Shown: in pieces, positions 1-64,000 of the stretch
How the letters are laid out: each line of letters starts with the position of its first letter
Position numbering within the stretch: the first letter of the stretch is position 1
DNA from: Sphingobium yanoikuyae
GTDB taxonomy: Bacteria > Pseudomonadota > Alphaproteobacteria > Sphingomonadales > Sphingomonadaceae
Direction of reading: 5' to 3'
Assembly: GCF_013001025.1 (NCBI RefSeq)
Contig: NZ_CP053021.1
Coordinates: forward strand, 2,501,001 to 2,565,000
DNA length: 64,000 nt
Made by a program: the position numbers and the translations under genes
The notes under the pieces: generated by a model
Told to the model about the DNA's origin: nothing
What the model saw: only the letters and a program-made list of their open reading frames with translations
The model's database searches: none

Positions 1-828
1 GAAGCTATTGAAGAAATCATCCTGATGGGTGGCGCCCACCATGAGCGTCGTATCAGGGCCGATATCATATTCGCCGATCGCATGGATCAGGCCGCGATGA
101 ATGACCTCGCCATCGCGGAAACTGCTGCTGTCCTGATAGGAGCCGATAACCCGCACCCGCAGATTGCCGGCCTGATCGACACCGCCCGACATGTCGATCT
201 GCCCGCGATAATTGTCCCACCTGCCGGCCGATCCTTCGAGATTGAGCTGAAAGTCGCGGGTCGGGCGCTTGCGCACCAGATTGATCGCCGCCGATGGATT
301 GCCGCTGCCGGTTACAAGGCCCGTAGCGCCGCGCACCACCTCCACCCGGTCATAGATGGCCATATTGGCCTGACTTCCCACGACCCATCCCTGATAGCGG
401 GACGGCAGACCGTCATACATGATGTTGTCGATATCGAAACCGCGCGCGGTAAAGCTCGGGCGGCCGGGCCCGCTGGAATAGTTGAGGAAAAGGCCTGGCG
501 TATTTTTCACCACGTCGGTGATGTTGGTCATCACCTGATCATCCAGTCGCTGGCGGGTGACGACGGTCACCGACTGCGGCGTCTCGCGGATCGACATGGG
601 CAGCTTCGTCGCGGTCTTCATCGACCGGGTCGTGTAAGAGCCGGTCCCTTCGGTAGATGCGGGATCACTGGTCAGCCCATCATCAACGGCCTCCCCTTCA
701 ACCCGGACCGACCCGAGCATGACAGCCTGACCATCCTGACTGGCTTGTTCCTGCCCAAACGCAGGCACCGCCGCGGCAACGATACCGCCCCCAGACAGCA
801 ACGCCCCCATCCATCTCATATGTCGCAT
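1..828 (-). CDS. TonB-dependent siderophore receptor, N-terminal part (runs off the window)
   Basis: The reverse strand is open from the window edge to an ATG at 828, preceded by an AAGGGG-type ribosome site, giving 276 N-terminal codons. Residues 1 to about 26 form a signal peptide (hydrophobic run ending AFGQ). A plug domain follows, with SIRETPQSVTVVT, then RGATGLVTGSGNPSAAINLV and RKRPT, the pattern typical of ferric-siderophore receptors of the FpvA/FhuE type. The beta-barrel lies outside the window. Outer-membrane, TonB-driven uptake of a ferric siderophore is inferred from the family. It is transcribed away from the PepSY operon at 1215, and the gap between them holds two Fur-like sites. 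Confidence 0.9.
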   Translation of the reverse strand, partial: MRHMRWMGALLSGGGIVAAAVPAFGQEQASQDGQAVMLGSVRVEGEAVDDGLTSDPASTEGTGSYTTRSMKTATKLPMSIRETPQSVTVVTRQRLDDQVMTNITDVVKNTPGLFLNYSSGPGRPSFTARGFDIDNIMYDGLPSRYQGWVVGSQANMAIYDRVEVVRGATGLVTGSGNPSAAINLVRKRPTRDFQLNLEGSAGRWDNYRGQIDMSGGVDQAGNLRVRVIGSYQDSSSFRDGEVIHRGLIHAIGEYDIGPDTTLMVGATHQDDFFNSF

Positions 829-850
829 TCCAGCCCCTTTATTGCTATTG

Positions 851-866
851 ATTCGCATATGCGAAT
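851..866. promoter_or_regulatory. Perfect 16-bp palindrome, candidate Fur/iron operator
   Basis: ATTCGCATATGCGAAT reads the same on both strands and ends 23 bases upstream of the siderophore-receptor start at 828. The AT-rich arms and position suit an iron-responsive operator. Assignment to Fur rather than another regulator is inference. Confidence 0.45.
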
Positions 867-976
867 TAGGGGCTGTGATTTATGCTGTCCAGTACGGGGC
901 ATGTTGCGCGTTCGACAAGGACTATTTGCCGGACATGGCAGCCCTTACGACCACAAAAAATCAAATGTCTTGTTTT

Positions 977-995
977 GCAAATAAATCTCATTTGC
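977..995. promoter_or_regulatory. Fur-box-like 19-bp inverted repeat
   Basis: GCAAATAAATCTCATTTGC has 6-bp inverted arms around a 7-bp centre. On the reverse strand it matches the classical 19-bp Fur consensus at about 12 of 19 positions. It lies in the divergent gap between a siderophore receptor and a PepSY iron-uptake operon, so it could control either or both. The rest of the gap 829-1214 shows no convincing gene. Confidence 0.5.
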
Positions 996-1214
996 GTTAA
1001 TGGCACCATCCCAACGCGACGAGGTGCCAAGCGAACCACTCGCCATGGGGTATGCAATTTGTAGGCAACGGGGCGGCTTTCCAATATTTCTCGACGTTTT
1101 TCTTTGGAAATCCAGTCACGCCAAACGTCAACCGAACAGGGCATTGATGAGCATTAGCGAACAGCGGGTTATGCACGAGCACAGGTCAGTAGAGATCGCT
1201 GGAGGCAAGGCATC

Positions 1215-2783
1215 ATGAAGGCATCGCTGCGCCAGACCATGTCGACGCTGCACACCTGGACCGGGCTGCTGCCTGGCTGGCTGCTGTTCGTCATCTTCCT
1301 GTTCGGCACGGTTGCGTTCTTCCAGCAGGAAATATCGCAATGGATGCGACCCGAGCTGGCACCTGTCCCGGTCAGTGAAAAGGCAATCGACGCCGCCGAC
1401 ACGATCCTGCGCAAGGAAGGCGCGGGTGCAGACGACTGGACGCTCTCCCTTCCCGGTTCGCGCGGCGGCGAAGGCTTCTCCATCGGTTGGACACCGGCGG
1501 GCGGCGACCGCTCAAGTCAGCAGGAACGGACGCTCGATGCCACCAGCGGCGCCCTGACCAGCGTGCGCGATACGCGCGGCGGTTTCTTCCTCTATCGCAT
1601 GCATTTCGACCTTCATTATATGCCGGTCATGTGGGCGCGCCTGCTCGTAAGCCTGGCTGCACTCGCCATGCTGGTCGCGATCCTGAGCGGCGTCGTCACC
1701 CACAAGAAGATCTTCACTGACTTCTTCCTGCTGCGCTTCGGCAAGGGCCAGCGCTCCTGGCTCGACGCGCATAATGTGACCGCCGTCCTCGCCCTGCCCT
1801 TCTATCTGATGATCACCTATACCGGGCTCGTCACCCTGCTTTTCACCCTGATGCCATGGGCGATCAGCGCAAATTTCCCGTCGACCGACGCCTATTATGA
1901 GGCCGCCTTCCCGTCCGGGCCGAAGAGCGAACCGAGCGAGACCAAGGCGGAACTGCGCCCGATCCCCGAACTGCTGCAGCGTGCCCGCACTCTGCGTCCC
2001 GGTTTCGAGCCCAGCTATGTCAGCATCAGCCATCCCGGCAATGCAGCCGCGATCGTCCGCATCTGGCCCCGCACCGAAACGCTGGGCGGCCACCAGCCGA
2101 TGCTCTACCTTAACGGCGCCACCGGCGAACCGCTGGCTGGCCCACGCGAAGGCGGTGCAGCGACCGCGACCAAGGGGGTGATGATCGACCTCCATGCCGG
2201 CCGCTATGCCAACCCGGCCTTGCGGTGGCTCTATTTCCTTTCTGGTGTGGGCGGCACGATCATGGTCGGCAGCGGGCTAGTGCTGTGGACGGTCAAGCGT
2301 CGCGCCAAGCTGCCCGATCCGGCCCGGCCCCATTTCGGTTTCCGTCTGGTCGAACGGCTGAACATCGGCGTCATCGCCGGCGCATCGGCAGGGATCGCGG
2401 TCTATTTCCTCGCCAACCGGCTGCTTGATCCGGCAATCGCCAAACGCGCCGACTGGGAAGTCAACGCCCTGTTCATCGCCTGGGGCGCGATCTTTGTGTG
2501 GAGCCTGGGCCGGCCGGCACGGCGGGCCTGGGTCGAGACGCTGGCCGCCTGCGCCCTGCTCTATGCCGCCATTCCGCTGGTCAACGCCGCCACCACGCCC
2601 CGCGGCCTGCCCGCCAGCGTGATGGCGGGTGACGCTATCTTCATCCTGTTCGACCTGATGATGATCCTGACCGCCACCGGCTTCGCCTTTGCCGCCCGCA
2701 AGGTGGCAACCCACCAGTCCAAGGCCAAGGCGCGCAGCCGCACGCGCCAGCCCAAGCAAGATTTTCAGGAGGTGCCGGCATGA
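1215..2783 (+). CDS. PepSY-associated transmembrane protein (PiuB/iron-uptake type)
   Basis: This 522-residue inner-membrane protein starts with a ribosome site GGAGG nine bases before the ATG. The N-terminus KASLRQTMSTLHTWTG followed by a long hydrophobic helix (about 17-40) is the PepSY_TM family signature. A periplasmic stretch runs to about 140, then helices lie near 140-160, 190-212, 345-365, 390-410, 425-440, 448-466 and 478-497. Proteins of this family sit next to siderophore receptors and are thought to help reduce or release iron from imported siderophores. It heads a tightly overlapping operon with DUF3325, DUF3649 and a TBDR, and a second copy of this arrangement occurs at 58797. 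Confidence 0.85.
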   Translation: MKASLRQTMSTLHTWTGLLPGWLLFVIFLFGTVAFFQQEISQWMRPELAPVPVSEKAIDAADTILRKEGAGADDWTLSLPGSRGGEGFSIGWTPAGGDRSSQQERTLDATSGALTSVRDTRGGFFLYRMHFDLHYMPVMWARLLVSLAALAMLVAILSGVVTHKKIFTDFFLLRFGKGQRSWLDAHNVTAVLALPFYLMITYTGLVTLLFTLMPWAISANFPSTDAYYEAAFPSGPKSEPSETKAELRPIPELLQRARTLRPGFEPSYVSISHPGNAAAIVRIWPRTETLGGHQPMLYLNGATGEPLAGPREGGAATATKGVMIDLHAGRYANPALRWLYFLSGVGGTIMVGSGLVLWTVKRRAKLPDPARPHFGFRLVERLNIGVIAGASAGIAVYFLANRLLDPAIAKRADWEVNALFIAWGAIFVWSLGRPARRAWVETLAACALLYAAIPLVNAATTPRGLPASVMAGDAIFILFDLMMILTATGFAFAARKVATHQSKAKARSRTRQPKQDFQEVPA

Positions 2784-3070
2784 CCCATGTCGCAACAGCC
2801 CTGCTGTCGCTCGGCGGCTTTGCGCTGCTGTTTCTGGCGATGGCCCGCCACCAGCAGGACTGGCTTCGTCGCAAGCTGCCCGACCAGCAATCACGCCGAT
2901 TGCGCCAGGCGGGCTTTGCGCTGCTGAGCATCGCCTTCCTGATCGCAGGCCTTGGCCTTGGCTGGGGTTATGGCAGCGTCGCCTGGTTCGGCTGGCTGAG
3001 CGCCGGCGCCGTCACGATCGTGACGCTCAATTGCAATCGCGAGCGCATCCTCACTTGGGTGCGGCCATGA
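2780..3070 (+). CDS. DUF3325 family small membrane protein
   Basis: This 96-residue protein overlaps the stop of the PepSY gene by 4 bases (ATGA). It has hydrophobic segments at about 7-22, 42-63 and 67-85 with the conserved RHQQDW region after the first. DUF3325 proteins are a recurrent but uncharacterised companion of PepSY iron-uptake genes; the assignment rests on context and pattern. The next gene again overlaps by 4 bases, so translation is probably coupled. Confidence 0.7.
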   Translation: MTHVATALLSLGGFALLFLAMARHQQDWLRRKLPDQQSRRLRQAGFALLSIAFLIAGLGLGWGYGSVAWFGWLSAGAVTIVTLNCNRERILTWVRP

Positions 3071-3363
3071 TCGGGTTCAGCTCTGTCGCTCGTGCGCGCT
3101 GGGCCAATGCCGGACGGATCACGGCCTGCACGCTGGGTGCCTATGGCCTGACCGCGCTCGTCACTGCGGCCCTTTCCCGCCTGCTCGTTCGCCTTGGCAC
3201 TGATGCGGTCGAAGCCGTCACCGGCGTTACGCTTGCCAGCTTTGCCTTGTTCGCGGTGATCGCAATAAGCGCCTTTCACGCGCGCAATCCGGCGCGGGCA
3301 TGGAGCGTCATGATCCTCCTGGCCCTGCCACCCGCCATGCTGCTGCTCATGCTTTCGGAATAG
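3067..3363 (+). CDS. DUF3649-like small membrane protein
   Basis: This 98-residue protein starts at the ATG overlapping the previous TGA; a longer in-frame start is unlikely given this coupling. It has an N-terminal RARWANAGRI segment and three predicted helices (about 15-38, 49-67 and 77-95). The size, topology and position after DUF3325 match the DUF3649 companions of PepSY siderophore cassettes. Its biochemical role is unknown. Confidence 0.65.
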   Translation: MIGFSSVARARWANAGRITACTLGAYGLTALVTAALSRLLVRLGTDAVEAVTGVTLASFALFAVIAISAFHARNPARAWSVMILLALPPAMLLLMLSE

Positions 3364-3365
3364 AT

Positions 3366-3620
3366 ATGGCCTCGCCCCCTCTCCCCCGTGCGCCACTGAC
3401 CGATTATGTCGTGCCAAAATCGGCGCCGACGCTGAGCATCTTTGCCTTGGCTCCGCCGGCTGCGCCACCGGAAGCGGCACGCGAAGTGCCGCCCGGCCCC
3501 GAACAGTTCCGGGCGGAAGAGTCGCAGTCAATGCCCCGGCAGCCTATCCTGGAGCCACCCGAGGATGTGAAGGTCGAAAGCATCGAACGGGTCGTGCCGG
3601 TAAAGTCTTTCCCGCAATGA
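3366..3620 (+). CDS. Small proline-rich protein of unknown function
   Basis: This 84-residue ORF begins at an ATG 2 bases after the previous stop and ends overlapping the start of the TBDR at 3617, so it sits in the coupled operon. Proline is very abundant (runs such as APPAAPPEAAREVPPGPE), with no membrane helix or signal peptide. The composition resembles the linker of TonB-like proteins, but no TonB C-terminal domain is present. I do not recognise a family. A role beside the receptor is inferred only from position. Confidence 0.5.
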   Translation: MASPPLPRAPLTDYVVPKSAPTLSIFALAPPAAPPEAAREVPPGPEQFRAEESQSMPRQPILEPPEDVKVESIERVVPVKSFPQ

Positions 3621-5671
3621 TGCTGTTCCATGCGATGATGGCCGGCCTTGCCATGACGGCGGGTGCGATGGCGAGCGAACAGGAAGGGGCGCAGGACAAT
3701 AGTCCGCCGGCTCATCCGCCGATCGTCCCGGCTGGTCCTGATCCGGTTTATCCGGCCGATTTCTACGCGCCCTTTCAGCCCCAGACCGCGCTCGACATGC
3801 TGGAGCGCACCCCCGGCTTCCTGTTGAGCGAGGGCAACAGCCTGCGCGGTTTTGGCGGCGCGGCCGGCAATGTGCTGATCGATGGTCAGCGACCTACGGT
3901 GAAGGCCGGCGGCATTACCGAGGTGCTGCGCCGGATCGGTGCCGCACGCGTCGAGCGGGTCGTGCTGTTGCGCGGGACCGACGCGGCCGAGGCACAGGGA
4001 CAGACATTGGTGGCCAATGTCATCCTGCGCACCGATGGGGGCGGATCGGGCAATGCCTCGCTGAAGCTCAGCCATACCCGCGACGGCCGAATATCGCCCT
4101 CTGCCCAGATCAGCCACGCACGCAAGATTGCCGGCTGGCAAAGCAATGTGGAACTGTCGGTCGAGCAGGTCCGCTACCCGATCGACGGCATCTATCATAT
4201 CAGCGACGGCAACGGCATGCCGACCGAGACCCGGCATGAGCGCATCATCGGCAAGGCACCGGAGATCGGGCTTGCGGCATCGACATCGGGCGCGCTGGCC
4301 GGCGGTACGCTGACGCTCAATCTCCGGCTCAATCGGGATGGCTATGAATCCGACCGGGCGATCATGATCACGCCGACTGACGGTGCAGCGATGATCGAGC
4401 GGACCATCGGCTATGACGAAAAGGGGCGCAGTGGCGAATTGGGGCTCGACTGGACCCGCACCCTTGGCAAGGACTGGTCGGCAAAGCTGGTGGGGCTCGG
4501 TCGGGTCGAACGCCTGACCACCAACGAGGACTATGTCGAGCCGGGCTATCGTGGCGTTTCGACGCTGGCGCAGAAGCCGTTGGAGCTGGTCGGTCGCACG
4601 ACGCTGACGCGGGGTGGTGACCATATGCTCCGCCCCGAACTGGGGATGGAGATCGCCTATAACCGGCTCAACAGTGCCCTCGACTATGCGGAGGATAATG
4701 GCAGCGGCCTGACGCCGATCACCCTGGCCAACGCCAATAGCCGTGTATCCGAACTGCGGGGCGAGGCCTTTGCCAATGTCACACTGCGCCTCGGCAAGCG
4801 CTGGACGCTGGAAAGCGGCATGGCGTTCGAACTGTCGCGTATCCGCGTTACGGGGGATGCTGCGAACAAGCAAAGCCTGTCCTATTGGAAACCGTCTGCC
4901 GCTCTGGTCTGGTCGCCGCGCGATACCAGCCAGTTGCGACTGGGCATTCGCCGCACGGTCGATCAGCTCGACTTCGGCGATTTCGCCGCATCGGTAAATC
5001 AGGCCGACGGCCGGCCGCTCGGTGGAAACGCGCAATTGCGCCCAGCCCGCGTTACCCGCGCCCTTGCCCGTGCCGATCATCGCTGGGGCAAGGGCGGCGC
5101 GCTGGCGGTCGAGGCCTATCATCAATGGCACCAGGGGATGCTTGGCTATCTCCTCCTCCCCACCGGCGACGAAGCGCTGGGGACGATCGGCAATGCCCGG
5201 CAATGGGGCATCAGCACGCAAGCAACCCTGCCGCTCGATGCCGCCCTGCGTGGCGCGCGGCTGACGCTCGACGGCACGCTACGGGGATCGCGCATGCGCG
5301 ACCCTGTAACCGGAGACAACAGGAAGATGGACGATATCGCGCCACGCAGCCTGACCGCCGAGTTCCGCCACGACGTGCCGAAACTGCGTTCATCCTGGGG
5401 GATCAGCTATACCGCCGCCGAACAGGGCGATGTTTTCTACACCAGTGAGCGACTGACCTGGCGCGACGATGCCGCGTTCGATGCCTATGTCGAAACCACG
5501 GCGCTGGCCGGGTTCAAGACGACGCTGCGGGCCAGCGCGCTCAACGGTCAGGATTATCATCGGCTGCGCCGCTTCTACAGCCCGAGCCGGGCAGGCAGCT
5601 ATAGCGGGCAGGAACAGCGCAACCAGTGGGAGGGGGCCATCGTCTCGCTGACATTGGCGCATGCGCTGTGA
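3617..5671 (+). CDS. TonB-dependent receptor
   Basis: This 684-residue outer-membrane protein has a signal peptide in residues 1 to about 20. The plug domain (about 40-150) includes LDMLERTPGF, GNVLIDGQRPTVKAGG and VERVVLLRGTDAAEAQG, and a beta-barrel follows. The plug resembles receptors with the short 'LIDGQRP..K' loop found in sphingomonads. It ends TLAHAL, without the usual aromatic last residue, so barrel assembly may be atypical. It is the fifth gene of the PepSY operon, which suggests a ferric-chelate or related substrate; substrate specificity cannot be read from sequence. Confidence 0.85.
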   Translation: MMLFHAMMAGLAMTAGAMASEQEGAQDNSPPAHPPIVPAGPDPVYPADFYAPFQPQTALDMLERTPGFLLSEGNSLRGFGGAAGNVLIDGQRPTVKAGGITEVLRRIGAARVERVVLLRGTDAAEAQGQTLVANVILRTDGGGSGNASLKLSHTRDGRISPSAQISHARKIAGWQSNVELSVEQVRYPIDGIYHISDGNGMPTETRHERIIGKAPEIGLAASTSGALAGGTLTLNLRLNRDGYESDRAIMITPTDGAAMIERTIGYDEKGRSGELGLDWTRTLGKDWSAKLVGLGRVERLTTNEDYVEPGYRGVSTLAQKPLELVGRTTLTRGGDHMLRPELGMEIAYNRLNSALDYAEDNGSGLTPITLANANSRVSELRGEAFANVTLRLGKRWTLESGMAFELSRIRVTGDAANKQSLSYWKPSAALVWSPRDTSQLRLGIRRTVDQLDFGDFAASVNQADGRPLGGNAQLRPARVTRALARADHRWGKGGALAVEAYHQWHQGMLGYLLLPTGDEALGTIGNARQWGISTQATLPLDAALRGARLTLDGTLRGSRMRDPVTGDNRKMDDIAPRSLTAEFRHDVPKLRSSWGISYTAAEQGDVFYTSERLTWRDDAAFDAYVETTALAGFKTTLRASALNGQDYHRLRRFYSPSRAGSYSGQEQRNQWEGAIVSLTLAHAL

Positions 5672-6030
5672 ACCGCTCCACCCTGCCCCTCCACCGCCGC
5701 ACGCGGACCGAGCGCCGGGTGCTCGCAATGCTGCGAGGCGAGGAGCAGCGGATCGGTCTCGCGGCCATCGACAGCTTCGCCCGCCTGCGCAGGATCGCCA
5801 TCGAATGCGGCCTGCGCATCCAGCCGCCCGGCGCCCGCTATGTCAGTGACGACGAACTGGTCCTGCTTGCCTCGCTGGCCGATGCCCAGCGCCTCAGCTC
5901 TGGCCCCACAACAACCCTGGACGAACGGCTGACCGCCGATATCCGCTCCTGCGCGGAGCTGCTGATCCGGAATAATCTGCGGCTATCGCCCCTTACCCTT
6001 TATAGCGGGCGCGGAGCACGCCGAAGCTGA
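5668..6030 (+). CDS. Conserved hypothetical protein, 120 aa
   Basis: The start is taken as the GTG at 5668, which overlaps the TBDR stop (GTGA), because that coupling continues the operon pattern. The protein is soluble, arginine- and leucine-rich and probably helical (RTERRVLAMLRGEEQRIGL, then a second helical region around DAQRLSSG). No known domain is recognised. Being last in the iron operon, it may be a regulator or accessory factor, but this is not supported by any motif. Confidence 0.5.
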   Translation: MNRSTLPLHRRTRTERRVLAMLRGEEQRIGLAAIDSFARLRRIAIECGLRIQPPGARYVSDDELVLLASLADAQRLSSGPTTTLDERLTADIRSCAELLIRNNLRLSPLTLYSGRGARRS

Positions 6031-6187
6031 CCACAGCCGATGATCGGCGCCCCCATCTCTGCCGCACGAATCTATGAGCCATTCTCCCGCCAGATTGCCC
6101 GAACTCATTTGCGCAAATTGTCTACAACTTTAGTTGACAGTTAACGCTGAGCCCCGGCTGCGGCGGATCAAGATTGAGTGGGGAACA

Positions 6188-8335
6188 ATGAAAAAAGGGA
6201 TTTTCCTGGCCGCTGGTTGCAGCGCGATCATGGCCGCGGCAATGGCCGGGTCGTCCTGGGCACAGGCGCCAGCGCCGGCAGAGGATGGCGGCGCCGGCGG
6301 CGGCATCATCGTCACCGCCGAGCGGCGCGCCACGGACCTTCAGAAGACCGCGATCGCGATTTCCGCCTTCACGCCGGAAACGCTGGAGCAGCGCAACATC
6401 ACCAATGTGCGCGACCTGGCCGGCCAGGTGCCCAACCTGTTCGTGGCGCGGACATCGATCAGCCACACCACCCAGACCTTCTCGCTGCGCGGCGTGGGCG
6501 AATCCGACCCAATCCAGGAGCCGGTGCTCGCCATCTATGTCGATGACGTCTACATTCCGCGCCAGATCGCCTCGATGAGCGAATTTGTCGATCTGGAACG
6601 GATCGAGCTGCTGCGCGGGCCACAGGGGACGCTCTATGGCCGCAACTCGTCGGCCGGTGCGCTGCGCATCATCACCCGCGCCCCCGACGAAACCACCCGT
6701 GTCACCGCCGAACTGGGCTATGGCAGCTATAATGACGTACAGGGCCGGGCGCTGGTCAGCGGCAAGATCGCGGGCGACCTGTCGGGCAGCATCGCCTGGA
6801 TCCATCGTACCCGCGACGGCGTCACCTACGACCCGACGCTGGGCCATGACGTCAACCGGATCGACCTCGACGCCTGGCGCGGCAAGCTGCGCTATACCGG
6901 CATCGCCAATCTCGACGCGCTGCTGACCGTCAACATCCTGCGCGACCGCAGCGATACCCGGTCCTATATTCCGGTCAACCAGCCCGGCAGCTTCAGCCGC
7001 CGCCGATCCTATTCGGAGGTCGAACCGGACCAGCATCTCAATTCGCGCAGCGCGTCGCTGCGGCTGGTCTATGACCTGTCGCCCAGCCTGTCGATCAAGT
7101 CGATCAGCGCCTATACCGGCTTCAACCTCAACCCCGTCAATTACGAGAATGACGGCGAGGCCGCACTGATCCAGAAGAACCTGATCCATTATAATGACCG
7201 GGCCTTCAGCCAGGAGATGCAGCTGAACGGCGACTTTGGCGACCTCAGCTTCACCAGCGGCCTCTTCTACCTGCACGAACGTTTCTTCGTGGAGCGCGAC
7301 GGCTTCAGCCGGACCGGCACCGCGGCGACCGCGCCCATCAACCGGCTGCGCGCCCACAACATCACCTATACCGATGCCTATGCCGTGTTCGGCGAGGGCA
7401 GCTGGAAGGCGAGCGACATATTCAGCCTGACCGCCGGCCTGCGCGGCACGATCGAGAAGAAGCGCTTCGTCTTCGACAACAAGGTGATCGACGATGATCG
7501 CAATGTCGTGGCCCAGTCGATCGCCGGCGAGGCGGAAAAGACCTGGAAGGCGCTGACACCGAAATTGTCGGTGCAGGCGCAATGGACGCCCAATCTGCTC
7601 AATTACCTCACCTATTCGCGCGGGTTCAAATCCGGCGGGTTCGACAATCGCGCCACCCGACTGGACCTGGCCACCCTGCCCTTCGATCCGGAAAAGGTTT
7701 CCACCTATGAAGGGGGCCTCAAGGCCACCTTGTTCGGCGGCGCGCTGCGCAGCAACCTCGCGGTCTTCTACAATGACTATAAGGACCTTCAGGTCTCCTT
7801 CTACGATCCCGTCTATGTCGGCACGCGCCGGGGTAATGCCGGCAAGGCGCATAGCTGGGGCGTGGAGCTGGAAAACGACCTGCGCCTGTCGGAGCGTTTC
7901 GCGATCCAGGCATCGGGCGGTTATCTCAAGGCCATTTATGACGATTATAAGGGCGCCGGCGGGGTCGGCGTCAACGCGGATGGCAATCCCCTGCTGAACG
8001 CGCCCAAATGGTCCTTCTCGGGCGGCGCCAATTACGAACTGCCGCTGGGCGCGAGCGGCAGCAGGCTGCGGCTGTCGGCCAATGCCCAATATCAGAGCAG
8101 CTTCTACCAGAACGCCCTCGCCCGACCGCAGGACGAGGTGCCGGGCCAGACCTTCGTCAATGGCTCGATCACCTGGATATTGCCGGACGACCGCTTCCAG
8201 TTCGCCATCCAGGGCAAGAATATCCTGGGCGCGAATAAGCCGGTCAGTTCGACCTACACGCCGTCGACCGGGGTTTATTACAAAAATTATCCCGACCCCG
8301 CGACGGTACTGCTGAGCGTCCGCTTCTCCTACTGA
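6188..8335 (+). CDS. TonB-dependent receptor of the organosulfur locus
   Basis: The ATG at 6188 is chosen over an in-frame upstream start because GTGGGGAAC precedes it and the product then begins with a clean signal peptide (MKKGIFLAAGCSAIMAAAM, cleavage near SWAQA). The TonB box IIVTAERR follows, then plug motifs (LRGVGESDPIQEP, LLRGPQGTLYGRNSSAGAL) and a barrel ending VRFSY: 715 residues, normal for the family. It is followed 113 bases later by an NtaA/DszA-like monooxygenase on the same strand. I infer import of an organosulfur compound; an iron chelate cannot be excluded. Confidence 0.88.
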   Translation: MKKGIFLAAGCSAIMAAAMAGSSWAQAPAPAEDGGAGGGIIVTAERRATDLQKTAIAISAFTPETLEQRNITNVRDLAGQVPNLFVARTSISHTTQTFSLRGVGESDPIQEPVLAIYVDDVYIPRQIASMSEFVDLERIELLRGPQGTLYGRNSSAGALRIITRAPDETTRVTAELGYGSYNDVQGRALVSGKIAGDLSGSIAWIHRTRDGVTYDPTLGHDVNRIDLDAWRGKLRYTGIANLDALLTVNILRDRSDTRSYIPVNQPGSFSRRRSYSEVEPDQHLNSRSASLRLVYDLSPSLSIKSISAYTGFNLNPVNYENDGEAALIQKNLIHYNDRAFSQEMQLNGDFGDLSFTSGLFYLHERFFVERDGFSRTGTAATAPINRLRAHNITYTDAYAVFGEGSWKASDIFSLTAGLRGTIEKKRFVFDNKVIDDDRNVVAQSIAGEAEKTWKALTPKLSVQAQWTPNLLNYLTYSRGFKSGGFDNRATRLDLATLPFDPEKVSTYEGGLKATLFGGALRSNLAVFYNDYKDLQVSFYDPVYVGTRRGNAGKAHSWGVELENDLRLSERFAIQASGGYLKAIYDDYKGAGGVGVNADGNPLLNAPKWSFSGGANYELPLGASGSRLRLSANAQYQSSFYQNALARPQDEVPGQTFVNGSITWILPDDRFQFAIQGKNILGANKPVSSTYTPSTGVYYKNYPDPATVLLSVRFSY

Positions 8336-8448
8336 CGGCGCGCTATTTGCCCATTTCATATGTGCTTGATGAGACCGCGTTGGTCGCGCGAACTGCCCGG
8401 GCGTAGATGGAATGGGCTCACCCTCCCCTCCAGCAGAAGGACAAGGCC

Positions 8449-9786
8449 ATGGCCCGTTCTCCGCATATCAAGCTCGGCTTCATCCTGCATGGCGTCGGCC
8501 GCACCTGGCATGACTGGCGCCATCCCGACCGCGACGTCAATGCCAGCACCAGCCTCGCCCGCTATCAGGAACAGGCGGCGACCGCCGAACGGGGCAAGTT
8601 CGACTTCCTGTTCGTCGCCGACAGCCTGTCGATCACCGAACGATCCAGCCCCCATTATCTCAACCGGTTCGAGCCGATCACCATCCTGTCCGCACTGGCG
8701 GCGACCACCAGCCGGATCGGCCTGGTCGGCACATTGACGGTCAGTTACTCCGAGCCCTTCAATGTGGCGCGGCAATTCGCCTCGCTCGATCATTTGAGCG
8801 GTGGACGGGCCGGCTGGAACGTCGTCACATCCTGGCTGGGCGATACCGCTGCCAATTTCAGCAAGTCCGAACATCCCGCCCATGCCGTGCGCTATCGCAT
8901 CGCCGCCGAATATCTCGATGTGGTCCAGGGCCTGTGGGACAGTTGGGAAGACGGCGCCCATGTCGCCGACAAGGCGAGCGGCCAATTCGTCAATCCCGAT
9001 CGGCTGCATCCGCTCGATCACAAGGGCGAATTCTTCCAGGTGCGCGGGCCGCTCAACATCAAGCGCACGCCGCAGGGCCAGCCGGTGATCTTCCAGGCCG
9101 GCGCATCGGACGATGGCCGCAACTTCGCCGCGCGCCGAGCCGAGGTGATCTTCACCCATGCCGAGACGATCGAGGCGGGCCAGGCCTATTATGCCGACGT
9201 GAAGGCGCGGGCGAAGGGCTTTGGCCGCGATGCCGACCAGTTGTTCATCCTGCCGGGCATCGCCGCGATCGTCGGTGACAGCGACGAAGAGGCCGAGGCG
9301 CGCTATCGCGAACTGGCTGCGCTGGAGTCGATCGACACTGGCCTCGGCTTCCTGTCGCGCACCTTCAACGACCATGATTTCCGCCAATATGATCTGGACG
9401 CCCCCTTCCCCGACGTCGCGCATCTGGGCCTCAACAGCCAGCAGAGCGGGACGCTGCGCATTCTGGCCGAAGTCGAGGCGGAGAGCCTGACCTTGCGCCA
9501 GGTGGCCGAACGGCTGGCGACGCCGCGCGGCGCTTTCGTGGGCTCGGCCGAGACGGTGGCGGATCAGTTGCAGCGCTGGTTCGAAAGTGGCGCGGCCGAC
9601 GGCTTCGTCCTGTTCGAGCCGCTGCCGGGGCAACTGGCCCTGTTCGTCGACAAGGTGATCCCGATCCTGCAGCAGCGCGGCCTGTTCCGCACCGACTATG
9701 AGGGCACGACCTTCCGCGAGCATCTGGGCCTGTCGGTACCGGACAATCGCTACAGCGCGGCGCGCGAGGCCAAGTCGGCCGCCTGA
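8449..9786 (+). CDS. FMN-dependent LLM-class monooxygenase, NtaA/SnaA/DszA family
   Basis: This 445-residue cytosolic flavoenzyme starts at the ATG after AAGGACAAGG. Family features are the N-terminal barrel strand IKLGFILHGVG, the DHLSGGRAGWNVVTS block (about 113-127), GLWDSWEDGAHV, and the C-terminal RGLFRTDYEGTTFREHLGL. Such enzymes use FMNH2 from a separate reductase and O2 to cleave C-N or C-S bonds (nitrilotriacetate, sulfones). The neighbouring ssu genes favour a desulfurisation role; the exact substrate is unknown. It is paralogous to the monooxygenase at 49514. No flavin reductase is encoded nearby. Confidence 0.9.
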   Translation: MARSPHIKLGFILHGVGRTWHDWRHPDRDVNASTSLARYQEQAATAERGKFDFLFVADSLSITERSSPHYLNRFEPITILSALAATTSRIGLVGTLTVSYSEPFNVARQFASLDHLSGGRAGWNVVTSWLGDTAANFSKSEHPAHAVRYRIAAEYLDVVQGLWDSWEDGAHVADKASGQFVNPDRLHPLDHKGEFFQVRGPLNIKRTPQGQPVIFQAGASDDGRNFAARRAEVIFTHAETIEAGQAYYADVKARAKGFGRDADQLFILPGIAAIVGDSDEEAEARYRELAALESIDTGLGFLSRTFNDHDFRQYDLDAPFPDVAHLGLNSQQSGTLRILAEVEAESLTLRQVAERLATPRGAFVGSAETVADQLQRWFESGAADGFVLFEPLPGQLALFVDKVIPILQQRGLFRTDYEGTTFREHLGLSVPDNRYSAAREAKSAA

Positions 9787-9800
9787 TCCCATCGAACAAG

Positions 9801-9834
9801 AAAAGGCCCGGCAATCAAATTGCCGGGCCTTTTT
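9801..9834. terminator. Bidirectional intrinsic terminator
   Basis: A 15-bp perfect stem (9801-9815 with 9819-9833; core GGCCCGGCAA) with a CAA loop has A-runs before and T-runs after. It lies between the convergent monooxygenase (ends 9786) and redoxin (ends 9842) genes and can stop transcripts from both sides. Confidence 0.92.
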
Positions 9835-9841
9835 CTCGCGT

Positions 9842-10492
9842 TTAGCGCAGCCAGGCGAGGATATCATCCGCCTCCGGTCGGTCGAGCCAGTCGGGGCTGA
9901 CCTGCAAGCGCTGCACCACCCGACCCGGCCCCAGCAGCAGCGCCGCGGGCTGCGGCAATTCCCAGCTGCCCGTGCCGGTCACCTCGCCGATCCAGCCGGC
10001 GGGCGGTGGCGACGGGCGATCATCGGGGACGAAGGCGATGCCGAGCAGGCGGGCGAGCTGATTGTCGCGATCGGTCGCGACGGCGAAGGGCAGATCGTGG
10101 CGGCGCTTGATCTCCGCCAGCCGATCGGGCTGCTGCGGGCTGAGCGCAACCAGCGGGATACCGCGCGCGCGCAGCACCGGCCAGAGCGTTTCGGCATAAT
10201 AGGGCAAGGCGATATTACAGGCCGGGCAGCCGGCGAAGCGGAAGAAGATCAGCAGCGCCGCCCCCTGCGCCGTCAGCGCGTCGAGTGTCAGGCTGCCACC
10301 ATCGACATCATCGAACCCCAGATTGGGCAGAACATCGCCCGGCTGCGCTACCGTCGCCGCATCGAAGCGCGCCACCAGCTGCTGCCGCTGCGCCGCGTTA
10401 CGCGCCAGCTGGGCGGGCGACCAGTCCCGTTCCCGTTCTGCCTGAAGCGCGGCATAGCGCGCCCTCAAATTGTCGCCGACGATCGTCGCCAT
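9842..10492 (-). CDS. AhpC/TSA-type redoxin with CxxC motif
   Basis: The start is set at 10492, where AAAGGAGACAGG gives a strong ribosome site; the upstream in-frame ATG lacks one. The 216-residue cytosolic protein has a thioredoxin fold (about 60-190), with LLIFFRFAGCPACN holding a Cys-x-x-Cys pair, so it is a peroxiredoxin-like or thiol-disulfide protein. It is the last gene downstream of the ssu/aldolase genes, 95 bases after the aldolase, and may remove peroxide leaking from flavin monooxygenases or handle persulfides. That role is inference. Confidence 0.8.
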   Translation of the reverse strand: MATIVGDNLRARYAALQAERERDWSPAQLARNAAQRQQLVARFDAATVAQPGDVLPNLGFDDVDGGSLTLDALTAQGAALLIFFRFAGCPACNIALPYYAETLWPVLRARGIPLVALSPQQPDRLAEIKRRHDLPFAVATDRDNQLARLLGIAFVPDDRPSPPPAGWIGEVTGTGSWELPQPAALLLGPGRVVQRLQVSPDWLDRPEADDILAWLR

Positions 10493-10587
10493 CTGCCTGT
10501 CTCCTTTGCTGGAGATAGGAAAATGGCGCCGCGGGGCACGCGACGCCAATGAGACTTGACGGAAAGCCGCCGATTAATCCTTATAGA

Positions 10588-11379
10588 TCAGCTGTCATAG
10601 CCCGCTGCCTGGCGCGATGCCTTGCGCAGCGCCGCTTCCCAGACCAGATCATAATGGGTGCGCCGTCCCTCGACCGGCTGGCGCTCGCGCGACATCTGGC
10701 GCTTCACTTCCGCCTGCGCCTCCTCCGGCGCGATCAGCACATTGTCGCGCCCGACGCTGAGCGAACGGACCTGCGCGGTGCAGGCGGATTCCAGCTGATA
10801 GATGCCGCTCCATGCTTCTCCCGGAGAAGCGCCGAGCGCCAGCGTGCCATGGTTGCGCAGCAGCATGACCTTGGTATCGCCCAGGTCCGCCACCAACCGC
10901 TCGCGCTCGTCCAGGTTCAGCGCCACGCCCTCATAGTCATGATAGGACAGGCGCGGGATCAGGGCCAGCGCACGCTGGTTCAAGGGCAGCAGCCCTTCGG
11001 CATGGGCCGAAACCGCCATGCCGTCGGCGCTGTGAAAATGGGCGATATAATGGGCGTCGTCGCGCGCGCCGTGGATCCCCGAATGGATGACATAGCCGGC
11101 ATAGTTGATGCCATAGTCGCTCTCCCCGATGACATTGCCGTCGAGGTCGACCTTGACCAGGCTGGATGCCGTGATCTCGTCGAACATCAGGCCGAACGGA
11201 TTGATCAGGAAATGATGGTCCGGCCCCGGCACGCGGGCGGAAATATGAGTGTAGATGAAATCGTCCCAGCCATAGAGCGCCGAAAGCCGGTAGAAAGCGG
11301 CGAGATCGACCCGCACCTTCCATTCGGCTTCGCTGATGCCGGTGCGGGAAAAACGATCATCCTTGAGGATGGTGGCCAT
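10588..11379 (-). CDS. Class II aldolase/adducin family protein
   Basis: This 263-residue cytosolic metal-dependent lyase has the two histidines of the metal site in IAHFHSADG (about 136-144) and a third in LRNHGTLALG (about 175). The start region YTHISARVPG and NPFGLMFDEI are typical of the fuculose-phosphate-aldolase/adducin fold. It lies 17 bases downstream of ssuA in the sulfonate operon. A second class II aldolase stands beside a binding protein at 45153, so this enzyme type recurs in both sulfur loci. It may process the carbon part left after desulfurisation; its substrate is not predictable. Confidence 0.85.
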   Translation of the reverse strand: MATILKDDRFSRTGISEAEWKVRVDLAAFYRLSALYGWDDFIYTHISARVPGPDHHFLINPFGLMFDEITASSLVKVDLDGNVIGESDYGINYAGYVIHSGIHGARDDAHYIAHFHSADGMAVSAHAEGLLPLNQRALALIPRLSYHDYEGVALNLDERERLVADLGDTKVMLLRNHGTLALGASPGEAWSGIYQLESACTAQVRSLSVGRDNVLIAPEEAQAEVKRQMSRERQPVEGRRTHYDLVWEAALRKASRQAAGYDS

Positions 11380-11396
11380 GGGGAAAGCTCCTTGCG

Positions 11397-12350
11397 TCAG
11401 GATCCGAAACTGGTGTCGAAGGCCTGCGCCACGTCCCGTTTGGGATCGATCAGGCCGGCGCGGCGATAGCGGTCGACGATCGCCTGCTCATGGGCGATCA
11501 CCTTGGCATCGACGGGCTGCGAAATGCGGTTGCTGCGTTCGAAACTGGCGCGGGCGATGTCGATCGGCAGGCCGGTTTCCTTGGCCAGCACGGCGGCGAA
11601 CTGGTCGGGATGGGCGCGGGCCCAGGCGACCGCCGTCGTCTCACGCTGGAGGAAATCGGCGAGCAATGCGCGCTTGGGCGCGATCGAGGCATCATGGGCG
11701 ATGTCGATATAGAGCGGCAGGCCGTAATCCTTGGCGTCAGCAACCGCCCGCGCCCCTTCCTTGACCGCGACATTGGTATAGGGGGTCCAGGTCGACCAGG
11801 CGTCGATCGATCCACTGTCGAACGCAGCCTTGGCATCGCCCGGCGGCAGGAAGGTGACCTTGACCTTGTCGGCGGGGATATGCGCCCGCTCCAGCGCCTG
11901 GAGCAGCAGGTGATGGCCGATCGATCCGCGCGTGGTGGCGATTGTCCTGCCGACCAGATCCTGCGGCGAGCGGATCGACGATCCGTCCTTCACCAGGATC
12001 GCCAGTGCCTCGGCCGCCTGGTTGGCAGGGGCCTGGACCGCGATCGCCTTCACTGGACTGCCGCTCTGATAGGCGAAGATGAAGGGCGCGTCGGCGGCAA
12101 GGCCCAGATCGGCCGCACCGCCGCCGACCGCTTCCAGCAGCGGCTGAGCGGCGGGAAATTCCGACCATTCGACTTTGTAGGAGGCGCCATCGAGCGCGCC
12201 GGAGGCAAGCATCATCGCCTTGACCTGCCCCTTCTGGTTGGCGACGCGCAGCACCGGCACCTGTTCGGCGCGATATTGGGTGACAGCGAAAGCGACACCG
12301 GCGGAGGCGATCAGCGCGCCGGCGGTCAGGATCAGCTTTGTCTTCGCCAT
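11397..12350 (-). CDS. ssuA: Aliphatic sulfonate ABC transporter substrate-binding protein
   Basis: The ATG at 12350 is chosen; the upstream in-frame extension is the shadow of the monooxygenase gene. The 317-residue product has an N-terminal hydrophobic segment (ILTAGALIASAGVAFAV). The SsuA/NMT1 pattern follows: VLRVANQKGQ, GAADLGLAADAPFIFAYQSG, LVGRTIATTRGSIGHHLLLQ and DAWSTWTPYTNVA. It is periplasmic and captures sulfonates for SsuBC. It starts 1 base after the SsuD-like gene stop. It differs from the two lipoprotein binding proteins at 20195 and 45998. Confidence 0.88.
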   Translation of the reverse strand: MAKTKLILTAGALIASAGVAFAVTQYRAEQVPVLRVANQKGQVKAMMLASGALDGASYKVEWSEFPAAQPLLEAVGGGAADLGLAADAPFIFAYQSGSPVKAIAVQAPANQAAEALAILVKDGSSIRSPQDLVGRTIATTRGSIGHHLLLQALERAHIPADKVKVTFLPPGDAKAAFDSGSIDAWSTWTPYTNVAVKEGARAVADAKDYGLPLYIDIAHDASIAPKRALLADFLQRETTAVAWARAHPDQFAAVLAKETGLPIDIARASFERSNRISQPVDAKVIAHEQAIVDRYRRAGLIDPKRDVAQAFDTSFGS

Positions 12351-12351
12351 G

Positions 12352-13440
12352 TCAGCCCGCGAGCGCGACGTCGACCTTCTCCCGCTCGGCCACCTTGCGG
12401 CGGACGACCGGCAGCAGTTCGCGGCCATAGAGGATGGAATCGCCCAGCGGATCGAAGCCGCGGATCAGGAAATGATCGATGCCGATATCATAATAATCGA
12501 GCATTGCATCGGCCACCTGTTCGGGCGTGCCGACCAGGCCGGTGGAATTGCCAGCCGCGCCGGTGAGCGCAGCGACGCCGGTCCACAGCCGCTTGTCCTG
12601 CCGATTGGCCTTGGCTGCCTCCAGCAGGCGCAGCGATCCGACATTGGGCGGGCGATGGCCGGTCAGCGGCAGGCCAGCCGCGACGCGGTTTTCGCGCACC
12701 TGCTCCTCGATCTCCGCCGCGCGCTTCCAGGCCGCTTCCTCCGTGTCGGCGATCACCGGGCGCAGCGACAGCGAGAAGCCGGGAGTGCGGCCATGACGGG
12801 CGGCCGCACGGCGCACCTGGCGCACCGTGTCCTGCACCGCTTCGAGCGTTTCGCCCCAGAGCGCATAGACATCGGCATGGCGCCCGGCGACCTCGATCGC
12901 CTCGGCCGAGGAACCGCCGAAGAAGACGGGCAGATTGTCCGGCTTGATCGCGCTGAAGGCCTGGCGAATGTCGTAGAAGTCACCCTGATGGTCGAACGGC
13001 TGGGCCGCGGTCCATTCCTGGCGCAGGATGGTCAGATATTCGTCGGTGCGCTGATAGCGCTGCGCCTTGACCGTGCCGGTGTCGCCGTCACGTGCCATTT
13101 CCTCGTCGGCGCCACCGGTGATGATATGCACCGCGACCCGCCCGCCCGATAGCTGGTCGAGCGTGGCCAGCTGGCGCGCGGCCACGGTCGGCTGGGTAAA
13201 ACCGGGCCGATGGGCGACCAGAAAGCCCAGCCTGCTAGTCAGCGCGGCGGCATGGGCCGCGACGATCTGACTTTCCGGACTATTGGAACCGAAGGGGATG
13301 AGGACGCGATCAAAGCCGCCATCTTCCTGCGCCTTCGCCGCAGCCTCGACATAGTCCTTGTCGAGCACACGGCTGCGCACCGCCGCCTGGGTTTCCGAGC
13401 CATTGTTGAAGCCGATATAGCCGATGAACTTGACGCTCAT
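12352..13440 (-). CDS. ssuD: FMNH2-dependent alkanesulfonate monooxygenase, SsuD-like
   Basis: This 362-residue cytosolic enzyme starts after GGAAGG. Family signs are IGFNNGSE near the N-terminus, ATLDQLSGGRVAVHIITGG (about 92-110), RYQRTDEYLTILRQEW, PVFFGGSSAEAIEVAGRHAD and the C-terminal IDHFLIRGFDPLGDS. Members oxidise alkanesulfonates with FMNH2 and O2, releasing sulfite and an aldehyde. Placement in the operon with ssuA, ssuB and ssuC supports this. No SsuE-type flavin reductase is present in the window, so reduced flavin must come from elsewhere. Confidence 0.88.
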   Translation of the reverse strand: MSVKFIGYIGFNNGSETQAAVRSRVLDKDYVEAAAKAQEDGGFDRVLIPFGSNSPESQIVAAHAAALTSRLGFLVAHRPGFTQPTVAARQLATLDQLSGGRVAVHIITGGADEEMARDGDTGTVKAQRYQRTDEYLTILRQEWTAAQPFDHQGDFYDIRQAFSAIKPDNLPVFFGGSSAEAIEVAGRHADVYALWGETLEAVQDTVRQVRRAAARHGRTPGFSLSLRPVIADTEEAAWKRAAEIEEQVRENRVAAGLPLTGHRPPNVGSLRLLEAAKANRQDKRLWTGVAALTGAAGNSTGLVGTPEQVADAMLDYYDIGIDHFLIRGFDPLGDSILYGRELLPVVRRKVAEREKVDVALAG

Positions 13441-13461
13441 GGGGTCATTCCTTCCCGAAGT

Positions 13462-14724
13462 TCAGATGACGTAGAAGCCGTGGGTGCCGTCCTTTTCGAG
13501 CTGGGCGACAAGGCCATATTCCCAGTCGAGATAGGCCTGCATCTTCTCGGCCTTGTTGTCGGTGCCCTCATAGGGGCGCTTGTAGCGGCCCTCGGGTCCA
13601 CGCGGGGGTGGCGCGCCGTCGCTGCCGCGTTCCAGCACCACCGCCGACCAGTCGACCGACAGGACATAGACTTCCCAGCCAAGCTGGGCGAGCCAGGAGG
13701 CACTCATGTCGGCGCGCGGGCCAAGATCGTCGGTGACGACGATGCGGGCGCCGCGCACCGGCGCATTATGGTCGGTTTCCTGCACCAGCTGGCCGCCCTG
13801 CGCATTGCGGAAGCCGGGCAGATGACCCGCCTCATATTCACGCGGCTGGCGCACATCGTAGAGATAGAGGGTGCGGGCGGTATCAGCCTTCAGATGCTCC
13901 AGATCGTCCCAGCCGATCCACTTGACCCCGGCGCGGTAGGCGACATCGCGGGCATGGGCACGGGCCGCCTCGATCGCCTTGCCATCGACCTCCGGCGCGG
14001 CGCGCACCTGGCCGGTTTCCAGCCCCTGCCCGGCCAGCGTCCAGCCGATCGTGCCGTTGCGCAGCGCATAGACCTTGTTGGGCAGGCCGGCATTGACCAG
14101 AGACTGGGTGCCGATGATCGACCGGGTACGGCCGGCGCAGTTGACGATGATGGTGGTGTCGGGATCGGGCGCGATCGTGCCTGCGCGCAGCACCAGTTCG
14201 GCGCCGGGCACGCTGGTCCCGGTCGGGATGCTCATCGTGTGATATTCGTCATAACGGCGCGCGTCGAGGATCGCGATGTCGGCCTTTTCGTCGATCAGCG
14301 CCTGCACATCTTCGGCCGCCAGGCTGGGGGTATGGCGGCGATGCTCGACCAGTTCGCCGAACGCCTTGGAATAGCTGTTCACATCCTCAAACAATTCATA
14401 GCCGGCGTCGCGCCAGCCTTGCAGCCCGCCCTCCAGTTCGCGCACGTCGGTATAGCCAAGCGCCTGCAATCGCACGGCGGCACGGCGCGCCAGCCCCTCG
14501 CCCGCATCATAGACGATGATCGGCGTGTCCAGCCGGGGGATGCGCCAGCGCGCTTCCTCATCGATGCGGCGCAGCGGAATCTGGGCGGCGAACAGTGGAT
14601 GGCCCTGCGCAAACTCATGCTCCTCGCGCACGTCGATCAGGGCGATCTCGTCGCGGGCGATCAGCGCGGTGCGGATATCGGCCGGGGTGGCGACCTCTAT
14701 GCGGTCCAATATGTCGGTGGTCAT
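13462..14724 (-). CDS. Three-domain rhodanese-related sulfurtransferase
   Basis: This 420-residue protein contains three rhodanese-like repeats at about 1-115, 130-235 and 270-375. Each has a recognisable IDVREEHEFAQGH/ILDARRYDEYHT/LYDVRQPREYEAGH strand-loop. Only the middle repeat keeps an active-site cysteine loop (NCAGRTR); the first has YDAGEGLA and the third TDDLGPRAD, both lacking Cys. The start overlaps the stop of the cysteine-dioxygenase-like gene by 4 bases. The likely role is transfer of sulfane sulfur from a thiol or persulfide intermediate. The linkage to ssu genes suggests sulfur mobilisation rather than cyanide detoxification. Confidence 0.9.
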   Translation of the reverse strand: MTTDILDRIEVATPADIRTALIARDEIALIDVREEHEFAQGHPLFAAQIPLRRIDEEARWRIPRLDTPIIVYDAGEGLARRAAVRLQALGYTDVRELEGGLQGWRDAGYELFEDVNSYSKAFGELVEHRRHTPSLAAEDVQALIDEKADIAILDARRYDEYHTMSIPTGTSVPGAELVLRAGTIAPDPDTTIIVNCAGRTRSIIGTQSLVNAGLPNKVYALRNGTIGWTLAGQGLETGQVRAAPEVDGKAIEAARAHARDVAYRAGVKWIGWDDLEHLKADTARTLYLYDVRQPREYEAGHLPGFRNAQGGQLVQETDHNAPVRGARIVVTDDLGPRADMSASWLAQLGWEVYVLSVDWSAVVLERGSDGAPPPRGPEGRYKRPYEGTDNKAEKMQAYLDWEYGLVAQLEKDGTHGFYVI

Positions 14725-15335
14725 GCGTTTCTCGATCTGTCCCAGAGGTTGGGGATGACGCGGTTGGCGTATCCGGAGATGAAGCTTTTGGGTGTGCCGT
14801 CAGGGGCGAAGGTCGCGCGCTCGACCGCGCCGATATTGCCGCCATAGACATGGATGCTGACCGACGGCGCATCGGCCCGGCCGTTGGATACGCGGTGGAT
14901 GTCGCCGATCCGGGGCGACACGGCATCCACCTCGCCCTCGCGCAATATGTCCGTGCCCTGCGCGACCAGTCCGCCGCCGGGCAGCCGGTGGAACCGCTCG
15001 ACCTGCTCGCTGCCGCGCAGCACGCCGACCAGCCCCCAGACGCCATGGTCGTGGATCGGGGTCGACTGACCCGGCCCCCAGACGAAGCTGACGATGCTGA
15101 ACCGCTCGCGGCTGTCGCAATGGAGCAGATATTGCTGATAACGATCGGGGTCCGGCCGGGCATATTCGGGCGGCAGCCAGCCGTCGCGGGCGATCAGCCG
15201 GGCAAGCAGAGTGCGGCCACTTTCCAGCAGCGCCTGTTCGTCACGGGTGCAGGCGATCAGATCGGCCAAGGCGGTGACGAAACCGCGTAGGCGGCTGGTA
15301 TCGACCGGCCGGTCGATCGTGGTGACCGCGTTCAT
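14721..15335 (-). CDS. Cysteine dioxygenase-like cupin protein
   Basis: This 204-residue cytosolic cupin has the metal-binding motif STPIHDHGVWGLVGVLRG at about 91-108 (His-x-His) and the second-motif histidine in GDIHRVSNG. The length and layout match type I cysteine/thiol dioxygenases, which oxidise a thiol to a sulfinate with Fe(II) and O2. It overlaps both ssuB (upstream) and the rhodanese (downstream) by 4 bases, so the three are translated as a unit. The true substrate could be cysteine, another thiol or a persulfide; this cannot be told from sequence. Confidence 0.85.
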   Translation of the reverse strand: MNAVTTIDRPVDTSRLRGFVTALADLIACTRDEQALLESGRTLLARLIARDGWLPPEYARPDPDRYQQYLLHCDSRERFSIVSFVWGPGQSTPIHDHGVWGLVGVLRGSEQVERFHRLPGGGLVAQGTDILREGEVDAVSPRIGDIHRVSNGRADAPSVSIHVYGGNIGAVERATFAPDGTPKSFISGYANRVIPNLWDRSRNA

Positions 15336-16123
15336 TCCGCCGCCTCCGCCTGACGAGCGAAGGGCACCACCCCCTCACCATGATGGTCGCCGCCCAGATG
15401 GGACAGAAGCTGTTCGCGCAGCCGGCCGGCGAGCCCCGCCCGCTCGCCGCGCGGCGCGTGAATGCGCTCCTCCGCGACGATCCGTCCCTTGTCGAGCACC
15501 AGCACCCGGTCGGCCAGCGCAATCGCTTCCTCGACATCATGGGTGACGATCAGCACCGCCGGCTTGTGCGTCCGCCAGAGCGAGAGGACGAGGTCATGCA
15601 TGCGATAACGGGTCAGCGCATCGAGTGCGGCAAAGGGCTCATCGAGCAGCAGCAATTGGGGTTCGCGCACCAGCGCGCGGGCGAGCGCGGCGCGCTGCGC
15701 CTCGCCACCGGACAGGGTGAGCGGCCAGGCGTCCAGCCGATGGCCAAGGCCGACTTCCTTCAGCGCGGCTTGCGCCCGGTCGCGGATGGCACCGCCTTTC
15801 AGGCCCAGCGCGACATTCTTCCAGACCGGTTTCCACGGCAGCAGTCGGGCATCCTGGAACACGACGGCGCGGCTGTCGGGCACCTCCACATCCTGCGCGC
15901 CGGCATCGTCCAGCCCGGCGAGGGTGCGCAGCAAGGTGGTCTTGCCCGATCCCGACCGGCCCAGCAGGGCGATGAACTCGCCCGGCGCGATTTCCAGGTC
16001 CAGTCCGTCGATGATGCGGTTGGCGCCAAAGCTGCGGGTGAAGTGCTGCAGGCGGACGACCGGTTCGGGATGCGGCTGGTGCGCCGCGCTGTCGATGCTG
16101 GAAAAGCCGAGGCGCGCGTCCAT
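15332..16123 (-). CDS. ssuB: Sulfonate ABC transporter ATP-binding protein
   Basis: This 263-residue ATPase has Walker A GRSGSGKTT, signature LSGGEAQRAALARAL, Walker B LLLLDEPFAALD and the switch histidine in VTHDVEEA, in the right order and spacing. The ATG at 16123 follows GTGGAG and lies 2 bases after the ssuC stop; a TTG six bases earlier is a weaker alternative. It powers uptake through SsuC. It is the only transporter ATPase in the window, although three binding proteins of this class are encoded. Confidence 0.92.
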   Translation of the reverse strand: MDARLGFSSIDSAAHQPHPEPVVRLQHFTRSFGANRIIDGLDLEIAPGEFIALLGRSGSGKTTLLRTLAGLDDAGAQDVEVPDSRAVVFQDARLLPWKPVWKNVALGLKGGAIRDRAQAALKEVGLGHRLDAWPLTLSGGEAQRAALARALVREPQLLLLDEPFAALDALTRYRMHDLVLSLWRTHKPAVLIVTHDVEEAIALADRVLVLDKGRIVAEERIHAPRGERAGLAGRLREQLLSHLGGDHHGEGVVPFARQAEAAE

Positions 16124-16125
16124 GA

Positions 16126-16950
16126 TCAATTCTCCACTATGCTGGGGCGCCAGACGAGGGCGCGGGCTTCGAGGGACCGGACCAGCCAGTCGGCACCAAG
16201 GCCGAGAATGGCGTAGACCATGAGGCAGACGACGATGATGTCGGTGCGCATGAAGTCGCGGGCATTATTGATGAGATAGCCAAGCCCGGCCGAGGCGTTG
16301 ATCTGCTCCGCCACCACCAGCACCAGGATCGAGATGGACAGGGCGTAGCGCAGCCCGACCAGCAGCGAGGGCAAGGCGGCGGGCAACACGACGTGCCAGA
16401 CCTGTTCCCAGCGGCTGAGGCCGAAGCTCTTGGCGGCATCGAGCAGGCGCGGATCGACACCGCGAATGCCGGCATAAAGGTTGAGATAGACCGGGAAGAT
16501 GGTGCCGAAGGCAATGAGCGCGATCTTGGGCGTCTCGCCAATGCCGAACCAGACGATGAACAGCGGCGTCAGCGCCAGCGCGGGAATGGTCCGCTTGATC
16601 TGCATAAGCGGGTCGATCGCCAGTTCCGCGCCGCGCGACAGGCCCGCTGCCAGCCCCAGACCCAGACCCAGACCAACGCCGATCAGCAGGCCGACCGCGA
16701 CGCGGGCGAAGGAGACGAGCAGGTTGGAGGGCAGTTCGCCGCTCAGCACCATCTGGATCAGCGTGCCGATCACGGCGGAGGGCGCGGCCAGCGTGCGTTC
16801 GGGGATAAGGCCCGTGCGCGAGCCCAGTTCCCACAGCAAAAGTAACAGCAAAGGTGACAGCCATCGGCCGCCGAAGCGAGCGAGGGAGAAGCGGCGTCTG
16901 GCGCGCTGCGACGGCGTGTCGCCCCTTATTGCCAATGCGGTCATGTCCAT
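16126..16950 (-). CDS. ssuC: Sulfonate ABC transporter permease
   Basis: This 274-residue inner-membrane permease has about six helices. The EAA-type cytoplasmic loop is visible (LDAAKSFGLSRWEQVWHVVL, about 170-190), as is the ssuC/tauC pattern IPALALTPLFIVWFGIGETP. It is the first gene of the minus-strand operon ssuC-ssuB-dioxygenase-rhodanese-ssuD-ssuA-aldolase-redoxin. It is divergent from a LysR regulator, whose product probably controls it. Confidence 0.92.
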   Translation of the reverse strand: MDMTALAIRGDTPSQRARRRFSLARFGGRWLSPLLLLLLWELGSRTGLIPERTLAAPSAVIGTLIQMVLSGELPSNLLVSFARVAVGLLIGVGLGLGLGLAAGLSRGAELAIDPLMQIKRTIPALALTPLFIVWFGIGETPKIALIAFGTIFPVYLNLYAGIRGVDPRLLDAAKSFGLSRWEQVWHVVLPAALPSLLVGLRYALSISILVLVVAEQINASAGLGYLINNARDFMRTDIIVVCLMVYAILGLGADWLVRSLEARALVWRPSIVEN

Positions 16951-16993
16951 CCGTCATGCTGGTGAAGTCGCCTTCATCCAACACCAATTCTCT

Positions 16994-17009
16994 ACTCATT
17001 CAATTGAGT
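16994..17009. promoter_or_regulatory. Candidate LysR operator between ssuC and the LysR gene
   Basis: ACTCA-TTCAAT-TGAGT is a perfect 5-bp inverted repeat in the 260-bp divergent gap. Its spacing is compatible with the T-N11-A half-site rule for LysR-type regulators. It lies 44 bases upstream of the ssuC start. Binding by the neighbouring regulator is inference. Confidence 0.4.
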
Positions 17010-17210
17010 TTTATCCGATGGGTCTATGAGGGAAAATCATAGGTGGTCATTCGCCCCCGATTCCGGGCGTTTCGGCGCGCGACGGCCGCGATAGCTTTTC
17101 CTGTCCCCGGACAAACTCTACTATTTTGATTGATATATTGCCATGGATCATAAGCACAGGCCCGTGCCCGGCATCGGATCGGCCCCCTTTCACCATCAGA
17201 AGGATATGCC

Positions 17211-18047
17211 GTGCCGGTCAATCTGCCGACCAATCTCCTGCGCAGCTTTGTCGCGATCGTCGACACCGGGTCGATGCTCAATGCGTCGGAACAGGTGTTC
17301 GTCACCCAGTCCGCCCTCAGCCTGCAGATCAAGCGGCTGGAGGAACTGGTGCAGCAGTCGCTGTTCCTGCGCGAAGGCCGCCGCCTGCACCTGACCGCGG
17401 CGGGCGAGGTGCTGCTCGACTATGCGCGCCGGGTGCTGAGCCTGCATGACGAGGCGGTGGCGGCGGTCAGTGCCGGCCGCTTTGCCGGCCCGGCGCGGAT
17501 CGGCATGGTCCAGGATTTCGCCGACAGCCTGCTTTCGGGCCTGCTCTCCCGCTTTGCCGAGCTGCACCCGGACGCGCAAATCTATGCGCGGGTCGCGGGC
17601 ACGGCCGAGTTGCAGGCGCTGCTCGACCGGCGCGAGCTGGACATATTGCTGGGCTTTGCCGCGCCCAATGACGGCAGCGCGGTCACGGTGGCGCCGATGA
17701 GCTGGTATGGCACGGCCGAACTGGTTGATCGCGACACCATCCCGCTGGCGGTGCTGGAGGAGCCGTGCCGTTTCCGCGAGGCGGCGATCCGGGCGCTGGA
17801 GGATATGGGTCTGCAATGGCGGATCGCGGTCGAGACGCCCAACCTCGCCACGCTGCGCGCGGCAGTGGCCGCGGGGCTGGGCATCACCGCGCGGACCCAT
17901 TTGTTCCAGGATGACATGACAGTGCTGGAGCATGAGCGGCTGCCCACCCTACCCCGCGTCGCCGCGATCCTGCGCACCAGCGACAAGCTGGACCGCGCCG
18001 CGCATCGACTGGCAGAACTGGCGCGCGAGACAGTGACCGGGCTTTAA
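17211..18047 (+). CDS. LysR-family transcriptional regulator
   Basis: The 278-residue protein starts at GTG 17211, preceded by AGAAGGA. The N-terminal winged helix (about 5-65) shows LRSFVAIVDTGSMLNASEQV and TQSALSLQIKRLEELV, the LysR recognition helix. The C-terminal effector domain has FADSLLSGLLSRFAELHPD and LDILLGFA. It is divergent from the ssu operon, so it probably senses sulfur status or an organosulfur ligand and regulates ssuC onward. The recognition region alone does not distinguish it from general LysR proteins. Confidence 0.9.
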   Translation: MPVNLPTNLLRSFVAIVDTGSMLNASEQVFVTQSALSLQIKRLEELVQQSLFLREGRRLHLTAAGEVLLDYARRVLSLHDEAVAAVSAGRFAGPARIGMVQDFADSLLSGLLSRFAELHPDAQIYARVAGTAELQALLDRRELDILLGFAAPNDGSAVTVAPMSWYGTAELVDRDTIPLAVLEEPCRFREAAIRALEDMGLQWRIAVETPNLATLRAAVAAGLGITARTHLFQDDMTVLEHERLPTLPRVAAILRTSDKLDRAAHRLAELARETVTGL

Positions 18048-18065
18048 CCCCCGGTCACCCAGACC

Positions 18066-19010
18066 TTAGTACCCGCGCGCCGGATCGACGATGTCGGACG
18101 GTGCCTCGCCCCGAACGAAGCGGGTCAGATCGTCCTGGATCTTTTCCAGCAGGCGATGGCGCACCAGCTGGTAATTGCTTGAAATATGCGGGGTCAGCCG
18201 CACCTTGGGATGAGTGTAGAGGACATGCCCCTCCGGCAGCGGTTCGGGGTCGGTGACGTCCAGCGTCGCAAAGCCCAGCCGGCCATCATCCAGCGCCCGC
18301 ACCAAAGCCGCCTGATCGACCACCGATCCGCGTGCGACGTTGATGAGATGCGCGCCCGGCCGCACCCGCGCCAGCAGTGCATCGTCAACCAGATGGCGGG
18401 TCTGGGCAGTGGCGGGGACGGCGAGCAATATATGATCCGCCTCCTCCACCAAAGTCCCGACATCGCCGACCAGTTGCACGCCCGGCACGCTGGGTTGCGC
18501 GCCGGATCGCCGCACGCCGATCACCTGCGCGCCCAGCGCCAGGCCGCGTCGTGCGACCGCCGCGCCGATCGCGCCCATGCCGATGATGCCGATGGTCGTG
18601 CCCGACACCCGGCCCAGTTGCGCCGGCCCCCATTGTGCCCGCGAACGGACGGTGACGGCGTCCAGATTCTTGGCATGGGCATAGATGGCGGCGATCGCAT
18701 AATCGGCGATCTCCTCCGACGCGACGCCGCGGCCACAGGTGACGAGCGGCGCGTCAAGCAGCCAGTCGGGATAGAAATCGACCCCGACCGAAGCGCTGTA
18801 GACCCATTTGAGGCGCCCCGGCCAGGGTGCGGGACGACGCACCTCCGGCGCGCGCCAGGCCGGCGACGGGCGGATCAGCAATATATCGGCCTCGTCGGCG
18901 GCGCTCCAGGGCGCGTCCTCGGCAACGTCGATCAGCACGGGGGCGGACGGATGACGGGCCAGACTCCGGTTGAAATCCGGCTCCATCTGGCTGGCGATGA
19001 TCAGGGACAT
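18066..19010 (-). CDS. D-2-hydroxyacid dehydrogenase family protein (NAD-binding)
   Basis: The start at ATG 19010 follows GGGGAATTGAGCCC, 4 bases after the upstream stop. The 314-residue cytosolic oxidoreductase has the Rossmann motif TIGIIGMGAIGAAVARRGL (about 135-153) and VNVARG-type NVARGSVVDQ. The Arg/Glu/His catalytic set lies around NVARGS, DVTDPEPLPEGH and LTPHISS. It sits third in the minus operon after a lipoprotein binding protein and an SfnB-like flavoprotein. It may reduce or oxidise a hydroxyacid formed after sulfur removal; substrate unknown. Confidence 0.88.
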   Translation of the reverse strand: MSLIIASQMEPDFNRSLARHPSAPVLIDVAEDAPWSAADEADILLIRPSPAWRAPEVRRPAPWPGRLKWVYSASVGVDFYPDWLLDAPLVTCGRGVASEEIADYAIAAIYAHAKNLDAVTVRSRAQWGPAQLGRVSGTTIGIIGMGAIGAAVARRGLALGAQVIGVRRSGAQPSVPGVQLVGDVGTLVEEADHILLAVPATAQTRHLVDDALLARVRPGAHLINVARGSVVDQAALVRALDDGRLGFATLDVTDPEPLPEGHVLYTHPKVRLTPHISSNYQLVRHRLLEKIQDDLTRFVRGEAPSDIVDPARGY

Positions 19011-19014
19011 GGGC

Positions 19015-20190
19015 TCAATTCCCCAGCGCCGCGCGACCAGCGGCAATCAGGATGGTGTCGGTCTGCGGCGAATGGATACGGCTGCACAGCACGTCGCGAT
19101 AATGGCGCTCCAGCGGATTATGGCGGCTGATGCCGGGGTTGCCGGTCAGTTCCAGCCCGATCTCGACCGCGCGGATGGCGTTGGCGGTGGCGACATATTT
19201 GATCGCATTGGCCTCGACCGCCGGTGGCGGATCGCCTGCGTCGATCCGCGCGGCGGCGTCGCGCACCAGCGTCCGGTTGACCTGCAACAGCGCCTCGATC
19301 TCGCCGAACTTCTCCTGCACGCGCGGCAGGGTGGCAAGCGATGCGCCGAGGTTGCTCGGCACCCGATCGTTGAGATAGGCACGCAGCCAGTCGCGCGCGG
19401 CGCGCGCCACCCCGTCATAAATGACCGAGATGGAGAGCGCATTCCACAGCGTCTGGACCGGATCGGGCGCGCCCCATTCCTCCGGCCGGCGAATATCGAC
19501 CGCATGGTCGGCCGGCGTCGGCGTGTCGGTGAAATGGACGGCATGGCTGACCGTCGCGCGCATCCCCAGATGATCCCAGGCCGGCTCGATCTCCACCCCC
19601 GGACTGCCGGCGCGAACCAGGAAATTGCCGACGCGCGGGACATCCTCGTCGGTCTTGGCCCAGACCGAATACCAGTCGAGCCCGGTCGATCCAGTCGAAT
19701 AGATCTTCGTGCCGCTGATCGCCCAGCCATGGGCGGTGCGCCGCGCGATCGTGGCAGGTAGGCCGCCGCGCACGGGCGTGCCCAGTTCCGGTTCGACCCG
19801 CAGCCCGCCGATCAGCCCCCGGCCCGCCACCGCATCGCGCGCCAGCGTCTCATAGATGTCCGCCGGCCAGCCGCGCGCCCGGTTGGGCGTCGCATGATAA
19901 TGATAGGTCATGAACAGGATCAGCGCGGTCGAGGGATCGCCCTTCGCCACCGCCGCCAGCACCCGCAGCGCTTCGGAAACCGACGCGCCCCGCCCGCCAT
20001 GCGCGCGCGGCACGGTCAGCGCGATCAGGCCCTGTTGCGCCAATATGTCGAAATTGGCGCGGGGAAATTCGGCACTGCGGTCATATTGCTCCGCATTGGC
20101 CGCCAGCAAGCGGGTCAGCCGGTCGAGCTGGTCGGCGGGCACCGGCCCTTCGGGCGGCTGCGGCTGCACGGAAATTGCCTGGGTCGCCAT
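19015..20190 (-). CDS. Acyl-CoA-dehydrogenase-fold flavin monooxygenase, SfnB/DszC-like
   Basis: The real start is ATG 20190 (391 residues). Conserved features are LIALTVPRAHGGRGASVSEA (about 52-71), a flavin-contact stretch WAISGTKIYSTGST, and C-terminal helices with RDVLCSRIHSPQTDTI. Members of this family (DszC, SfnB) use reduced FMN to oxidise sulfur compounds, and the neighbouring sulfonate-type binding protein favours that over fatty-acid oxidation. The gene begins 4 bases after its upstream neighbour stops. Confidence 0.85.
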   Translation of the reverse strand: MATQAISVQPQPPEGPVPADQLDRLTRLLAANAEQYDRSAEFPRANFDILAQQGLIALTVPRAHGGRGASVSEALRVLAAVAKGDPSTALILFMTYHYHATPNRARGWPADIYETLARDAVAGRGLIGGLRVEPELGTPVRGGLPATIARRTAHGWAISGTKIYSTGSTGLDWYSVWAKTDEDVPRVGNFLVRAGSPGVEIEPAWDHLGMRATVSHAVHFTDTPTPADHAVDIRRPEEWGAPDPVQTLWNALSISVIYDGVARAARDWLRAYLNDRVPSNLGASLATLPRVQEKFGEIEALLQVNRTLVRDAAARIDAGDPPPAVEANAIKYVATANAIRAVEIGLELTGNPGISRHNPLERHYRDVLCSRIHSPQTDTILIAAGRAALGN

Positions 20191-20194
20191 GATA

Positions 20195-21169
20195 TCAGCC
20201 TCTCTTGGGAATGGCGTCATTGAAGCGGGCGTCCCATAGCGGGCGGACGTCCACCCGCTTGGGCACCAGCCCGGCCTTGAAGAAGACATCGGCGACCTGC
20301 TGCTGCGATCCGATCGCCTCGGGCGTGACCGGGCGCAGTTCATAGGTCGCGCTCTTACGGCGGAACTGGTCGAGCACATAGTCGCGCGGCACGCCGATAT
20401 CCTGGGCGACGATGCCGGCCCATTCGTCCTGATGTGCCGCCGCCCAGCCAAAGCCCTGTTGCACCAGCGCCAGATATTCGCGGATGATCGCCGCCTTGTC
20501 GGGATCGGCCAGCGCATCGACATGGGCGGAGACGAGATAGTTGCCTGACAGGATACCATAAGCGGTGCGCAAGATCCGCGCACCCTCTGTCGCGATCGCC
20601 CGCTGGATCGGGAAGCCATAGATCGCCCAGGCATCCAGCGCCCCTTGCGAAAAAGCGGCGGCGCCATCGGACACGCCCATCGCGACCGGAGTGATGTCGT
20701 CCCAGCTCAGGCCGACCTCCTCCAGCATCCGGATCAGGAAATATTGGGCGGTGGTGGCGCGGACATAGCCGACGCGCTTGCCCTTGAGGTCGGCGATGGA
20801 GCGCGCCTTCGATCCCTTCGGCACCAGCACGATCTGGTTATTGACGTCGCCATGGGCGACCGCGATCTGGCGGAAGCTCTGGATGGTCGAAGCGGCGGCG
20901 AAGATCGGCGGGATCTCGCTCATCCCGCCATAGTCGAGCGATCCACCATTGAGCGCCTCGACCACGAGGTGGCCGGACTGGAACTCGCTATAGACAAGGT
21001 CAAAGCCCTTGGGCTGGATGCCCGCCGCCTTGAACAGCAGGCGGGTGTCGCCATCGCCCTTGCCGGTGATCGACACCCGCAGTTTCGGCCGGCCCTTGCC
21101 AGCGCTGCCACAGGCGGTGAGCAGCAGGCTGCCCGCCGCCGCGCCCAGCAGATTGCGTCTGGACAACAT
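20195..21169 (-). CDS. ABC substrate-binding lipoprotein, SsuA/TauA/NMT1 class
   Basis: The ATG at 21169 gives a 324-residue product with twin-arginine-like SRRNLLGAAAGSLLLTAC, where the final Cys is a lipobox. The mature part has the NMT1-like blocks GGSLDYGGMSEIPPIFAA, HGDVNNQIVLVPKGS and LKGKRVGYVRATTAQYFLIR. The MSEIPP...GDVNN pair is shared with the binding protein at 45998 but not with SsuA at 11397, so these two form a subfamily. No permease or ATPase accompanies it; use of SsuBC is inference. Confidence 0.87.
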   Translation of the reverse strand: MLSRRNLLGAAAGSLLLTACGSAGKGRPKLRVSITGKGDGDTRLLFKAAGIQPKGFDLVYSEFQSGHLVVEALNGGSLDYGGMSEIPPIFAAASTIQSFRQIAVAHGDVNNQIVLVPKGSKARSIADLKGKRVGYVRATTAQYFLIRMLEEVGLSWDDITPVAMGVSDGAAAFSQGALDAWAIYGFPIQRAIATEGARILRTAYGILSGNYLVSAHVDALADPDKAAIIREYLALVQQGFGWAAAHQDEWAGIVAQDIGVPRDYVLDQFRRKSATYELRPVTPEAIGSQQQVADVFFKAGLVPKRVDVRPLWDARFNDAIPKRG

Positions 21170-21170
21170 C

Positions 21171-21314
21171 TCAGCGACCGCCGCTCGTTTCTCGCACACT
21201 TGCTGCGCTGGGATCACGTTCGAACAGGATTACCGTCGGATCGCGTAGCAATTCGCGCCGGGCCGCCGCCCTGAACCGGGCCAGCCTATCCGTCCACCGC
21301 TGCGTCCACGCCAT
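21171..21314 (-). CDS. Small basic ORF (47 aa) coupled to the binding-protein gene
   Basis: An ATG at 21314 opens a 47-residue reading frame, MAWTQRWTDRLARFRAAA through ETSGGR. Its TGA stop lies 1 base before the ATG of the downstream lipoprotein gene. A GAGGA ribosome site lies about 10 bases upstream. It is rich in Arg with one amphipathic helix and no signal peptide. It may be a leader peptide or small regulator. Coding is supported only by position and coupling. Confidence 0.4.
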   Translation of the reverse strand: MAWTQRWTDRLARFRAAARRELLRDPTVILFERDPSAASVRETSGGR

Positions 21315-21321
21315 GATATCC

Positions 21322-21348
21322 AAGTCCTCGTCTGATATGAGAGGACTT
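21322..21348. promoter_or_regulatory. 8-bp inverted repeat upstream of the binding-protein operon
   Basis: AAGTCCTC (21322-21329) and GAGGACTT (21341-21348) are perfect inverted arms separated by 11 bases, just upstream of the minus-strand operon that starts at 21314. Part of the near arm also serves as the GAGGA ribosome site. It could be an operator or an mRNA hairpin that hides the ribosome site. Confidence 0.4.
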
Positions 21349-21438
21349 TATCTGCCAATTAAGTAGAGATATGTCTGTCAAGCTTTGCTGGGCCGCTTAT
21401 TAGAAAGCCTTGACCTTCATCGAGCGGCGCCGGCCGCC

Positions 21439-22716
21439 TCAATTGGCGATATAATAGTCCTTCGGGAAATCCTGGCCCGCATAAGCCTTGCGCATGGTCC
21501 AGGGCTGGGCCGGCGCGGTCCAGTAGCTGCCGGAGGCAGGCAGGCCGAGCGCCAGCAGGCTTTCCGAGGTGATATACATGCTGCCGGCGTTGGAATAGAC
21601 GTCACCCAGGCTCGGCTGATGCCGGGCAAAACCGATCGTCAGGAAGCTATCGGCATCGAAATTGCTGGGGTCAGAGAAAATGCGGCGCTGGGTTGCCATT
21701 GTCGCGGCGCGCACCTGCCCCTCGGGCAGTTTGGCATGGAGCAGCTTGCGCCAGGCAAGATAGGCGAGCGGCTGGTGGACGGCGGTGCGGTAGGTGAGCG
21801 AACGGCCGACCGGCGGGAAGGCGCCGTCCGGGCCGATCATCCGCTCCAGCGCCTCACCGAAACGCTGCATCCGCTGGATCTGGATGGCGAGCCGCTCCTT
21901 GGGATCGAGCGCGTTGAAGCGCGCATTGCAGCGGACCAGCACGTCCCAAATCTGGGTCAGCATCGGGTGGATGACATAGCTGTTATACATGTCGAAATGA
22001 AAATGCTCGCCGTCGGCATACCAGCCGTCGCCGACATACCATTCGCTGAACTTGCGCAGCGCCAGGTCGACCCGGATCGGATCCCATTGCGCCCCAACCG
22101 ACAGCAGGAACACCTCGTTCATCGCCGCAAACAGCAGCCAGTTGGTATAGGGCGGCGCGACCCGGCGCAGCCCCTGTATCTCCTTGATGATCCGGTCCTT
22201 GGTTGTCCGGTCGAGCGGCTCCCACAATGTCTGCGGCGCGCGCAGCAGGGCGCTGGTAAAATAGGCGGAATCGACCAGCGGCTGTCCCTCTGCCTGCCAG
22301 AGCAGATAGTCGGGGCTCTTGGGATCTACACTATGGGCATAGCTCGCCAGCGCCTGCTCACGTAGCCGGGCGCGCAGTCGCCCTTCCGCGCCATCGGTAT
22401 CGGGCAGCGCAAGCCAGGGCGCGATGCCGTCGATCAGCCGGCCAAAGGCTTCCAGAAAGGCGACCTTGGGATTGCGGCCATCCCAGGTCGGGCTGAGCTC
22501 GGGCTTCCACTGCGCCTGCAACTGCCCCCTGGCCATGCGCGACAGCACGGGGCTGGCCATGCGTTCGAGCAGCGCCAGGGCATAGCTGCGGTCGTCCGCA
22601 TCGACGGCGACCGGCGCGGCCTCCCCGGCGTTGGCAAGCAAGGGCATGGCGGCGAAAGCGGCAGTGCCGGTCGCCATACCGGTCAGGATCGCGCGACGGT
22701 CGATATGGCTGGTCAT
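21439..22716 (-). CDS. DUF2264 family secreted protein, pectin locus
   Basis: Start ATG 22716 follows AAGGATTGACC; the product is 425 residues with a Tat-like signal (DRRAILTGMATGTAAFAAMP). It has the DUF2264 fold of an alpha/alpha barrel, with WLLFAAMNEVFLLSVGAQWD, GDGWYADGEHFHFDMYNSYV and VPPVG-like FPPVGRSLTYRTA. DUF2264 proteins are common in polysaccharide loci and resemble heparinase/lyase helical barrels. It overlaps DUF4861 and belongs with the GH105/KduI genes across the regulator, so a role in trimming pectic oligosaccharides is inferred. Confidence 0.8.
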   Translation of the reverse strand: MTSHIDRRAILTGMATGTAAFAAMPLLANAGEAAPVAVDADDRSYALALLERMASPVLSRMARGQLQAQWKPELSPTWDGRNPKVAFLEAFGRLIDGIAPWLALPDTDGAEGRLRARLREQALASYAHSVDPKSPDYLLWQAEGQPLVDSAYFTSALLRAPQTLWEPLDRTTKDRIIKEIQGLRRVAPPYTNWLLFAAMNEVFLLSVGAQWDPIRVDLALRKFSEWYVGDGWYADGEHFHFDMYNSYVIHPMLTQIWDVLVRCNARFNALDPKERLAIQIQRMQRFGEALERMIGPDGAFPPVGRSLTYRTAVHQPLAYLAWRKLLHAKLPEGQVRAATMATQRRIFSDPSNFDADSFLTIGFARHQPSLGDVYSNAGSMYITSESLLALGLPASGSYWTAPAQPWTMRKAYAGQDFPKDYYIAN

Positions 22717-22718
22717 GG

Positions 22719-23696
22719 TCAATCCTTGGGCGGGGTGAAGTCGAGGGTCTGGCCGGCGGCATAGGCATCCCAGGCGGCACGGGTGGAAAAGCCGCCCTCC
22801 CCCTTGTTCCAGGCACTACCGGAATAATAGACGAAGGGCTGGCCCGGCTTGACCGTGAGCAATATGAGCTGATTGTCGGCATCCGCGCGGATATCGGCGA
22901 TCTGCGCTGGATCGACCCGCAATGCCAGCGCCATCCGGCCATGCGCACCATCTTCCGGCCCCCACCAGCTGATCAGGCCACGGGCACGATCGACGGTCAG
23001 GTCCCCAGCCCCCTGCCCCGTAGTGCGTTTGCCGATGCCGATGCCCACGGTCAGCGCCGCCGACTTGTCCGATCCTATGGTCGAGACCAGCCGGGTGAAA
23101 TGGGTGCCGAGCGGCAGGGTGAAACGCCGCATTTCCCAAACCTTGCGATCGACATCGACTGGCCAGGGCGCATAATCGACGCTGAAGTCGGCGACCTGCC
23201 CGCCCGATTTCAGGATATGGGCACGGACATAGTTGCGCGAGGTCCACAGCTTGTTGTCATGCCAGATGCCAAGCCCACCCGCGCCGCGCGTGGTACCGAC
23301 ATTGTAGAAATCCAGCCCTTCGCCATGATAGCCATGCTGGTCGCCGCTGCGTAGCTGGCGATCGGCGAAGGGCCAGGCGACATTCTTGCCCCAACTGTCG
23401 ATTCCCGATCCCGATGGCGGCTCGGCTGCCTCCAGCGCATGGCCATAGATGCGATGGGCGGTCTTGTCATTTTCCCACAGCAGGTCGTCATAGCGATAGG
23501 ATGCAACCAGCGTGACGGCGGCCGCCGCCTGGCTGGGCGGTGGCGGCAGGCGCTTCTCGACCGGCAGACGATCGCCCACCCCATCGCCCTGCGCCAGGGC
23601 CGCGCCGACGCAAAGACCGGTCGCCAGCAATCCGATCGACAGATAGGGCGCCCGAATGCGGCATGACGATGCTGTTGGCTGGGGGCGGCTCACCAC
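22719..23696 (-). CDS. DUF4861 family secreted protein, pectin locus
   Basis: Start GTG 23696 (or GTG 23693) follows AAAGGAGCCT. The 325-residue protein has a signal segment (LSIGLLATGLCVGAALAQG). Recognisable DUF4861 stretches are YRYDDLLWENDKTAHRIYG, HGYHGEGLDFYNVG, GIWHDNKLWTSRNYV and AWPFADRQL. The family is uncharacterised but repeatedly found with rhamnogalacturonan and ulvan degradation genes. It is divergent from the FadR-type regulator, whose candidate operator lies in the gap. Catalytic function is not established. Confidence 0.78.
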   Translation of the reverse strand: MVSRPQPTASSCRIRAPYLSIGLLATGLCVGAALAQGDGVGDRLPVEKRLPPPPSQAAAAVTLVASYRYDDLLWENDKTAHRIYGHALEAAEPPSGSGIDSWGKNVAWPFADRQLRSGDQHGYHGEGLDFYNVGTTRGAGGLGIWHDNKLWTSRNYVRAHILKSGGQVADFSVDYAPWPVDVDRKVWEMRRFTLPLGTHFTRLVSTIGSDKSAALTVGIGIGKRTTGQGAGDLTVDRARGLISWWGPEDGAHGRMALALRVDPAQIADIRADADNQLILLTVKPGQPFVYYSGSAWNKGEGGFSTRAAWDAYAAGQTLDFTPPKD

Positions 23697-23713
23697 AGGC
23701 TCCTTTCGATTAT

Positions 23714-23732
23714 TTGTATGATAAGCTGATAA
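23714..23732. promoter_or_regulatory. Candidate GntR operator, copy 1
   Basis: TTGTATGATAAGCTGATAA lies between DUF4861 (start 23696, minus) and the regulator (start 23817, plus). It matches the site at 24571-24589 at 17 of 19 positions. Two near-identical copies bracketing the regulator gene point to autoregulation and control of the pectin genes. Confidence 0.6.
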
Positions 23733-23816
23733 ATCATCGAATCAAACTTGCCAAGCCCTTGCTCACATTGCCGCAGGCTGGCAGGCTCGAAAAAGAATAT
23801 TCACTGGAACGACATC

Positions 23817-24530
23817 ATGGCCAAAGCCGCCTCACTCGCCGACATGCTCTACACAAAACTGGAAGAGGACATATTGTCCGGCCGCATCCCGCCCGGATCG
23901 CGCCTGCCCGCGCAAAAAGACATTGCCGAGCAGGAAAATGTCAGCCGCACCGTGGTTCGCGAAGCGGTCGCCCGGCTGGAGGCACAGGGCTTTGCCGTCG
24001 CCCGCCAGGGATCGGGCGTGTTCGTGTCGGATGCCGCGCGCTACCGCGCCTTTCAGGTCACCAAGGATGAATTGTCCGAGCTATCGGACGTGATCAAATT
24101 GCTGGAAATGCGCCTGGCGATCGAGACCGAAATGGCCGGCCTTGCGGCTGCCCGCCGCACGAACGAAGATATTTCGGCGATGCGCGACGCACTACGCCGC
24201 ATCCGCGAGGCCGAGGATCCAGCCGTCGCCGCCACAGCCGACAGCCAGTTCCACATGGCGATCGCCCGCGCGACCCGGAATGATTATTACGCCCGCTTCG
24301 TTGAATTTCTGGGCGTCCGCCTGGTGCCGCCAAGCAGCCTCTACCTCAAATATCAGCCAGAAAGATCGCACGACGCCTATACCCACAAGGTCAGCGACGA
24401 GCATGACGCGGTGCTTGACGCCATCGTCCGCATGGACATCGAAAAGGCGCGCCATGCCGCCCGCCATCACATGCAGGAAAGCCTTTTGCGCCATTCCGAA
24501 CTCAACGACCTGATCAGCCGGAACGAATGA
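23817..24530 (+). CDS. FadR-subfamily GntR regulator
   Basis: The ATG at 23817 gives 237 residues. The N-terminal winged helix (about 10-75) carries LEEDILSGRIPPGSRLPAQK, VSRTVVREAVARLEAQGF and GSGVFVS. The C-terminal FCD domain has DSQFHMAIA, DEHDAVLDAI and ARHHMQ, which supply the usual metal/ligand histidines. This subfamily includes hexuronate regulators such as ExuR/UxuR/KdgR analogues. Its place between DUF4861 and the TBDR suggests that a pectin breakdown product relieves repression at the two TTGTATGATAA sites. Confidence 0.9.
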   Translation: MAKAASLADMLYTKLEEDILSGRIPPGSRLPAQKDIAEQENVSRTVVREAVARLEAQGFAVARQGSGVFVSDAARYRAFQVTKDELSELSDVIKLLEMRLAIETEMAGLAAARRTNEDISAMRDALRRIREAEDPAVAATADSQFHMAIARATRNDYYARFVEFLGVRLVPPSSLYLKYQPERSHDAYTHKVSDEHDAVLDAIVRMDIEKARHAARHHMQESLLRHSELNDLISRNE

Positions 24531-24552
24531 TTGCATGACTAAAGTCTGACAA

Positions 24553-24589
24553 TTGACATCCTCCTCAAAGTTGTATGATAACCTGATTA
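24553..24589 (+). promoter_or_regulatory. Promoter with overlapping GntR operator, copy 2
   Basis: TTGTATGATAACCTGATTA (24571-24589) repeats the copy-1 site. It overlaps TATGAT (24574-24579), a good -10 hexamer, with TTGACA at 24553-24558 as a possible -35 (15-bp spacing, slightly short). A repressor bound here would block the TBDR promoter directly. Confidence 0.55.
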
Positions 24590-24622
24590 ACACGATCAGA
24601 GTCGTGATGAGGGAGGATGGAT

Positions 24623-27484
24623 ATGAACAAGGCGTTTCCGTGCGTCGCCATGTCGGTGAGCATGCTGGCCATGATTGCGGCCTCGGCCCCCGCACTGGCC
24701 CAGGCAGAACCCCAGCCGACACCCCAGGCCGATGCATCACAGGGTGAAGCCACCACCGCCGACATCGTCGTCACCGGCTTTCGCGGCAGCCTGCAAAAGG
24801 GGATCGAACTGAAGCGCGAAGCCGTGGGCGTGCGCGACTCCATCGTTGCCGAGGACATCGGCAAATTCCCGGAGGCCAATGTCGCGGATTCCCTGCAGCG
24901 TATTCCGGGCGTGTTCCTCAGCCGCGACGGTGCATCGAACGAGGGCCAGCGCATCAGCATCCGCGGCCTGGGATCGGAATTCACCGTCACCACCATCAAC
25001 GGCGCGCCGGTGCGCACGACATCGTCACAGAATGTCGGCAGTTCGACCCGCGACTTCAATTATGACGTCTTCCCATCCGAACTGTTCGGCCGTGTCGATG
25101 TCTACAAGACCCCGCTCGCCAATCTGGAAGAAGGCGGCATCGGCGGCAATGTCGACCTGCAGACGCCCCGCCCCTTCGACAGCAAGGACCGGGTCATCCG
25201 CTATACCGCCCAGGCCAATTACAACACCCAGTCGAAGAAGTGGCAGCCGCGCGGATCGCTGCTGCTGAGCGACACATGGGGCGACTTCGGTGTGTTGCTG
25301 GGCGCGGCCTATGCCAAGAATGTCAATGAACGGTCCGGCTTCCAGTCGACCGGCGGCTATAACAGCTCGGTTATCGGTTCGCGTGCCTATGCCGGACCAA
25401 CCACGACCGGCGGCCCGTTCCAGTTCCAGCTCGACCTCGACAATCCGCTGGCCAATTATGGGTCGCTCACCCGCGACCAGGTGGCCAACGCCTATATGCC
25501 GCGCTTCTACCGCGTCTTCACTTCGAACAATGAGCGTGAGCGGCTGGGCCTGGTCGGGTCGCTGCAATATAAGTCGGATCGGCTGGAACTGAGCGCCGAC
25601 GGCATCTTCTCGCAGCTCAAGGATCAGGCGGACGAGTTCACCTTCGGCGTCGCGGTGCGCAACTCCCGCACCGTGCCGGGATCGACCAGCGCACCGGGCA
25701 CCGGCACCAATTCCGGCCTGATCCCGCTCGATGTGAAGATCGACGAATATAATAATCTCTACGGCACGTTCGGGAACAGCAGCTTCATCAACGAGAATTT
25801 CTTCCGCAATGCCCGCACCCGCTTCAAATATGGCATCATCCGGGGCGTCTATGACTTCACCGACAATCTGAAATTGTCGGCCCAGGCCAATCTGAGCGAG
25901 AGCAACGCCCGCTACACCGCCAACCGGATCGTCAGCAACATCTATGGCGTGACCAGCACATTCGACCCGACCGGCAATGTCACCTATCCGACCATCAGTT
26001 CGCCGGTCGATTTCACCGATCCGTCAAACTACACCACGCCGACGCTGGGCTTCTCGCTCAACCGCGAGATCGACAAGCAGAAGACGGCACGCGCCGTCCT
26101 CGACTGGTCGCTGCTGGACGATGGCGAACGCAGGTTCGCGCTCAAGATCGGCGGCAGCTATGTGAACACGGGCAAACGCATCTCGACCCAGGACGGCAGC
26201 AGCATCGCGGCCGGCAAGTTGGTCGGCCTCGACGTCTTTTCCTACATGGATCCCTATATCCAATATGGCGCGATCCGCGATGGCGGCAATTCGGGCTATC
26301 CGTCCCAATTTGCGAGCTTCCCGCGCTCCTTCGTGATGGACTATCTCGATGCCAACGCGGCGAACGAGGCGGCCAACATCAATCTCAACGCGGCCTTCAA
26401 CGCGAAGGAAATCGTCAAGACGGCCTTCTTCGAGAGCAATTTCGCCCTGCCGCTGTTCGGCAAGGAACTGCGCGGCTATGCCGGCCTGCGCTATTCCGAC
26501 ACCCGCACCATCATCAACAATTATCAGAGCGCGGGCGCCGGCGTCTTCCTGCCGCAGCGGCGCGAGGGCGGCTATGAAAATTGGTTGCCATCGGCCAGCC
26601 TGGCCTATGACCTGACGTCCAGCTTGCTGCTGCGTGCGTCAGCCGGCAAGACGATCACCCGTGCGGCGCTGACCGCCATTGCCGGCGGCACCATCGTGCC
26701 CAACGTCTTCAATCCCGACGTCACGGTCGGCAATCCCAATTTGCGGCCCCAGGTCGCGACCCAGTATGACGCCGGCGTCGAATGGTATTTCGCCCCCGGC
26801 GCGCTGCTGAGCGTCGGTGCCTTCAAGAAGGACATTACCGATCGCGCAACCGCGGTGCAGGACTTCGTCACCTTCGGCTCACTCGGCCTGCCGTCGAGCG
26901 CGTTCAACACGACCTCGCTGGGCTTCCCCGGCGGCACCATCCCGGATGATTTCCTGATCCGCCGGACCCAATATATCAATCAGGGCCAGTTGAAGCTGAA
27001 GGGGCTGGAATTTGCCTATCAGCAGAATTTCACTTTCCTGCCCAAGCCGTTCGACGGGCTTGGCTTTACCGGCAGCCTGACGCTGATCGACCAGAAGGGC
27101 GATGATTTCGTCACCACCGAAGGGACGCGCGTGCCGATCTCCTTCGTGCCGGAATATAGCTACAGCGCGACGCTCTTCTACGAAAAGGGCCCGTTCGCGA
27201 TCCGCGGTTCCTATAATTACCGCGCCAAGACCGGCATCACCTCGCAAAATACCGGCAACGACCAGATCCCCTATACCGCGCCGCAGGGCTTCCTCGACGG
27301 GACGATCAGCTACCGGTTCAGCGATGCGCTGGAGGTGCGCGTCGATGCGCTGAACATCACCAACGAGAATGTCTATATCTATTATCAGGATCCGGACGGA
27401 CCGAAGGGCAATGGCCAGTCGCGGCGCGACAACAGCTTCTTCAACGGCACGACCATTTCGCTCGGCATTCGCGGCAAATTCTGA
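24623..27484 (+). CDS. Large TonB-dependent receptor (TonB-Xanth-Caul type), pectin locus
   Basis: The ATG at 24623 is preferred over the one at 24617 because the GGAGG ribosome site abuts the earlier one. The 953-residue product has a signal peptide ending ALAQA, TonB box DIVVTGFRGSL, and plug motifs GKFPEANVADSLQRIPGV and ISIRGLGSEFTVTTINGAPV. A long barrel ends SLGIRGKF. This type imports oligosaccharides in sphingomonads and Caulobacter. Co-location with GH105, KduI and a hexuronate transporter indicates pectic oligosaccharides as cargo. Confidence 0.9.
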   Translation: MNKAFPCVAMSVSMLAMIAASAPALAQAEPQPTPQADASQGEATTADIVVTGFRGSLQKGIELKREAVGVRDSIVAEDIGKFPEANVADSLQRIPGVFLSRDGASNEGQRISIRGLGSEFTVTTINGAPVRTTSSQNVGSSTRDFNYDVFPSELFGRVDVYKTPLANLEEGGIGGNVDLQTPRPFDSKDRVIRYTAQANYNTQSKKWQPRGSLLLSDTWGDFGVLLGAAYAKNVNERSGFQSTGGYNSSVIGSRAYAGPTTTGGPFQFQLDLDNPLANYGSLTRDQVANAYMPRFYRVFTSNNERERLGLVGSLQYKSDRLELSADGIFSQLKDQADEFTFGVAVRNSRTVPGSTSAPGTGTNSGLIPLDVKIDEYNNLYGTFGNSSFINENFFRNARTRFKYGIIRGVYDFTDNLKLSAQANLSESNARYTANRIVSNIYGVTSTFDPTGNVTYPTISSPVDFTDPSNYTTPTLGFSLNREIDKQKTARAVLDWSLLDDGERRFALKIGGSYVNTGKRISTQDGSSIAAGKLVGLDVFSYMDPYIQYGAIRDGGNSGYPSQFASFPRSFVMDYLDANAANEAANINLNAAFNAKEIVKTAFFESNFALPLFGKELRGYAGLRYSDTRTIINNYQSAGAGVFLPQRREGGYENWLPSASLAYDLTSSLLLRASAGKTITRAALTAIAGGTIVPNVFNPDVTVGNPNLRPQVATQYDAGVEWYFAPGALLSVGAFKKDITDRATAVQDFVTFGSLGLPSSAFNTTSLGFPGGTIPDDFLIRRTQYINQGQLKLKGLEFAYQQNFTFLPKPFDGLGFTGSLTLIDQKGDDFVTTEGTRVPISFVPEYSYSATLFYEKGPFAIRGSYNYRAKTGITSQNTGNDQIPYTAPQGFLDGTISYRFSDALEVRVDALNITNENVYIYYQDPDGPKGNGQSRRDNSFFNGTTISLGIRGKF

Positions 27485-27497
27485 CCCCTCCCCCCTT

Positions 27498-27527
27498 GGG
27501 CGCCGGGGACTGCACGCCCCGGTGCCC
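27498..27527 (+). terminator. Strong GC hairpin between TBDR and transporter genes
   Basis: GGGCGCCGGGG pairs with CCCCGGTGCCC around an 8-base loop, followed by ATCTTTTC. It lies 14 bases after the TBDR stop. It may be a partial terminator that lets receptor mRNA exceed downstream mRNA, or a 3' stabilising hairpin; the short T-run makes full termination doubtful. Confidence 0.6.
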
Positions 27528-27546
27528 ATCTTTTCGCGAGACGATC

Positions 27547-28857
27547 ATGACCATGCCGCATCCCGCCCCGGATATCGTCGATGACGCCGTTGCCGGCGCC
27601 AGCGATCGGGCCAGCCGCTATCGCTGGCTGATCTGCGGCCTGCTGTTCGCGGCGACCGCGATCAACTATGTCGACCGGCAGATGATCGGCGTGCTCAAGC
27701 CCGTGCTGCAGGCCGAACTGGGCTGGCGCGAGAGCGACTATGCCAATATCGTCTTCTGGTTCCAGTGCGCCTATGCGCTGGGTTTCCTGGCGATGGGCCG
27801 CTTCATGGACCGGGTCGGCGCGCGGATCGGCTATGCCGCTGCCTTCACCTTCTGGACGCTCGCCCATGCCGCCCATGGCCTGGTCAGCGGCATCGCCCAG
27901 TTCATCGCCGTCCGCTTTGCCCTGGGCATTGGCGAGGCGGGCAATTTCCCGGCCGGCCTGAAGGTCGTGGCCGAATGGTTTCCCCAGAAAGAACGGGCGT
28001 TGGCGATCGGCCTGTTCAACGCCGGCGCCAATGTCGGCGCGATCGCCACGCCGCTGATCGTGCCCGCCATCACCATCGCCTACGGCTGGCGCGCCGCCTT
28101 CATCGTCACCGGTCTCGCCAGCCTGATCTGGGTGGCGGCCTGGCTGCTCCTCTATCGCCGGCCGGAGGATCATGCGCGGGTATCGCCCGGTGAACTCGCC
28201 TATATCCGCAGCGATCCGGTGCGCGCCAGCACGCCCATCCCCTGGTCACGCCTGTTCACTATTCGCCAGACCTGGGCCTATGCGCTGCCCAAATTCTGTA
28301 TCGATCCGATCTGGTGGATGTTCCTCTTCTGGCTGCCCGATTTCCTCGGCAAGCGCTATGGCCTCGACCTCAAGAGCTTCGGTCCGCCGCTGGTCGTCAT
28401 CTATCTGATGTCGGACGCGGGCAGCGTGCTGGGCGGCTGGGCATCGTCGCGGCTGATCGCACGCGGCTGGAGCGTCAATGCCGCGCGCAAGGCGACGTTG
28501 CTGGCGTGCGCGCTGGCGGTGCTGCCGGTGGTGACCGTCCAGTCGATCGACAATCTCTGGGCGGCGGTGCTGCTGATCGGTCTTGCGACCGCCGGACACC
28601 AGGCCTTTTCCGCCAATATCCTGACTTTGCCGTCCGACCTGTTCCCGCGCGCCGCCGTGGGATCGGTGGTCGGCATCGGCGGCACGGCCGGCGCGATCGG
28701 CGGCATGCTGATAGCCCAGTTCGTCGGCTATGTGCTGGACATGACCGGCAGCTATGCCCTGATCTTCGCCGTCGCCGGCAGCGCCTATCTGGTGGCGCTG
28801 GCGCTGCTCCACATCATCAGTCCCCGTCTCTTGCCTACTGGAGAGCTTGCATCATGA
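27547..28857 (+). CDS. MFS transporter, hexuronate (ExuT-like) family
   Basis: This 436-residue inner-membrane symporter has 12 predicted helices. Signature pieces are INYVDRQMIGVLKPVLQAEL, GRFMDRVGARIGYA (the conserved loop 2-3), RFALGIGEAGNFPAGLKVVA and EWFPQKERALAIGLFNAGAN, typical of the anion:cation symporter/ExuT group. It follows the TBDR and overlaps the GH105 gene by 4 bases. It probably moves unsaturated uronate products or galacturonate into the cytosol. Confidence 0.88.
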   Translation: MTMPHPAPDIVDDAVAGASDRASRYRWLICGLLFAATAINYVDRQMIGVLKPVLQAELGWRESDYANIVFWFQCAYALGFLAMGRFMDRVGARIGYAAAFTFWTLAHAAHGLVSGIAQFIAVRFALGIGEAGNFPAGLKVVAEWFPQKERALAIGLFNAGANVGAIATPLIVPAITIAYGWRAAFIVTGLASLIWVAAWLLLYRRPEDHARVSPGELAYIRSDPVRASTPIPWSRLFTIRQTWAYALPKFCIDPIWWMFLFWLPDFLGKRYGLDLKSFGPPLVVIYLMSDAGSVLGGWASSRLIARGWSVNAARKATLLACALAVLPVVTVQSIDNLWAAVLLIGLATAGHQAFSANILTLPSDLFPRAAVGSVVGIGGTAGAIGGMLIAQFVGYVLDMTGSYALIFAVAGSAYLVALALLHIISPRLLPTGELAS

Positions 28858-29993
28858 CCTTCCGCTCCTTCGCGCCGATCATGCTGGCCTGCGCCATCGC
28901 CGCGCCGGCCCATGCCGCCCAGCCCGCCCGCACACCGATCGAGGCGGCGGTGAAGCTGGCCGACTGGCAATTGGCGCGACTCGACGATCTGTCGCACATC
29001 CCCAGCGCCACCGACGAAACGCGCAAGACACGCGGCTGGGAACAGGCAGTGTTCTGGGTCGGCATGACCGCCCTCGCCGACGCCGGCGCGCCACCCCGGA
29101 TCAAGGAGGCAATCCTGGCGATGGGCCAGCGCAATGGCTGGAAGCCGGGCGACAATCTCTATTTCGCCGACGACCAGGCGATCGCCCAGGCCTATCTCTG
29201 GGCCGCAGCCCATGGCGCCGGCAAGGATGCGCTGGCGCCGACCCGCGCCGCGTTCGACACGGTGGTCGACAAGCCGGCGGTCACCACCCTTGCCTTCGCC
29301 ATTCCGCCACAAGGCTATGGCGCGACCGAATGCCTCAAGCGCTGGTGCTGGTGCGATGCCCTGTTCATGGCGCCGCCGGCCTTTGTCGAACTGTCGCGCC
29401 AGACCGGCGATGATCGCTATATGCGCTTTGCGATGAAGGAATTCTGGGCAACCACCGACTTCCTCTTCGACCCTGCCGAGCATCTCTATTATCGCGACAG
29501 CCGCTTCTTCGAGCGGCGCGACGAAAGGGGCCGCAAGCAGTTCTGGAGCCGGGGCAATGGCTGGGTATTCGGCGGCATCGCCCGTGTCCTCCCGCAGCTG
29601 GCGCAAGACAGCCCCGACCGCAGCCGTATGGAAGCGCTGTTCAAGGAGATGGCGGCGAAGATCAAGACGCTGCAGAAGCCGGACGGCTATTGGGCACCCT
29701 CGCTGCTGGCGCCGGAAAATGCGCCGCCCGAAACCAGCGGCACCGCCTTCTACACCTATGGCCTCGCCTGGGGGATCAAGGCCGGGCTGCTGCCCCGCGC
29801 CGAATATGAACCGGTGGTGCGCAAGGGCTGGGCCGCGCTGCAAAAGGCGATCCAACCCGACGGCCGACTGGGCTGGGTCCAGCAAGTTGGCGACCGGCCC
29901 GACAAGGTGGCCGCCAGCGACACCCAATATTATGGCGTCGGCGCCTTCCTGATGGCTGCGACCGCGGTGGCCGCGCTCGACGCGCAACGCTGA
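28854..29993 (+). CDS. GH105 unsaturated rhamnogalacturonyl hydrolase
   Basis: The ATG at 28854 overlaps the transporter stop. The 379-residue protein has a signal peptide ([13 protein letters not shown]) and an alpha/alpha barrel with the GH105 marks [15 protein letters not shown] (about 161-175), [17 protein letters not shown], a catalytic Asp in the WCD segment, and [16 protein letters not shown]105 enzymes remove the 4,5-unsaturated uronic acid from pectin-lyase products such as delta-GalA-Rha. The signal peptide puts it in the periplasm. It fits directly upstream of KduI and downstream of the PL26-type lyase reaction. Confidence 0.93.
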
Positions 29994-30013
29994 CGCGCGG
30001 GAGGACCAGCGGC

Positions 30014-34094
<4,081 letters not shown>

Positions 34095-34124
34095 GAGAGG
34101 CCGCTAAGACGCGGACACAGAAAA

Positions 34125-34150
34125 GCCGCCTTGGGGAGATCCGAGGCGGC
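34125..34150 (-). terminator. Intrinsic terminator downstream of the tRNA-fMet 3' fragment
   Basis: A GCCGCCT/AGGCGGC stem with loop GGAGAT is followed on the minus strand by TTTT. It resembles in sequence the hairpin at 61830-61860 below the intact tRNA-fMet (shared CCGCCTC and CTCCCC blocks), suggesting both derive from a tRNA-fMet downstream region. It also faces the end of the GH2 gene. Confidence 0.75.
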
Positions 34151-34173
34151 GTGCGTGTGCGTGTGTGTGTGTG
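34151..34173. repeat. GT dinucleotide tract
   Basis: A GT/GTGC-rich microsatellite of about 23 bases separates the terminator from the tRNA 3' fragment. Such tracts are uncommon in bacterial chromosomes and prone to slippage. No coding function is seen. Confidence 0.85.
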
Positions 34174-34191
34174 TGGTTGCGGGAGTAGGAT
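34174..34191 (-). repeat. tRNA-fMet 3'-end fragment, possible attachment-site copy
   Basis: TGGTTGCGGGAGTAGGAT is identical to 61878-61895, the acceptor stem, CCA and part of the T-arm of the complete tRNA-fMet, in the same orientation. Homology extends loosely (TCGAAC versus TTGAAC), then stops, so no full tRNA is present here. Such 3'-end duplications mark integration of islands into tRNA genes. This copy could be the far boundary of an element ending at the intact gene. Confidence 0.8.
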
Positions 34192-34514
34192 CTCGAACGG
34201 GCCTCAGGATAAGCCCAATGCAATGATTTTGCGTGATATTTCCCTGCGACTTGTCGAAGAGTCCCCCTGCAGTACCCCCATAAAGAACAATATGTGATGA
34301 GACGTGCATTTGTTTCGCTTAGCCGAAATTCCTGCCCCTCCAGCTCGACAACCATAAGCACGACGTCTCATTCTGGCCGATTGCGGAATTTCCGCTTTCA
34401 GAGTGGGGACAAGGAATTCCGGCCGTTCGTCCGCACGCGGCATTGATGTTGGCACCCGGTCCGATACGGAGATTACCAGACTACTTCCATTGCCATCGGC
34501 CTGACTCTCAGCGC
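34192..34514. other. Intergenic stretch without recognised features
   Basis: Between the tRNA fragment and the rhomboid stop there is no convincing reading frame on either strand. Base composition is lower in GC than the neighbouring catabolic genes, consistent with acquired DNA. Confidence 0.5.
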
Positions 34515-35687
34515 CTATTTAGCAGGCACGAAAGTTTCGGGAGGCAGCGTCCCATCTGGTGTGGTCGCCCCAGCGCGCGGCAACAGCCTCGGGCCGATGC
34601 ACAAACCGAACAGGAAGCCGCCCAGATGTGCCTCCCACGCCAGACCTCCGGTGGTGCCGCTCGCCCATGCCATGAACGCGAGCATCAAAAAGAGGAATGC
34701 GTTCTGCTTTATCAGGTCCAAGCAGATGCGCTGTACCCGCTTGGACCTGACCGCCAGCACGCCGCCGCCATCCGAAGACGTCCGGATCATCAGGCCAATA
34801 AGGCCGTATAGGCCGCCCGATGCACCGACCATCGGCACTGCGCCGAAAGGGTGCAGCGCCAGAAAGGTGGTAGCCCCGGCCAATGCGCTGAGAAAGAATA
34901 ATAGCCCGAAGCGCAGACCGTTGATCGGGACGAGTCCAAGCCGCGATGTAAGCGTGGGGCCGATTGCTGCCAACGCGGTCATGTTCATCATCAGATGCAT
35001 CGCGCTGCCATGCGCGAACATGTGTAGGAAGATCGTCTCGAATCGTCCCTCGGACAGCGCCTTGGCGGACAGCCCCCAGCGGAGCAAGCCCTCCGGTCCA
35101 CCGGTGAATGTTGTCCAGACCATCGAGACCACGCAGCCTGCACCAAGCAGCACCGCAGGCACCTTCATTTGCCAAGACAGCTCGGGCTCGGGTTCGGGCA
35201 GTTCGAATGCGAAGGGCTGGGCATCCGAGGCGAACCGCAGCTCACCATGTTCTTCCACCAGTTCAAGGCTGCCGCGTAGCGCCTCCATCACTTCGCGCGG
35301 CGCGATCACCGTCACAGTATCGCCGGGGACAAATTCGATGAACTGATGCGGCCACAGCTGCCACCACTCCTTTCCGGCAATGCGCCAGCGGGCATCGGTT
35401 TCGGATTTGGCGAAAAAGCCCTGTGCCTCCAGCACGGCCTCCAGCCACGCTGCCTGATCCGTCGAGACGATCATCAAGGAGGGTCTAAGGACGAACTGAA
35501 ACACCCACCCCAGCATCAGGAGTAGAATGAGGATCGGCGGGAAATGTCCCAGCCTATCGTTCAGCCAAAGAAAAAGCCCGACGGCAATCAGATTGGGAAG
35601 CAGTTGATAAAGGCTGTAGATTGGCACCAAGTCGCGCAGCAGCCCGTAACGCGACCTGATTGAAAGCTCATTGTCCTGGGCGGCCAT
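34515..35687 (-). CDS. Rhomboid family intramembrane serine protease
   Basis: The 390-residue product starts at ATG 35687 (TTG 35708 is an alternative; neither has a clear ribosome site). The N-terminal half has a hydrophobic pair near 30-75 and a soluble region (about 75-165). The rhomboid core follows with HMFAHGSAMHLMMNM, the catalytic serine in GASGGLYGLIG (about 275) and the catalytic histidine in WEAHLGGFLFG. It cleaves membrane-anchored proteins within the bilayer; the target is unknown. It lies alone in the scarred region, with no pectin or sulfur link apparent. Confidence 0.9.
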   Translation of the reverse strand: MAAQDNELSIRSRYGLLRDLVPIYSLYQLLPNLIAVGLFLWLNDRLGHFPPILILLLMLGWVFQFVLRPSLMIVSTDQAAWLEAVLEAQGFFAKSETDARWRIAGKEWWQLWPHQFIEFVPGDTVTVIAPREVMEALRGSLELVEEHGELRFASDAQPFAFELPEPEPELSWQMKVPAVLLGAGCVVSMVWTTFTGGPEGLLRWGLSAKALSEGRFETIFLHMFAHGSAMHLMMNMTALAAIGPTLTSRLGLVPINGLRFGLLFFLSALAGATTFLALHPFGAVPMVGASGGLYGLIGLMIRTSSDGGGVLAVRSKRVQRICLDLIKQNAFLFLMLAFMAWASGTTGGLAWEAHLGGFLFGLCIGPRLLPRAGATTPDGTLPPETFVPAK

Positions 35688-36218
35688 ATTGACGATGTGA
35701 TCCGGCAAAATCCGGTTTGCAATGCCGAATCATCGACCCGACTACAAATATCGCGACCGCTTTTCCCGGCAGAAGAGATGGCCGTGATACCCGGACGAAC
35801 GTCTGCATTCGGTATCACGGCTGCCTCTCTGAACGACCAACTAGGGCGCGTTGCTGCCTTCCGTCAGAAGGATTCTACAAGTCCGTGAATGACCGCTTTC
35901 CTGGGTGGGCTTCTCCGAAGGCGACAGTCGCGAAAGTCCCAGCGCCGGTCATAATTAGCATAATTAGAATGCCCGCCCATAAGCGCGCTAAACTCCCCGC
36001 CGAACGGTTTGGGTGGGGCACGTTGCGGAAGTTTGCGCTCCATAATGGTTCACGTCAAATTGGCGAGTCTTGAGCGCCGTGTCGAGCCCGTTGCGTGCGC
36101 TCTACGGAGTCATATTGGATACCGCGGCCAGCCTTCGCCGAGTACGTGAAGAAATTCTCCGAACCAGCCACAATAGCTACCATGTCGTCCATAGCGATGC
36201 CGCTCCACGGTCGAAATG
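35688..36218. other. Non-coding or degenerate stretch
   Basis: About 530 bases with no supported gene. Open frames here lack ribosome sites, have atypical composition and match no pattern I know. A short frame near 36068-36228 (starting TTG, ending PRSKC) is too weak to call. It probably represents decayed island DNA. Confidence 0.4.
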
Positions 36219-36461
36219 TTAGAAGCGCGAGTTTAGCGGTACGACACCCACGGCGAGAGCGCGTTCGTCGATCCGCGCGAGAGCTGCCCGCTTCCGCGCC
36301 GTGCGCCGAAGCCCTGAGTTGCGCATTGCTTCGGTGCGCTCAGGGCTATCAACGATACCGAGCTCGACTTTGCGGGCCCGGATCCGCGCCAAATGCTCTA
36401 AGAGAGTAGCGATCATTTTTGCTCCCTTCGCATCACCAGCTTGAATCGCCTTCGACATCAT
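36219..36461 (-). CDS. Small hypothetical protein downstream of the IS insertion
   Basis: Starting at the double ATG at 36461, the frame gives 80 residues (MMSKAIQAGDAKGAKMIATL then LEHLARIRARKVELG), helical and basic, ending PLNSRF. An apparent longer start lies inside the IS and is an artefact. If the IS is removed, this start overlaps the end of the gene now truncated at 37313, so both were probably one operon. No family is recognised. Confidence 0.45.
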   Translation of the reverse strand: MMSKAIQAGDAKGAKMIATLLEHLARIRARKVELGIVDSPERTEAMRNSGLRRTARKRAALARIDERALAVGVVPLNSRF

Positions 36462-36469
36462 CGTCAGTT

Positions 36470-36925
36470 CTAGGCCGCGTTGACAAAGTGTGGCAACCAT
36501 CTGCGAATGGCGGCGAGGTTCAGGAAGCTTGCGAAGGATAGGGCTGTTTTGTCGTAACGGGTTGCGATCCGGCGGAACTGCTTGAGTTGGCCGAACATGC
36601 GCTCGATGCGGTTGCGGTCACGATAGCGGCGGAAGTCGCAGTGAATGGGTTCGCGGCGATTGGCCTTGGGCGGGATGATCGGCAGGATGCCGTGCATCAG
36701 CAGATTTTCGCGGACAGCATCACCGTCATAGCCCTTGTCGGCCAACAGCGCCTTGGGCTTGGCGACGGGGATCGCCATCAGGGCATCGACAGCGCCATAG
36801 TCGGACGCTTCACCGCCCGTCAGGATGAAGCCGATAGGGCGTCCCTGATTGTCACAGCGGGCGTGGACCTTGCACGTAAAGCCGCCGCGTGATCGACCAA
36901 GAGCCTGCGCAAAGGCCCCCCTTTT
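36470..36925 (-). CDS. IS427-like transposase, OrfB (reached by -1 frameshift)
   Basis: From the A4G6 run the -1 frame reads GRSRGGFTCKVHARCDNQG, LLADKGYDGDAVRENL (second catalytic Asp), then RYRDRNRIERMFGQLKQFRR with the catalytic Glu, ending HFVNAA. The TAG stop is made from the CTAG target duplication just outside the element. Without the frameshift it would lack an N-terminus. Confidence 0.85.
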   Translation of the reverse strand, partial: KRGAFAQALGRSRGGFTCKVHARCDNQGRPIGFILTGGEASDYGAVDALMAIPVAKPKALLADKGYDGDAVRENLLMHGILPIIPPKANRREPIHCDFRRYRDRNRIERMFGQLKQFRRIATRYDKTALSFASFLNLAAIRRWLPHFVNAA

Positions 36926-37322
36926 CCGCCCACCGCCGATACGTGGCCGCGGACTATGGTGCTGTCGATCATATGCTGCCAGTCGTCGGTCAGTCCCAAT
37001 TCCACCAATGTCGCCAGGATCGCATCCCACACGCCTTGCTCGGCCCAGCGCCGGAACCGCACATAGACTGAGTTCCACAGACCATAGCGTTCGTGCATAT
37101 CCCGCCACGGACAGCCGACCCGCAAAACATGCAGCATGCCGTTGAGGAAACGCCGGTTATCATGGGCAGGACGGGACTTGCGACCGCGCTCCGATGGCAG
37201 CAGTCCCGCGATCACATCCCATTCCTCATCCGTCAGATCGCCCCGGCCCATCGTCGCTCCTCGCAAAGAGAAGCTCTGAATCAGAAATCAGGCCGATTGG
37301 GAATCCACTTTGTCAACGCGAC
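36474..37322 (-). mobile_element. IS5-family (IS427-like) insertion sequence, 849 bp, intact
   Basis: The ends are 17-bp inverted repeats with one mismatch, GCCGCGTTGACAAAGTG at 36474 and GTCGCGTTGACAAAGTG read inward from 37322. They are flanked by direct CTAG duplications at 36470-36473 and 37323-37326. It holds two overlapping frames on the minus strand that together form a DDE transposase. The length, ends and frameshift organisation fit the IS427 group. It split a small-gene operon. Confidence 0.92.
36820..37266 (-). CDS. IS427-like transposase, OrfA
   Basis: The 148-residue frame contains the N-terminal transposase region: LTDEEWDVIAGLLPSERGRK, FLNGMLHVLRVGCPWRDMHE, YGLWNSVYVRFRRWAEQGVW and IDSTIVRGH with the first catalytic Asp. 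The start may be the inner ATG at 37251. Beyond GGKGG (about residue 118) the frame loses homology, where a -1 shift on an A4G6 run (36916-36925) would enter OrfB. Confidence 0.85.
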   Translation of the reverse strand: MRGATMGRGDLTDEEWDVIAGLLPSERGRKSRPAHDNRRFLNGMLHVLRVGCPWRDMHERYGLWNSVYVRFRRWAEQGVWDAILATLVELGLTDDWQHMIDSTIVRGHVSAVGGKGGPLRRLLVDHAAALRARSTPAVTIRDALSASS

Positions 37323-37687
37323 CTAGGGATCAACACCCTTACATGGCGCATGGGAGTAAATTTCGCGGGTGCAAATCCATCTGCATGTTGTGGACAGACG
37401 GTCGCATGAAACCCATCAGTCGTTCGTGAAAGAACGGCAGGCTTCGCGCATGTCTGGCACAGGGTACGAGAACGAGCCGTGGCCGCGTCTGTGAGAGCAA
37501 ATGCCGGTTCGCTATAGGTCTTCAAATAGACCCGCATCTCGCCAAATTTCTCCTTTGCCTGGACTACCGTTGTGGTTCCATCGACCTTTGCTACATCGTT
37601 GATCAGTTGCCGATAGAGCGCTTGCCATCCGGCCGGTAGACCGACTGCCAACTCGAGATTTCTTAGGAGAATTTCATCCTCAGTCAT
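37313..37687 (-). pseudogene. Hypothetical gene truncated at its 3' end by the IS
   Basis: The 124-residue frame (TEDEILLRNLELAVGLPAGW, LCQTCAKPAVLS and VCPQHADGF) has a cysteine arrangement CxxC...C that could bind zinc. Its last few codons and stop lie inside the IS right end. Removing the IS and one CTAG restores a C-terminus reading IPRTDDDVEGDSSW then stop, only slightly longer, so some function may remain. No family is recognised. It follows, with overlap, the frameshifted gene at 37680. Confidence 0.6.
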
Positions 37688-37989
37688 CTCGACCCGCTCC
37701 TATATTGAACATGCTGAATTCCATGTCGTCAGGCCGATCGCGGAACGTGATAGTTCCCGGCGCTTGAAGGTGTACAACGGTTGGAATGGCAGCCAGTTCT
37801 TCACCTGGTATCGTCAACGATGCCATGTATCCGTCGCTGTCGACCGCTTGCCGTCGCTCTCCAAGCAAGAAAATCTAGGGTAACACTGTTTATCTTCGCG
37901 ACGCCTTCGTCTGAAAGCACGCCCATAGCTGCTGCTACAATCCGGTCGAAATCCTCGGGCTTAATGTTACCCGTAAACTCGATACGCAT
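37680..37989 (-). pseudogene. Frameshifted hypothetical gene
   Basis: The frame from ATG 37989 reads RIEFTGNIKPEDFDRIVAAA and SVTLDFLAW, then becomes unnatural. A frame offset by one, entered at about 37868-37875 after a TTTT run, continues LGERRQAVDSDGYMASLTIP to a stop at 37680 that overlaps the next gene. Joined, they give about 100 residues. A single-base indel, real or a sequencing error, explains this. Family unknown. Confidence 0.55.
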
Positions 37990-38343
37990 GCTCGGTCCTC
38001 AAACGCTAGAAGCAGGGGCGGACCGGCACGAGCCGGGTGTTGGAAACCTGACGAATGTACAGGCGCATGCGCCTTTATCGGCAAGCCGATTGGACATGCG
38101 CGCATGCCACCCGGCCTCCGAATAGGTGACCGAGTTCATTCGTTGAGGTTTCCACGCCCCATCGCCGAGCTTTCATCGACGACATCGCATCCGTCGCAGA
38201 TCGGAAGTCAATCTGCAAGAACGACGCTTTAGCCCGGTCAACTTTAGCCCGGCCACCGCCAAGGGCCGGCTGTAAATGCGCATTCACTTGCGCCTTTATC
38301 AATCAGGAAATCCGGGATATTCAAATAAAGGCGGTTGAGATTG
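37990..38343. other. Stretch without supported genes
   Basis: About 350 bases. Open frames here have no ribosome site and no recognisable domain. Repeated GCGCC/TTTATC words occur near 38066 and 38292. Probably degenerate island DNA. Confidence 0.4.
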
Positions 38344-38368
38344 GGGTTCGAATCCCACCGCTTCCGCC
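38344..38368 (+). repeat. tRNA-Ser 3'-end fragment, possible attachment scar
   Basis: GGGTTCGAATCCCACCGCTT followed by CCGCC matches the T-loop, acceptor stem and CC of a tRNA-Ser of the GGAAGCG...CCGCTTCC type. No matching GGAAGCG 5' half is found in the preceding 100 bases, so it is not a functional tRNA. It is followed by a run of eight C. This is the usual footprint of an element once integrated at a tRNA-Ser gene. Confidence 0.7.
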
Positions 38369-38710
38369 CCCCCCTCATGGCAGCAACCTGACCAAGGCCG
38401 ACCGACGGCTGGGGCAACTACTGCCACTTCGTCGCCCCAGATGACCAAATAAACGGCTCCATTCGGGTCTGCTAAGATCGAACCAAGCAGTGGGGGGGGG
38501 GCGTGCGGCGTGCCTTGGCGTTCAGAAGCAAATAGCCCTGTTGTTGACCCATGAGTATATCTCATAGGTCGTGGCCGACCCCAATGTGCCCATACGCGCC
38601 GACGATGCCTAATTTCCGTATCGCCATCTTCTCCAGCACCAATGGCCAAATTTCAAACCTTTAGCATTGCCAATAGGAGCAGCGGCCACCGCCTCTCCCT
38701 TCATACCGGG
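38369..38710. other. Homopolymer-containing intergenic DNA
   Basis: No credible gene. It contains C8 (38367-38374, overlapping the tRNA fragment) and G10 (38492-38501), unusual in this genome context and sensitive to slippage or assembly error. Confidence 0.5.
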
Positions 38711-38735
38711 GTAGAAAAACTTTTTTGTCTACCAA
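38711..38735. promoter_or_regulatory. Candidate GntR-type site upstream of the right pectin block
   Basis: GTAGA and TCTAC form inverted arms (38711-38715, 38728-38732), and TTGTCTACCAA at 38725-38735 fits the general FadR/GntR half-site pattern (GTnnAC). It differs from the TTGTATGATAA sites in the left block. Function is inferred from position about 60 bases before the receptor start. Confidence 0.3.
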
Positions 38736-38792
38736 TTCCGTTACCTTTAGCCCGCCCCTCGTCCAATAGTCCGACAAAAGGGGTCCTCTGTC

Positions 38793-41576
38793 GTGCATCG
38801 TCTTACCAGCGCCGTCTTCCTGCTTCTCTCTACGACATCCACCTTCGCCCAGGCGCAAGACCAATCCGCGCAGCAAGCCACTCAGGAAGGGGCAACGGAA
38901 CGCTCCGACATCGTCGTCACCGGCATCCGCAAGAGCCTGGCCGACGCGCTGGCAGTGAAGCGCCAGTCCGCGCAGGTCGTCGACGTCATCTCGGCCGAGG
39001 ATGTCGGCAAGTTTCCCGACAAGAATATCGGCGAAGCGCTCCAACGCGTGACCGGGGTCCAGATCACCCGCGGCGGCGGTGAGGGCCAGGCGATCACCAT
39101 TCGCGGCGCCGATCCATCACTCAACCGGGTCGAGATCAACGGCCAGTCGGCCCTCTCGACGTCGATCGCTGCAGCCGCAGGGAATGGCAGCAACCGCGCG
39201 GTCGACTTCCGCGACCTGCCCGCCGAATTCGTCTCGCGCCTCGAAGTGCTCAAGTCCGCCACGCCCGACATGACCGAAGGCGGCCTGGGCGGCACGGTAC
39301 GGATCATCACGCGCCGCCCGTTCGATGCGAAGGAAGGCTATCTGGCCGGGTCGGCACAGGGCATCTACAATGAACTGGCGGACAAGGTGGATCCCAAATT
39401 CGCGCTGATCGGCTCCAAGCTGTTCGCGCATGACACGATCGGCGTGCTGCTGTCGGGCACCTATGAAGATCGCACCATCCGCTACGATCAGGCGCGCACC
39501 ACCGGCTGGCGCCAGGTGGAAACGGTGCAACCGGCAACGCCCGCCAACCAGAACTGCCTGTCGGGTCGCAACCAGGCGCGCTGCGTCGACCTGGACGGCA
39601 GCGGCTTTGGCGATTTCTATCCGGACATTCCGCGCTACATCACAGCGACCGAGCCGACCAAGCGCTATGCCCTCAATGGCATCGTCGAATGGCGCCCGGA
39701 CGATAATTTCAAGGCCTATGTCGAGGGCACCTTGACCAAGAGCGACACGCGGTCGGACGACCAATATCTCCAGCTTTCGACTACCCAGTCGGTCGCCAAT
39801 GGCGGCATCGATCCGACCGGCGTCGTGATCCGTGACGAAACGGCGCAGACCGTCACCTTCGTCAACAACAGCGCCGCAGGGACTGGCCCCAGCGTCAATT
39901 ATCGCAGCGTCATCGGCGGGCTGCGCCGTCGCACCTTCAACGGCATCGTCGGCGCGGAATGGCAGGTCGGCAAGGTCAAGCTGTCGGCCCGTGGCACCTA
40001 TGCCGCGTCGCGCGTGTTCAATGACGAAGTGGACGTGACGGCTTCGGTATCCGGCAAGGATGCCCTGCCCTGGATCACCATCGACTATAATAATCCGCAG
40101 CATGCCCCCAACATCATCCTGCCGATCGACACCACCACGACGCAGGGGATCAACACGCTGTCCGTCGAGGCGCGGCCGCGCCTCAACCGTCAGCAGGAAC
40201 AGGGCAGCAAGTTCGACGCCGAATATCGGCCGGACAATGACGGCCTGCTGACATCGCTGAAGGGCGGCATCGAACAGAACAGGCTGGTGTCGAGCAGCCG
40301 CTTCAGCAACGCGGTCTATACGCTGAACGGCATCACGGGCCAGACCACCTTGACCCGGTCAGGCATCAGCGGCACGCAGGTTTTGGCGACCACGACGCCC
40401 GCGGCCCAACTCGCGACGATCCAGAGCCTGCTCAACAATTATGGCGGCATGGGCGACGGCAGCTTCTTCAAGACCGGCGACCTTGGCTTTTCCGGCATCG
40501 ACCGCTGGTGGAACCTGGGCGATGACCTCGCCAATGCGATCGGCATTCCCGATCCCTATACCAGCATATCGCCGCTCGACACCTATCGGGTGAAGGAAGA
40601 AACCATCGCCGGCTATGGTCAGGCCGCGTTCAAGGCCGATCTGGGCTTCGACCTGTCGGGCGTGTTCGGCGCGCGCCTGGTCCACACCCGCACCATATCG
40701 ACCGGCAGCCAGAGCAGCGGCGGCGTCATCACCCCTGCCCGCTACACCGGCGAATATACCGTTCTGCTGCCGTCCGCGAACCTGCGTGCCGAACTCGTCC
40801 CCAACAGGCTGGTGGTGCGCGCCACCGCGTCTGACGTGCTGGCCCGCCCCGCCCCTTCGCAAATGGCGCCCAATGTCCGGCTCGATCCCGTCGGGCTGAC
40901 CGGATCGCGCGGCAATCCGGGGCTGAAGCCCTATCGCGCCTGGCAATATGATCTGGGCGTCGAATATTATATCTCGCGCACCAACTATCTGTCGGTCACC
41001 GCTTTCCGCAAGGATATCAAGTCCTTCATCGACACCGACAGCCGTGAGGAGGAAATTGACGGGCAAGTCTACACCATCCGCCTGCCGGTCAACGGCACCC
41101 AGCATGTCACCATCCAGGGCGTGGAGGCCGGCGTGCAACTGGGCCTCGATTTCCTGCCCGGCATGTTGAGCCATTTGGGGGTGATCGCCAACTATACCTA
41201 CAACAAGGACAAGGGCTATGAAGGGCGTGATTATTTCACCAATGCCAGCCTGCCCTTCCCCGGCGTGTCGCGGAACAGCTATAATGCCTCGCTCTTCTAC
41301 GATGACGGGCGCTTCGCCATTCGCGGATCCTATAACTGGCGCAGCCGCTATCTGATCAACGCGGTCGATCGCGGCAACAATCCGTCCTTTGGCGAAGCCT
41401 TTGGCCAGTTGGACGGATCAGCCAGCTATGTCGTCAACCCGCATGTCTCTCTGTTCCTGGAGGGCGTCAACCTGACCGATTCCACCCGGATCGAGAATGC
41501 CAACAGCATCTATCGTCGCAACGTGATCGAAACATATGGCCGCCGCATCTATTTCGGCGTCCGGGCAAAGCTGTGA
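38793..41576 (+). CDS. Large TonB-dependent receptor (TonB-Xanth-Caul type), right pectin block
   Basis: Start GTG 38793 follows AAAAGGGGT; 927 residues. Signal peptide ends TFAQAQ; TonB box DIVVTGIRKSL; plug motifs VGKFPDKNIGEALQRVTGVQ, ITIRGADPSLNRVEINGQ and TEGGLGGTVRIITRRPFD; barrel ends RIYFGVRAKL. It is a classic oligosaccharide-type receptor. The downstream DUF6250 and PL26-like genes overlap or follow closely, so rhamnogalacturonan fragments are the likely cargo. It is not a close copy of the 24623 receptor (different plug loops). Confidence 0.9.
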   Translation: MHRLTSAVFLLLSTTSTFAQAQDQSAQQATQEGATERSDIVVTGIRKSLADALAVKRQSAQVVDVISAEDVGKFPDKNIGEALQRVTGVQITRGGGEGQAITIRGADPSLNRVEINGQSALSTSIAAAAGNGSNRAVDFRDLPAEFVSRLEVLKSATPDMTEGGLGGTVRIITRRPFDAKEGYLAGSAQGIYNELADKVDPKFALIGSKLFAHDTIGVLLSGTYEDRTIRYDQARTTGWRQVETVQPATPANQNCLSGRNQARCVDLDGSGFGDFYPDIPRYITATEPTKRYALNGIVEWRPDDNFKAYVEGTLTKSDTRSDDQYLQLSTTQSVANGGIDPTGVVIRDETAQTVTFVNNSAAGTGPSVNYRSVIGGLRRRTFNGIVGAEWQVGKVKLSARGTYAASRVFNDEVDVTASVSGKDALPWITIDYNNPQHAPNIILPIDTTTTQGINTLSVEARPRLNRQQEQGSKFDAEYRPDNDGLLTSLKGGIEQNRLVSSSRFSNAVYTLNGITGQTTLTRSGISGTQVLATTTPAAQLATIQSLLNNYGGMGDGSFFKTGDLGFSGIDRWWNLGDDLANAIGIPDPYTSISPLDTYRVKEETIAGYGQAAFKADLGFDLSGVFGARLVHTRTISTGSQSSGGVITPARYTGEYTVLLPSANLRAELVPNRLVVRATASDVLARPAPSQMAPNVRLDPVGLTGSRGNPGLKPYRAWQYDLGVEYYISRTNYLSVTAFRKDIKSFIDTDSREEEIDGQVYTIRLPVNGTQHVTIQGVEAGVQLGLDFLPGMLSHLGVIANYTYNKDKGYEGRDYFTNASLPFPGVSRNSYNASLFYDDGRFAIRGSYNWRSRYLINAVDRGNNPSFGEAFGQLDGSASYVVNPHVSLFLEGVNLTDSTRIENANSIYRRNVIETYGRRIYFGVRAKL

Positions 41577-42268
41577 TGCGGCGCGATACGCTGGCAGGCC
41601 TGGCGGGGGCTATGCTCCTGCCGGCCTTTGCCCGTGCCGCTACCGGCCGCCTGCTGCATCGGGACGATTTCCGGCATGGGCTGGGCCAATGGCAGATCGA
41701 AGCCGAAAAGCCCGCCACGGTGCGCGCGCAGGGCGGGCTGCTCGATATCGAAGCCCCCGCCGGGCTTACCCTGTGGTTCCGCCCGCTGCTCTACGGGCCT
41801 CTCGAAATCCGCTATCGGGCGCAGGCCGTGGCGCAGGGCGGACCGCATGATCGGGTGAGCGATCTCAACTGCTTCTGGATGGCCAATGACCCCGCGCTGC
41901 CAGACGGCGATGTCCTGGCCCGACCGCGCAGCGGCAAGTTCGAGGAATATGACAGCCTGCAGACCTATTATGTCGGGCTGGGCGGCAACGGCAACAGCAC
42001 CACCCGCTTTCGCCGCTATGTCGGCAGCGCCGGCGAGCGACCACTCTTGCCGGAAAACGACCGGCGCGGGTCCGAAGACATGCTGGTCGCCAATCGCTGG
42101 CAGGAAATCGTCCTGACCGCAGACGGGAACGAGATCACCTTCTTGCGCGATGGCCAGCGACTGTTCGCCTTTCAGGACGATCATCCCTACACCCATGGCC
42201 ATTTCGCCCTGCGCACCACCGCCAGCCATCTGAAAATCCGCGACTTCACCGTTCGCGCACTTCGCTGA
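41576..42268 (+). CDS. DUF6250 family secreted protein
   Basis: The ATG at 41576 shares its A with the TBDR stop (TGATG). The 230-residue product has a Tat-like signal (MRRDTLAGLAGAMLLPAFAR) and a jelly-roll domain with LLHRDDFRHGLGQWQIE, DRVSDLNCFWMANDPALPDG, KFEEYDSLQTYYVGLGGNGN and the end HGHFALRTTASHLKIRDFTV. This pattern matches DUF6250, seen in Bacteroidetes and proteobacterial pectin loci. It may bind or cleave pectic chains; activity is not established. Confidence 0.8.
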   Translation: MRRDTLAGLAGAMLLPAFARAATGRLLHRDDFRHGLGQWQIEAEKPATVRAQGGLLDIEAPAGLTLWFRPLLYGPLEIRYRAQAVAQGGPHDRVSDLNCFWMANDPALPDGDVLARPRSGKFEEYDSLQTYYVGLGGNGNSTTRFRRYVGSAGERPLLPENDRRGSEDMLVANRWQEIVLTADGNEITFLRDGQRLFAFQDDHPYTHGHFALRTTASHLKIRDFTVRALR

Positions 42269-42282
42269 CCCAAGGAAACCGC

Positions 42283-44979
42283 ATGCCCCTCTCCCGCCGC
42301 GCCCTGCTCCAGTCCAGCCTGCTGAGTGGCGCCGCGCTCGCCCTGCCGACACCCGCGCGCGCCGCGAAGGCGCTGCCGACAACGAATGTGCATTGGTTAG
42401 ACGGCAGCCCGCCAGCCTGGGACGGCGGCCAGAGCTGGGGCACGCCCTGGCCGCGCGACACGCTGCGCACAACGGACCGGCTTCAGGCCCATGGTGCAGA
42501 TGGTACCATATTGCCGCTGCAAAGCTGGCCGCTGGCCTATTGGCCGGACGGATCGATCAAATGGAGCGGCCATGCGCTGCCGGCGATGATCGACAAAGCC
42601 CCCTCCCATGTCTCGATCGGCATCGGACGCAATCCCGCTCCCGCGCATCCCGTCCGCGTCGAACAGCAGGCCGATGCCGTGCTGGTGCAGGTTGGCGCGA
42701 CATCCTGGCGCCTACCACGCACGGGCAGCGCCATCATCGCCGCGGCAGAACGGGATGGCCAAACCCTGCTGCGCAATGTCCATCTGCTGGCCAGCGCCCA
42801 GAATGCGGCGTCCGACGAGGAATCGGAAAATCTGTCGGTCCAGCGCTATACCAGCCGGATCGACGCGCTGACCGTCGAACAAAGCGGTCCGGTCCGTGCC
42901 GTCGTCAAGGTGGAGGGCAGTCATGCCGACAACGGCCGCCAATGGCTGCCCTTCAGCCTGCGCCTCTATTTCACCGCCGACAGTCCGGCCGTCCGCATCG
43001 TCCACAGCTTCATTTGGGATGGCGACGCCGATCGCGATTTCCTGCGCGGTCTCGGCATCCGGGCGCAGGTGCCGATGGCCGCGCCCTTGCACGATCGACA
43101 TGTCCGCATCGCCACCGATCATGGCCTGTTCAGTGAAGCAGTTCGGCCGCTCACGGGCCTCCGCCGCGATGTCGGCGAAGCCTTTCGTCAGGCACAGATT
43201 GACGGACGCGCAACCCCATCGGTCGACACGCTGCCGGATCGGCTGCGCCAGTTGCTCGACAGTATCCCGGCATGGGGCGATTTCCGGCTGTTCCAGGGCA
43301 ATGCCCAGGGTTTCACCCTGACCAAGCGCACCCGCAAGGGGCGTGCGCCGATCCAGTCGCTCGAAGGCGATCGCGCCCGTGGGCTGGCCTATGTCGGCAC
43401 GCCATCGGGCGGCGCGGCGATCGGCATGGCCGATTTCTGGAAACGCCATCCGGTCCAACTCGATATTGACGGCGCGGCGGGAGACACGGCCGACCTGACC
43501 GCCTGGCTGCATGCACCAGACGCGCCTGCCATGGACATGCGCTCCTATCGCGATGTGCTGGGGATGACCGATTATGCCCGCCAAAATGACGGGCTGGACA
43601 TGACCTATGAGGATTATGAACCCGGCTGGGATCAGGCCAAAGGCATTGCCCGCACCAATGAATTGTGGCTCTGGGCGCTGCCCGCGACGCCCGATGCCGC
43701 AACGCTGGACAGCTATGCCGCCCAGGTGGCCCGCCCCGCCCGGTTGCAGGTCCAGCCGGATCGCATTCATGCCGCCGGCGTGTTCGGCGATTGGGCGCCG
43801 CGCGCGACCAGTGGTGCCCTGTCCCTGGCGATCGAGCGACAGAATGACCTGCTGATCGATCATTATCGCGACGAAATCGACCGGCGCCACTGGTATGGTT
43901 TCTGGAACCATGGCGACGTGATGCACAGCTATGACAGCGATCGGCATCAATGGCGGTACGACATTGGCGGCTATGCCTGGGACAATAGCGAACTGTCGAC
44001 CGACCTGTGGTTCTGGTACAGCTATTTGCGATCGGGCCGAGCGGACATATTCCGCATGGCGGAAGCGATGACCCGGCACACCGGCGAGGTCGATATCTAT
44101 CATGCCGGCCCCTGGGCCGGCCTTGGCACGCGCCATGGCGTCCAGCACTGGAGCGACAGCAGCAAGCAGCCGCGTGTATCCAACGCTGCCTATCGCCGCA
44201 TCTTCTATTATCTGACCGGCGACGAACGGGTCGGCGACCTGATGCACTCGCTGGTCCATTCCGACCGTGCGCTGCAACATGTGGATATTGGCCGCAAGGT
44301 TGCCGATCGGGCGCCGGAATCGCTGCCGCCCGGCGGGGTCGGCGCCGTCGTCAAACCCGCAGGATTACCCGACGGCGTGATCCAGCTGTCCTTCGGCACA
44401 AGCTGGGGCAGCCTGGTCGCGGCCTGGTTCACCGAATGGGAAAGGACCGGCGACCGCCGCTGGCGGGACCGCATCCTGGCCGGCATGGACAGCATCGCCG
44501 CCCTGCCCCGCCAATGGTGGGCCGGCGGCGCCAATTTCGATCTCGCCAGCGGCCGCTTCGTGTCCGGCGGCGATCATATCAGCGTCAGCCACCTCAACGC
44601 GGTCTTCGGCATTGTCGAAATCATGGCCGAACTTCTGTCGCTGGTCGATGCGCCCGGCTATCGGGCGGCCTGGATCGACTATTGCAAATGGTACAACGCC
44701 CCCGCCGACCAATGGGAAAGGCGTTTTGGCGAAGCGCCGCGCGGCCATAATCTGCGCCAGGCCCATTCGCGCCTGACCGCCTATGCCGCGCACGCGTTGC
44801 AGGACGCGGCGCTGGCAGCGCGCGCCTGGAACGAATTTCAGGATGGCGAACTGAAACCGGGCCTGACGACCATCCAGGCGGGCGACGGCATCGTGGAGAT
44901 TCCCGGCCTGTCGACAAATGGCGCAGCCCAATGGGGGCTGGCAGCAATCCAGAATCTGGCCCTGATCCCGCCAGATTGA
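42283..44979 (+). CDS. Exo-rhamnogalacturonan lyase family protein (PL26/PcRGLX-like)
   Basis: This 898-residue protein has a Tat signal (LSRRALLQSSLLSGAALALP). Three regions are visible: a beta-rich N-terminal domain (WPLAYWPDGSIKWSGHALPA), a central alpha/alpha barrel (YGFWNHGDVMHSYDSDRHQW, GYAWDNSELSTDLWFWYSYL, GPWAGLGTRHGVQHWSDSSK) and a C-terminal part with NAVFGIVEIMAELLSL. This layout fits the PcRGLX family, which releases unsaturated GalA-Rha from rhamnogalacturonan I. It would feed GH105 and KduI encoded 12-16 kb away. Confidence 0.85.
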   Translation: MPLSRRALLQSSLLSGAALALPTPARAAKALPTTNVHWLDGSPPAWDGGQSWGTPWPRDTLRTTDRLQAHGADGTILPLQSWPLAYWPDGSIKWSGHALPAMIDKAPSHVSIGIGRNPAPAHPVRVEQQADAVLVQVGATSWRLPRTGSAIIAAAERDGQTLLRNVHLLASAQNAASDEESENLSVQRYTSRIDALTVEQSGPVRAVVKVEGSHADNGRQWLPFSLRLYFTADSPAVRIVHSFIWDGDADRDFLRGLGIRAQVPMAAPLHDRHVRIATDHGLFSEAVRPLTGLRRDVGEAFRQAQIDGRATPSVDTLPDRLRQLLDSIPAWGDFRLFQGNAQGFTLTKRTRKGRAPIQSLEGDRARGLAYVGTPSGGAAIGMADFWKRHPVQLDIDGAAGDTADLTAWLHAPDAPAMDMRSYRDVLGMTDYARQNDGLDMTYEDYEPGWDQAKGIARTNELWLWALPATPDAATLDSYAAQVARPARLQVQPDRIHAAGVFGDWAPRATSGALSLAIERQNDLLIDHYRDEIDRRHWYGFWNHGDVMHSYDSDRHQWRYDIGGYAWDNSELSTDLWFWYSYLRSGRADIFRMAEAMTRHTGEVDIYHAGPWAGLGTRHGVQHWSDSSKQPRVSNAAYRRIFYYLTGDERVGDLMHSLVHSDRALQHVDIGRKVADRAPESLPPGGVGAVVKPAGLPDGVIQLSFGTSWGSLVAAWFTEWERTGDRRWRDRILAGMDSIAALPRQWWAGGANFDLASGRFVSGGDHISVSHLNAVFGIVEIMAELLSLVDAPGYRAAWIDYCKWYNAPADQWERRFGEAPRGHNLRQAHSRLTAYAAHALQDAALAARAWNEFQDGELKPGLTTIQAGDGIVEIPGLSTNGAAQWGLAAIQNLALIPPD

Positions 44980-45068
44980 ACATCTCGATCAACGACCGAT
45001 CAATTGCGACAATGATAAAAAAGGAAAAATCATAAATAGATAATATTCACCTATTCAATCTTACAATT

Positions 45069-45090
45069 CAAATGACGCCATAGTCATTTG
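45069..45090. promoter_or_regulatory. 8-bp perfect inverted repeat upstream of the second sulfur locus
   Basis: CAAATGAC-GCCATA-GTCATTTG lies in the AT-rich 173-bp gap before the aldolase gene at 45153. Symmetry and position suggest an operator for this operon; the regulator is not encoded nearby. No obvious match to the ssuC/LysR site at 16994. Confidence 0.45.
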
Positions 45091-45152
45091 ATACATATCA
45101 CGGGACTTATCTAAAAAACATCACCAGCCACGTTTGCCAACGAGAGCGGTGA

Positions 45153-45998
45153 ATGACGATAATATCGCAAAGTCACGCGGACGAATTCTCGCATCCAGCG
45201 CTACGGCGTCCCCGCATCCATGACGTTCCCCGCGATGGCGATGCGCCACGGCTGCATGCGGAAGCGGCCCGGCGCACAGTTCGGGACGAGCGGCTGCACC
45301 GCAAGCAGCAACTGGCCGCGTCGCTGCGCCTGCTGGCCCAGCATGGCGTCGAGCCTGGCCTGGCCGGCCATCTGAGCGCCCGCGACCCTGAACATGTGGA
45401 CCATTTCTGGGTCAATCCGGTCGGCGTCCCCTTTTCCCATATCCGGGTATCGGACCTGCTGCGGATCGACAGCGACGGGCGGGTCGTCGAGGGCGACGGG
45501 CCAGTCAACATCTCCGGCATCCCCTATCATCATGCGGTCCAGCGTGCCCGGCCGGACGTCGTCGGGATCGTCCATGCCCATAGTTTCCACGCCAAGACCT
45601 GGTCCGCCTTCCGGCAACCGGTCGAGCCGATCATCGCCGACCTCGCCGCCTTCCATGAGGATCAGGTGGTCTTCGTGCCCGACCGGTCGTTGGATGCCGC
45701 TACGGGGCGTGATGCCGTCGCGCAGCAGTTCGTCCAGTCACTGGGTGACCGCAACATCCTGCTCTGGGCCAATCATGGCCACTGGACCGTCGGCAACAGC
45801 GTCGAAAGCGCGGCATGGCGCTTCATTGCCTATGAAAGCGCGGCCCGCGTGCAACTGACCGCACGGGCCGCCGGAACAGCGATCGTCGATCCGCCGACCC
45901 AGCGTCCCTCTCCCGACCAGCGGGAAGGATGGGCTTGGCTCAGCTTCCTGCCCTATTGGGACGAGATCGTCCGCGCGCAGCCCGATCTGCTCGACTGA
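45153..45998 (+). CDS. Class II aldolase/adducin family protein
   Basis: This 281-residue cytosolic protein has VEPGLAGHLSARDPEHVDHF, NPVGVPFSHIRVSDLL, metal-site histidines in GIVHAHSFHAK (about 140) and NHGHWTVGNSVES (about 207), and YHHAVQRARPDV. It is the family counterpart of the aldolase at 10588 but diverged. It shares a TGATG junction with the binding-protein gene, so the two are coupled. Perhaps it breaks a C-C bond in the organosulfur compound after import; the substrate is unknown. Confidence 0.85.
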   Translation: MTIISQSHADEFSHPALRRPRIHDVPRDGDAPRLHAEAARRTVRDERLHRKQQLAASLRLLAQHGVEPGLAGHLSARDPEHVDHFWVNPVGVPFSHIRVSDLLRIDSDGRVVEGDGPVNISGIPYHHAVQRARPDVVGIVHAHSFHAKTWSAFRQPVEPIIADLAAFHEDQVVFVPDRSLDAATGRDAVAQQFVQSLGDRNILLWANHGHWTVGNSVESAAWRFIAYESAARVQLTARAAGTAIVDPPTQRPSPDQREGWAWLSFLPYWDEIVRAQPDLLD

Positions 45999-46960
45999 TG
46001 CCCCGTCAGCTTTATTCCCGGCGGGCGCTGCTAGCCGGCGCCGGCGCCCTGACGCTGGCCGGATGCGGCGCGGCCACGGAACGGGCATTGTCCGACGTGA
46101 CCCTGAGCGTCTGGCGCTACAAGACGACGGCCGGCAATTTCATGGCGGCGGCAGGACAGGCCGACACGCCATACCAGGTCCGCTATGTCGACCTGCCCGG
46201 CGGCCCGCTGGTGCTCAATGCCTATGCCGCCGGTGCGCTCGACTATGCCTATATGAGCGAAATTCCACCGGCTTTCGCGCTGCAGTCGGGCACGCCGCTC
46301 AGGCTGATCGCCACCCACCAGGGCGATGTGAACAATAGCGGCGTGCTGGTGGTGAAGGGATCAAGCGCACGGCAATTTCCCGACCTTCGCGGACGCACCA
46401 TCGCCTACACGCCCAACACCAACAATCATTATTATCTGCTCAAACTGCTCGAAGCGCATGATCTGCGCCTGTCCGACGTGCAGGCCGTCGGCCTGCCCGC
46501 CAACGACGCCAATGCCGCTTTCACGCGTGGTCATGTCGAAGCGATCGTCACCGGCGGCATTTCCGCCCTGTTGACCGAAAGCCTGCTCGGCGGACGCTGG
46601 ATCGTCCGATCGGTCGCCGGTCTCTATTCGGGCAATTTCTGCATCTCTGCCCATCCGACCGCGCTGGCCGATCCGCTCAAGCGAGCGGCGATCCGCGACT
46701 ATCTGCGCCGGGAACAGGCGACCTGGCAATGGATCGACCGAAACCCGGAACGCTGGGCGGCGCTGTCGGCAACGCTCAGTAGCCAGCCCGCCGCCCTGTT
46801 CCAGCGCCTGGCCCGCGAGGCAAGCCGGCCTGCCCTGATCGTCCCGCCCGCCAAGGCCGCCATCGCAAGCCTGCAGCATGTCGCCGACGATCTCGCCCGC
46901 TTCGCGCTGGTGCGGGATCGCCACGACCTGTCCGCGCTGTGGGAACCGGACCTGATCTGA
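45998..46960 (+). CDS. ABC substrate-binding lipoprotein, SsuA/TauA/NMT1 class
   Basis: The ATG at 45998 gives 320 residues with SRRALLAGAGALTLAGCG, a twin-arginine-like signal ending in a lipobox Cys. NMT1-type blocks are AAGALDYAYMSEIPPAFALQ, THQGDVNNSGVLVVKGS and DLRGRTIAYTPNTNNHYYLL. The MSEIPP and GDVNN motifs are shared with the 20195 protein. No permease/ATPase genes are present in this locus. It likely uses SsuBC or an unlinked transporter. Confidence 0.86.
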   Translation: MPRQLYSRRALLAGAGALTLAGCGAATERALSDVTLSVWRYKTTAGNFMAAAGQADTPYQVRYVDLPGGPLVLNAYAAGALDYAYMSEIPPAFALQSGTPLRLIATHQGDVNNSGVLVVKGSSARQFPDLRGRTIAYTPNTNNHYYLLKLLEAHDLRLSDVQAVGLPANDANAAFTRGHVEAIVTGGISALLTESLLGGRWIVRSVAGLYSGNFCISAHPTALADPLKRAAIRDYLRREQATWQWIDRNPERWAALSATLSSQPAALFQRLAREASRPALIVPPAKAAIASLQHVADDLARFALVRDRHDLSALWEPDLI

Positions 46961-47001
46961 TCGGGCCGACCGTCACGAACATCTTAAAAAAGGGGGAATT
47001 T

Positions 47002-49500
47002 ATGCGACATGAGATCAGCCGGCCGGCCTTTGGCGTCCTGCGCCGGCTATGGCTTTCGACGGTTACCCTGGCCGCGCTCGGGGTCGGTCCGTCGGCGCTT
47101 GCGCAGGAACAACCTGTCCCAGCCCCAACCGAAGCCAAGGTCGAGGGGACGATCGTCGTCGTCGGCAACCGCAGCCGCGCGACCACCGCGCTGGAAAGCC
47201 CCGTGCCGATCAATGTGATCGACGACAGCCAGTTGACGACATTGGGAGCAAACAGTTCGCTGCGCGACGCACTGGGCGTGTTGCTGCCTAGTTTCAACTC
47301 GCTGACCGTCAGTTCCTCGTCCTGGAACAGCGTAGCGCGTCCAGCCGGCTTGCGCGGCCTGGGCGGGTCGCATGTGCTGGTGCTGGTGAATGGCAAGCGG
47401 CGCCACAATAGCTCGCTGCTCAACCTGTCGACCGGTAGCGTCGACCAGGGCGCCAATTCGGTCGATATCGACCTGATCCCGGCGGCAGCGATCAAGCGGA
47501 TCGAGGTGCTGCGCGACGGCGCGGCCGCCCAATATGGATCGGACGCGATCGCCGGCGTCATCAACATCGTGCTCAAGGATGACGACCATGGCGGCACGCT
47601 GACGGTGAACGGCGGCAAGCGCTACAGCTACCGCGGCAATTCCGACGGGCGTAATATCGAGGCAGGCGGCAATATCGGTTTCAAGCTGGGGCCGGACGGG
47701 TTCGTCAACATTGCCGCCAGCGCCAAGGACAATAATCATGCCCGCCGCGCCATTCCCGCGACCGGCGCCTTCTATTATCCGCTGGCCAATGGGCAGCCCG
47801 ACCCGCGCGAGAGCCGGGACAAGACGGTGTTTACCGGCGGCCTGCCCGACCTGCGCGCGCTGACGATCCTCTATAATGCAGAACTGCCGCTTTCGCCGGC
47901 CGCAACCCTCTATTCCTCCTCGACCTGGTCGACGCGATCCGCGATCATCGGGCAGAATTTCCGGCGCCCCAATTCCACCAATGCGGTGCTGTCCATCTAT
48001 CCCGATGGCTATGCGCCCAACTACACGCTGGACGAGAATGATTTCCAGATCCTCGCCGGCATCAAGGGCGAAGCGGGGGGCTGGAGCTGGGATCTGTCCA
48101 GCACCTATGGCGAGAACCGGTCGAAGAATGGCTCTACGGAGAGCCTCAACGCCTCCTTGGGCGATGCAAGTCCAACCGAATTCTGGACCTTCACTGCGAA
48201 ATTCGCCCAGTGGACCAACAATCTGGATATTTCCAAGGGGGTGGATATCGGTCTGGCCGAACCGCTGAAAATCTCCTTCGGTGCCGAACATCGCTATGAG
48301 CGGTTCCAGACCATCGCCGGCGACCCGGCAGCCTATGCCAACGGCCTTTATCAATATCCCGCCGGTACGCCGCTGGCCGGCCGCTATGCCACCATCGGCG
48401 CGCAGGGGGCGATCGTCCTCACCCCCGACGATGCGGCCAAGCTCAGCCGCAACAGCTATGCCGCCTATGTCGATCTGGGCGTCAATCCGGTGCCGCGCTG
48501 GTTCATCGGCCTGGCTGGCCGGGCCGAACATTATGACGACAGCGCCGGCAACACGCTGAACGCAAAGTTCACCACCCGCTACGACTTCACCGACAATTTC
48601 GCCATTCGCGGCACGATCAGCAACGGCTTCCGCGCGCCCTCGCTGGCCCAGTCCGCCTTCGCCCAGACGTCGAACCAATATACCACCGTCAACGGCGTCC
48701 AGACCTTCATCACCGCAAAGTCGGTGCGGCCGGGCACGCCGATCGGCGACGCGCTGGGCGCCAAAGCGCTGACCCCGGAAAAATCCTTCAACCTCAGCGC
48801 CGGCTTCAGCTACAAGATCGGCACCCGGTTCAACCTGTCGGTCGACGCCTATCAGATCAAGCTGGACGATCGCATCGCCCAGACCGGCTATCTGACCGGC
48901 GCCGGCGTCAGCGCCATCCTGGTCGCCAACGGCTTCGATCCCAATTATTCGGTGCGCTATTTCGCCAATGCGATCGACACCCGGACCCGCGGCGTCGAAG
49001 CCGTCGCCAACTATCTCCAGCCACTGGGCGAGGACAAGTCGATCCGCTTCACCATCGGCTATAATTACAACAAGACCAAGATCACCCATGTCTCCGACAA
49101 TCCGCCGGAACTGGCCGCGCTCAACCTCACCTTGTTCGACCGTCAGGCGCAGGGCTATATCGCCGGCAACTTGCCCAAGTCGAAACTGATCCTGGGCCAG
49201 GATCTGAAGCTCGGCACTCTCCAGCTCAACCTGCGCGAGACCCGCTATGCCAAGGTCGCCTTCCTCGGCACGACGGCCGCGACCGACCAGTTCTACGGCG
49301 CCAAATGGATCGCCGACATCGACCTGTCCTTCCAGGCGACGCGCAACATCAATGTCGCGATCGGCGCGAACAATTTCTTCGACACCTATCCCGACAAGAA
49401 CATACTGGCGGATACCAACGGCTTCCCGCCCTATCCGGCCCAGTCCCCGTTCGGCTTCTATGGCGGCTATTATTATGGCCGCCTGGCCTTCAGCTTCTGA
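47002..49500 (+). CDS. TonB-dependent receptor of the second sulfur locus
   Basis: Start ATG 47002 follows AAAAAGGGGG. The 832-residue protein has a signal peptide ending SALAQEQ, TonB-box-like TIVVVGNRSRA, plug motifs VLLPSFNSLTVSSSSWNSVA, GLRGLGGSHVLVLVNGKRRH and VLRDGAAAQYGSDAIAGVIN, and a barrel ending RLAFSF. The plug style differs from both pectin receptors. It lies between the binding protein and the monooxygenase genes, so a sulfur- or aromatic-containing substrate is inferred. Confidence 0.9.
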   Translation: MRHEISRPAFGVLRRLWLSTVTLAALGVGPSALAQEQPVPAPTEAKVEGTIVVVGNRSRATTALESPVPINVIDDSQLTTLGANSSLRDALGVLLPSFNSLTVSSSSWNSVARPAGLRGLGGSHVLVLVNGKRRHNSSLLNLSTGSVDQGANSVDIDLIPAAAIKRIEVLRDGAAAQYGSDAIAGVINIVLKDDDHGGTLTVNGGKRYSYRGNSDGRNIEAGGNIGFKLGPDGFVNIAASAKDNNHARRAIPATGAFYYPLANGQPDPRESRDKTVFTGGLPDLRALTILYNAELPLSPAATLYSSSTWSTRSAIIGQNFRRPNSTNAVLSIYPDGYAPNYTLDENDFQILAGIKGEAGGWSWDLSSTYGENRSKNGSTESLNASLGDASPTEFWTFTAKFAQWTNNLDISKGVDIGLAEPLKISFGAEHRYERFQTIAGDPAAYANGLYQYPAGTPLAGRYATIGAQGAIVLTPDDAAKLSRNSYAAYVDLGVNPVPRWFIGLAGRAEHYDDSAGNTLNAKFTTRYDFTDNFAIRGTISNGFRAPSLAQSAFAQTSNQYTTVNGVQTFITAKSVRPGTPIGDALGAKALTPEKSFNLSAGFSYKIGTRFNLSVDAYQIKLDDRIAQTGYLTGAGVSAILVANGFDPNYSVRYFANAIDTRTRGVEAVANYLQPLGEDKSIRFTIGYNYNKTKITHVSDNPPELAALNLTLFDRQAQGYIAGNLPKSKLILGQDLKLGTLQLNLRETRYAKVAFLGTTAATDQFYGAKWIADIDLSFQATRNINVAIGANNFFDTYPDKNILADTNGFPPYPAQSPFGFYGGYYYGRLAFSF

Positions 49501-49513
49501 TGGAGACGCAGGC

Positions 49514-50878
49514 ATGACCCACCCCTCCGGCACGCTCAAGCTCGGCGCTTTCCTGTCGGGGCACGGCTCGCACAATGCGAGCTGGCGCCTGCCGGAGGCG
49601 GATGTCGATGCCTCGCGCAGCTTCGCGCCCTATGCCCGGGTCGCCCGGAAACTGGAACAGGGCCTGTTCGACGCGATCTTCCTCAACGACAGCGTCGCCA
49701 TTCCCGATCTCGACGCCGATTCACTGGCGCGCACGTCGCAGGGCATGCGCTGGGATCCGTTGACGCTGCTGCCCGCCCTGGCTGTTGTCACCAGCCGGAT
49801 CGGCCTCATCAGCACGGCCAACACCACCTATAACGAACCCTATACGCTCGCCCGCCGGCTCGCCTCGCTCGACCATCTGAGCGCAGGGCGCGCCGGCTGG
49901 AACCTGGTCACCTCGCTCGGCGGTGGCGAGAATTTCAACCGCGAGGATCATGTCCTGCACGCCCAGCGCTATCAGCGGGCCGAGGAGTTTTTCGATGTCA
50001 TCACCGGCCTGTGGGACAGTTGGGAAGATGACGCCTTCGTCCAGGACAAGCAGAGCGGCATCTGGGCCGATCCCGCCAAGCTTCACCGGCTGGATCACAA
50101 GGGCGCGCATTTTTCGGTGCAGGGACCGCTCAACGCGGCGCGCCCGGTCCAGGGCTATCCCGTGATCGCCCAGGCCGGATCATCCGATGACGGCCGCGAA
50201 CTGGCGGCGCGGACGGCGGAAATCATCTTCACCGCCGCCCAGACGATCGACGAGGCGCTGGCCTTCGGCGCGGACATCACCGCCCGCCTCGGCCGTTATG
50301 GCCGCAAGCGCAGCGACGTCCGCATCCTGCCCGGCATATCGGTCTATGTCGGCCAGGATGCCGAGGAAGCCCGCGCCCGCTACGAAGCGCTTCAGGATCT
50401 GCTCGATCCGGTTTTCGCGCTCAAGGGCATATCCCGCTTCGTCAATATCGGCATCGACCTGTGGACTCTGCCGCTGGACGAACCGGTCGTACTGCCCGCC
50501 GCAATCCCCGTCACCAACACGCACAAGAGCCGCCAGCAACTGGTGATCGACCTGATCCGCCGCGAACAGCCGACGGTGCGGCAATTGCTGCGCAAGATGG
50601 TCGCCGGCGGGCATCGCATCCTGTTCGGCAGTGCGCGCGACATTGCCGATGATTTTGAGCATTGGCTCCATGCCGGCGCGGCCGACGGGTTCAACATCAT
50701 GTTCCCCGACCTGCATGGATCGGTCGACCGTTTCGTTGAGGAGGTTGTCCCCGAACTGCAGCGGCGCGGTGTGTTCCGCACCGCCTATGAGGGCGCCACG
50801 CTGCGCGACAATCTGGGCCTCGATCGCCCGGACAACCGCTTCACCCGTCCCCCGCCAGTGGCGGCTGTCAGGAACTGA
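49514..50878 (+). CDS. FMN-dependent LLM-class monooxygenase, NtaA/SnaA/DszA family
   Basis: Start ATG 49514, 13 bases after the TBDR stop with GGAG upstream; 454 residues. Diagnostic parts are LKLGAFLSGHGSHNASWRLP, LDHLSAGRAGWNLVTSLGGG, GLWDSWEDDAFVQDKQSG and RRGVFRTAYEGATLRDNLGL. It is a clear paralogue of the 8449 enzyme (shared GLWDSWED and LDHKG segments). It probably oxidatively cleaves a C-S or C-N bond of the imported compound and needs FMNH2 supplied from elsewhere. Confidence 0.9.
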   Translation: MTHPSGTLKLGAFLSGHGSHNASWRLPEADVDASRSFAPYARVARKLEQGLFDAIFLNDSVAIPDLDADSLARTSQGMRWDPLTLLPALAVVTSRIGLISTANTTYNEPYTLARRLASLDHLSAGRAGWNLVTSLGGGENFNREDHVLHAQRYQRAEEFFDVITGLWDSWEDDAFVQDKQSGIWADPAKLHRLDHKGAHFSVQGPLNAARPVQGYPVIAQAGSSDDGRELAARTAEIIFTAAQTIDEALAFGADITARLGRYGRKRSDVRILPGISVYVGQDAEEARARYEALQDLLDPVFALKGISRFVNIGIDLWTLPLDEPVVLPAAIPVTNTHKSRQQLVIDLIRREQPTVRQLLRKMVAGGHRILFGSARDIADDFEHWLHAGAADGFNIMFPDLHGSVDRFVEEVVPELQRRGVFRTAYEGATLRDNLGLDRPDNRFTRPPPVAAVRN

Positions 50879-50919
50879 GCGGCGCTTCATTCCCAAAATC
50901 TTAGAACAAGGAACCGGAC

Positions 50920-51600
50920 ATGTCCCAGCCCCATGACCCAATCGATCAACATTGGGCCGATCTTCTCTCGCCCGGCCGAAGGCAATTGCTGCGCGCAGGC
51001 GGACTGGCTGCTGCCGGTGGCCTTATCGGCGCGCCTGCCTTTGCCGCCGCTCTTCCGTCCTCTCCCGCCGCCATCGCCGCCCATACGGGCAAGAGCCCCT
51101 GGGGCTATGCCACCGCCACGGAACCGACGCCCCGTCCCCTGGCGGTGCGCCCCGGCGAGGAGCATGGTCTGCCCGATCGGCCCCGCGCCTATACCGATAT
51201 CAAGAGCTATCATGCCCATATCTATTTCGACGAGGATAGTTACGAGAAGGCAGTCCGCATCCGGCAATGGACGGCGGAACGCTTTGCGGTGGAGTTGGGC
51301 AACTGGAATGCGAAGCCGCGCGGCCCGCATGTCACGCCATCCTTCTATTTCGGCTTCGGCACCGACCTGCAGCCGCTGATCCTGCCCTGGCTCCAGCTCA
51401 ACAGCCTGGGCCTGACCATCCTTGTCCATCCCAATACCGACGATCCGCGCGCCGACCACCTCCATTATGCCCTGTGGGTGAACCGGTCGCAGCCGGTCAA
51501 CGCCTATGGCATGAAGAAGCCGGACCTTGCGGCTGGCGAGCCGGCCGTGGAACAAATCTATCCCAATACCCGGCCGACGGTCGCGATCGAGCGTAGCTGA
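50920..51600 (+). CDS. DOPA 4,5-dioxygenase-family protein with Tat-like signal
   Basis: The 226-residue protein has an N-terminal GRRQLLRAGGLAAAGGLIG followed by APAFAA, a twin-arginine-like export signal. The dioxygenase domain (about 95-215) has SYHAHIYFDED, PRGPHVTPSFYFGFG, ILVHPNTDDPRADHLHYALW; the histidines HAH, GPH and DHLHYALW fit the metal site of this extradiol family. Export of a ring-cleaving dioxygenase would be unusual. It follows the monooxygenase and overlaps the SDR gene by 1 base, suggesting a catechol-like intermediate. Confidence 0.82.
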   Translation: MSQPHDPIDQHWADLLSPGRRQLLRAGGLAAAGGLIGAPAFAAALPSSPAAIAAHTGKSPWGYATATEPTPRPLAVRPGEEHGLPDRPRAYTDIKSYHAHIYFDEDSYEKAVRIRQWTAERFAVELGNWNAKPRGPHVTPSFYFGFGTDLQPLILPWLQLNSLGLTILVHPNTDDPRADHLHYALWVNRSQPVNAYGMKKPDLAAGEPAVEQIYPNTRPTVAIERS

Positions 51601-52325
51601 TGGGCGCTGCGAGGGAACAAGCGGGCCGGCATTATGCCATCGTCGGCGGCAGCAGCGGCATCGGCCTTGCCGTGGCGAAATTGCTGGTCGCGCGCGGCGA
51701 CAGAGTGCTGATCGGCGGGCGATCGCCCGACCGATTGTCCAGCGCCATCGCGACATTGGGGGAGCAGGCCTTCGCCCGCTCCATCGACACCGGCGATCGC
51801 GCATCGATCGCGGCCTTCTTCAACGATGTGCCGGCGCTCGACGGACTATTCACCCCGGCCGCCAGCTATCGCACCGGGGCCTTTCGTGACGGCGATGTTG
51901 ACACAAGCGAAGCGCTGTTCGACGCCAAATTCTGGGGGCAATATTGGACCGTCCACGCCGCCCTTCCGATGTTGAAACAGACAGCATCGATCCTGCTGAT
52001 GTCGGGTGCGGCCTCGGTCCGACCGATCGGCGCGCCGGCCTATGCCGCCTGCAATGCAGCGCTGGAGGGATTGGCGCGCGGCCTGGCGTTCGAATTGTCC
52101 CCGATCCGGGTCAATTGCCTGTCTCCCGGCACCACCGACAGCGACCTGTGGCGGGGTCGCCCCGCGCCGCAGCGTGAGACCGCCTACGCCCATTGGAACG
52201 GACTTTGCCTGACCGGACGCCCCGCCCAAGTCGAGGAACAGGCGCAGGCGGCCCTGTTCCTGCTCGACAATGGCAATATGACCGGCGCCACCTTGTTCTG
52301 CGATGGCGGCTATAGTTTCCGCTAG
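51600..52325 (+). CDS. Short-chain dehydrogenase/reductase
   Basis: This 241-residue enzyme has the nucleotide-binding motif YAIVGGSSGIGLAVAKLL (about 12-29) and GRSPDRL. The active-site serine lies in LMSGAASVRP and the tyrosine in AYAACNAALEGLARGL, where the usual lysine four residues on is Asn; some SDR subfamilies carry this change. It ends MTGATLFCDGGYSFR. It is coupled to the dioxygenase gene. Its stop codon shares a CTAG with that of the convergent ferredoxin gene. Confidence 0.88.
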   Translation: MGAAREQAGRHYAIVGGSSGIGLAVAKLLVARGDRVLIGGRSPDRLSSAIATLGEQAFARSIDTGDRASIAAFFNDVPALDGLFTPAASYRTGAFRDGDVDTSEALFDAKFWGQYWTVHAALPMLKQTASILLMSGAASVRPIGAPAYAACNAALEGLARGLAFELSPIRVNCLSPGTTDSDLWRGRPAPQRETAYAHWNGLCLTGRPAQVEEQAQAALFLLDNGNMTGATLFCDGGYSFR

Positions 52326-52714
52326 GCAATGTCCGTGTCCGCCCATCGCGCGGCATAACGGCGGGCGGCGATCTCCGCCCCTTCGCGCAACAAGGGGCCG
52401 AGTTGCCAGAAGTCCTGTAGATGCGGTGCCTCTGGCGGTGCATCGCGATCCCAGCCATAATCATGGCGCAGCCGCCCGACTTGCCCCATGGCCAGCGCCT
52501 CAACGGCGGACAGGCTTGGCGCGCCCTCCTGCTCGGGCGCGACATAGAGGGCGTCGGCCGGGCAATAGAGTTCGCACATGAAACAGGTCTGGCACTGATC
52601 CAGCCGTGCGATCAGCGGCACGCCATCGGTTCCGGCGTCGAAGACATGGGTGGGACAGGCCACAACGCAGGCCTGGCAACCGGTGCAGCGCTCCTCGAAT
52701 ATCTGTGCGATCAT
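52322..52714 (-). CDS. 2[4Fe-4S] ferredoxin-type protein
   Basis: Start ATG 52714 overlaps the flavoprotein stop. The 130-residue protein has two clusters, RCTGCQACVVACP and QCQTCFMCELYCP (CxxCxxCxxxC each), then a unique C-terminal tail (GRLRHDYGWDRDAPPEAPHL). The cluster part resembles AprB, and the partner gene resembles AprA/fumarate reductase flavoproteins. It likely passes electrons to or from that flavoprotein. It is transcribed towards the SDR gene. Confidence 0.85.
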   Translation of the reverse strand: MIAQIFEERCTGCQACVVACPTHVFDAGTDGVPLIARLDQCQTCFMCELYCPADALYVAPEQEGAPSLSAVEALAMGQVGRLRHDYGWDRDAPPEAPHLQDFWQLGPLLREGAEIAARRYAARWADTDIA

Positions 52715-54306
52715 GCGGCGATCTCCTGCGCTGCGGGCCGTTCCGGACGGGTCCAGACGTGATCCAGCCCTGCGACCAGCAGCCGGCTCTGCTGCGCCGG
52801 ATCGGTCCCCGGCCGATCGATGCGCATATGCATGCCGCGACTTTCGTCGCGCGCCAGGGCCGCTGCCACGATCCAGCCCGCACACGCCGCCATTGCCGCA
52901 TGTTCGCGCAAGGCCACCGCCGCCAGCCCCTCCGCACGGCCATGATCCGCGATCGTGCGCCAGACGGCCTCGACCGCGTCCCGGTGCCGCTCAAGCTTGC
53001 CCGCACTGCGCCAGAGCGCTGCATCATAGCCGATGGTCGCGGCCTGGATGATCGGCAGCCCCTCACGAACGTCGGGAAGCCGTGCGGTGGAAGCGGGCCG
53101 CAGGCCGACCGTGCCGGCCGCCAGCACCGGCGTATCGCCTCGTCGTCCGGTCCGACGTGCATGGGCCGCCGCAGCGGCGCCGGCGATCCGGCCGGAGGTC
53201 AGCGCCCAGGCGGCATTTTGCGCGCCGCCGCCGCTAGTGGCGCCGGCGACCAGTTCGCGCGTGGCGCTGTCACCCGCCGCATAGAGATTGGCGACGCTGG
53301 TCTCGCAGCCGTCGCCGACGATCTGCACCCCGCCGGTGCCGCGGACCGTGCCTTCGCCGAATAGTCGCACCGGGAAGCGATCGCGGAACAGATCGATCCG
53401 CTTGTGCTCGAACGGCGCGAGCGAGGCGGGCTGGATGCGGCGCAGGCCTTGTTTCAGAGCGTCCGGCGCGTCGGACAGGTCGGCCAGTACCGGTCCAGCC
53501 TCCAGCGCGCGGGCCAGGGCACGCAGATGCGCCGCCTCCCCGCTCATCGGTGGCGGCACATCCAGTTCGCGGCCTTCGGTATCGAAGAAGCGGGCTGCGA
53601 AATAGGGCAGCGTCCGGGTCGAATTCCAGGCCGGCGAGAGGGAATAGGATACGGAAAATTCCATGCCCGACAGCACAGCGCCGACTTCCGCCGCCATCAG
53701 CAATCCATCGCCGCTATTGCCATGGCTGCCGATCAGCCCGGATCGGAAGGCGCAGCCGCCGGTCGCAATCACGACCGCACCCGCGCGCACTGTCCAGGCC
53801 TGTTGCTTCAGCCGCGCATAGCCGGCCGCCCCCGCCACCGATCCATCGGCATGCAGCAGCAGTTCCAGTGCGGGATGATGATCCAATATGGTGACACCGG
53901 CATACTGCGCAAAGCGACGCAGGGCACGCATATATTCCGGCCCGCGCACGCCGGAGTAGAAAGTGCCGCCCTTGCCGTCGCCGGCAAAAGGATAATAGCC
54001 CGCCAGCTGCGGCAGGGCACGCCAGGTTTCATCGATGATACGCGCCATCCAGTCCCGTTCGGCCAGGCCAAAGCTGCGGGCGTAACGCTCCTCGATCGCG
54101 GCCTCGCGCCGTCCCGGTTCCGGCGCGACCCACCAATGATTGGGACCACCGGTCGCCGTGACGCCGCTCGTCCCGACAAAGCCCTTGTCCACCAGCAGCA
54201 CGTCGGCGCCCGCCTGTGCCGCCATGATCGCTGCCCAGCAGGCCGCCATGCCGCCGCCGATGATCAGGACATCGGCGCTGCGCGTGATCGGCGCGGCTTC
54301 GCTCAT
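52711..54306 (-). CDS. FAD-dependent flavoprotein, fumarate-reductase/AprA-like
   Basis: This 531-residue protein has an N-terminal FAD site VLIIGGGMAACWAAIMAAQA, VVIATGGCAFRSG, SHGNSGDGLLMAAEVGA and the second dinucleotide region VANLYAAGDSATRELVAGAT. The C-terminal helical part (REHAAMAACAG) fits this superfamily. It pairs by 4-base overlap with a 2[4Fe-4S] ferredoxin. The arrangement resembles adenylylsulfate reductase AprBA, but the ferredoxin tail and context suggest a different redox reaction. Confidence 0.87.
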   Translation of the reverse strand: MSEAAPITRSADVLIIGGGMAACWAAIMAAQAGADVLLVDKGFVGTSGVTATGGPNHWWVAPEPGRREAAIEERYARSFGLAERDWMARIIDETWRALPQLAGYYPFAGDGKGGTFYSGVRGPEYMRALRRFAQYAGVTILDHHPALELLLHADGSVAGAAGYARLKQQAWTVRAGAVVIATGGCAFRSGLIGSHGNSGDGLLMAAEVGAVLSGMEFSVSYSLSPAWNSTRTLPYFAARFFDTEGRELDVPPPMSGEAAHLRALARALEAGPVLADLSDAPDALKQGLRRIQPASLAPFEHKRIDLFRDRFPVRLFGEGTVRGTGGVQIVGDGCETSVANLYAAGDSATRELVAGATSGGGAQNAAWALTSGRIAGAAAAAHARRTGRRGDTPVLAAGTVGLRPASTARLPDVREGLPIIQAATIGYDAALWRSAGKLERHRDAVEAVWRTIADHGRAEGLAAVALREHAAMAACAGWIVAAALARDESRGMHMRIDRPGTDPAQQSRLLVAGLDHVWTRPERPAAQEIAA

Positions 54307-54760
54307 TCAGCGGCAACAGCGGCAGGCGAAGCTACAATGGCGCTGTAGCGGTTTTCCGGCACCGGCAGGCCAAGATGGCCGCGCAGCGTGTCATGCGCTT
54401 ATTCGGTGCGGAACAGACCCCGCGCTTGCAGGATCGGCACCACCTCCTCACGGAAGCGGCGGAACGGTTCGGGCGAACCGGCGAATTGCGAGCGCCAATC
54501 ACCGAAGCGACCGACGGCCAGGCGCAGTGTCACACCCGCCTCCTGCGCTGTCTGGATGATCCGCTTGGCCTGCCCCATATAGCTGTGGTCGAGCGCTTCG
54601 CGACCAGCGTCTTCGATCGCGCGAGCCTTCTCGCTGTCGGCAATGGCTTCGGGTCGGCGAGGATATTGATAGGCTCGGGATCGAGCCAACTCGACTGGTT
54701 GCCACCCGCCCCCTCCAGGATCGCGCCCTGATGCAGTTGGCTGTGCGTTTCGTCGGCCAT
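54303..54760 (-). pseudogene. Decayed LLM-class flavin monooxygenase
   Basis: Pieces of an NtaA/DszA-type enzyme remain: an N-terminus (HQGAILEGAGGNQSSWLDP), a middle piece (GVTLRLAVGRFGDWRSQF) in another frame, and the C-terminus RARGLFRTE-like ILQARGLFRTE, then TAA where Tyr is expected, then DTLRGHLGLPVPENRYSA. Hundreds of codons are missing, there is a frameshift, and there is an in-frame stop. The original stop overlapped the flavoprotein start, so it belonged to that operon. Confidence 0.85.
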
Positions 54761-55143
54761 CGTCGCCTCCCTTGAATGAGACGAGCGTAACCGTGCGGAC
54801 CCCACCGGCATAACGAGAGCTTCTCATAGGCTGTTGTGAAAGGCTGATGAACAGGTTGTTGCAGAAGAACGCAACGAAAAGGCCAAGTTCATTAGTTACG
54901 GATTACCTCCGAAAATGCTGCTCAAATGACGGTGATTTTCTAAAAAGCCAGTTCCTGTCGACAGTTTAGGAACGCGTCCCGTCCGGTCAGCGTAATAGAC
55001 AACCCGCGAGGAAATGGCTGATATTGCTCTGCTCCGACGCGCAAACAGACGCTTTGCAACATCCTGCAAAGAAGCTGAAATATCTCCAAGGTTGCTAACG
55101 CGACCTATTCGCATTAGCTGGGTCCCGAATTTAGGGGATCATC
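54761..55143. other. Intergenic region before the second iron cassette
   Basis: About 380 bases without a supported gene. It contains the Fur-like repeat at 55096-55118 close to the receptor start; otherwise nothing recognised. Confidence 0.6.
55096..55118. promoter_or_regulatory. Fur-like inverted repeat upstream of siderophore receptor
   Basis: CTAACGCG-ACCTATT-CGCATTAG has 8-bp arms with one mismatch and lies 26 bases before the receptor start. CGCATT/AATGCG-type arms also occur in the palindrome at 851-866. Iron control is inferred. Confidence 0.45.
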
Positions 55144-57384
55144 ATGCGCAGAATTTCCATCGCCACCGCCCTCATTCTGGCGGACACGTCCACCATCGCC
55201 CATGCACAGGCGGCGCCCGCGGAGGCGAACCGCGACGACATCATCATCGTCACCGCGACCGGTCAGTCGTCGGCCATTTCGACGACCAAGAGCGCCACGC
55301 CGATCATCGAGTCGCCGCAGTCGATCTCGATCATCAGCCGCGAGGAGATCAATCTGCGCGCCTCTCCGACGATCGCCGATGCGCTGGCCTATACGGCGGG
55401 CGTGCAGTCAGAAAGCTGGGGCGTGGACAGCCGCGTCGACGAAGTGTCGGTGCGCGGCTTTGGCGCAGGCGGCTTTTCGTCCAACAATAATTTCGTCGAC
55501 GGTCTGCGCCTGCCTTCGGGTGGACAATGGACGCGGCCGGGCTTCGATTCCTATGCTTTGGAACAGATCGAAGTGCTCAAGGGGCCTTCGGGCGCGCTTT
55601 ACGGCCAGACCGCGCCGGGCGGCCTGGTCAATATCGTCACCAAGCGGCCGACCGACGAATTCCAGGCCAATGTCATGTTGCAGGCGATAGGGACGACCGA
55701 CCTCGACAACTGGAACTATCAGGCGGCGGCCGATGTCAGCGGGCCAATTACTTCGACCCTGTCGAGCCGGATCGTCGGCCTGTCGCGCTATGGCGATACC
55801 CAGGTCGAGGATGTCTCGATCGGCCGCCGCTATATTTCGCCCAGCCTGACCTGGAAGCCGGACGATGCCACGACCTGGACGATCCTGGGCCAGTATCAGC
55901 AGGATAAGGGCGGTTCGACTTTCCAGTTCCTGCCGGCGCTCGGTGCACTCTATCCCAGCAACGGCAAATATATCGCCAATGACGACAATCTGGGCGAGCC
56001 GGACTGGAACACCTTTGACCGCAACCAATATCTGATCGGCTCCTTCTTCGAGCATAAGTTCAACGACGCGATCACGATCCGCAACAACAGCCGCTATACC
56101 CATCTCGACACGCTCTATCGCGTCGTCGTGCTGTCGGGGAACACGCTGACGACCTGCCCGTCGAGCATCGCGGGCTGCATTCCCGGCCAGACGATCAGTC
56201 GCCGTGCGGTGCAGGGCAAGGGCGAGAGCGACGGCCTGGCCACCGACACCCAGTTGGAGGCCAAGTTCACCACCGGTCCGGTGGAGCATACGCTGCTGGG
56301 TGGGGTCGATTATTTCCACACGGAGTGGGAGCATTATCGCGATCTCGTCAGTTCGTCGCTGGTGCTGCCAATCCTCGATATCTTCGATCCGGTGTCGCGC
56401 GGCTCGGCCGGCTATGCCAGCAACATGTCGCCGCAAATCTATACGGAGACCGTCAGCAAGCAGGCGGGTGTTTATCTCCAGGACCAGATCAAGCTGGGCA
56501 AGCTGCGGCTGACCTTGGGCGGCCGGCAGGACTGGGCAAAGGACAATACCTACAACCCCATCACCGGTAATCGCTACATCACCAAGAGCGATGCTTTCAC
56601 CTGGCGCGCCGGCACCGTCTATATGTTTGACAACGGTTTGGCACCCTATGCCAGCTATTCCGAAAGCTTCCAGCCGCAGGTCAGCGACCCCACGACCAAT
56701 CTGACGGCTGAGCCATTCAAGCCGACGACGGGCCAGCAATATGAAGCGGGCATCCGCTACCAGCATGGCGACAATATCTATGTGACGCTGGGCGCCTATC
56801 AGATCACCCAGCAGAATATGACCACGCCCGCGACCCTAGCGGACCTTCCCACAGGCAGCACTGCCGCCACGCTGGCCGCCAAGCCTTGTGCGCCCAGCTG
56901 TCAGGTGCAGACCGGCGAGGGACGGGTGCGCGGGCTTGAGTTCGAGAGCAAAGCGACCCTGCCCTGGGGCATGGCGGTGATCGCCACCGCGACCCGCATG
57001 GACAGCAAGGTCACCAAGTCGAACACGGCGGGCCAGGTCGGCAATGAACTGCCGCAGGTGCCCGAATGGATGGCGTCGCTATTCCTCAACCAGACGATCG
57101 AAGGCGGTTCGCTCGCCGGCCTCGGCTTCGGTGGCGGCGTGCGCTATACCGGCAAGAGCTATGGCGACACAGCCAATTCGCTCCGCATTCCCGACTATAC
57201 ATTGTTCGACCTGTTCATCCGCTATGATCTGGGCAAGGCGTCGGGTGCGCTGGAGGGCATGACCTTCTCGATCAACGGCCGCAACATCGCCGACAAGCGC
57301 TATGTCGCGACCTGCAGCGCGGTTTCTGCCTGCTATTATGGCCAGGGCCGCAGCCTCACCGCCCGCCTGCAGTTCAACTGGTGA
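55144..57384 (+). CDS. TonB-dependent siderophore receptor
   Basis: Start ATG 55144 follows AGGGGATC; 746 residues. Signal peptide ends IAHAQA; plug motifs are SATPIIESPQSISIISREEI, VRGFGAGGFSSNNNFVDGLR, IEVLKGPSGALYGQTAPGGL and VNIVTKRP, characteristic of ferric-siderophore receptors (FhuA/FcuA type). A cysteine pair CAPSC lies in a barrel loop. The barrel ends RLQFNW, the standard aromatic end. It leads an operon with an esterase, DUF3325, a small membrane protein and a PepSY protein. Confidence 0.92.
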   Translation: MRRISIATALILADTSTIAHAQAAPAEANRDDIIIVTATGQSSAISTTKSATPIIESPQSISIISREEINLRASPTIADALAYTAGVQSESWGVDSRVDEVSVRGFGAGGFSSNNNFVDGLRLPSGGQWTRPGFDSYALEQIEVLKGPSGALYGQTAPGGLVNIVTKRPTDEFQANVMLQAIGTTDLDNWNYQAAADVSGPITSTLSSRIVGLSRYGDTQVEDVSIGRRYISPSLTWKPDDATTWTILGQYQQDKGGSTFQFLPALGALYPSNGKYIANDDNLGEPDWNTFDRNQYLIGSFFEHKFNDAITIRNNSRYTHLDTLYRVVVLSGNTLTTCPSSIAGCIPGQTISRRAVQGKGESDGLATDTQLEAKFTTGPVEHTLLGGVDYFHTEWEHYRDLVSSSLVLPILDIFDPVSRGSAGYASNMSPQIYTETVSKQAGVYLQDQIKLGKLRLTLGGRQDWAKDNTYNPITGNRYITKSDAFTWRAGTVYMFDNGLAPYASYSESFQPQVSDPTTNLTAEPFKPTTGQQYEAGIRYQHGDNIYVTLGAYQITQQNMTTPATLADLPTGSTAATLAAKPCAPSCQVQTGEGRVRGLEFESKATLPWGMAVIATATRMDSKVTKSNTAGQVGNELPQVPEWMASLFLNQTIEGGSLAGLGFGGGVRYTGKSYGDTANSLRIPDYTLFDLFIRYDLGKASGALEGMTFSINGRNIADKRYVATCSAVSACYYGQGRSLTARLQFNW

Positions 57385-58223
57385 GGCGGCTGTCGGCCCT
57401 TGCGGCGCTCGGCCTGCTGACGATGGCGCCGGGCGTGGCGTCATCGCCTGCGGTGACGGCGCCATGGCAGCTGGAACGATCCGACGTGCTGACCATCAGG
57501 TCGCCCGATGGCCATGCCTATCGGGTGCTGGTCGCCTGGCCGGAGGGCGAACCACCCGCCGGCGGCTGGCCGCTGCTGTGGATGCTGGATGGCGAGGATA
57601 ATTTTCCGATCGCCGCGACCACTGCCCGTCGGTTGGCGCGTGCTGGCGCCCGCTCGGGTATCGGGCCGGGGTTGATCGTCGCGATCGATTCCGGGCCGCT
57701 GGCCCGGCGGGTGTTCGATTATACGCCGGCAGCGCCGGACTATGCCATTCCCGCCGGGGCGCCGGCCAGTGGCCTGCCAACCGGCGGCGCCGACATTTTC
57801 CTGCGCTTCATCGAGCAGCAGGTCCGGCCCCAGATCGTGGCGCGCTGGAAGATCGACGCCAGCCGGCAGACGCTGATGGGCCACAGTTTCGGCGGGCTGC
57901 TGGCGCTGCACGCGCTGGCCAAGGGCGCGCCCTTCAGCCGTTATGTCGCGGTCAGTCCATCCTTCTGGTTCGGCAATGGCCTGGTCGCGCGGGAGGTCGA
58001 AGACATGGCGCCTGCGCCGGGCAAGAGGCTGCTGGCCGCCAGTGGCGACAGCGAGGGCGGTCCGACCAAGGGCGACAGCGAAGGTGACAGGGTAGCGGCC
58101 CTTTTCACGACCCATGGGGTCGAGGCGCAGTTCCGGCTGCTGTCGGGGCATAGTCATGGATCGACGATGATGGCGATGATGACGGACGGCATTGCCATGG
58201 CATTTGAAACGGAATCGAAATGA
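57381..58223 (+). CDS. Alpha/beta hydrolase, IroE/Fes-like siderophore esterase
   Basis: Start GTG 57381 overlaps the receptor stop. The 280-residue protein has a signal peptide (LAALGLLTMAPGVASS), a nucleophile elbow TLMGHSFGGLLALHAL (about 163-178), the FVAVSPSFWF-like segment YVAVSPSFWFGNG and the late histidine SGHSHGSTMMAMM. This is the pattern of periplasmic ferri-siderophore esterases such as IroE. It would hydrolyse an ester siderophore after import to free iron. Confidence 0.87.
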   Translation: MRRLSALAALGLLTMAPGVASSPAVTAPWQLERSDVLTIRSPDGHAYRVLVAWPEGEPPAGGWPLLWMLDGEDNFPIAATTARRLARAGARSGIGPGLIVAIDSGPLARRVFDYTPAAPDYAIPAGAPASGLPTGGADIFLRFIEQQVRPQIVARWKIDASRQTLMGHSFGGLLALHALAKGAPFSRYVAVSPSFWFGNGLVAREVEDMAPAPGKRLLAASGDSEGGPTKGDSEGDRVAALFTTHGVEAQFRLLSGHSHGSTMMAMMTDGIAMAFETESK

Positions 58224-58495
58224 TTTTTGCGATCCTTGGCGGGCTGCTTGCCTGTCTGGCGGCGATGCTGCTCTATCTGGCGGCGCCGCACCAGCGGATG
58301 GGGCGGCTGCCCTGTCCGCCGCGCCTTGCCGGGTGGGGCGGCGTGGCACTGCTGATCGTCGGCACCGGCCTGTTGCTTCGCTGGGCCGGGGTGGCGACGG
58401 CGATCTTCATCGTCCTGACGCTGGTGATGACGATCTGGTCGGTAGTGCCCGTCACCATCGCCTGGCGCCGCGGCGCGCCAGAGGGCAAACGATGA
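58220..58495 (+). CDS. DUF3325 family small membrane protein
   Basis: 91 residues with three hydrophobic segments (about 2-22, 38-55, 58-78) and a basic tail. It overlaps both neighbours by 4 bases. It corresponds in size and position to the protein at 2780 in the other PepSY cassette, where it likewise neighbours a small membrane protein and a PepSY protein. Confidence 0.65.
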   Translation: MIFAILGGLLACLAAMLLYLAAPHQRMGRLPCPPRLAGWGGVALLIVGTGLLLRWAGVATAIFIVLTLVMTIWSVVPVTIAWRRGAPEGKR

Positions 58496-58800
58496 GCAGG
58501 ATCGGATCGCGCCGGCCGCTGTCCAGTGGCGACTGGTTCGGCAAGGTATCGGCCGCCTTCATCCTGGGCTTCACGCTGGCGCTCGGCTGCGCCGGCCTGT
58601 TTCGCGAACTGATGGATGTGGGGGAAGGCTATTTCTCCACCAAGGGGCAGTTCGCCATGTGGCTGATGTCGCCGGTCTGGGCGCTTACGCTGAGTTTCTG
58701 CTTCCTCTTCCGTTCGGGCCTGCGCGCCTGGCTATGGCTCTTCGCCGCCAATCTGCTGGTCTGGGTGCCGGTGCTGCTGATGGGAGGGCTGCGGCCGTGA
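58492..58800 (+). CDS. Small inner-membrane protein of the PepSY cassette
   Basis: 102 residues from the ATG overlapping the DUF3325 stop, with three helices (about 17-37, 55-73, 79-99) and the motif WFGKVSAAFILGFTLALG. It takes the place of DUF3649 in the first cassette but is not obviously the same family. It overlaps the PepSY gene (GTGA). Probably part of the iron-uptake complex. Confidence 0.65.
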   Translation: MSRIGSRRPLSSGDWFGKVSAAFILGFTLALGCAGLFRELMDVGEGYFSTKGQFAMWLMSPVWALTLSFCFLFRSGLRAWLWLFAANLLVWVPVLLMGGLRP

Positions 58801-60380
58801 AACTGCCGACCGACGTCGTGAAGATGTACAAGGAAGTGCATGGCTGGGTCGGCATCATTTCCGGCCTGTGCCTGTTCATCGCCTTCTATGCCGGGGCACT
58901 GACCATGTTCGAGTTGCCCTTGCAGCGCTGGGCCTCGCCCCCGCCGACGCTGGCGCCGCCCCCTTCGCTGGAGCGGACGCCGGAACTGGTCGCCAAGGTT
59001 CTGGCCACCCATCCGCAGGCGGCAAAGGGCTATGACATCAACCTCGTCATCGATGCTGCCCATCCGGCCCGAATGACATGGATGGTGCGTGGCGAAGCGG
59101 ACGAGCATGGCGGCGGCCAGCGTTATTATGCTTCGCTGGCGCCGGATGGCGCACTGCAGGTCGAAAGCCAGGGGCCGTCCGAGGTCGCGCAGTTGATCGA
59201 TGTGCTGCACCAGCAGGTCGGCCTGCCCTTCGACCATGAGATTTCCATGCCGATCATGGGCGCGATCGCGCTGCTCTACACCATCGCTCTGGTGTCGGGG
59301 CTGGTCGTGCTGCTGCCCAGCCTCGTCAGCGACCTGTTCGCGCTGCGCATCGGCAGGAATGTGAAGCGCATGTGGCTCGATGTCCACAATGTGCTGGGCC
59401 TGTTCAGCCTGCCCTTCCACATCATCATGGCGCTGACCGCAGTCGTCTTCGCCTTCCATGACCAATTCTACGGTGCGCAGGGGCTGGCCTTTGGTGGCGG
59501 CGCGGAGCGGGCGCGGCCAAGCCTGTCGGCCCCGGCCGAGGGACCGCCGCCCGCCACGCTGACGCCGGCGCAGATCGTCGCCCGCGTGCGCGAGCAGGCG
59601 CCCGGCTTCACGCCAGAGACATTAGTCTATGGTCAGGGACGTGGCGGCCTGCCGGCGCTGCGGGTGCAGGGCAGCGATGCCCGCTACGGCCTGCGCGCGC
59701 CGACCTATGGCATGGCCGGGATCGATCCGCAGACCGGTGCGATCACCGGCACCGACTATATGCCCGGCATGCAGGATGGCTGGTCGGCGACGATCACCAG
59801 CTTCTTTGCCCTGCATTTCGGCAATTTTGGCGGGAATACGATCCGCTGGGCCTATTTCCTGCTGGGGCTAGCCGGTGCCTTCCTCTTCTATACCGGCAAT
59901 CTCCTCTGGGTGGAATCGCGCCGCAAGAAGGAGCGCAAGGCGGGCGCGGTCGAACAGACGCGGGCGACACGCATCCTGGGCGCGCTGACTGTGGGCGTGC
60001 CGATGGGCAGCATCGCCGGCATTTCGGTGACGCTGGCGGCGGCCAAACTGCTGGGCAGCCATGCCAGCTATGGCATGCACAGCGTCATCTATTATGCCCT
60101 CTTCCTGATCGCGGCCGGCTGGGCGCTGGCGCGCGGAGCGGCGCGATCGGGCGTGGAATTGGCGATCCTGGGCGCGGTGGCGATGTTGTGCATCCCGGCC
60201 GCAAGCCTGATCGCGGGGACCGGCTGGTATGATGCGCCTGCACTGATGCTGGTGGATCTCACGGCAGTGCTGCTGGCAGTGCTGCTGTTCCTGTCGGCGC
60301 GGGCTGCGGCCCGTCGTGCGGCGGCCGGTCAGCGCGACAGCATCTGGTCGACGATCAGGCCGGTTGCCGACCCTGGTTGA
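58797..60380 (+). CDS. PepSY-associated transmembrane protein (iron uptake)
   Basis: Start GTG 58797 overlaps the previous stop; 527 residues. The N-terminus DVVKMYKEVHGWVGIISGLC is the PepSY_TM opening. Further helices follow near 155-180, 207-230, 365-390, 410-435 and beyond, with HNVLGLFSLPFHIIMALTAV at about 195-215. It is a different subfamily from the 1215 protein but has equal architecture. It shares a TGATG junction with the broken aminotransferase gene, showing that gene once belonged to this operon. Confidence 0.85.
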   Translation: MKLPTDVVKMYKEVHGWVGIISGLCLFIAFYAGALTMFELPLQRWASPPPTLAPPPSLERTPELVAKVLATHPQAAKGYDINLVIDAAHPARMTWMVRGEADEHGGGQRYYASLAPDGALQVESQGPSEVAQLIDVLHQQVGLPFDHEISMPIMGAIALLYTIALVSGLVVLLPSLVSDLFALRIGRNVKRMWLDVHNVLGLFSLPFHIIMALTAVVFAFHDQFYGAQGLAFGGGAERARPSLSAPAEGPPPATLTPAQIVARVREQAPGFTPETLVYGQGRGGLPALRVQGSDARYGLRAPTYGMAGIDPQTGAITGTDYMPGMQDGWSATITSFFALHFGNFGGNTIRWAYFLLGLAGAFLFYTGNLLWVESRRKKERKAGAVEQTRATRILGALTVGVPMGSIAGISVTLAAAKLLGSHASYGMHSVIYYALFLIAAGWALARGAARSGVELAILGAVAMLCIPAASLIAGTGWYDAPALMLVDLTAVLLAVLLFLSARAAARRAAAGQRDSIWSTIRPVADPG

Positions 60381-61440
60381 TGCCCACTTCAATCGCGCTC
60401 TTCAAATCAATCACGGTGCAATCGGCCGTTATGGCAGGCGTCGCAGCGGCGGCTGGCATAGCGATCGGTGGCATAGGATTGGTCGATTGAACGGCAATGA
60501 ATGCTGGGTCGGCCCCTTCGATCCCGGTGTTCAGGCCGCCGCGTCCAAACTGACGCTGTGCAATTTCTATCGCCCCAATGACGAATATCCCGAATTTCTG
60601 AGCGCAGTCGCGGAAATCGAGCGAGTGCCGCTCGAAACTGTTCTCCCCTGGCCGGGATCGAGCGACCCGCTCTCGCGCGCGGTTGTGACCTTCTGCTCGC
60701 CGACACGCGGCATCGTGACGGCCAATCCGGGCTTCGAACTCCCTTGGTGGACCGCCGATTGGGTGGGCGCGAAAATCTCGAAAGTGCCGCTGACGTCGGA
60801 CTATCGGCATGATGTGAAGGCCATGCTGGCGGCGGATCCCAATGCCGGCCTCACGGGGACCAATACCCCACTGGAAGATATTGAATGGCTCCTCTCCAAC
60901 AAGCCGGCCGGATCGATCGTGCTGGTGGACGAAGCCTATATCCATTTTTCCAATGCCAAGCCCGCTTCCTATCTGGTCGCGCAAGGCAAGGATGTGCTGG
61001 TGCTCCGCACCTTCTCGAAACTGTTCGGCATGGCATCGATGCGCATGGGCATCAGCATGGCGCCCAAAGCCCTGCACGACAAGATGATGCGCTACGACGG
61101 TCGGCAGCAGTCGGGCACGCTCCCTCTGCCTTCATTGGCCTGCGCGACCGCCAGCTTGAAGCAGCCGGCGCTAATCGCCCAGCGCAAAGCAGAAATGATC
61201 GCCGCCCGCAACGCCACCTTCGATCATCTCCAGAATAAGAGGCTCAGCTACATCCCATCCGATGCGAACATGTTTATGGTGGACTGGAAACGTCCGGCCA
61301 AGGATGTTGTGGCGCTGTTCGAACAGAATGACGTCGCGATCGGCCGGTCGTGGGACATCTGGCCGACCATCTCGCGCATCACCGTCGGATCGGCTGCCAA
61401 CATGGAGAAGTTCTGCAGCGTGGTCGACAAGATCATCTGA
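60380..61440 (+). pseudogene. Broken class I/II aminotransferase (HisC-like)
   Basis: The start ATG 60380 opens a hydrophobic export-like leader (SAVMAGVAAAAGIAIGGIG) that stops at 60495. The enzyme body continues in another frame from RLNGNECWVGP. PLP lysine TFSKLFGMAS and IVLVDEAYIHFS are intact, but NAGLTGTNTPLED shows that the family's NPNNPTG block has been lost by a short in-frame deletion. The frameshift plus loss of a substrate/cofactor loop make it nonfunctional. The ancestor was a Tat-exported histidinol-phosphate-aminotransferase-like protein. Confidence 0.8.
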
Positions 61441-61445
61441 GCCAT

Positions 61446-61579
61446 CTAGGCGGCGTGGACGCGTTTGAGCCAGTATCTGGCTGTGGCGATCTGAGCAATG
61501 CCATGAATCTGACGGCAAGCTGCTCATATCGCATAGCAATGGCGCGGTTGATTTTCAAATGGCCGAACATGCGCTCGAT
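61446..61579 (-). pseudogene. IS5-family transposase C-terminal fragment
   Basis: On the minus strand the fragment reads IERMFGHLKINRAIAMRYEQ then, after a frameshift, IATARYWLKRVHAA and TAG. This is the DDE Glu-region and tail of an IS5-type transposase. It is not the same element as at 36474. The TAG again falls in a CTAG. The rest of the IS is gone. Confidence 0.75.
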
Positions 61580-61589
61580 CCTGCTGACC

Positions 61590-61852
61590 GGGCTCCTCAA
61601 CCCGACGCTAATGAAGATGCTTTCAGATCCGGAAGCGGAGAAGGCGGATTTGGAAAGCCGCCTGGCGCGCTACGCGAGACGCTCAAGGAGAGCGTTATCC
61701 GCACTGAGGCTGCAGAACTGATGGATCAGCTGATCGAGAGCGTGACGATCTATCCCGACGGCGCCAATGGTCCCGAGGCAGAGGTTGTCGCCAAGGTGGC
61801 GGATCTGGCGGTTTACGCCCTGAACGACAACACCGCCCCGGGGAGGTCCTGA
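61590..61852 (+). pseudogene. Site-specific recombinase C-terminal remnant
   Basis: The plus strand reads LNPTLMKMLSDPEAEKADLE in one frame and then, shifted, VIRTEAAELMDQLIESVTIY and EAEVVAKVADLAVYALND to TGA at 61852. This is like the tail of large serine recombinases that mobilise islands. It points at the tRNA-fMet gene 26 bases away, where an integrase gene of an island is expected. The catalytic domain is missing. Confidence 0.6.
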
Positions 61853-61860
61853 GGCGGTGT
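61830..61860 (-). terminator. Hairpin downstream of tRNA-fMet
   Basis: ACACCGCC pairs with GGCGGTGT around a 15-base loop, below the tRNA on the minus strand. There is no T-run, so it is a weaker terminator than its relative at 34125-34150. Confidence 0.5.
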
Positions 61861-61877
61861 TTGTAGTTCTATGGCGT

Positions 61878-61954
<77 letters not shown>

Positions 61955-62065
61955 ACACTGGGCGTTTTTGTGTGGCCCTGACATGCAAAAAGGGCGGCTT
62001 TGCGGGCCGCCCTGTTTTGTAACATTGTGATGGGTTTTTGATCCGTTGCTATGCGCGTGCTTCAA

Positions 62066-62183
62066 TGCCTGGCGACGCCCTACTCTTCCAGTGCTTGAGC
62101 AATAGTACCATCGGCGCAGACTGGTTTCACGGCCGAGTTCGGGATGGGATCGGGTGGGTCACAGACGCTATGGTCACCAAGCA
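62066..62183 (-). rRNA. 5S ribosomal RNA
   Basis: About 118 nt. The ends pair as helix I (TGCTTGGTGAC with GTCGCCAGGCA), and the conserved CCATCCCGAACTCGG segment is present. It lies between 23S and tRNA-fMet. Confidence 0.95.
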
Positions 62184-62354
62184 ATGAAGCAGGCGCATAA
62201 CTGCGGGTTTTTAATCGATACCGTGCACTATTCACTTTCACTTGGGAAAGTGAACAACAAGAGCTTTTGAGTTTGTATGTTCGTATATCTGGGCTGGCTT
62301 AACACCACGCCATCAGCGTCTTAGCTGTTTCCAGCATTGTCGTTGATGGTGGGA

Positions 62355-64000
<1,646 letters not shown>

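Follow-up and report, generated by a model that had tools for sequence, protein, structure and literature searches.

More than 95% of soil sulfur is organic (as given in the available text of PMC4267179), and the asfRABC and ssu systems have been described, in the portions of PMC4267179 and PMC2864759 consulted, for aromatic sulfonates; the oxygenase that works with AsfAB is not named in those parts of the asf literature that were examined. Here we describe a locus which is probably an organosulfur-scavenging system of this asf/ssu kind with flavin-dependent C-S monooxygenases, its operon and an adjoining two-gene pair most likely pulling sulfur from organic, possibly aromatic, sulfur compounds. 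It lies in a 64,000-nucleotide stretch of DNA (hereafter the window) from Sphingobium yanoikuyae, a soil bacterium, where six tightly packed plus-strand genes form a tight operon (45153-52325, with gaps of -1 to 41 bases) which is faced by FDX, FLAV and the llm2 remnant on the minus strand (Table 1).

Table 1. Features of the locus and of a second organosulfur island (island A) in the window.
Feature	Position	Strand	Basis or remark
TonB-dependent receptor	6134..8335	+	island A
LLM1, NtaA-type monooxygenase	8449..9786	+	island A; closest solved relative YtnJ, 530 bits
AhpC/TSA peroxiredoxin-like	9842..10549	-	island A
Second class II aldolase (PRK07044)	10588..11379	-	island A
SsuA-family binding protein	11397..12428	-	island A; TIGR01728 180.1, above cut-off of 163.5
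SsuD-like monooxygenase	12352..13440	-	island A; SsuD TIGR03565 223.9, below cut-off of 518.2
Rhodanese, three domains matched	13462..14724	-	island A
Cysteine dioxygenase-like	14721..15335	-	island A
ABC ATPase and SsuC/TauC-like permease	15332..16950	-	island A; permease under equivalog cut-offs
LysR regulator	17211..18047	+	island A
D-2-hydroxyacid dehydrogenase, acyl-CoA-dehydrogenase-fold protein, second SsuA-like lipoprotein	18066..21217	-	island A
ALD, class II aldolase/adducin family, PRK06208 subfamily (retro-aldolase or decarboxylase)	45153..45998	+	profile matches
SBP, lipoprotein, SsuA/NMT1-like binding protein	45998..46960 (ATG at 45998)	+	profile matches
TBDR, TonB-dependent outer-membrane receptor	47002..49500	+	Pfam barrel 2e-29, plug 2e-18
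LLM, NtaA/DmoA-family FMN-dependent monooxygenase	49514..50878	+	Bac_luciferase 1.8e-39; TIGR03860
DODA, DOPA 4,5-dioxygenase-family protein with Tat-type signal	50920..51600	+	PF08883
SDR, short-chain dehydrogenase/reductase	51600..52325	+	adh_short_C2 4e-32
FDX, 2x[4Fe-4S] ferredoxin, AsfB-like	52322..52714	-	Fer4 families (Pfam)
Alignment break versus S. scionense, at 3' end of FDX	52326..52351		DNA comparison
FLAV, FAD flavoprotein, AsfA-like	52711..54306	-	FAD_binding_2 2e-16 (Pfam)
llm2 remnant, internally deleted, frame-disrupted second NtaA-type monooxygenase	54300..54852 (end approximate)	-	DNA alignment

The genes named in the initial annotation were all present and, except for the decayed one, open and matching their families in Pfam and NCBIfam. 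ALD matched Aldolase_II (1e-40, Pfam) and passed PRK06208 (265 bits versus a cut-off of 255, NCBIfam), its nearest solved structures being the NovR decarboxylase 9ryg and 4xxf. LLM passed TIGR03860 comfortably (526 bits versus 279.7, NCBIfam) and is about 46% identical to LLM1 of its own genome, while SDR scored under the PRK07041 cut-off (184 versus 257, NCBIfam). The assignment of SBP as a lipoprotein binding protein could be extended to SsuA/NMT1-like (NMT1 8e-11, Pfam), with nearest solved structures 2x26 and 3e4r, both named as sulfonate-binding SsuA in the available text of PMC5623697, but SBP falls under the SsuA_fam cut-off (TIGR01728, 83.4 versus 163.5, NCBIfam). In island A (6.1-21.2 kb) the second SsuA-like lipoprotein is 37% identical to SBP and lies just under the same cut-off (TIGR01728, 162.2 versus 163.5), and the acyl-CoA-dehydrogenase-fold protein reaches 109 against a cut-off of 431 for the SfnB model.

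On the minus strand FDX lies directly downstream of FLAV with a 4-base overlap. FLAV had been called AprA-like, but identity as AprA/dissimilatory APS reductase was rejected, as it scored 38 bits against a cut-off of 557 for NF005331, and AsfA-like fits better: taking Cupriavidus metallidurans as the reference, FLAV matched at one place on CHR2, the replicon reported to carry AsfA/AsfB, with 42-44% identity (42% over 92%), and the replicon, the single place and the adjacent ferredoxin suggest that this match is AsfA. Decay of the second monooxygenase was confirmed by DNA alignment with the intact copy of S. scionense, in which the ends alone align (window 54300-54474 and 54675-54852), in different frames, with a middle of about 0.2 kb in the window versus about 1.1 kb in S. 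scionense; this takes the remnant to about 54852, a little beyond the original end of the locus at 54760. The remnant had no Pfam match and only a sub-threshold TIGR03860 score (19 bits), and intact llm2 copies of about 450 amino acids were found in genome L002 and on plasmid pKN1. Between SDR and FDX S. scionense also carries genes for a thioredoxin-like protein, a serine acetyltransferase and a putative sulfate exporter, all three absent from the window, and the same trio (TRX-EPSC-SULEXP) adjoins FDX-FLAV-llm2 on pKN1; additional serine acetyltransferase matches lie elsewhere in the genome of the window strain, and LysR, ATPase and permease genes lie in the window some 34-37 kb from the AsfAB-like pair (15.3-18.0 kb). 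The locus shows what is probably one scavenging system, disrupted in the window strain and intact in a near relation.

An LLM ortholog was present in 4 of 94 Sphingobium genomes searched (a fifth match, in G515, had 51% identity), and ALD-SBP-TBDR-LLM were contiguous in all four (the window, L002, L195 and L196; 76-97% identity), which bears out the co-conservation on which the initial annotation had staked its claim. DODA was found in five Sphingobium genomes, including these four, and in two of the four (G552 and G511) DODA-llm2-FLAV-FDX form a same-strand row. With so much of the gene order shared between genomes, the set is unlikely to have come together by accident. Further afield, the genes or their homologs co-occur in several lineages with sulfonate-type ABC, rhodanese, cysteine dioxygenase, serine acetyltransferase and AsfAB-homologous genes, and in Novosphingobium (L130) one contiguous cluster runs llm2-FLAV-FDX-SBP-LLM1-SsuD-rhodanese-CDO-ATPase-permease-LysR; this company supports uptake and oxidative C-S cleavage for sulfur as the likely function, in line with the original proposal. 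In Nostoc, R. lusitanum, R. gilardii, Azospirillum and two Sphingomonadaceae, organosulfur genes stand around an ALD homolog (43-47%), and two (L141 and L142) of the four Sphingomonadaceae ALD homologs with wide flanks had no such island. General pairing of LLM with ALD across the Alphaproteobacteria was not found, as none of 23 other alphaproteobacterial LLM matches (49-54%; flanks of at most 1.5 kb; up to four candidates per genome) had ALD next to it.

FDX lay next to FLAV homologs at all 16 fetched plasmid loci, and an NtaA-type monooxygenase lay within 8 kb of the FLAV homolog at 9 of them versus 1 of 39 hand-picked Sphingomonadaceae regions, an imperfect control in that 20-kb Sphingomonadaceae genome pieces are set against plasmid loci from several phyla. 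The other seven had no such monooxygenase within 8 kb, and some FLAV loci have different neighbours, among them a P450 or ABC genes for peptides and sugars. A class-wide FLAV search at 1e-70 over 289 genomes matched just the one from which the window comes, although the negatives are weak because no more than five candidates per genome were scored. Together with the DODA-llm2-asfA-asfB row of two Sphingobium genomes, the nine plasmid loci offer a testable candidate oxygenase for AsfAB.

In the mechanism that we propose, the TonB receptor would carry an organosulfur compound over the outer membrane and the SsuA-like lipoprotein would deliver it to an ABC importer, possibly the ATPase and permease of island A (15.3-17.0 kb), after which LLM, dependent on FMNH2, would cleave the C-S bond, the aldolase and SDR would process the remaining carbon skeleton and the released sulfur would go to cysteine, the locus presumably being regulated by sulfur. 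The AsfA/AsfB-like proteins would supply electrons to the second oxygenase, llm2, and as this gene is destroyed in the window strain, the AsfAB branch probably either lies idle there or works with a different oxygenase. A Tat-exported DODA would be periplasmic and might open or trim a catechol-like substrate ahead of uptake. Against the asf/ssu reading stand the SsuA cut-off missed by SBP, the decay of the AsfAB partner oxygenase and the absence of cysteine genes at the locus, as do the 23 LLM matches with no ALD in their flanks, the seven FLAV loci with no NtaA-type monooxygenase within 8 kb, the two ALD homologs outside any such island and the 74 DODA loci at which no class of organosulfur gene was seen.

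The strongest competitor, which we nonetheless hold to be somewhat unlikely, is salvage of thioethers or cysteine conjugates, in which YtnJ/CmoJ-like monooxygenases would act on S-substituted cysteines or peptides rather than on sulfonates and the aldolase and SDR would take the released aldehyde. YtnJ, which we take to be CmoJ, is the best solved relative of both LLM1 and LLM (344 bits for LLM, compared to 262 for DszA), dipeptidase genes adjoin the ALD operon in L195 (M19) and occur in pKN1 (membrane dipeptidase), and the only LLM-ALD pair side by side outside Sphingobium among the loci examined, on a Roseomonas mucosa plasmid, lies beside genes for peptide import by an ABC transporter and for an M28 peptidase. 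CmoJ is described, in the available text of PMC10863075, as a C-S monooxygenase active on S-alkylcysteine sulfoxide. However, TIGR03860 covers many substrates, llm2 scores higher with 3sdo, an NTA-monooxygenase entry (454 bits), than with YtnJ (424), and the AsfAB-, SsuA-, TauD- and SsuD-like partners suggest oxidised sulfur.

DODA passed the PF08883 gathering score (86.3 versus 25; 1.9e-24, Pfam), as expected from its first description as a dioxygenase with an export signal, and the signal, read by eye, could be refined to Tat-type, a twin-arginine motif being present in all 81 DODA sequences. Histidines 98, 100, 137, 170 and 180 are invariant in 34 sequences and are presumably metal-binding, as in the PF08883 family, and the structure model matches 2peb (TM 0.85 by target length). 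DODA lay near organosulfur genes at 6 of 80 fetched loci, all six among the 21 alphaproteobacterial ones, with none of the organosulfur gene classes seen at the other 74, and is therefore not an obligatory part of the system. The idea that DODA is linked to sulfur genes wherever it occurs was rejected, as the excess over the 39 hand-picked regions was not significant across the 80 loci, some with flanks below 10 kb (two-sided P = 0.42 for at least one class, 0.17 for at least two). The excess was significant for the 21 alphaproteobacterial loci (one-sided P = 0.006 and 0.004 respectively), a subset picked post hoc by record title and including two strains of one species (L035 and L041) and the cluster-defining L002. 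We know of no role for an exported DOPA-dioxygenase-like protein in asf/ssu-type systems, and a small set of word searches in the open-licence PMC literature turned up no paper that deals with these genes as a set or with DODA as an exported protein.

A ring-first route, in which exported DODA would act in the periplasm on a sulfur-bearing catechol and, by opening its ring, convert an aromatic sulfonate to an open-chain form for SsuA-like/ABC uptake and flavin-dependent C-S cleavage, seems to us unlikely; sulfonated humic or lignin matter is one example of a source of such catechols. Less likely still is aromatic carbon catabolism with sulfur incidental, DODA opening the ring and the aldolase and SDR feeding central metabolism, a reading that comes near the full pathway of the initial annotation: sphingomonads degrade aromatics and these three are enzyme types of ring cleavage, but the partner genes are sulfur genes, no further ring-cleavage gene was seen among those scanned at 41.5-58.2 kb, and DODA, given its invariable twin-arginine motif, probably sits apart from the cytoplasmic enzymes. 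Equally improbable is that the two halves, one an operon for transport and monooxygenation and the other what is left of a decaying asfAB block, are unrelated neighbours which a rearrangement brought together and which share no function in the window strain. The halves do lie separately in G552 and G511, and in the window llm2 is dead and the genes between the halves are missing, but they stand together in S. scionense, both hold organosulfur-type genes, and DODA lies inside the ALD operon in some genomes and beside llm2-asfAB in others.

Most parts of the locus thus belong to a known kind of system, and the statement in the initial annotation that no described pathway has such a set finds no support in that form, since the pair and its frequent partners resemble asfRABC/ssu as described in the consulted text of PMC4267179 and PMC2864759. 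A flavoprotein and ferredoxin pair is common to the window and to asfRABC (Pseudomonas putida S-313; AsfA/AsfB of C. metallidurans), and relatives of the window pair often have binding-protein, ABC-transporter or LysR genes as neighbours (compare the asf description in the available text of PMC4267179), whereas the window pair is accompanied by a TonB receptor, by NtaA-type monooxygenases and by a Tat-signal dioxygenase, has a FLAV of 42-44% identity to the CHR2 match and has lost its partner oxygenase. Island A resembles the ssu alkanesulfonate system in its SsuA-like binding proteins, SsuC/TauC-like permease and SsuD-like monooxygenase, but its SsuD-like and permease proteins are under equivalog cut-offs, and SBP differs in being a lipoprotein encoded in an operon that lacks both permease and ATPase genes. 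LLM clearly belongs to the NtaA/DmoA-family C-S or C-N monooxygenases (YtnJ/CmoJ, DszA, DmoA, NtaA). The putatively exported dioxygenase family stands apart: DODA shares domain, fold and conserved histidines with the PF08883 DOPA 4,5-dioxygenases (solved 2peb and 2nyh) but has an extra N-terminal region with the conserved twin arginine, compared to 115-122 residues in its solved relatives, and so conserved a family with a Tat-type signal poses a testable question.

The initial annotation had listed an outer-membrane receptor, a binding protein, oxygenases, an aldolase and a divergent ferredoxin/flavoprotein pair in one locus, and this gene list was correct, with the gene content and order laid out in the table. 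In the closely related Sphingobium scionense DSM 19371, the corresponding locus (L002) matches window positions 40920-52325 with 92.7% DNA identity.

Features of the window around the two organosulfur blocks
Feature	Position	Strand	Genes and arrangement
ALD, SBP, TBDR, LLM, DODA, SDR	45153-52325	plus	class II aldolase, SsuA-like lipoprotein, TonB receptor, NtaA/DmoA-type monooxygenase, DOPA-dioxygenase-like protein, SDR, in that order; intergenic gaps -1 to 41 bases
FDX and FLAV		minus	ferredoxin and FAD flavoprotein, ends abutting SDR; 4-base overlap between FDX and FLAV
llm2 remnant		minus	second NtaA-type monooxygenase, same block as FDX and FLAV; wrecked
Island A	6134-21217		second and larger organosulfur block: TonB receptor, LLM1 (NtaA-type monooxygenase), peroxiredoxin-like, second class II aldolase, SsuA-family protein, SsuD-like enzyme, rhodanese
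Island A, continued	6134-21217		cysteine dioxygenase-like, ABC ATPase and SsuC/TauC-like permease, LysR, hydroxyacid dehydrogenase, SfnB-like enzyme, SsuA-like lipoprotein
Apparent plant-glycan (rhamnogalacturonan-type) utilisation locus, between the two sulfur blocks	21439-44979		DUF2264, DUF4861, GH88, KduI, GH2 beta-galactosidase, DUF6250, PcRGLX-like protein, two large TonB receptors, MFS, GntR
FhuA/FoxA-like siderophore receptor	55144-58223		followed by esterase-family protein
tRNA-Met	61878-61954		sole tRNA in the window by ARAGORN

DODA was present in 5 of 94 Sphingobium genomes, and LLM was matched at 1e-130 in five, comprising four orthologs of at least 87% identity (the window's own 5.9 Mb genome counted) and one match of 51% in G515. 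All four LLM-ortholog genomes fall within the five DODA genomes, an overlap with a chance of about 2 in a million, which is not a clean probability because the genomes are related. All four ortholog genomes (window, L002, L195 and L196) keep ALD, SBP, TBDR and LLM side by side in one shared order; L002 is counted here because its coordinates coincide with those of the hit in G518, which is taken to be S. scionense. In G552 and G511 (L186 and L187) DODA is separated from LLM and belongs to a same-strand series, DODA-llm2-FLAV-FDX. In G552 the gene immediately before DODA is of the RidA family, so DODA is not necessarily the first of the series. In G511 LLM is faced by an SDR gene of 52% identity, and in G533, the fifth DODA genome, DODA follows a TonB receptor gene. 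These arrangements therefore point to two modules, ALD-SBP-TBDR-LLM and llm2-asfAB, with DODA adjoining either.

The second module is decayed in the window. The llm2 gene is intact in L002 (452 amino acids), but the window DNA matches that copy only at its two ends, which are in different reading frames, and some 0.9 kb of its central part is missing. Also absent from the window are three genes lying between SDR and FDX in L002, encoding thioredoxin-like, hexapeptide serine-acetyltransferase-type and putative sulfate exporter proteins. The S. yanoikuyae plasmid pKN1 carries the same three genes (93-98% identity; annotated as thioredoxin, EpsC and sulfate exporter) adjoining FDX-FLAV-llm2, and because this order is common to L002 and pKN1, the most economical explanation is a deletion in the window lineage. 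Since cysteine synthesis begins with serine acetyltransferase, the sulfur context is close; two other acetyltransferase matches are retained elsewhere in the window genome.

FLAV attained the cut-off of none of the NCBIfam models among its best 25 of 46 matches, and AprA was rejected at 38 bits against a cut-off of 557. On the CHR2 replicon of Cupriavidus metallidurans CH34 FLAV matches a single place (42% identity, with a ferredoxin homolog adjoining), and excerpts of the genome paper (PMC2864759) locate the AsfA/AsfB reductase-ferredoxin pair on that replicon. FLAV homologs occurred in 60 plasmid records, and in the loci fetched from 16 of these FDX was next to FLAV in every case, with an NtaA-type monooxygenase within 8 kb in nine. 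Four of the loci (L112, L113, L115 and L116) had been picked via DNA or aldolase matches and one (L129) via the genome paper; without those four, FDX adjoins FLAV in 12/12 and the monooxygenase is nearby in 5/12. Other company of FLAV included a P450 (L133) and peptide or sugar ABC genes (L135 and L138). Across 39 hand-picked 20-kb Sphingomonadaceae control regions, which differ from the FLAV loci in taxa and replicon type, an NtaA-type monooxygenase was found in one and an SsuA-like protein or matching permease in none. One FLAV locus, on Nostoc edaphicum plasmid pNe_5 (L115), is a cyanobacterial organosulfur island with ALD, an SsuA-like protein, several flavin monooxygenases, SsuD and an AsfAB-like pair.

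Searching the window genome with LLM gave two full-length NtaA-type matches, both inside the window; elsewhere it gave just one weak match, split into two pieces, at 759 kb (7e-4). The further SsuA-like lipoprotein of island A is 37% identical to SBP, and in Novosphingobium (L130) llm2-FLAV-FDX and the island A core form one stretch. ALD homologs of 43-47% identity lie among organosulfur genes in R. lusitanum (L116), Nostoc (L115), R. gilardii (L117), Azospirillum (L118) and two Sphingomonadaceae (L139 and L140); among four Sphingomonadaceae homologs with wide flanks, L141 lacked island genes altogether, and L142 showed nothing beyond a hydroxyacid-dehydrogenase-like gene and a distant receptor match. 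LLM (61%) and ALD (58%) are adjacent on a Roseomonas mucosa plasmid, and ALD was absent from flanks of up to 1.5 kb of 23 other class-wide LLM matches (49-54% identity).

The scan for DODA found 295 relatives, of which the best 80 (L002-L081) were used for neighbourhood and motif counts. These are mostly from proteobacteria; the titles Sulfopaludibacter, Granulicella, Eremiobacteraeota and Planctomycetota each occur on one record. Together with the window protein, all 81 have a twin arginine in the N-terminal region, the Tat-type signal of DODA having been assigned by eye, and histidines 98, 100, 137, 170 and 180 are conserved in 99-100% of them and invariant in a 34-sequence alignment. The AlphaFold model of DODA is of middling confidence (mean pLDDT 67.8, domain residues 179-198 poorly placed) and this predicted structure aligns with 2peb at a TM of 0.85 by target length. 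In 19 of the 80 loci, mostly from Janthinobacterium and relatives, the gene immediately upstream of DODA encodes a TonB receptor and has the same orientation. Organosulfur gene classes were near DODA in only six, all among the 21 alphaproteobacterial loci; in Sphingomonas azotifigens (L076) DODA is flanked by thioredoxin-like and serine-acetyltransferase homologs, and in Caulobacter BK020 (L071) it lies among island genes. Thus DODA looks, from these sequences, like a separate family drafted into sulfur islands by some alphaproteobacteria. No described role for the twin-arginine family was found in the open-licence literature searched.

From these gene assignments, we propose that an organosulfur compound would cross the outer membrane via the TonB receptor and be bound by SBP for import, this orphan binding protein perhaps being served by the ABC subunits of island A. 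LLM would then cleave the C-S bond in an FMNH2-dependent reaction, the carbon remnant being processed by the aldolase and SDR and the sulfur assimilated to cysteine, while AsfAB may drive llm2 and is probably idle in the window strain. The AsfAB and SsuA-like company leads us to favour aromatic or alkyl sulfonates as substrate. Thioethers are the main alternative, as YtnJ is the closest match of LLM1 (530 bits), S-alkylcysteine sulfoxides are cleaved by CmoJ according to an extract of PMC10863075, and relatives carry dipeptidase genes close by.

The initial annotation's reading is supported as regards sulfur scavenging, but its description of the whole system as new is not, since FLAV and FDX resemble AsfA and AsfB of the known arylsulfonate cluster asfRABC. 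Excerpts of PMC4267179 describe that cluster as a reductase/ferredoxin electron chain accompanied by a binding protein, ABC transporter and LysR regulator, and as required, on top of ssu, for the use of aromatic sulfonates. The putatively exported dioxygenase DODA, a candidate for the ring opening that the initial annotation suggested, is the one question which could raise interest in this locus beyond a system of the known asf/ssu kind.
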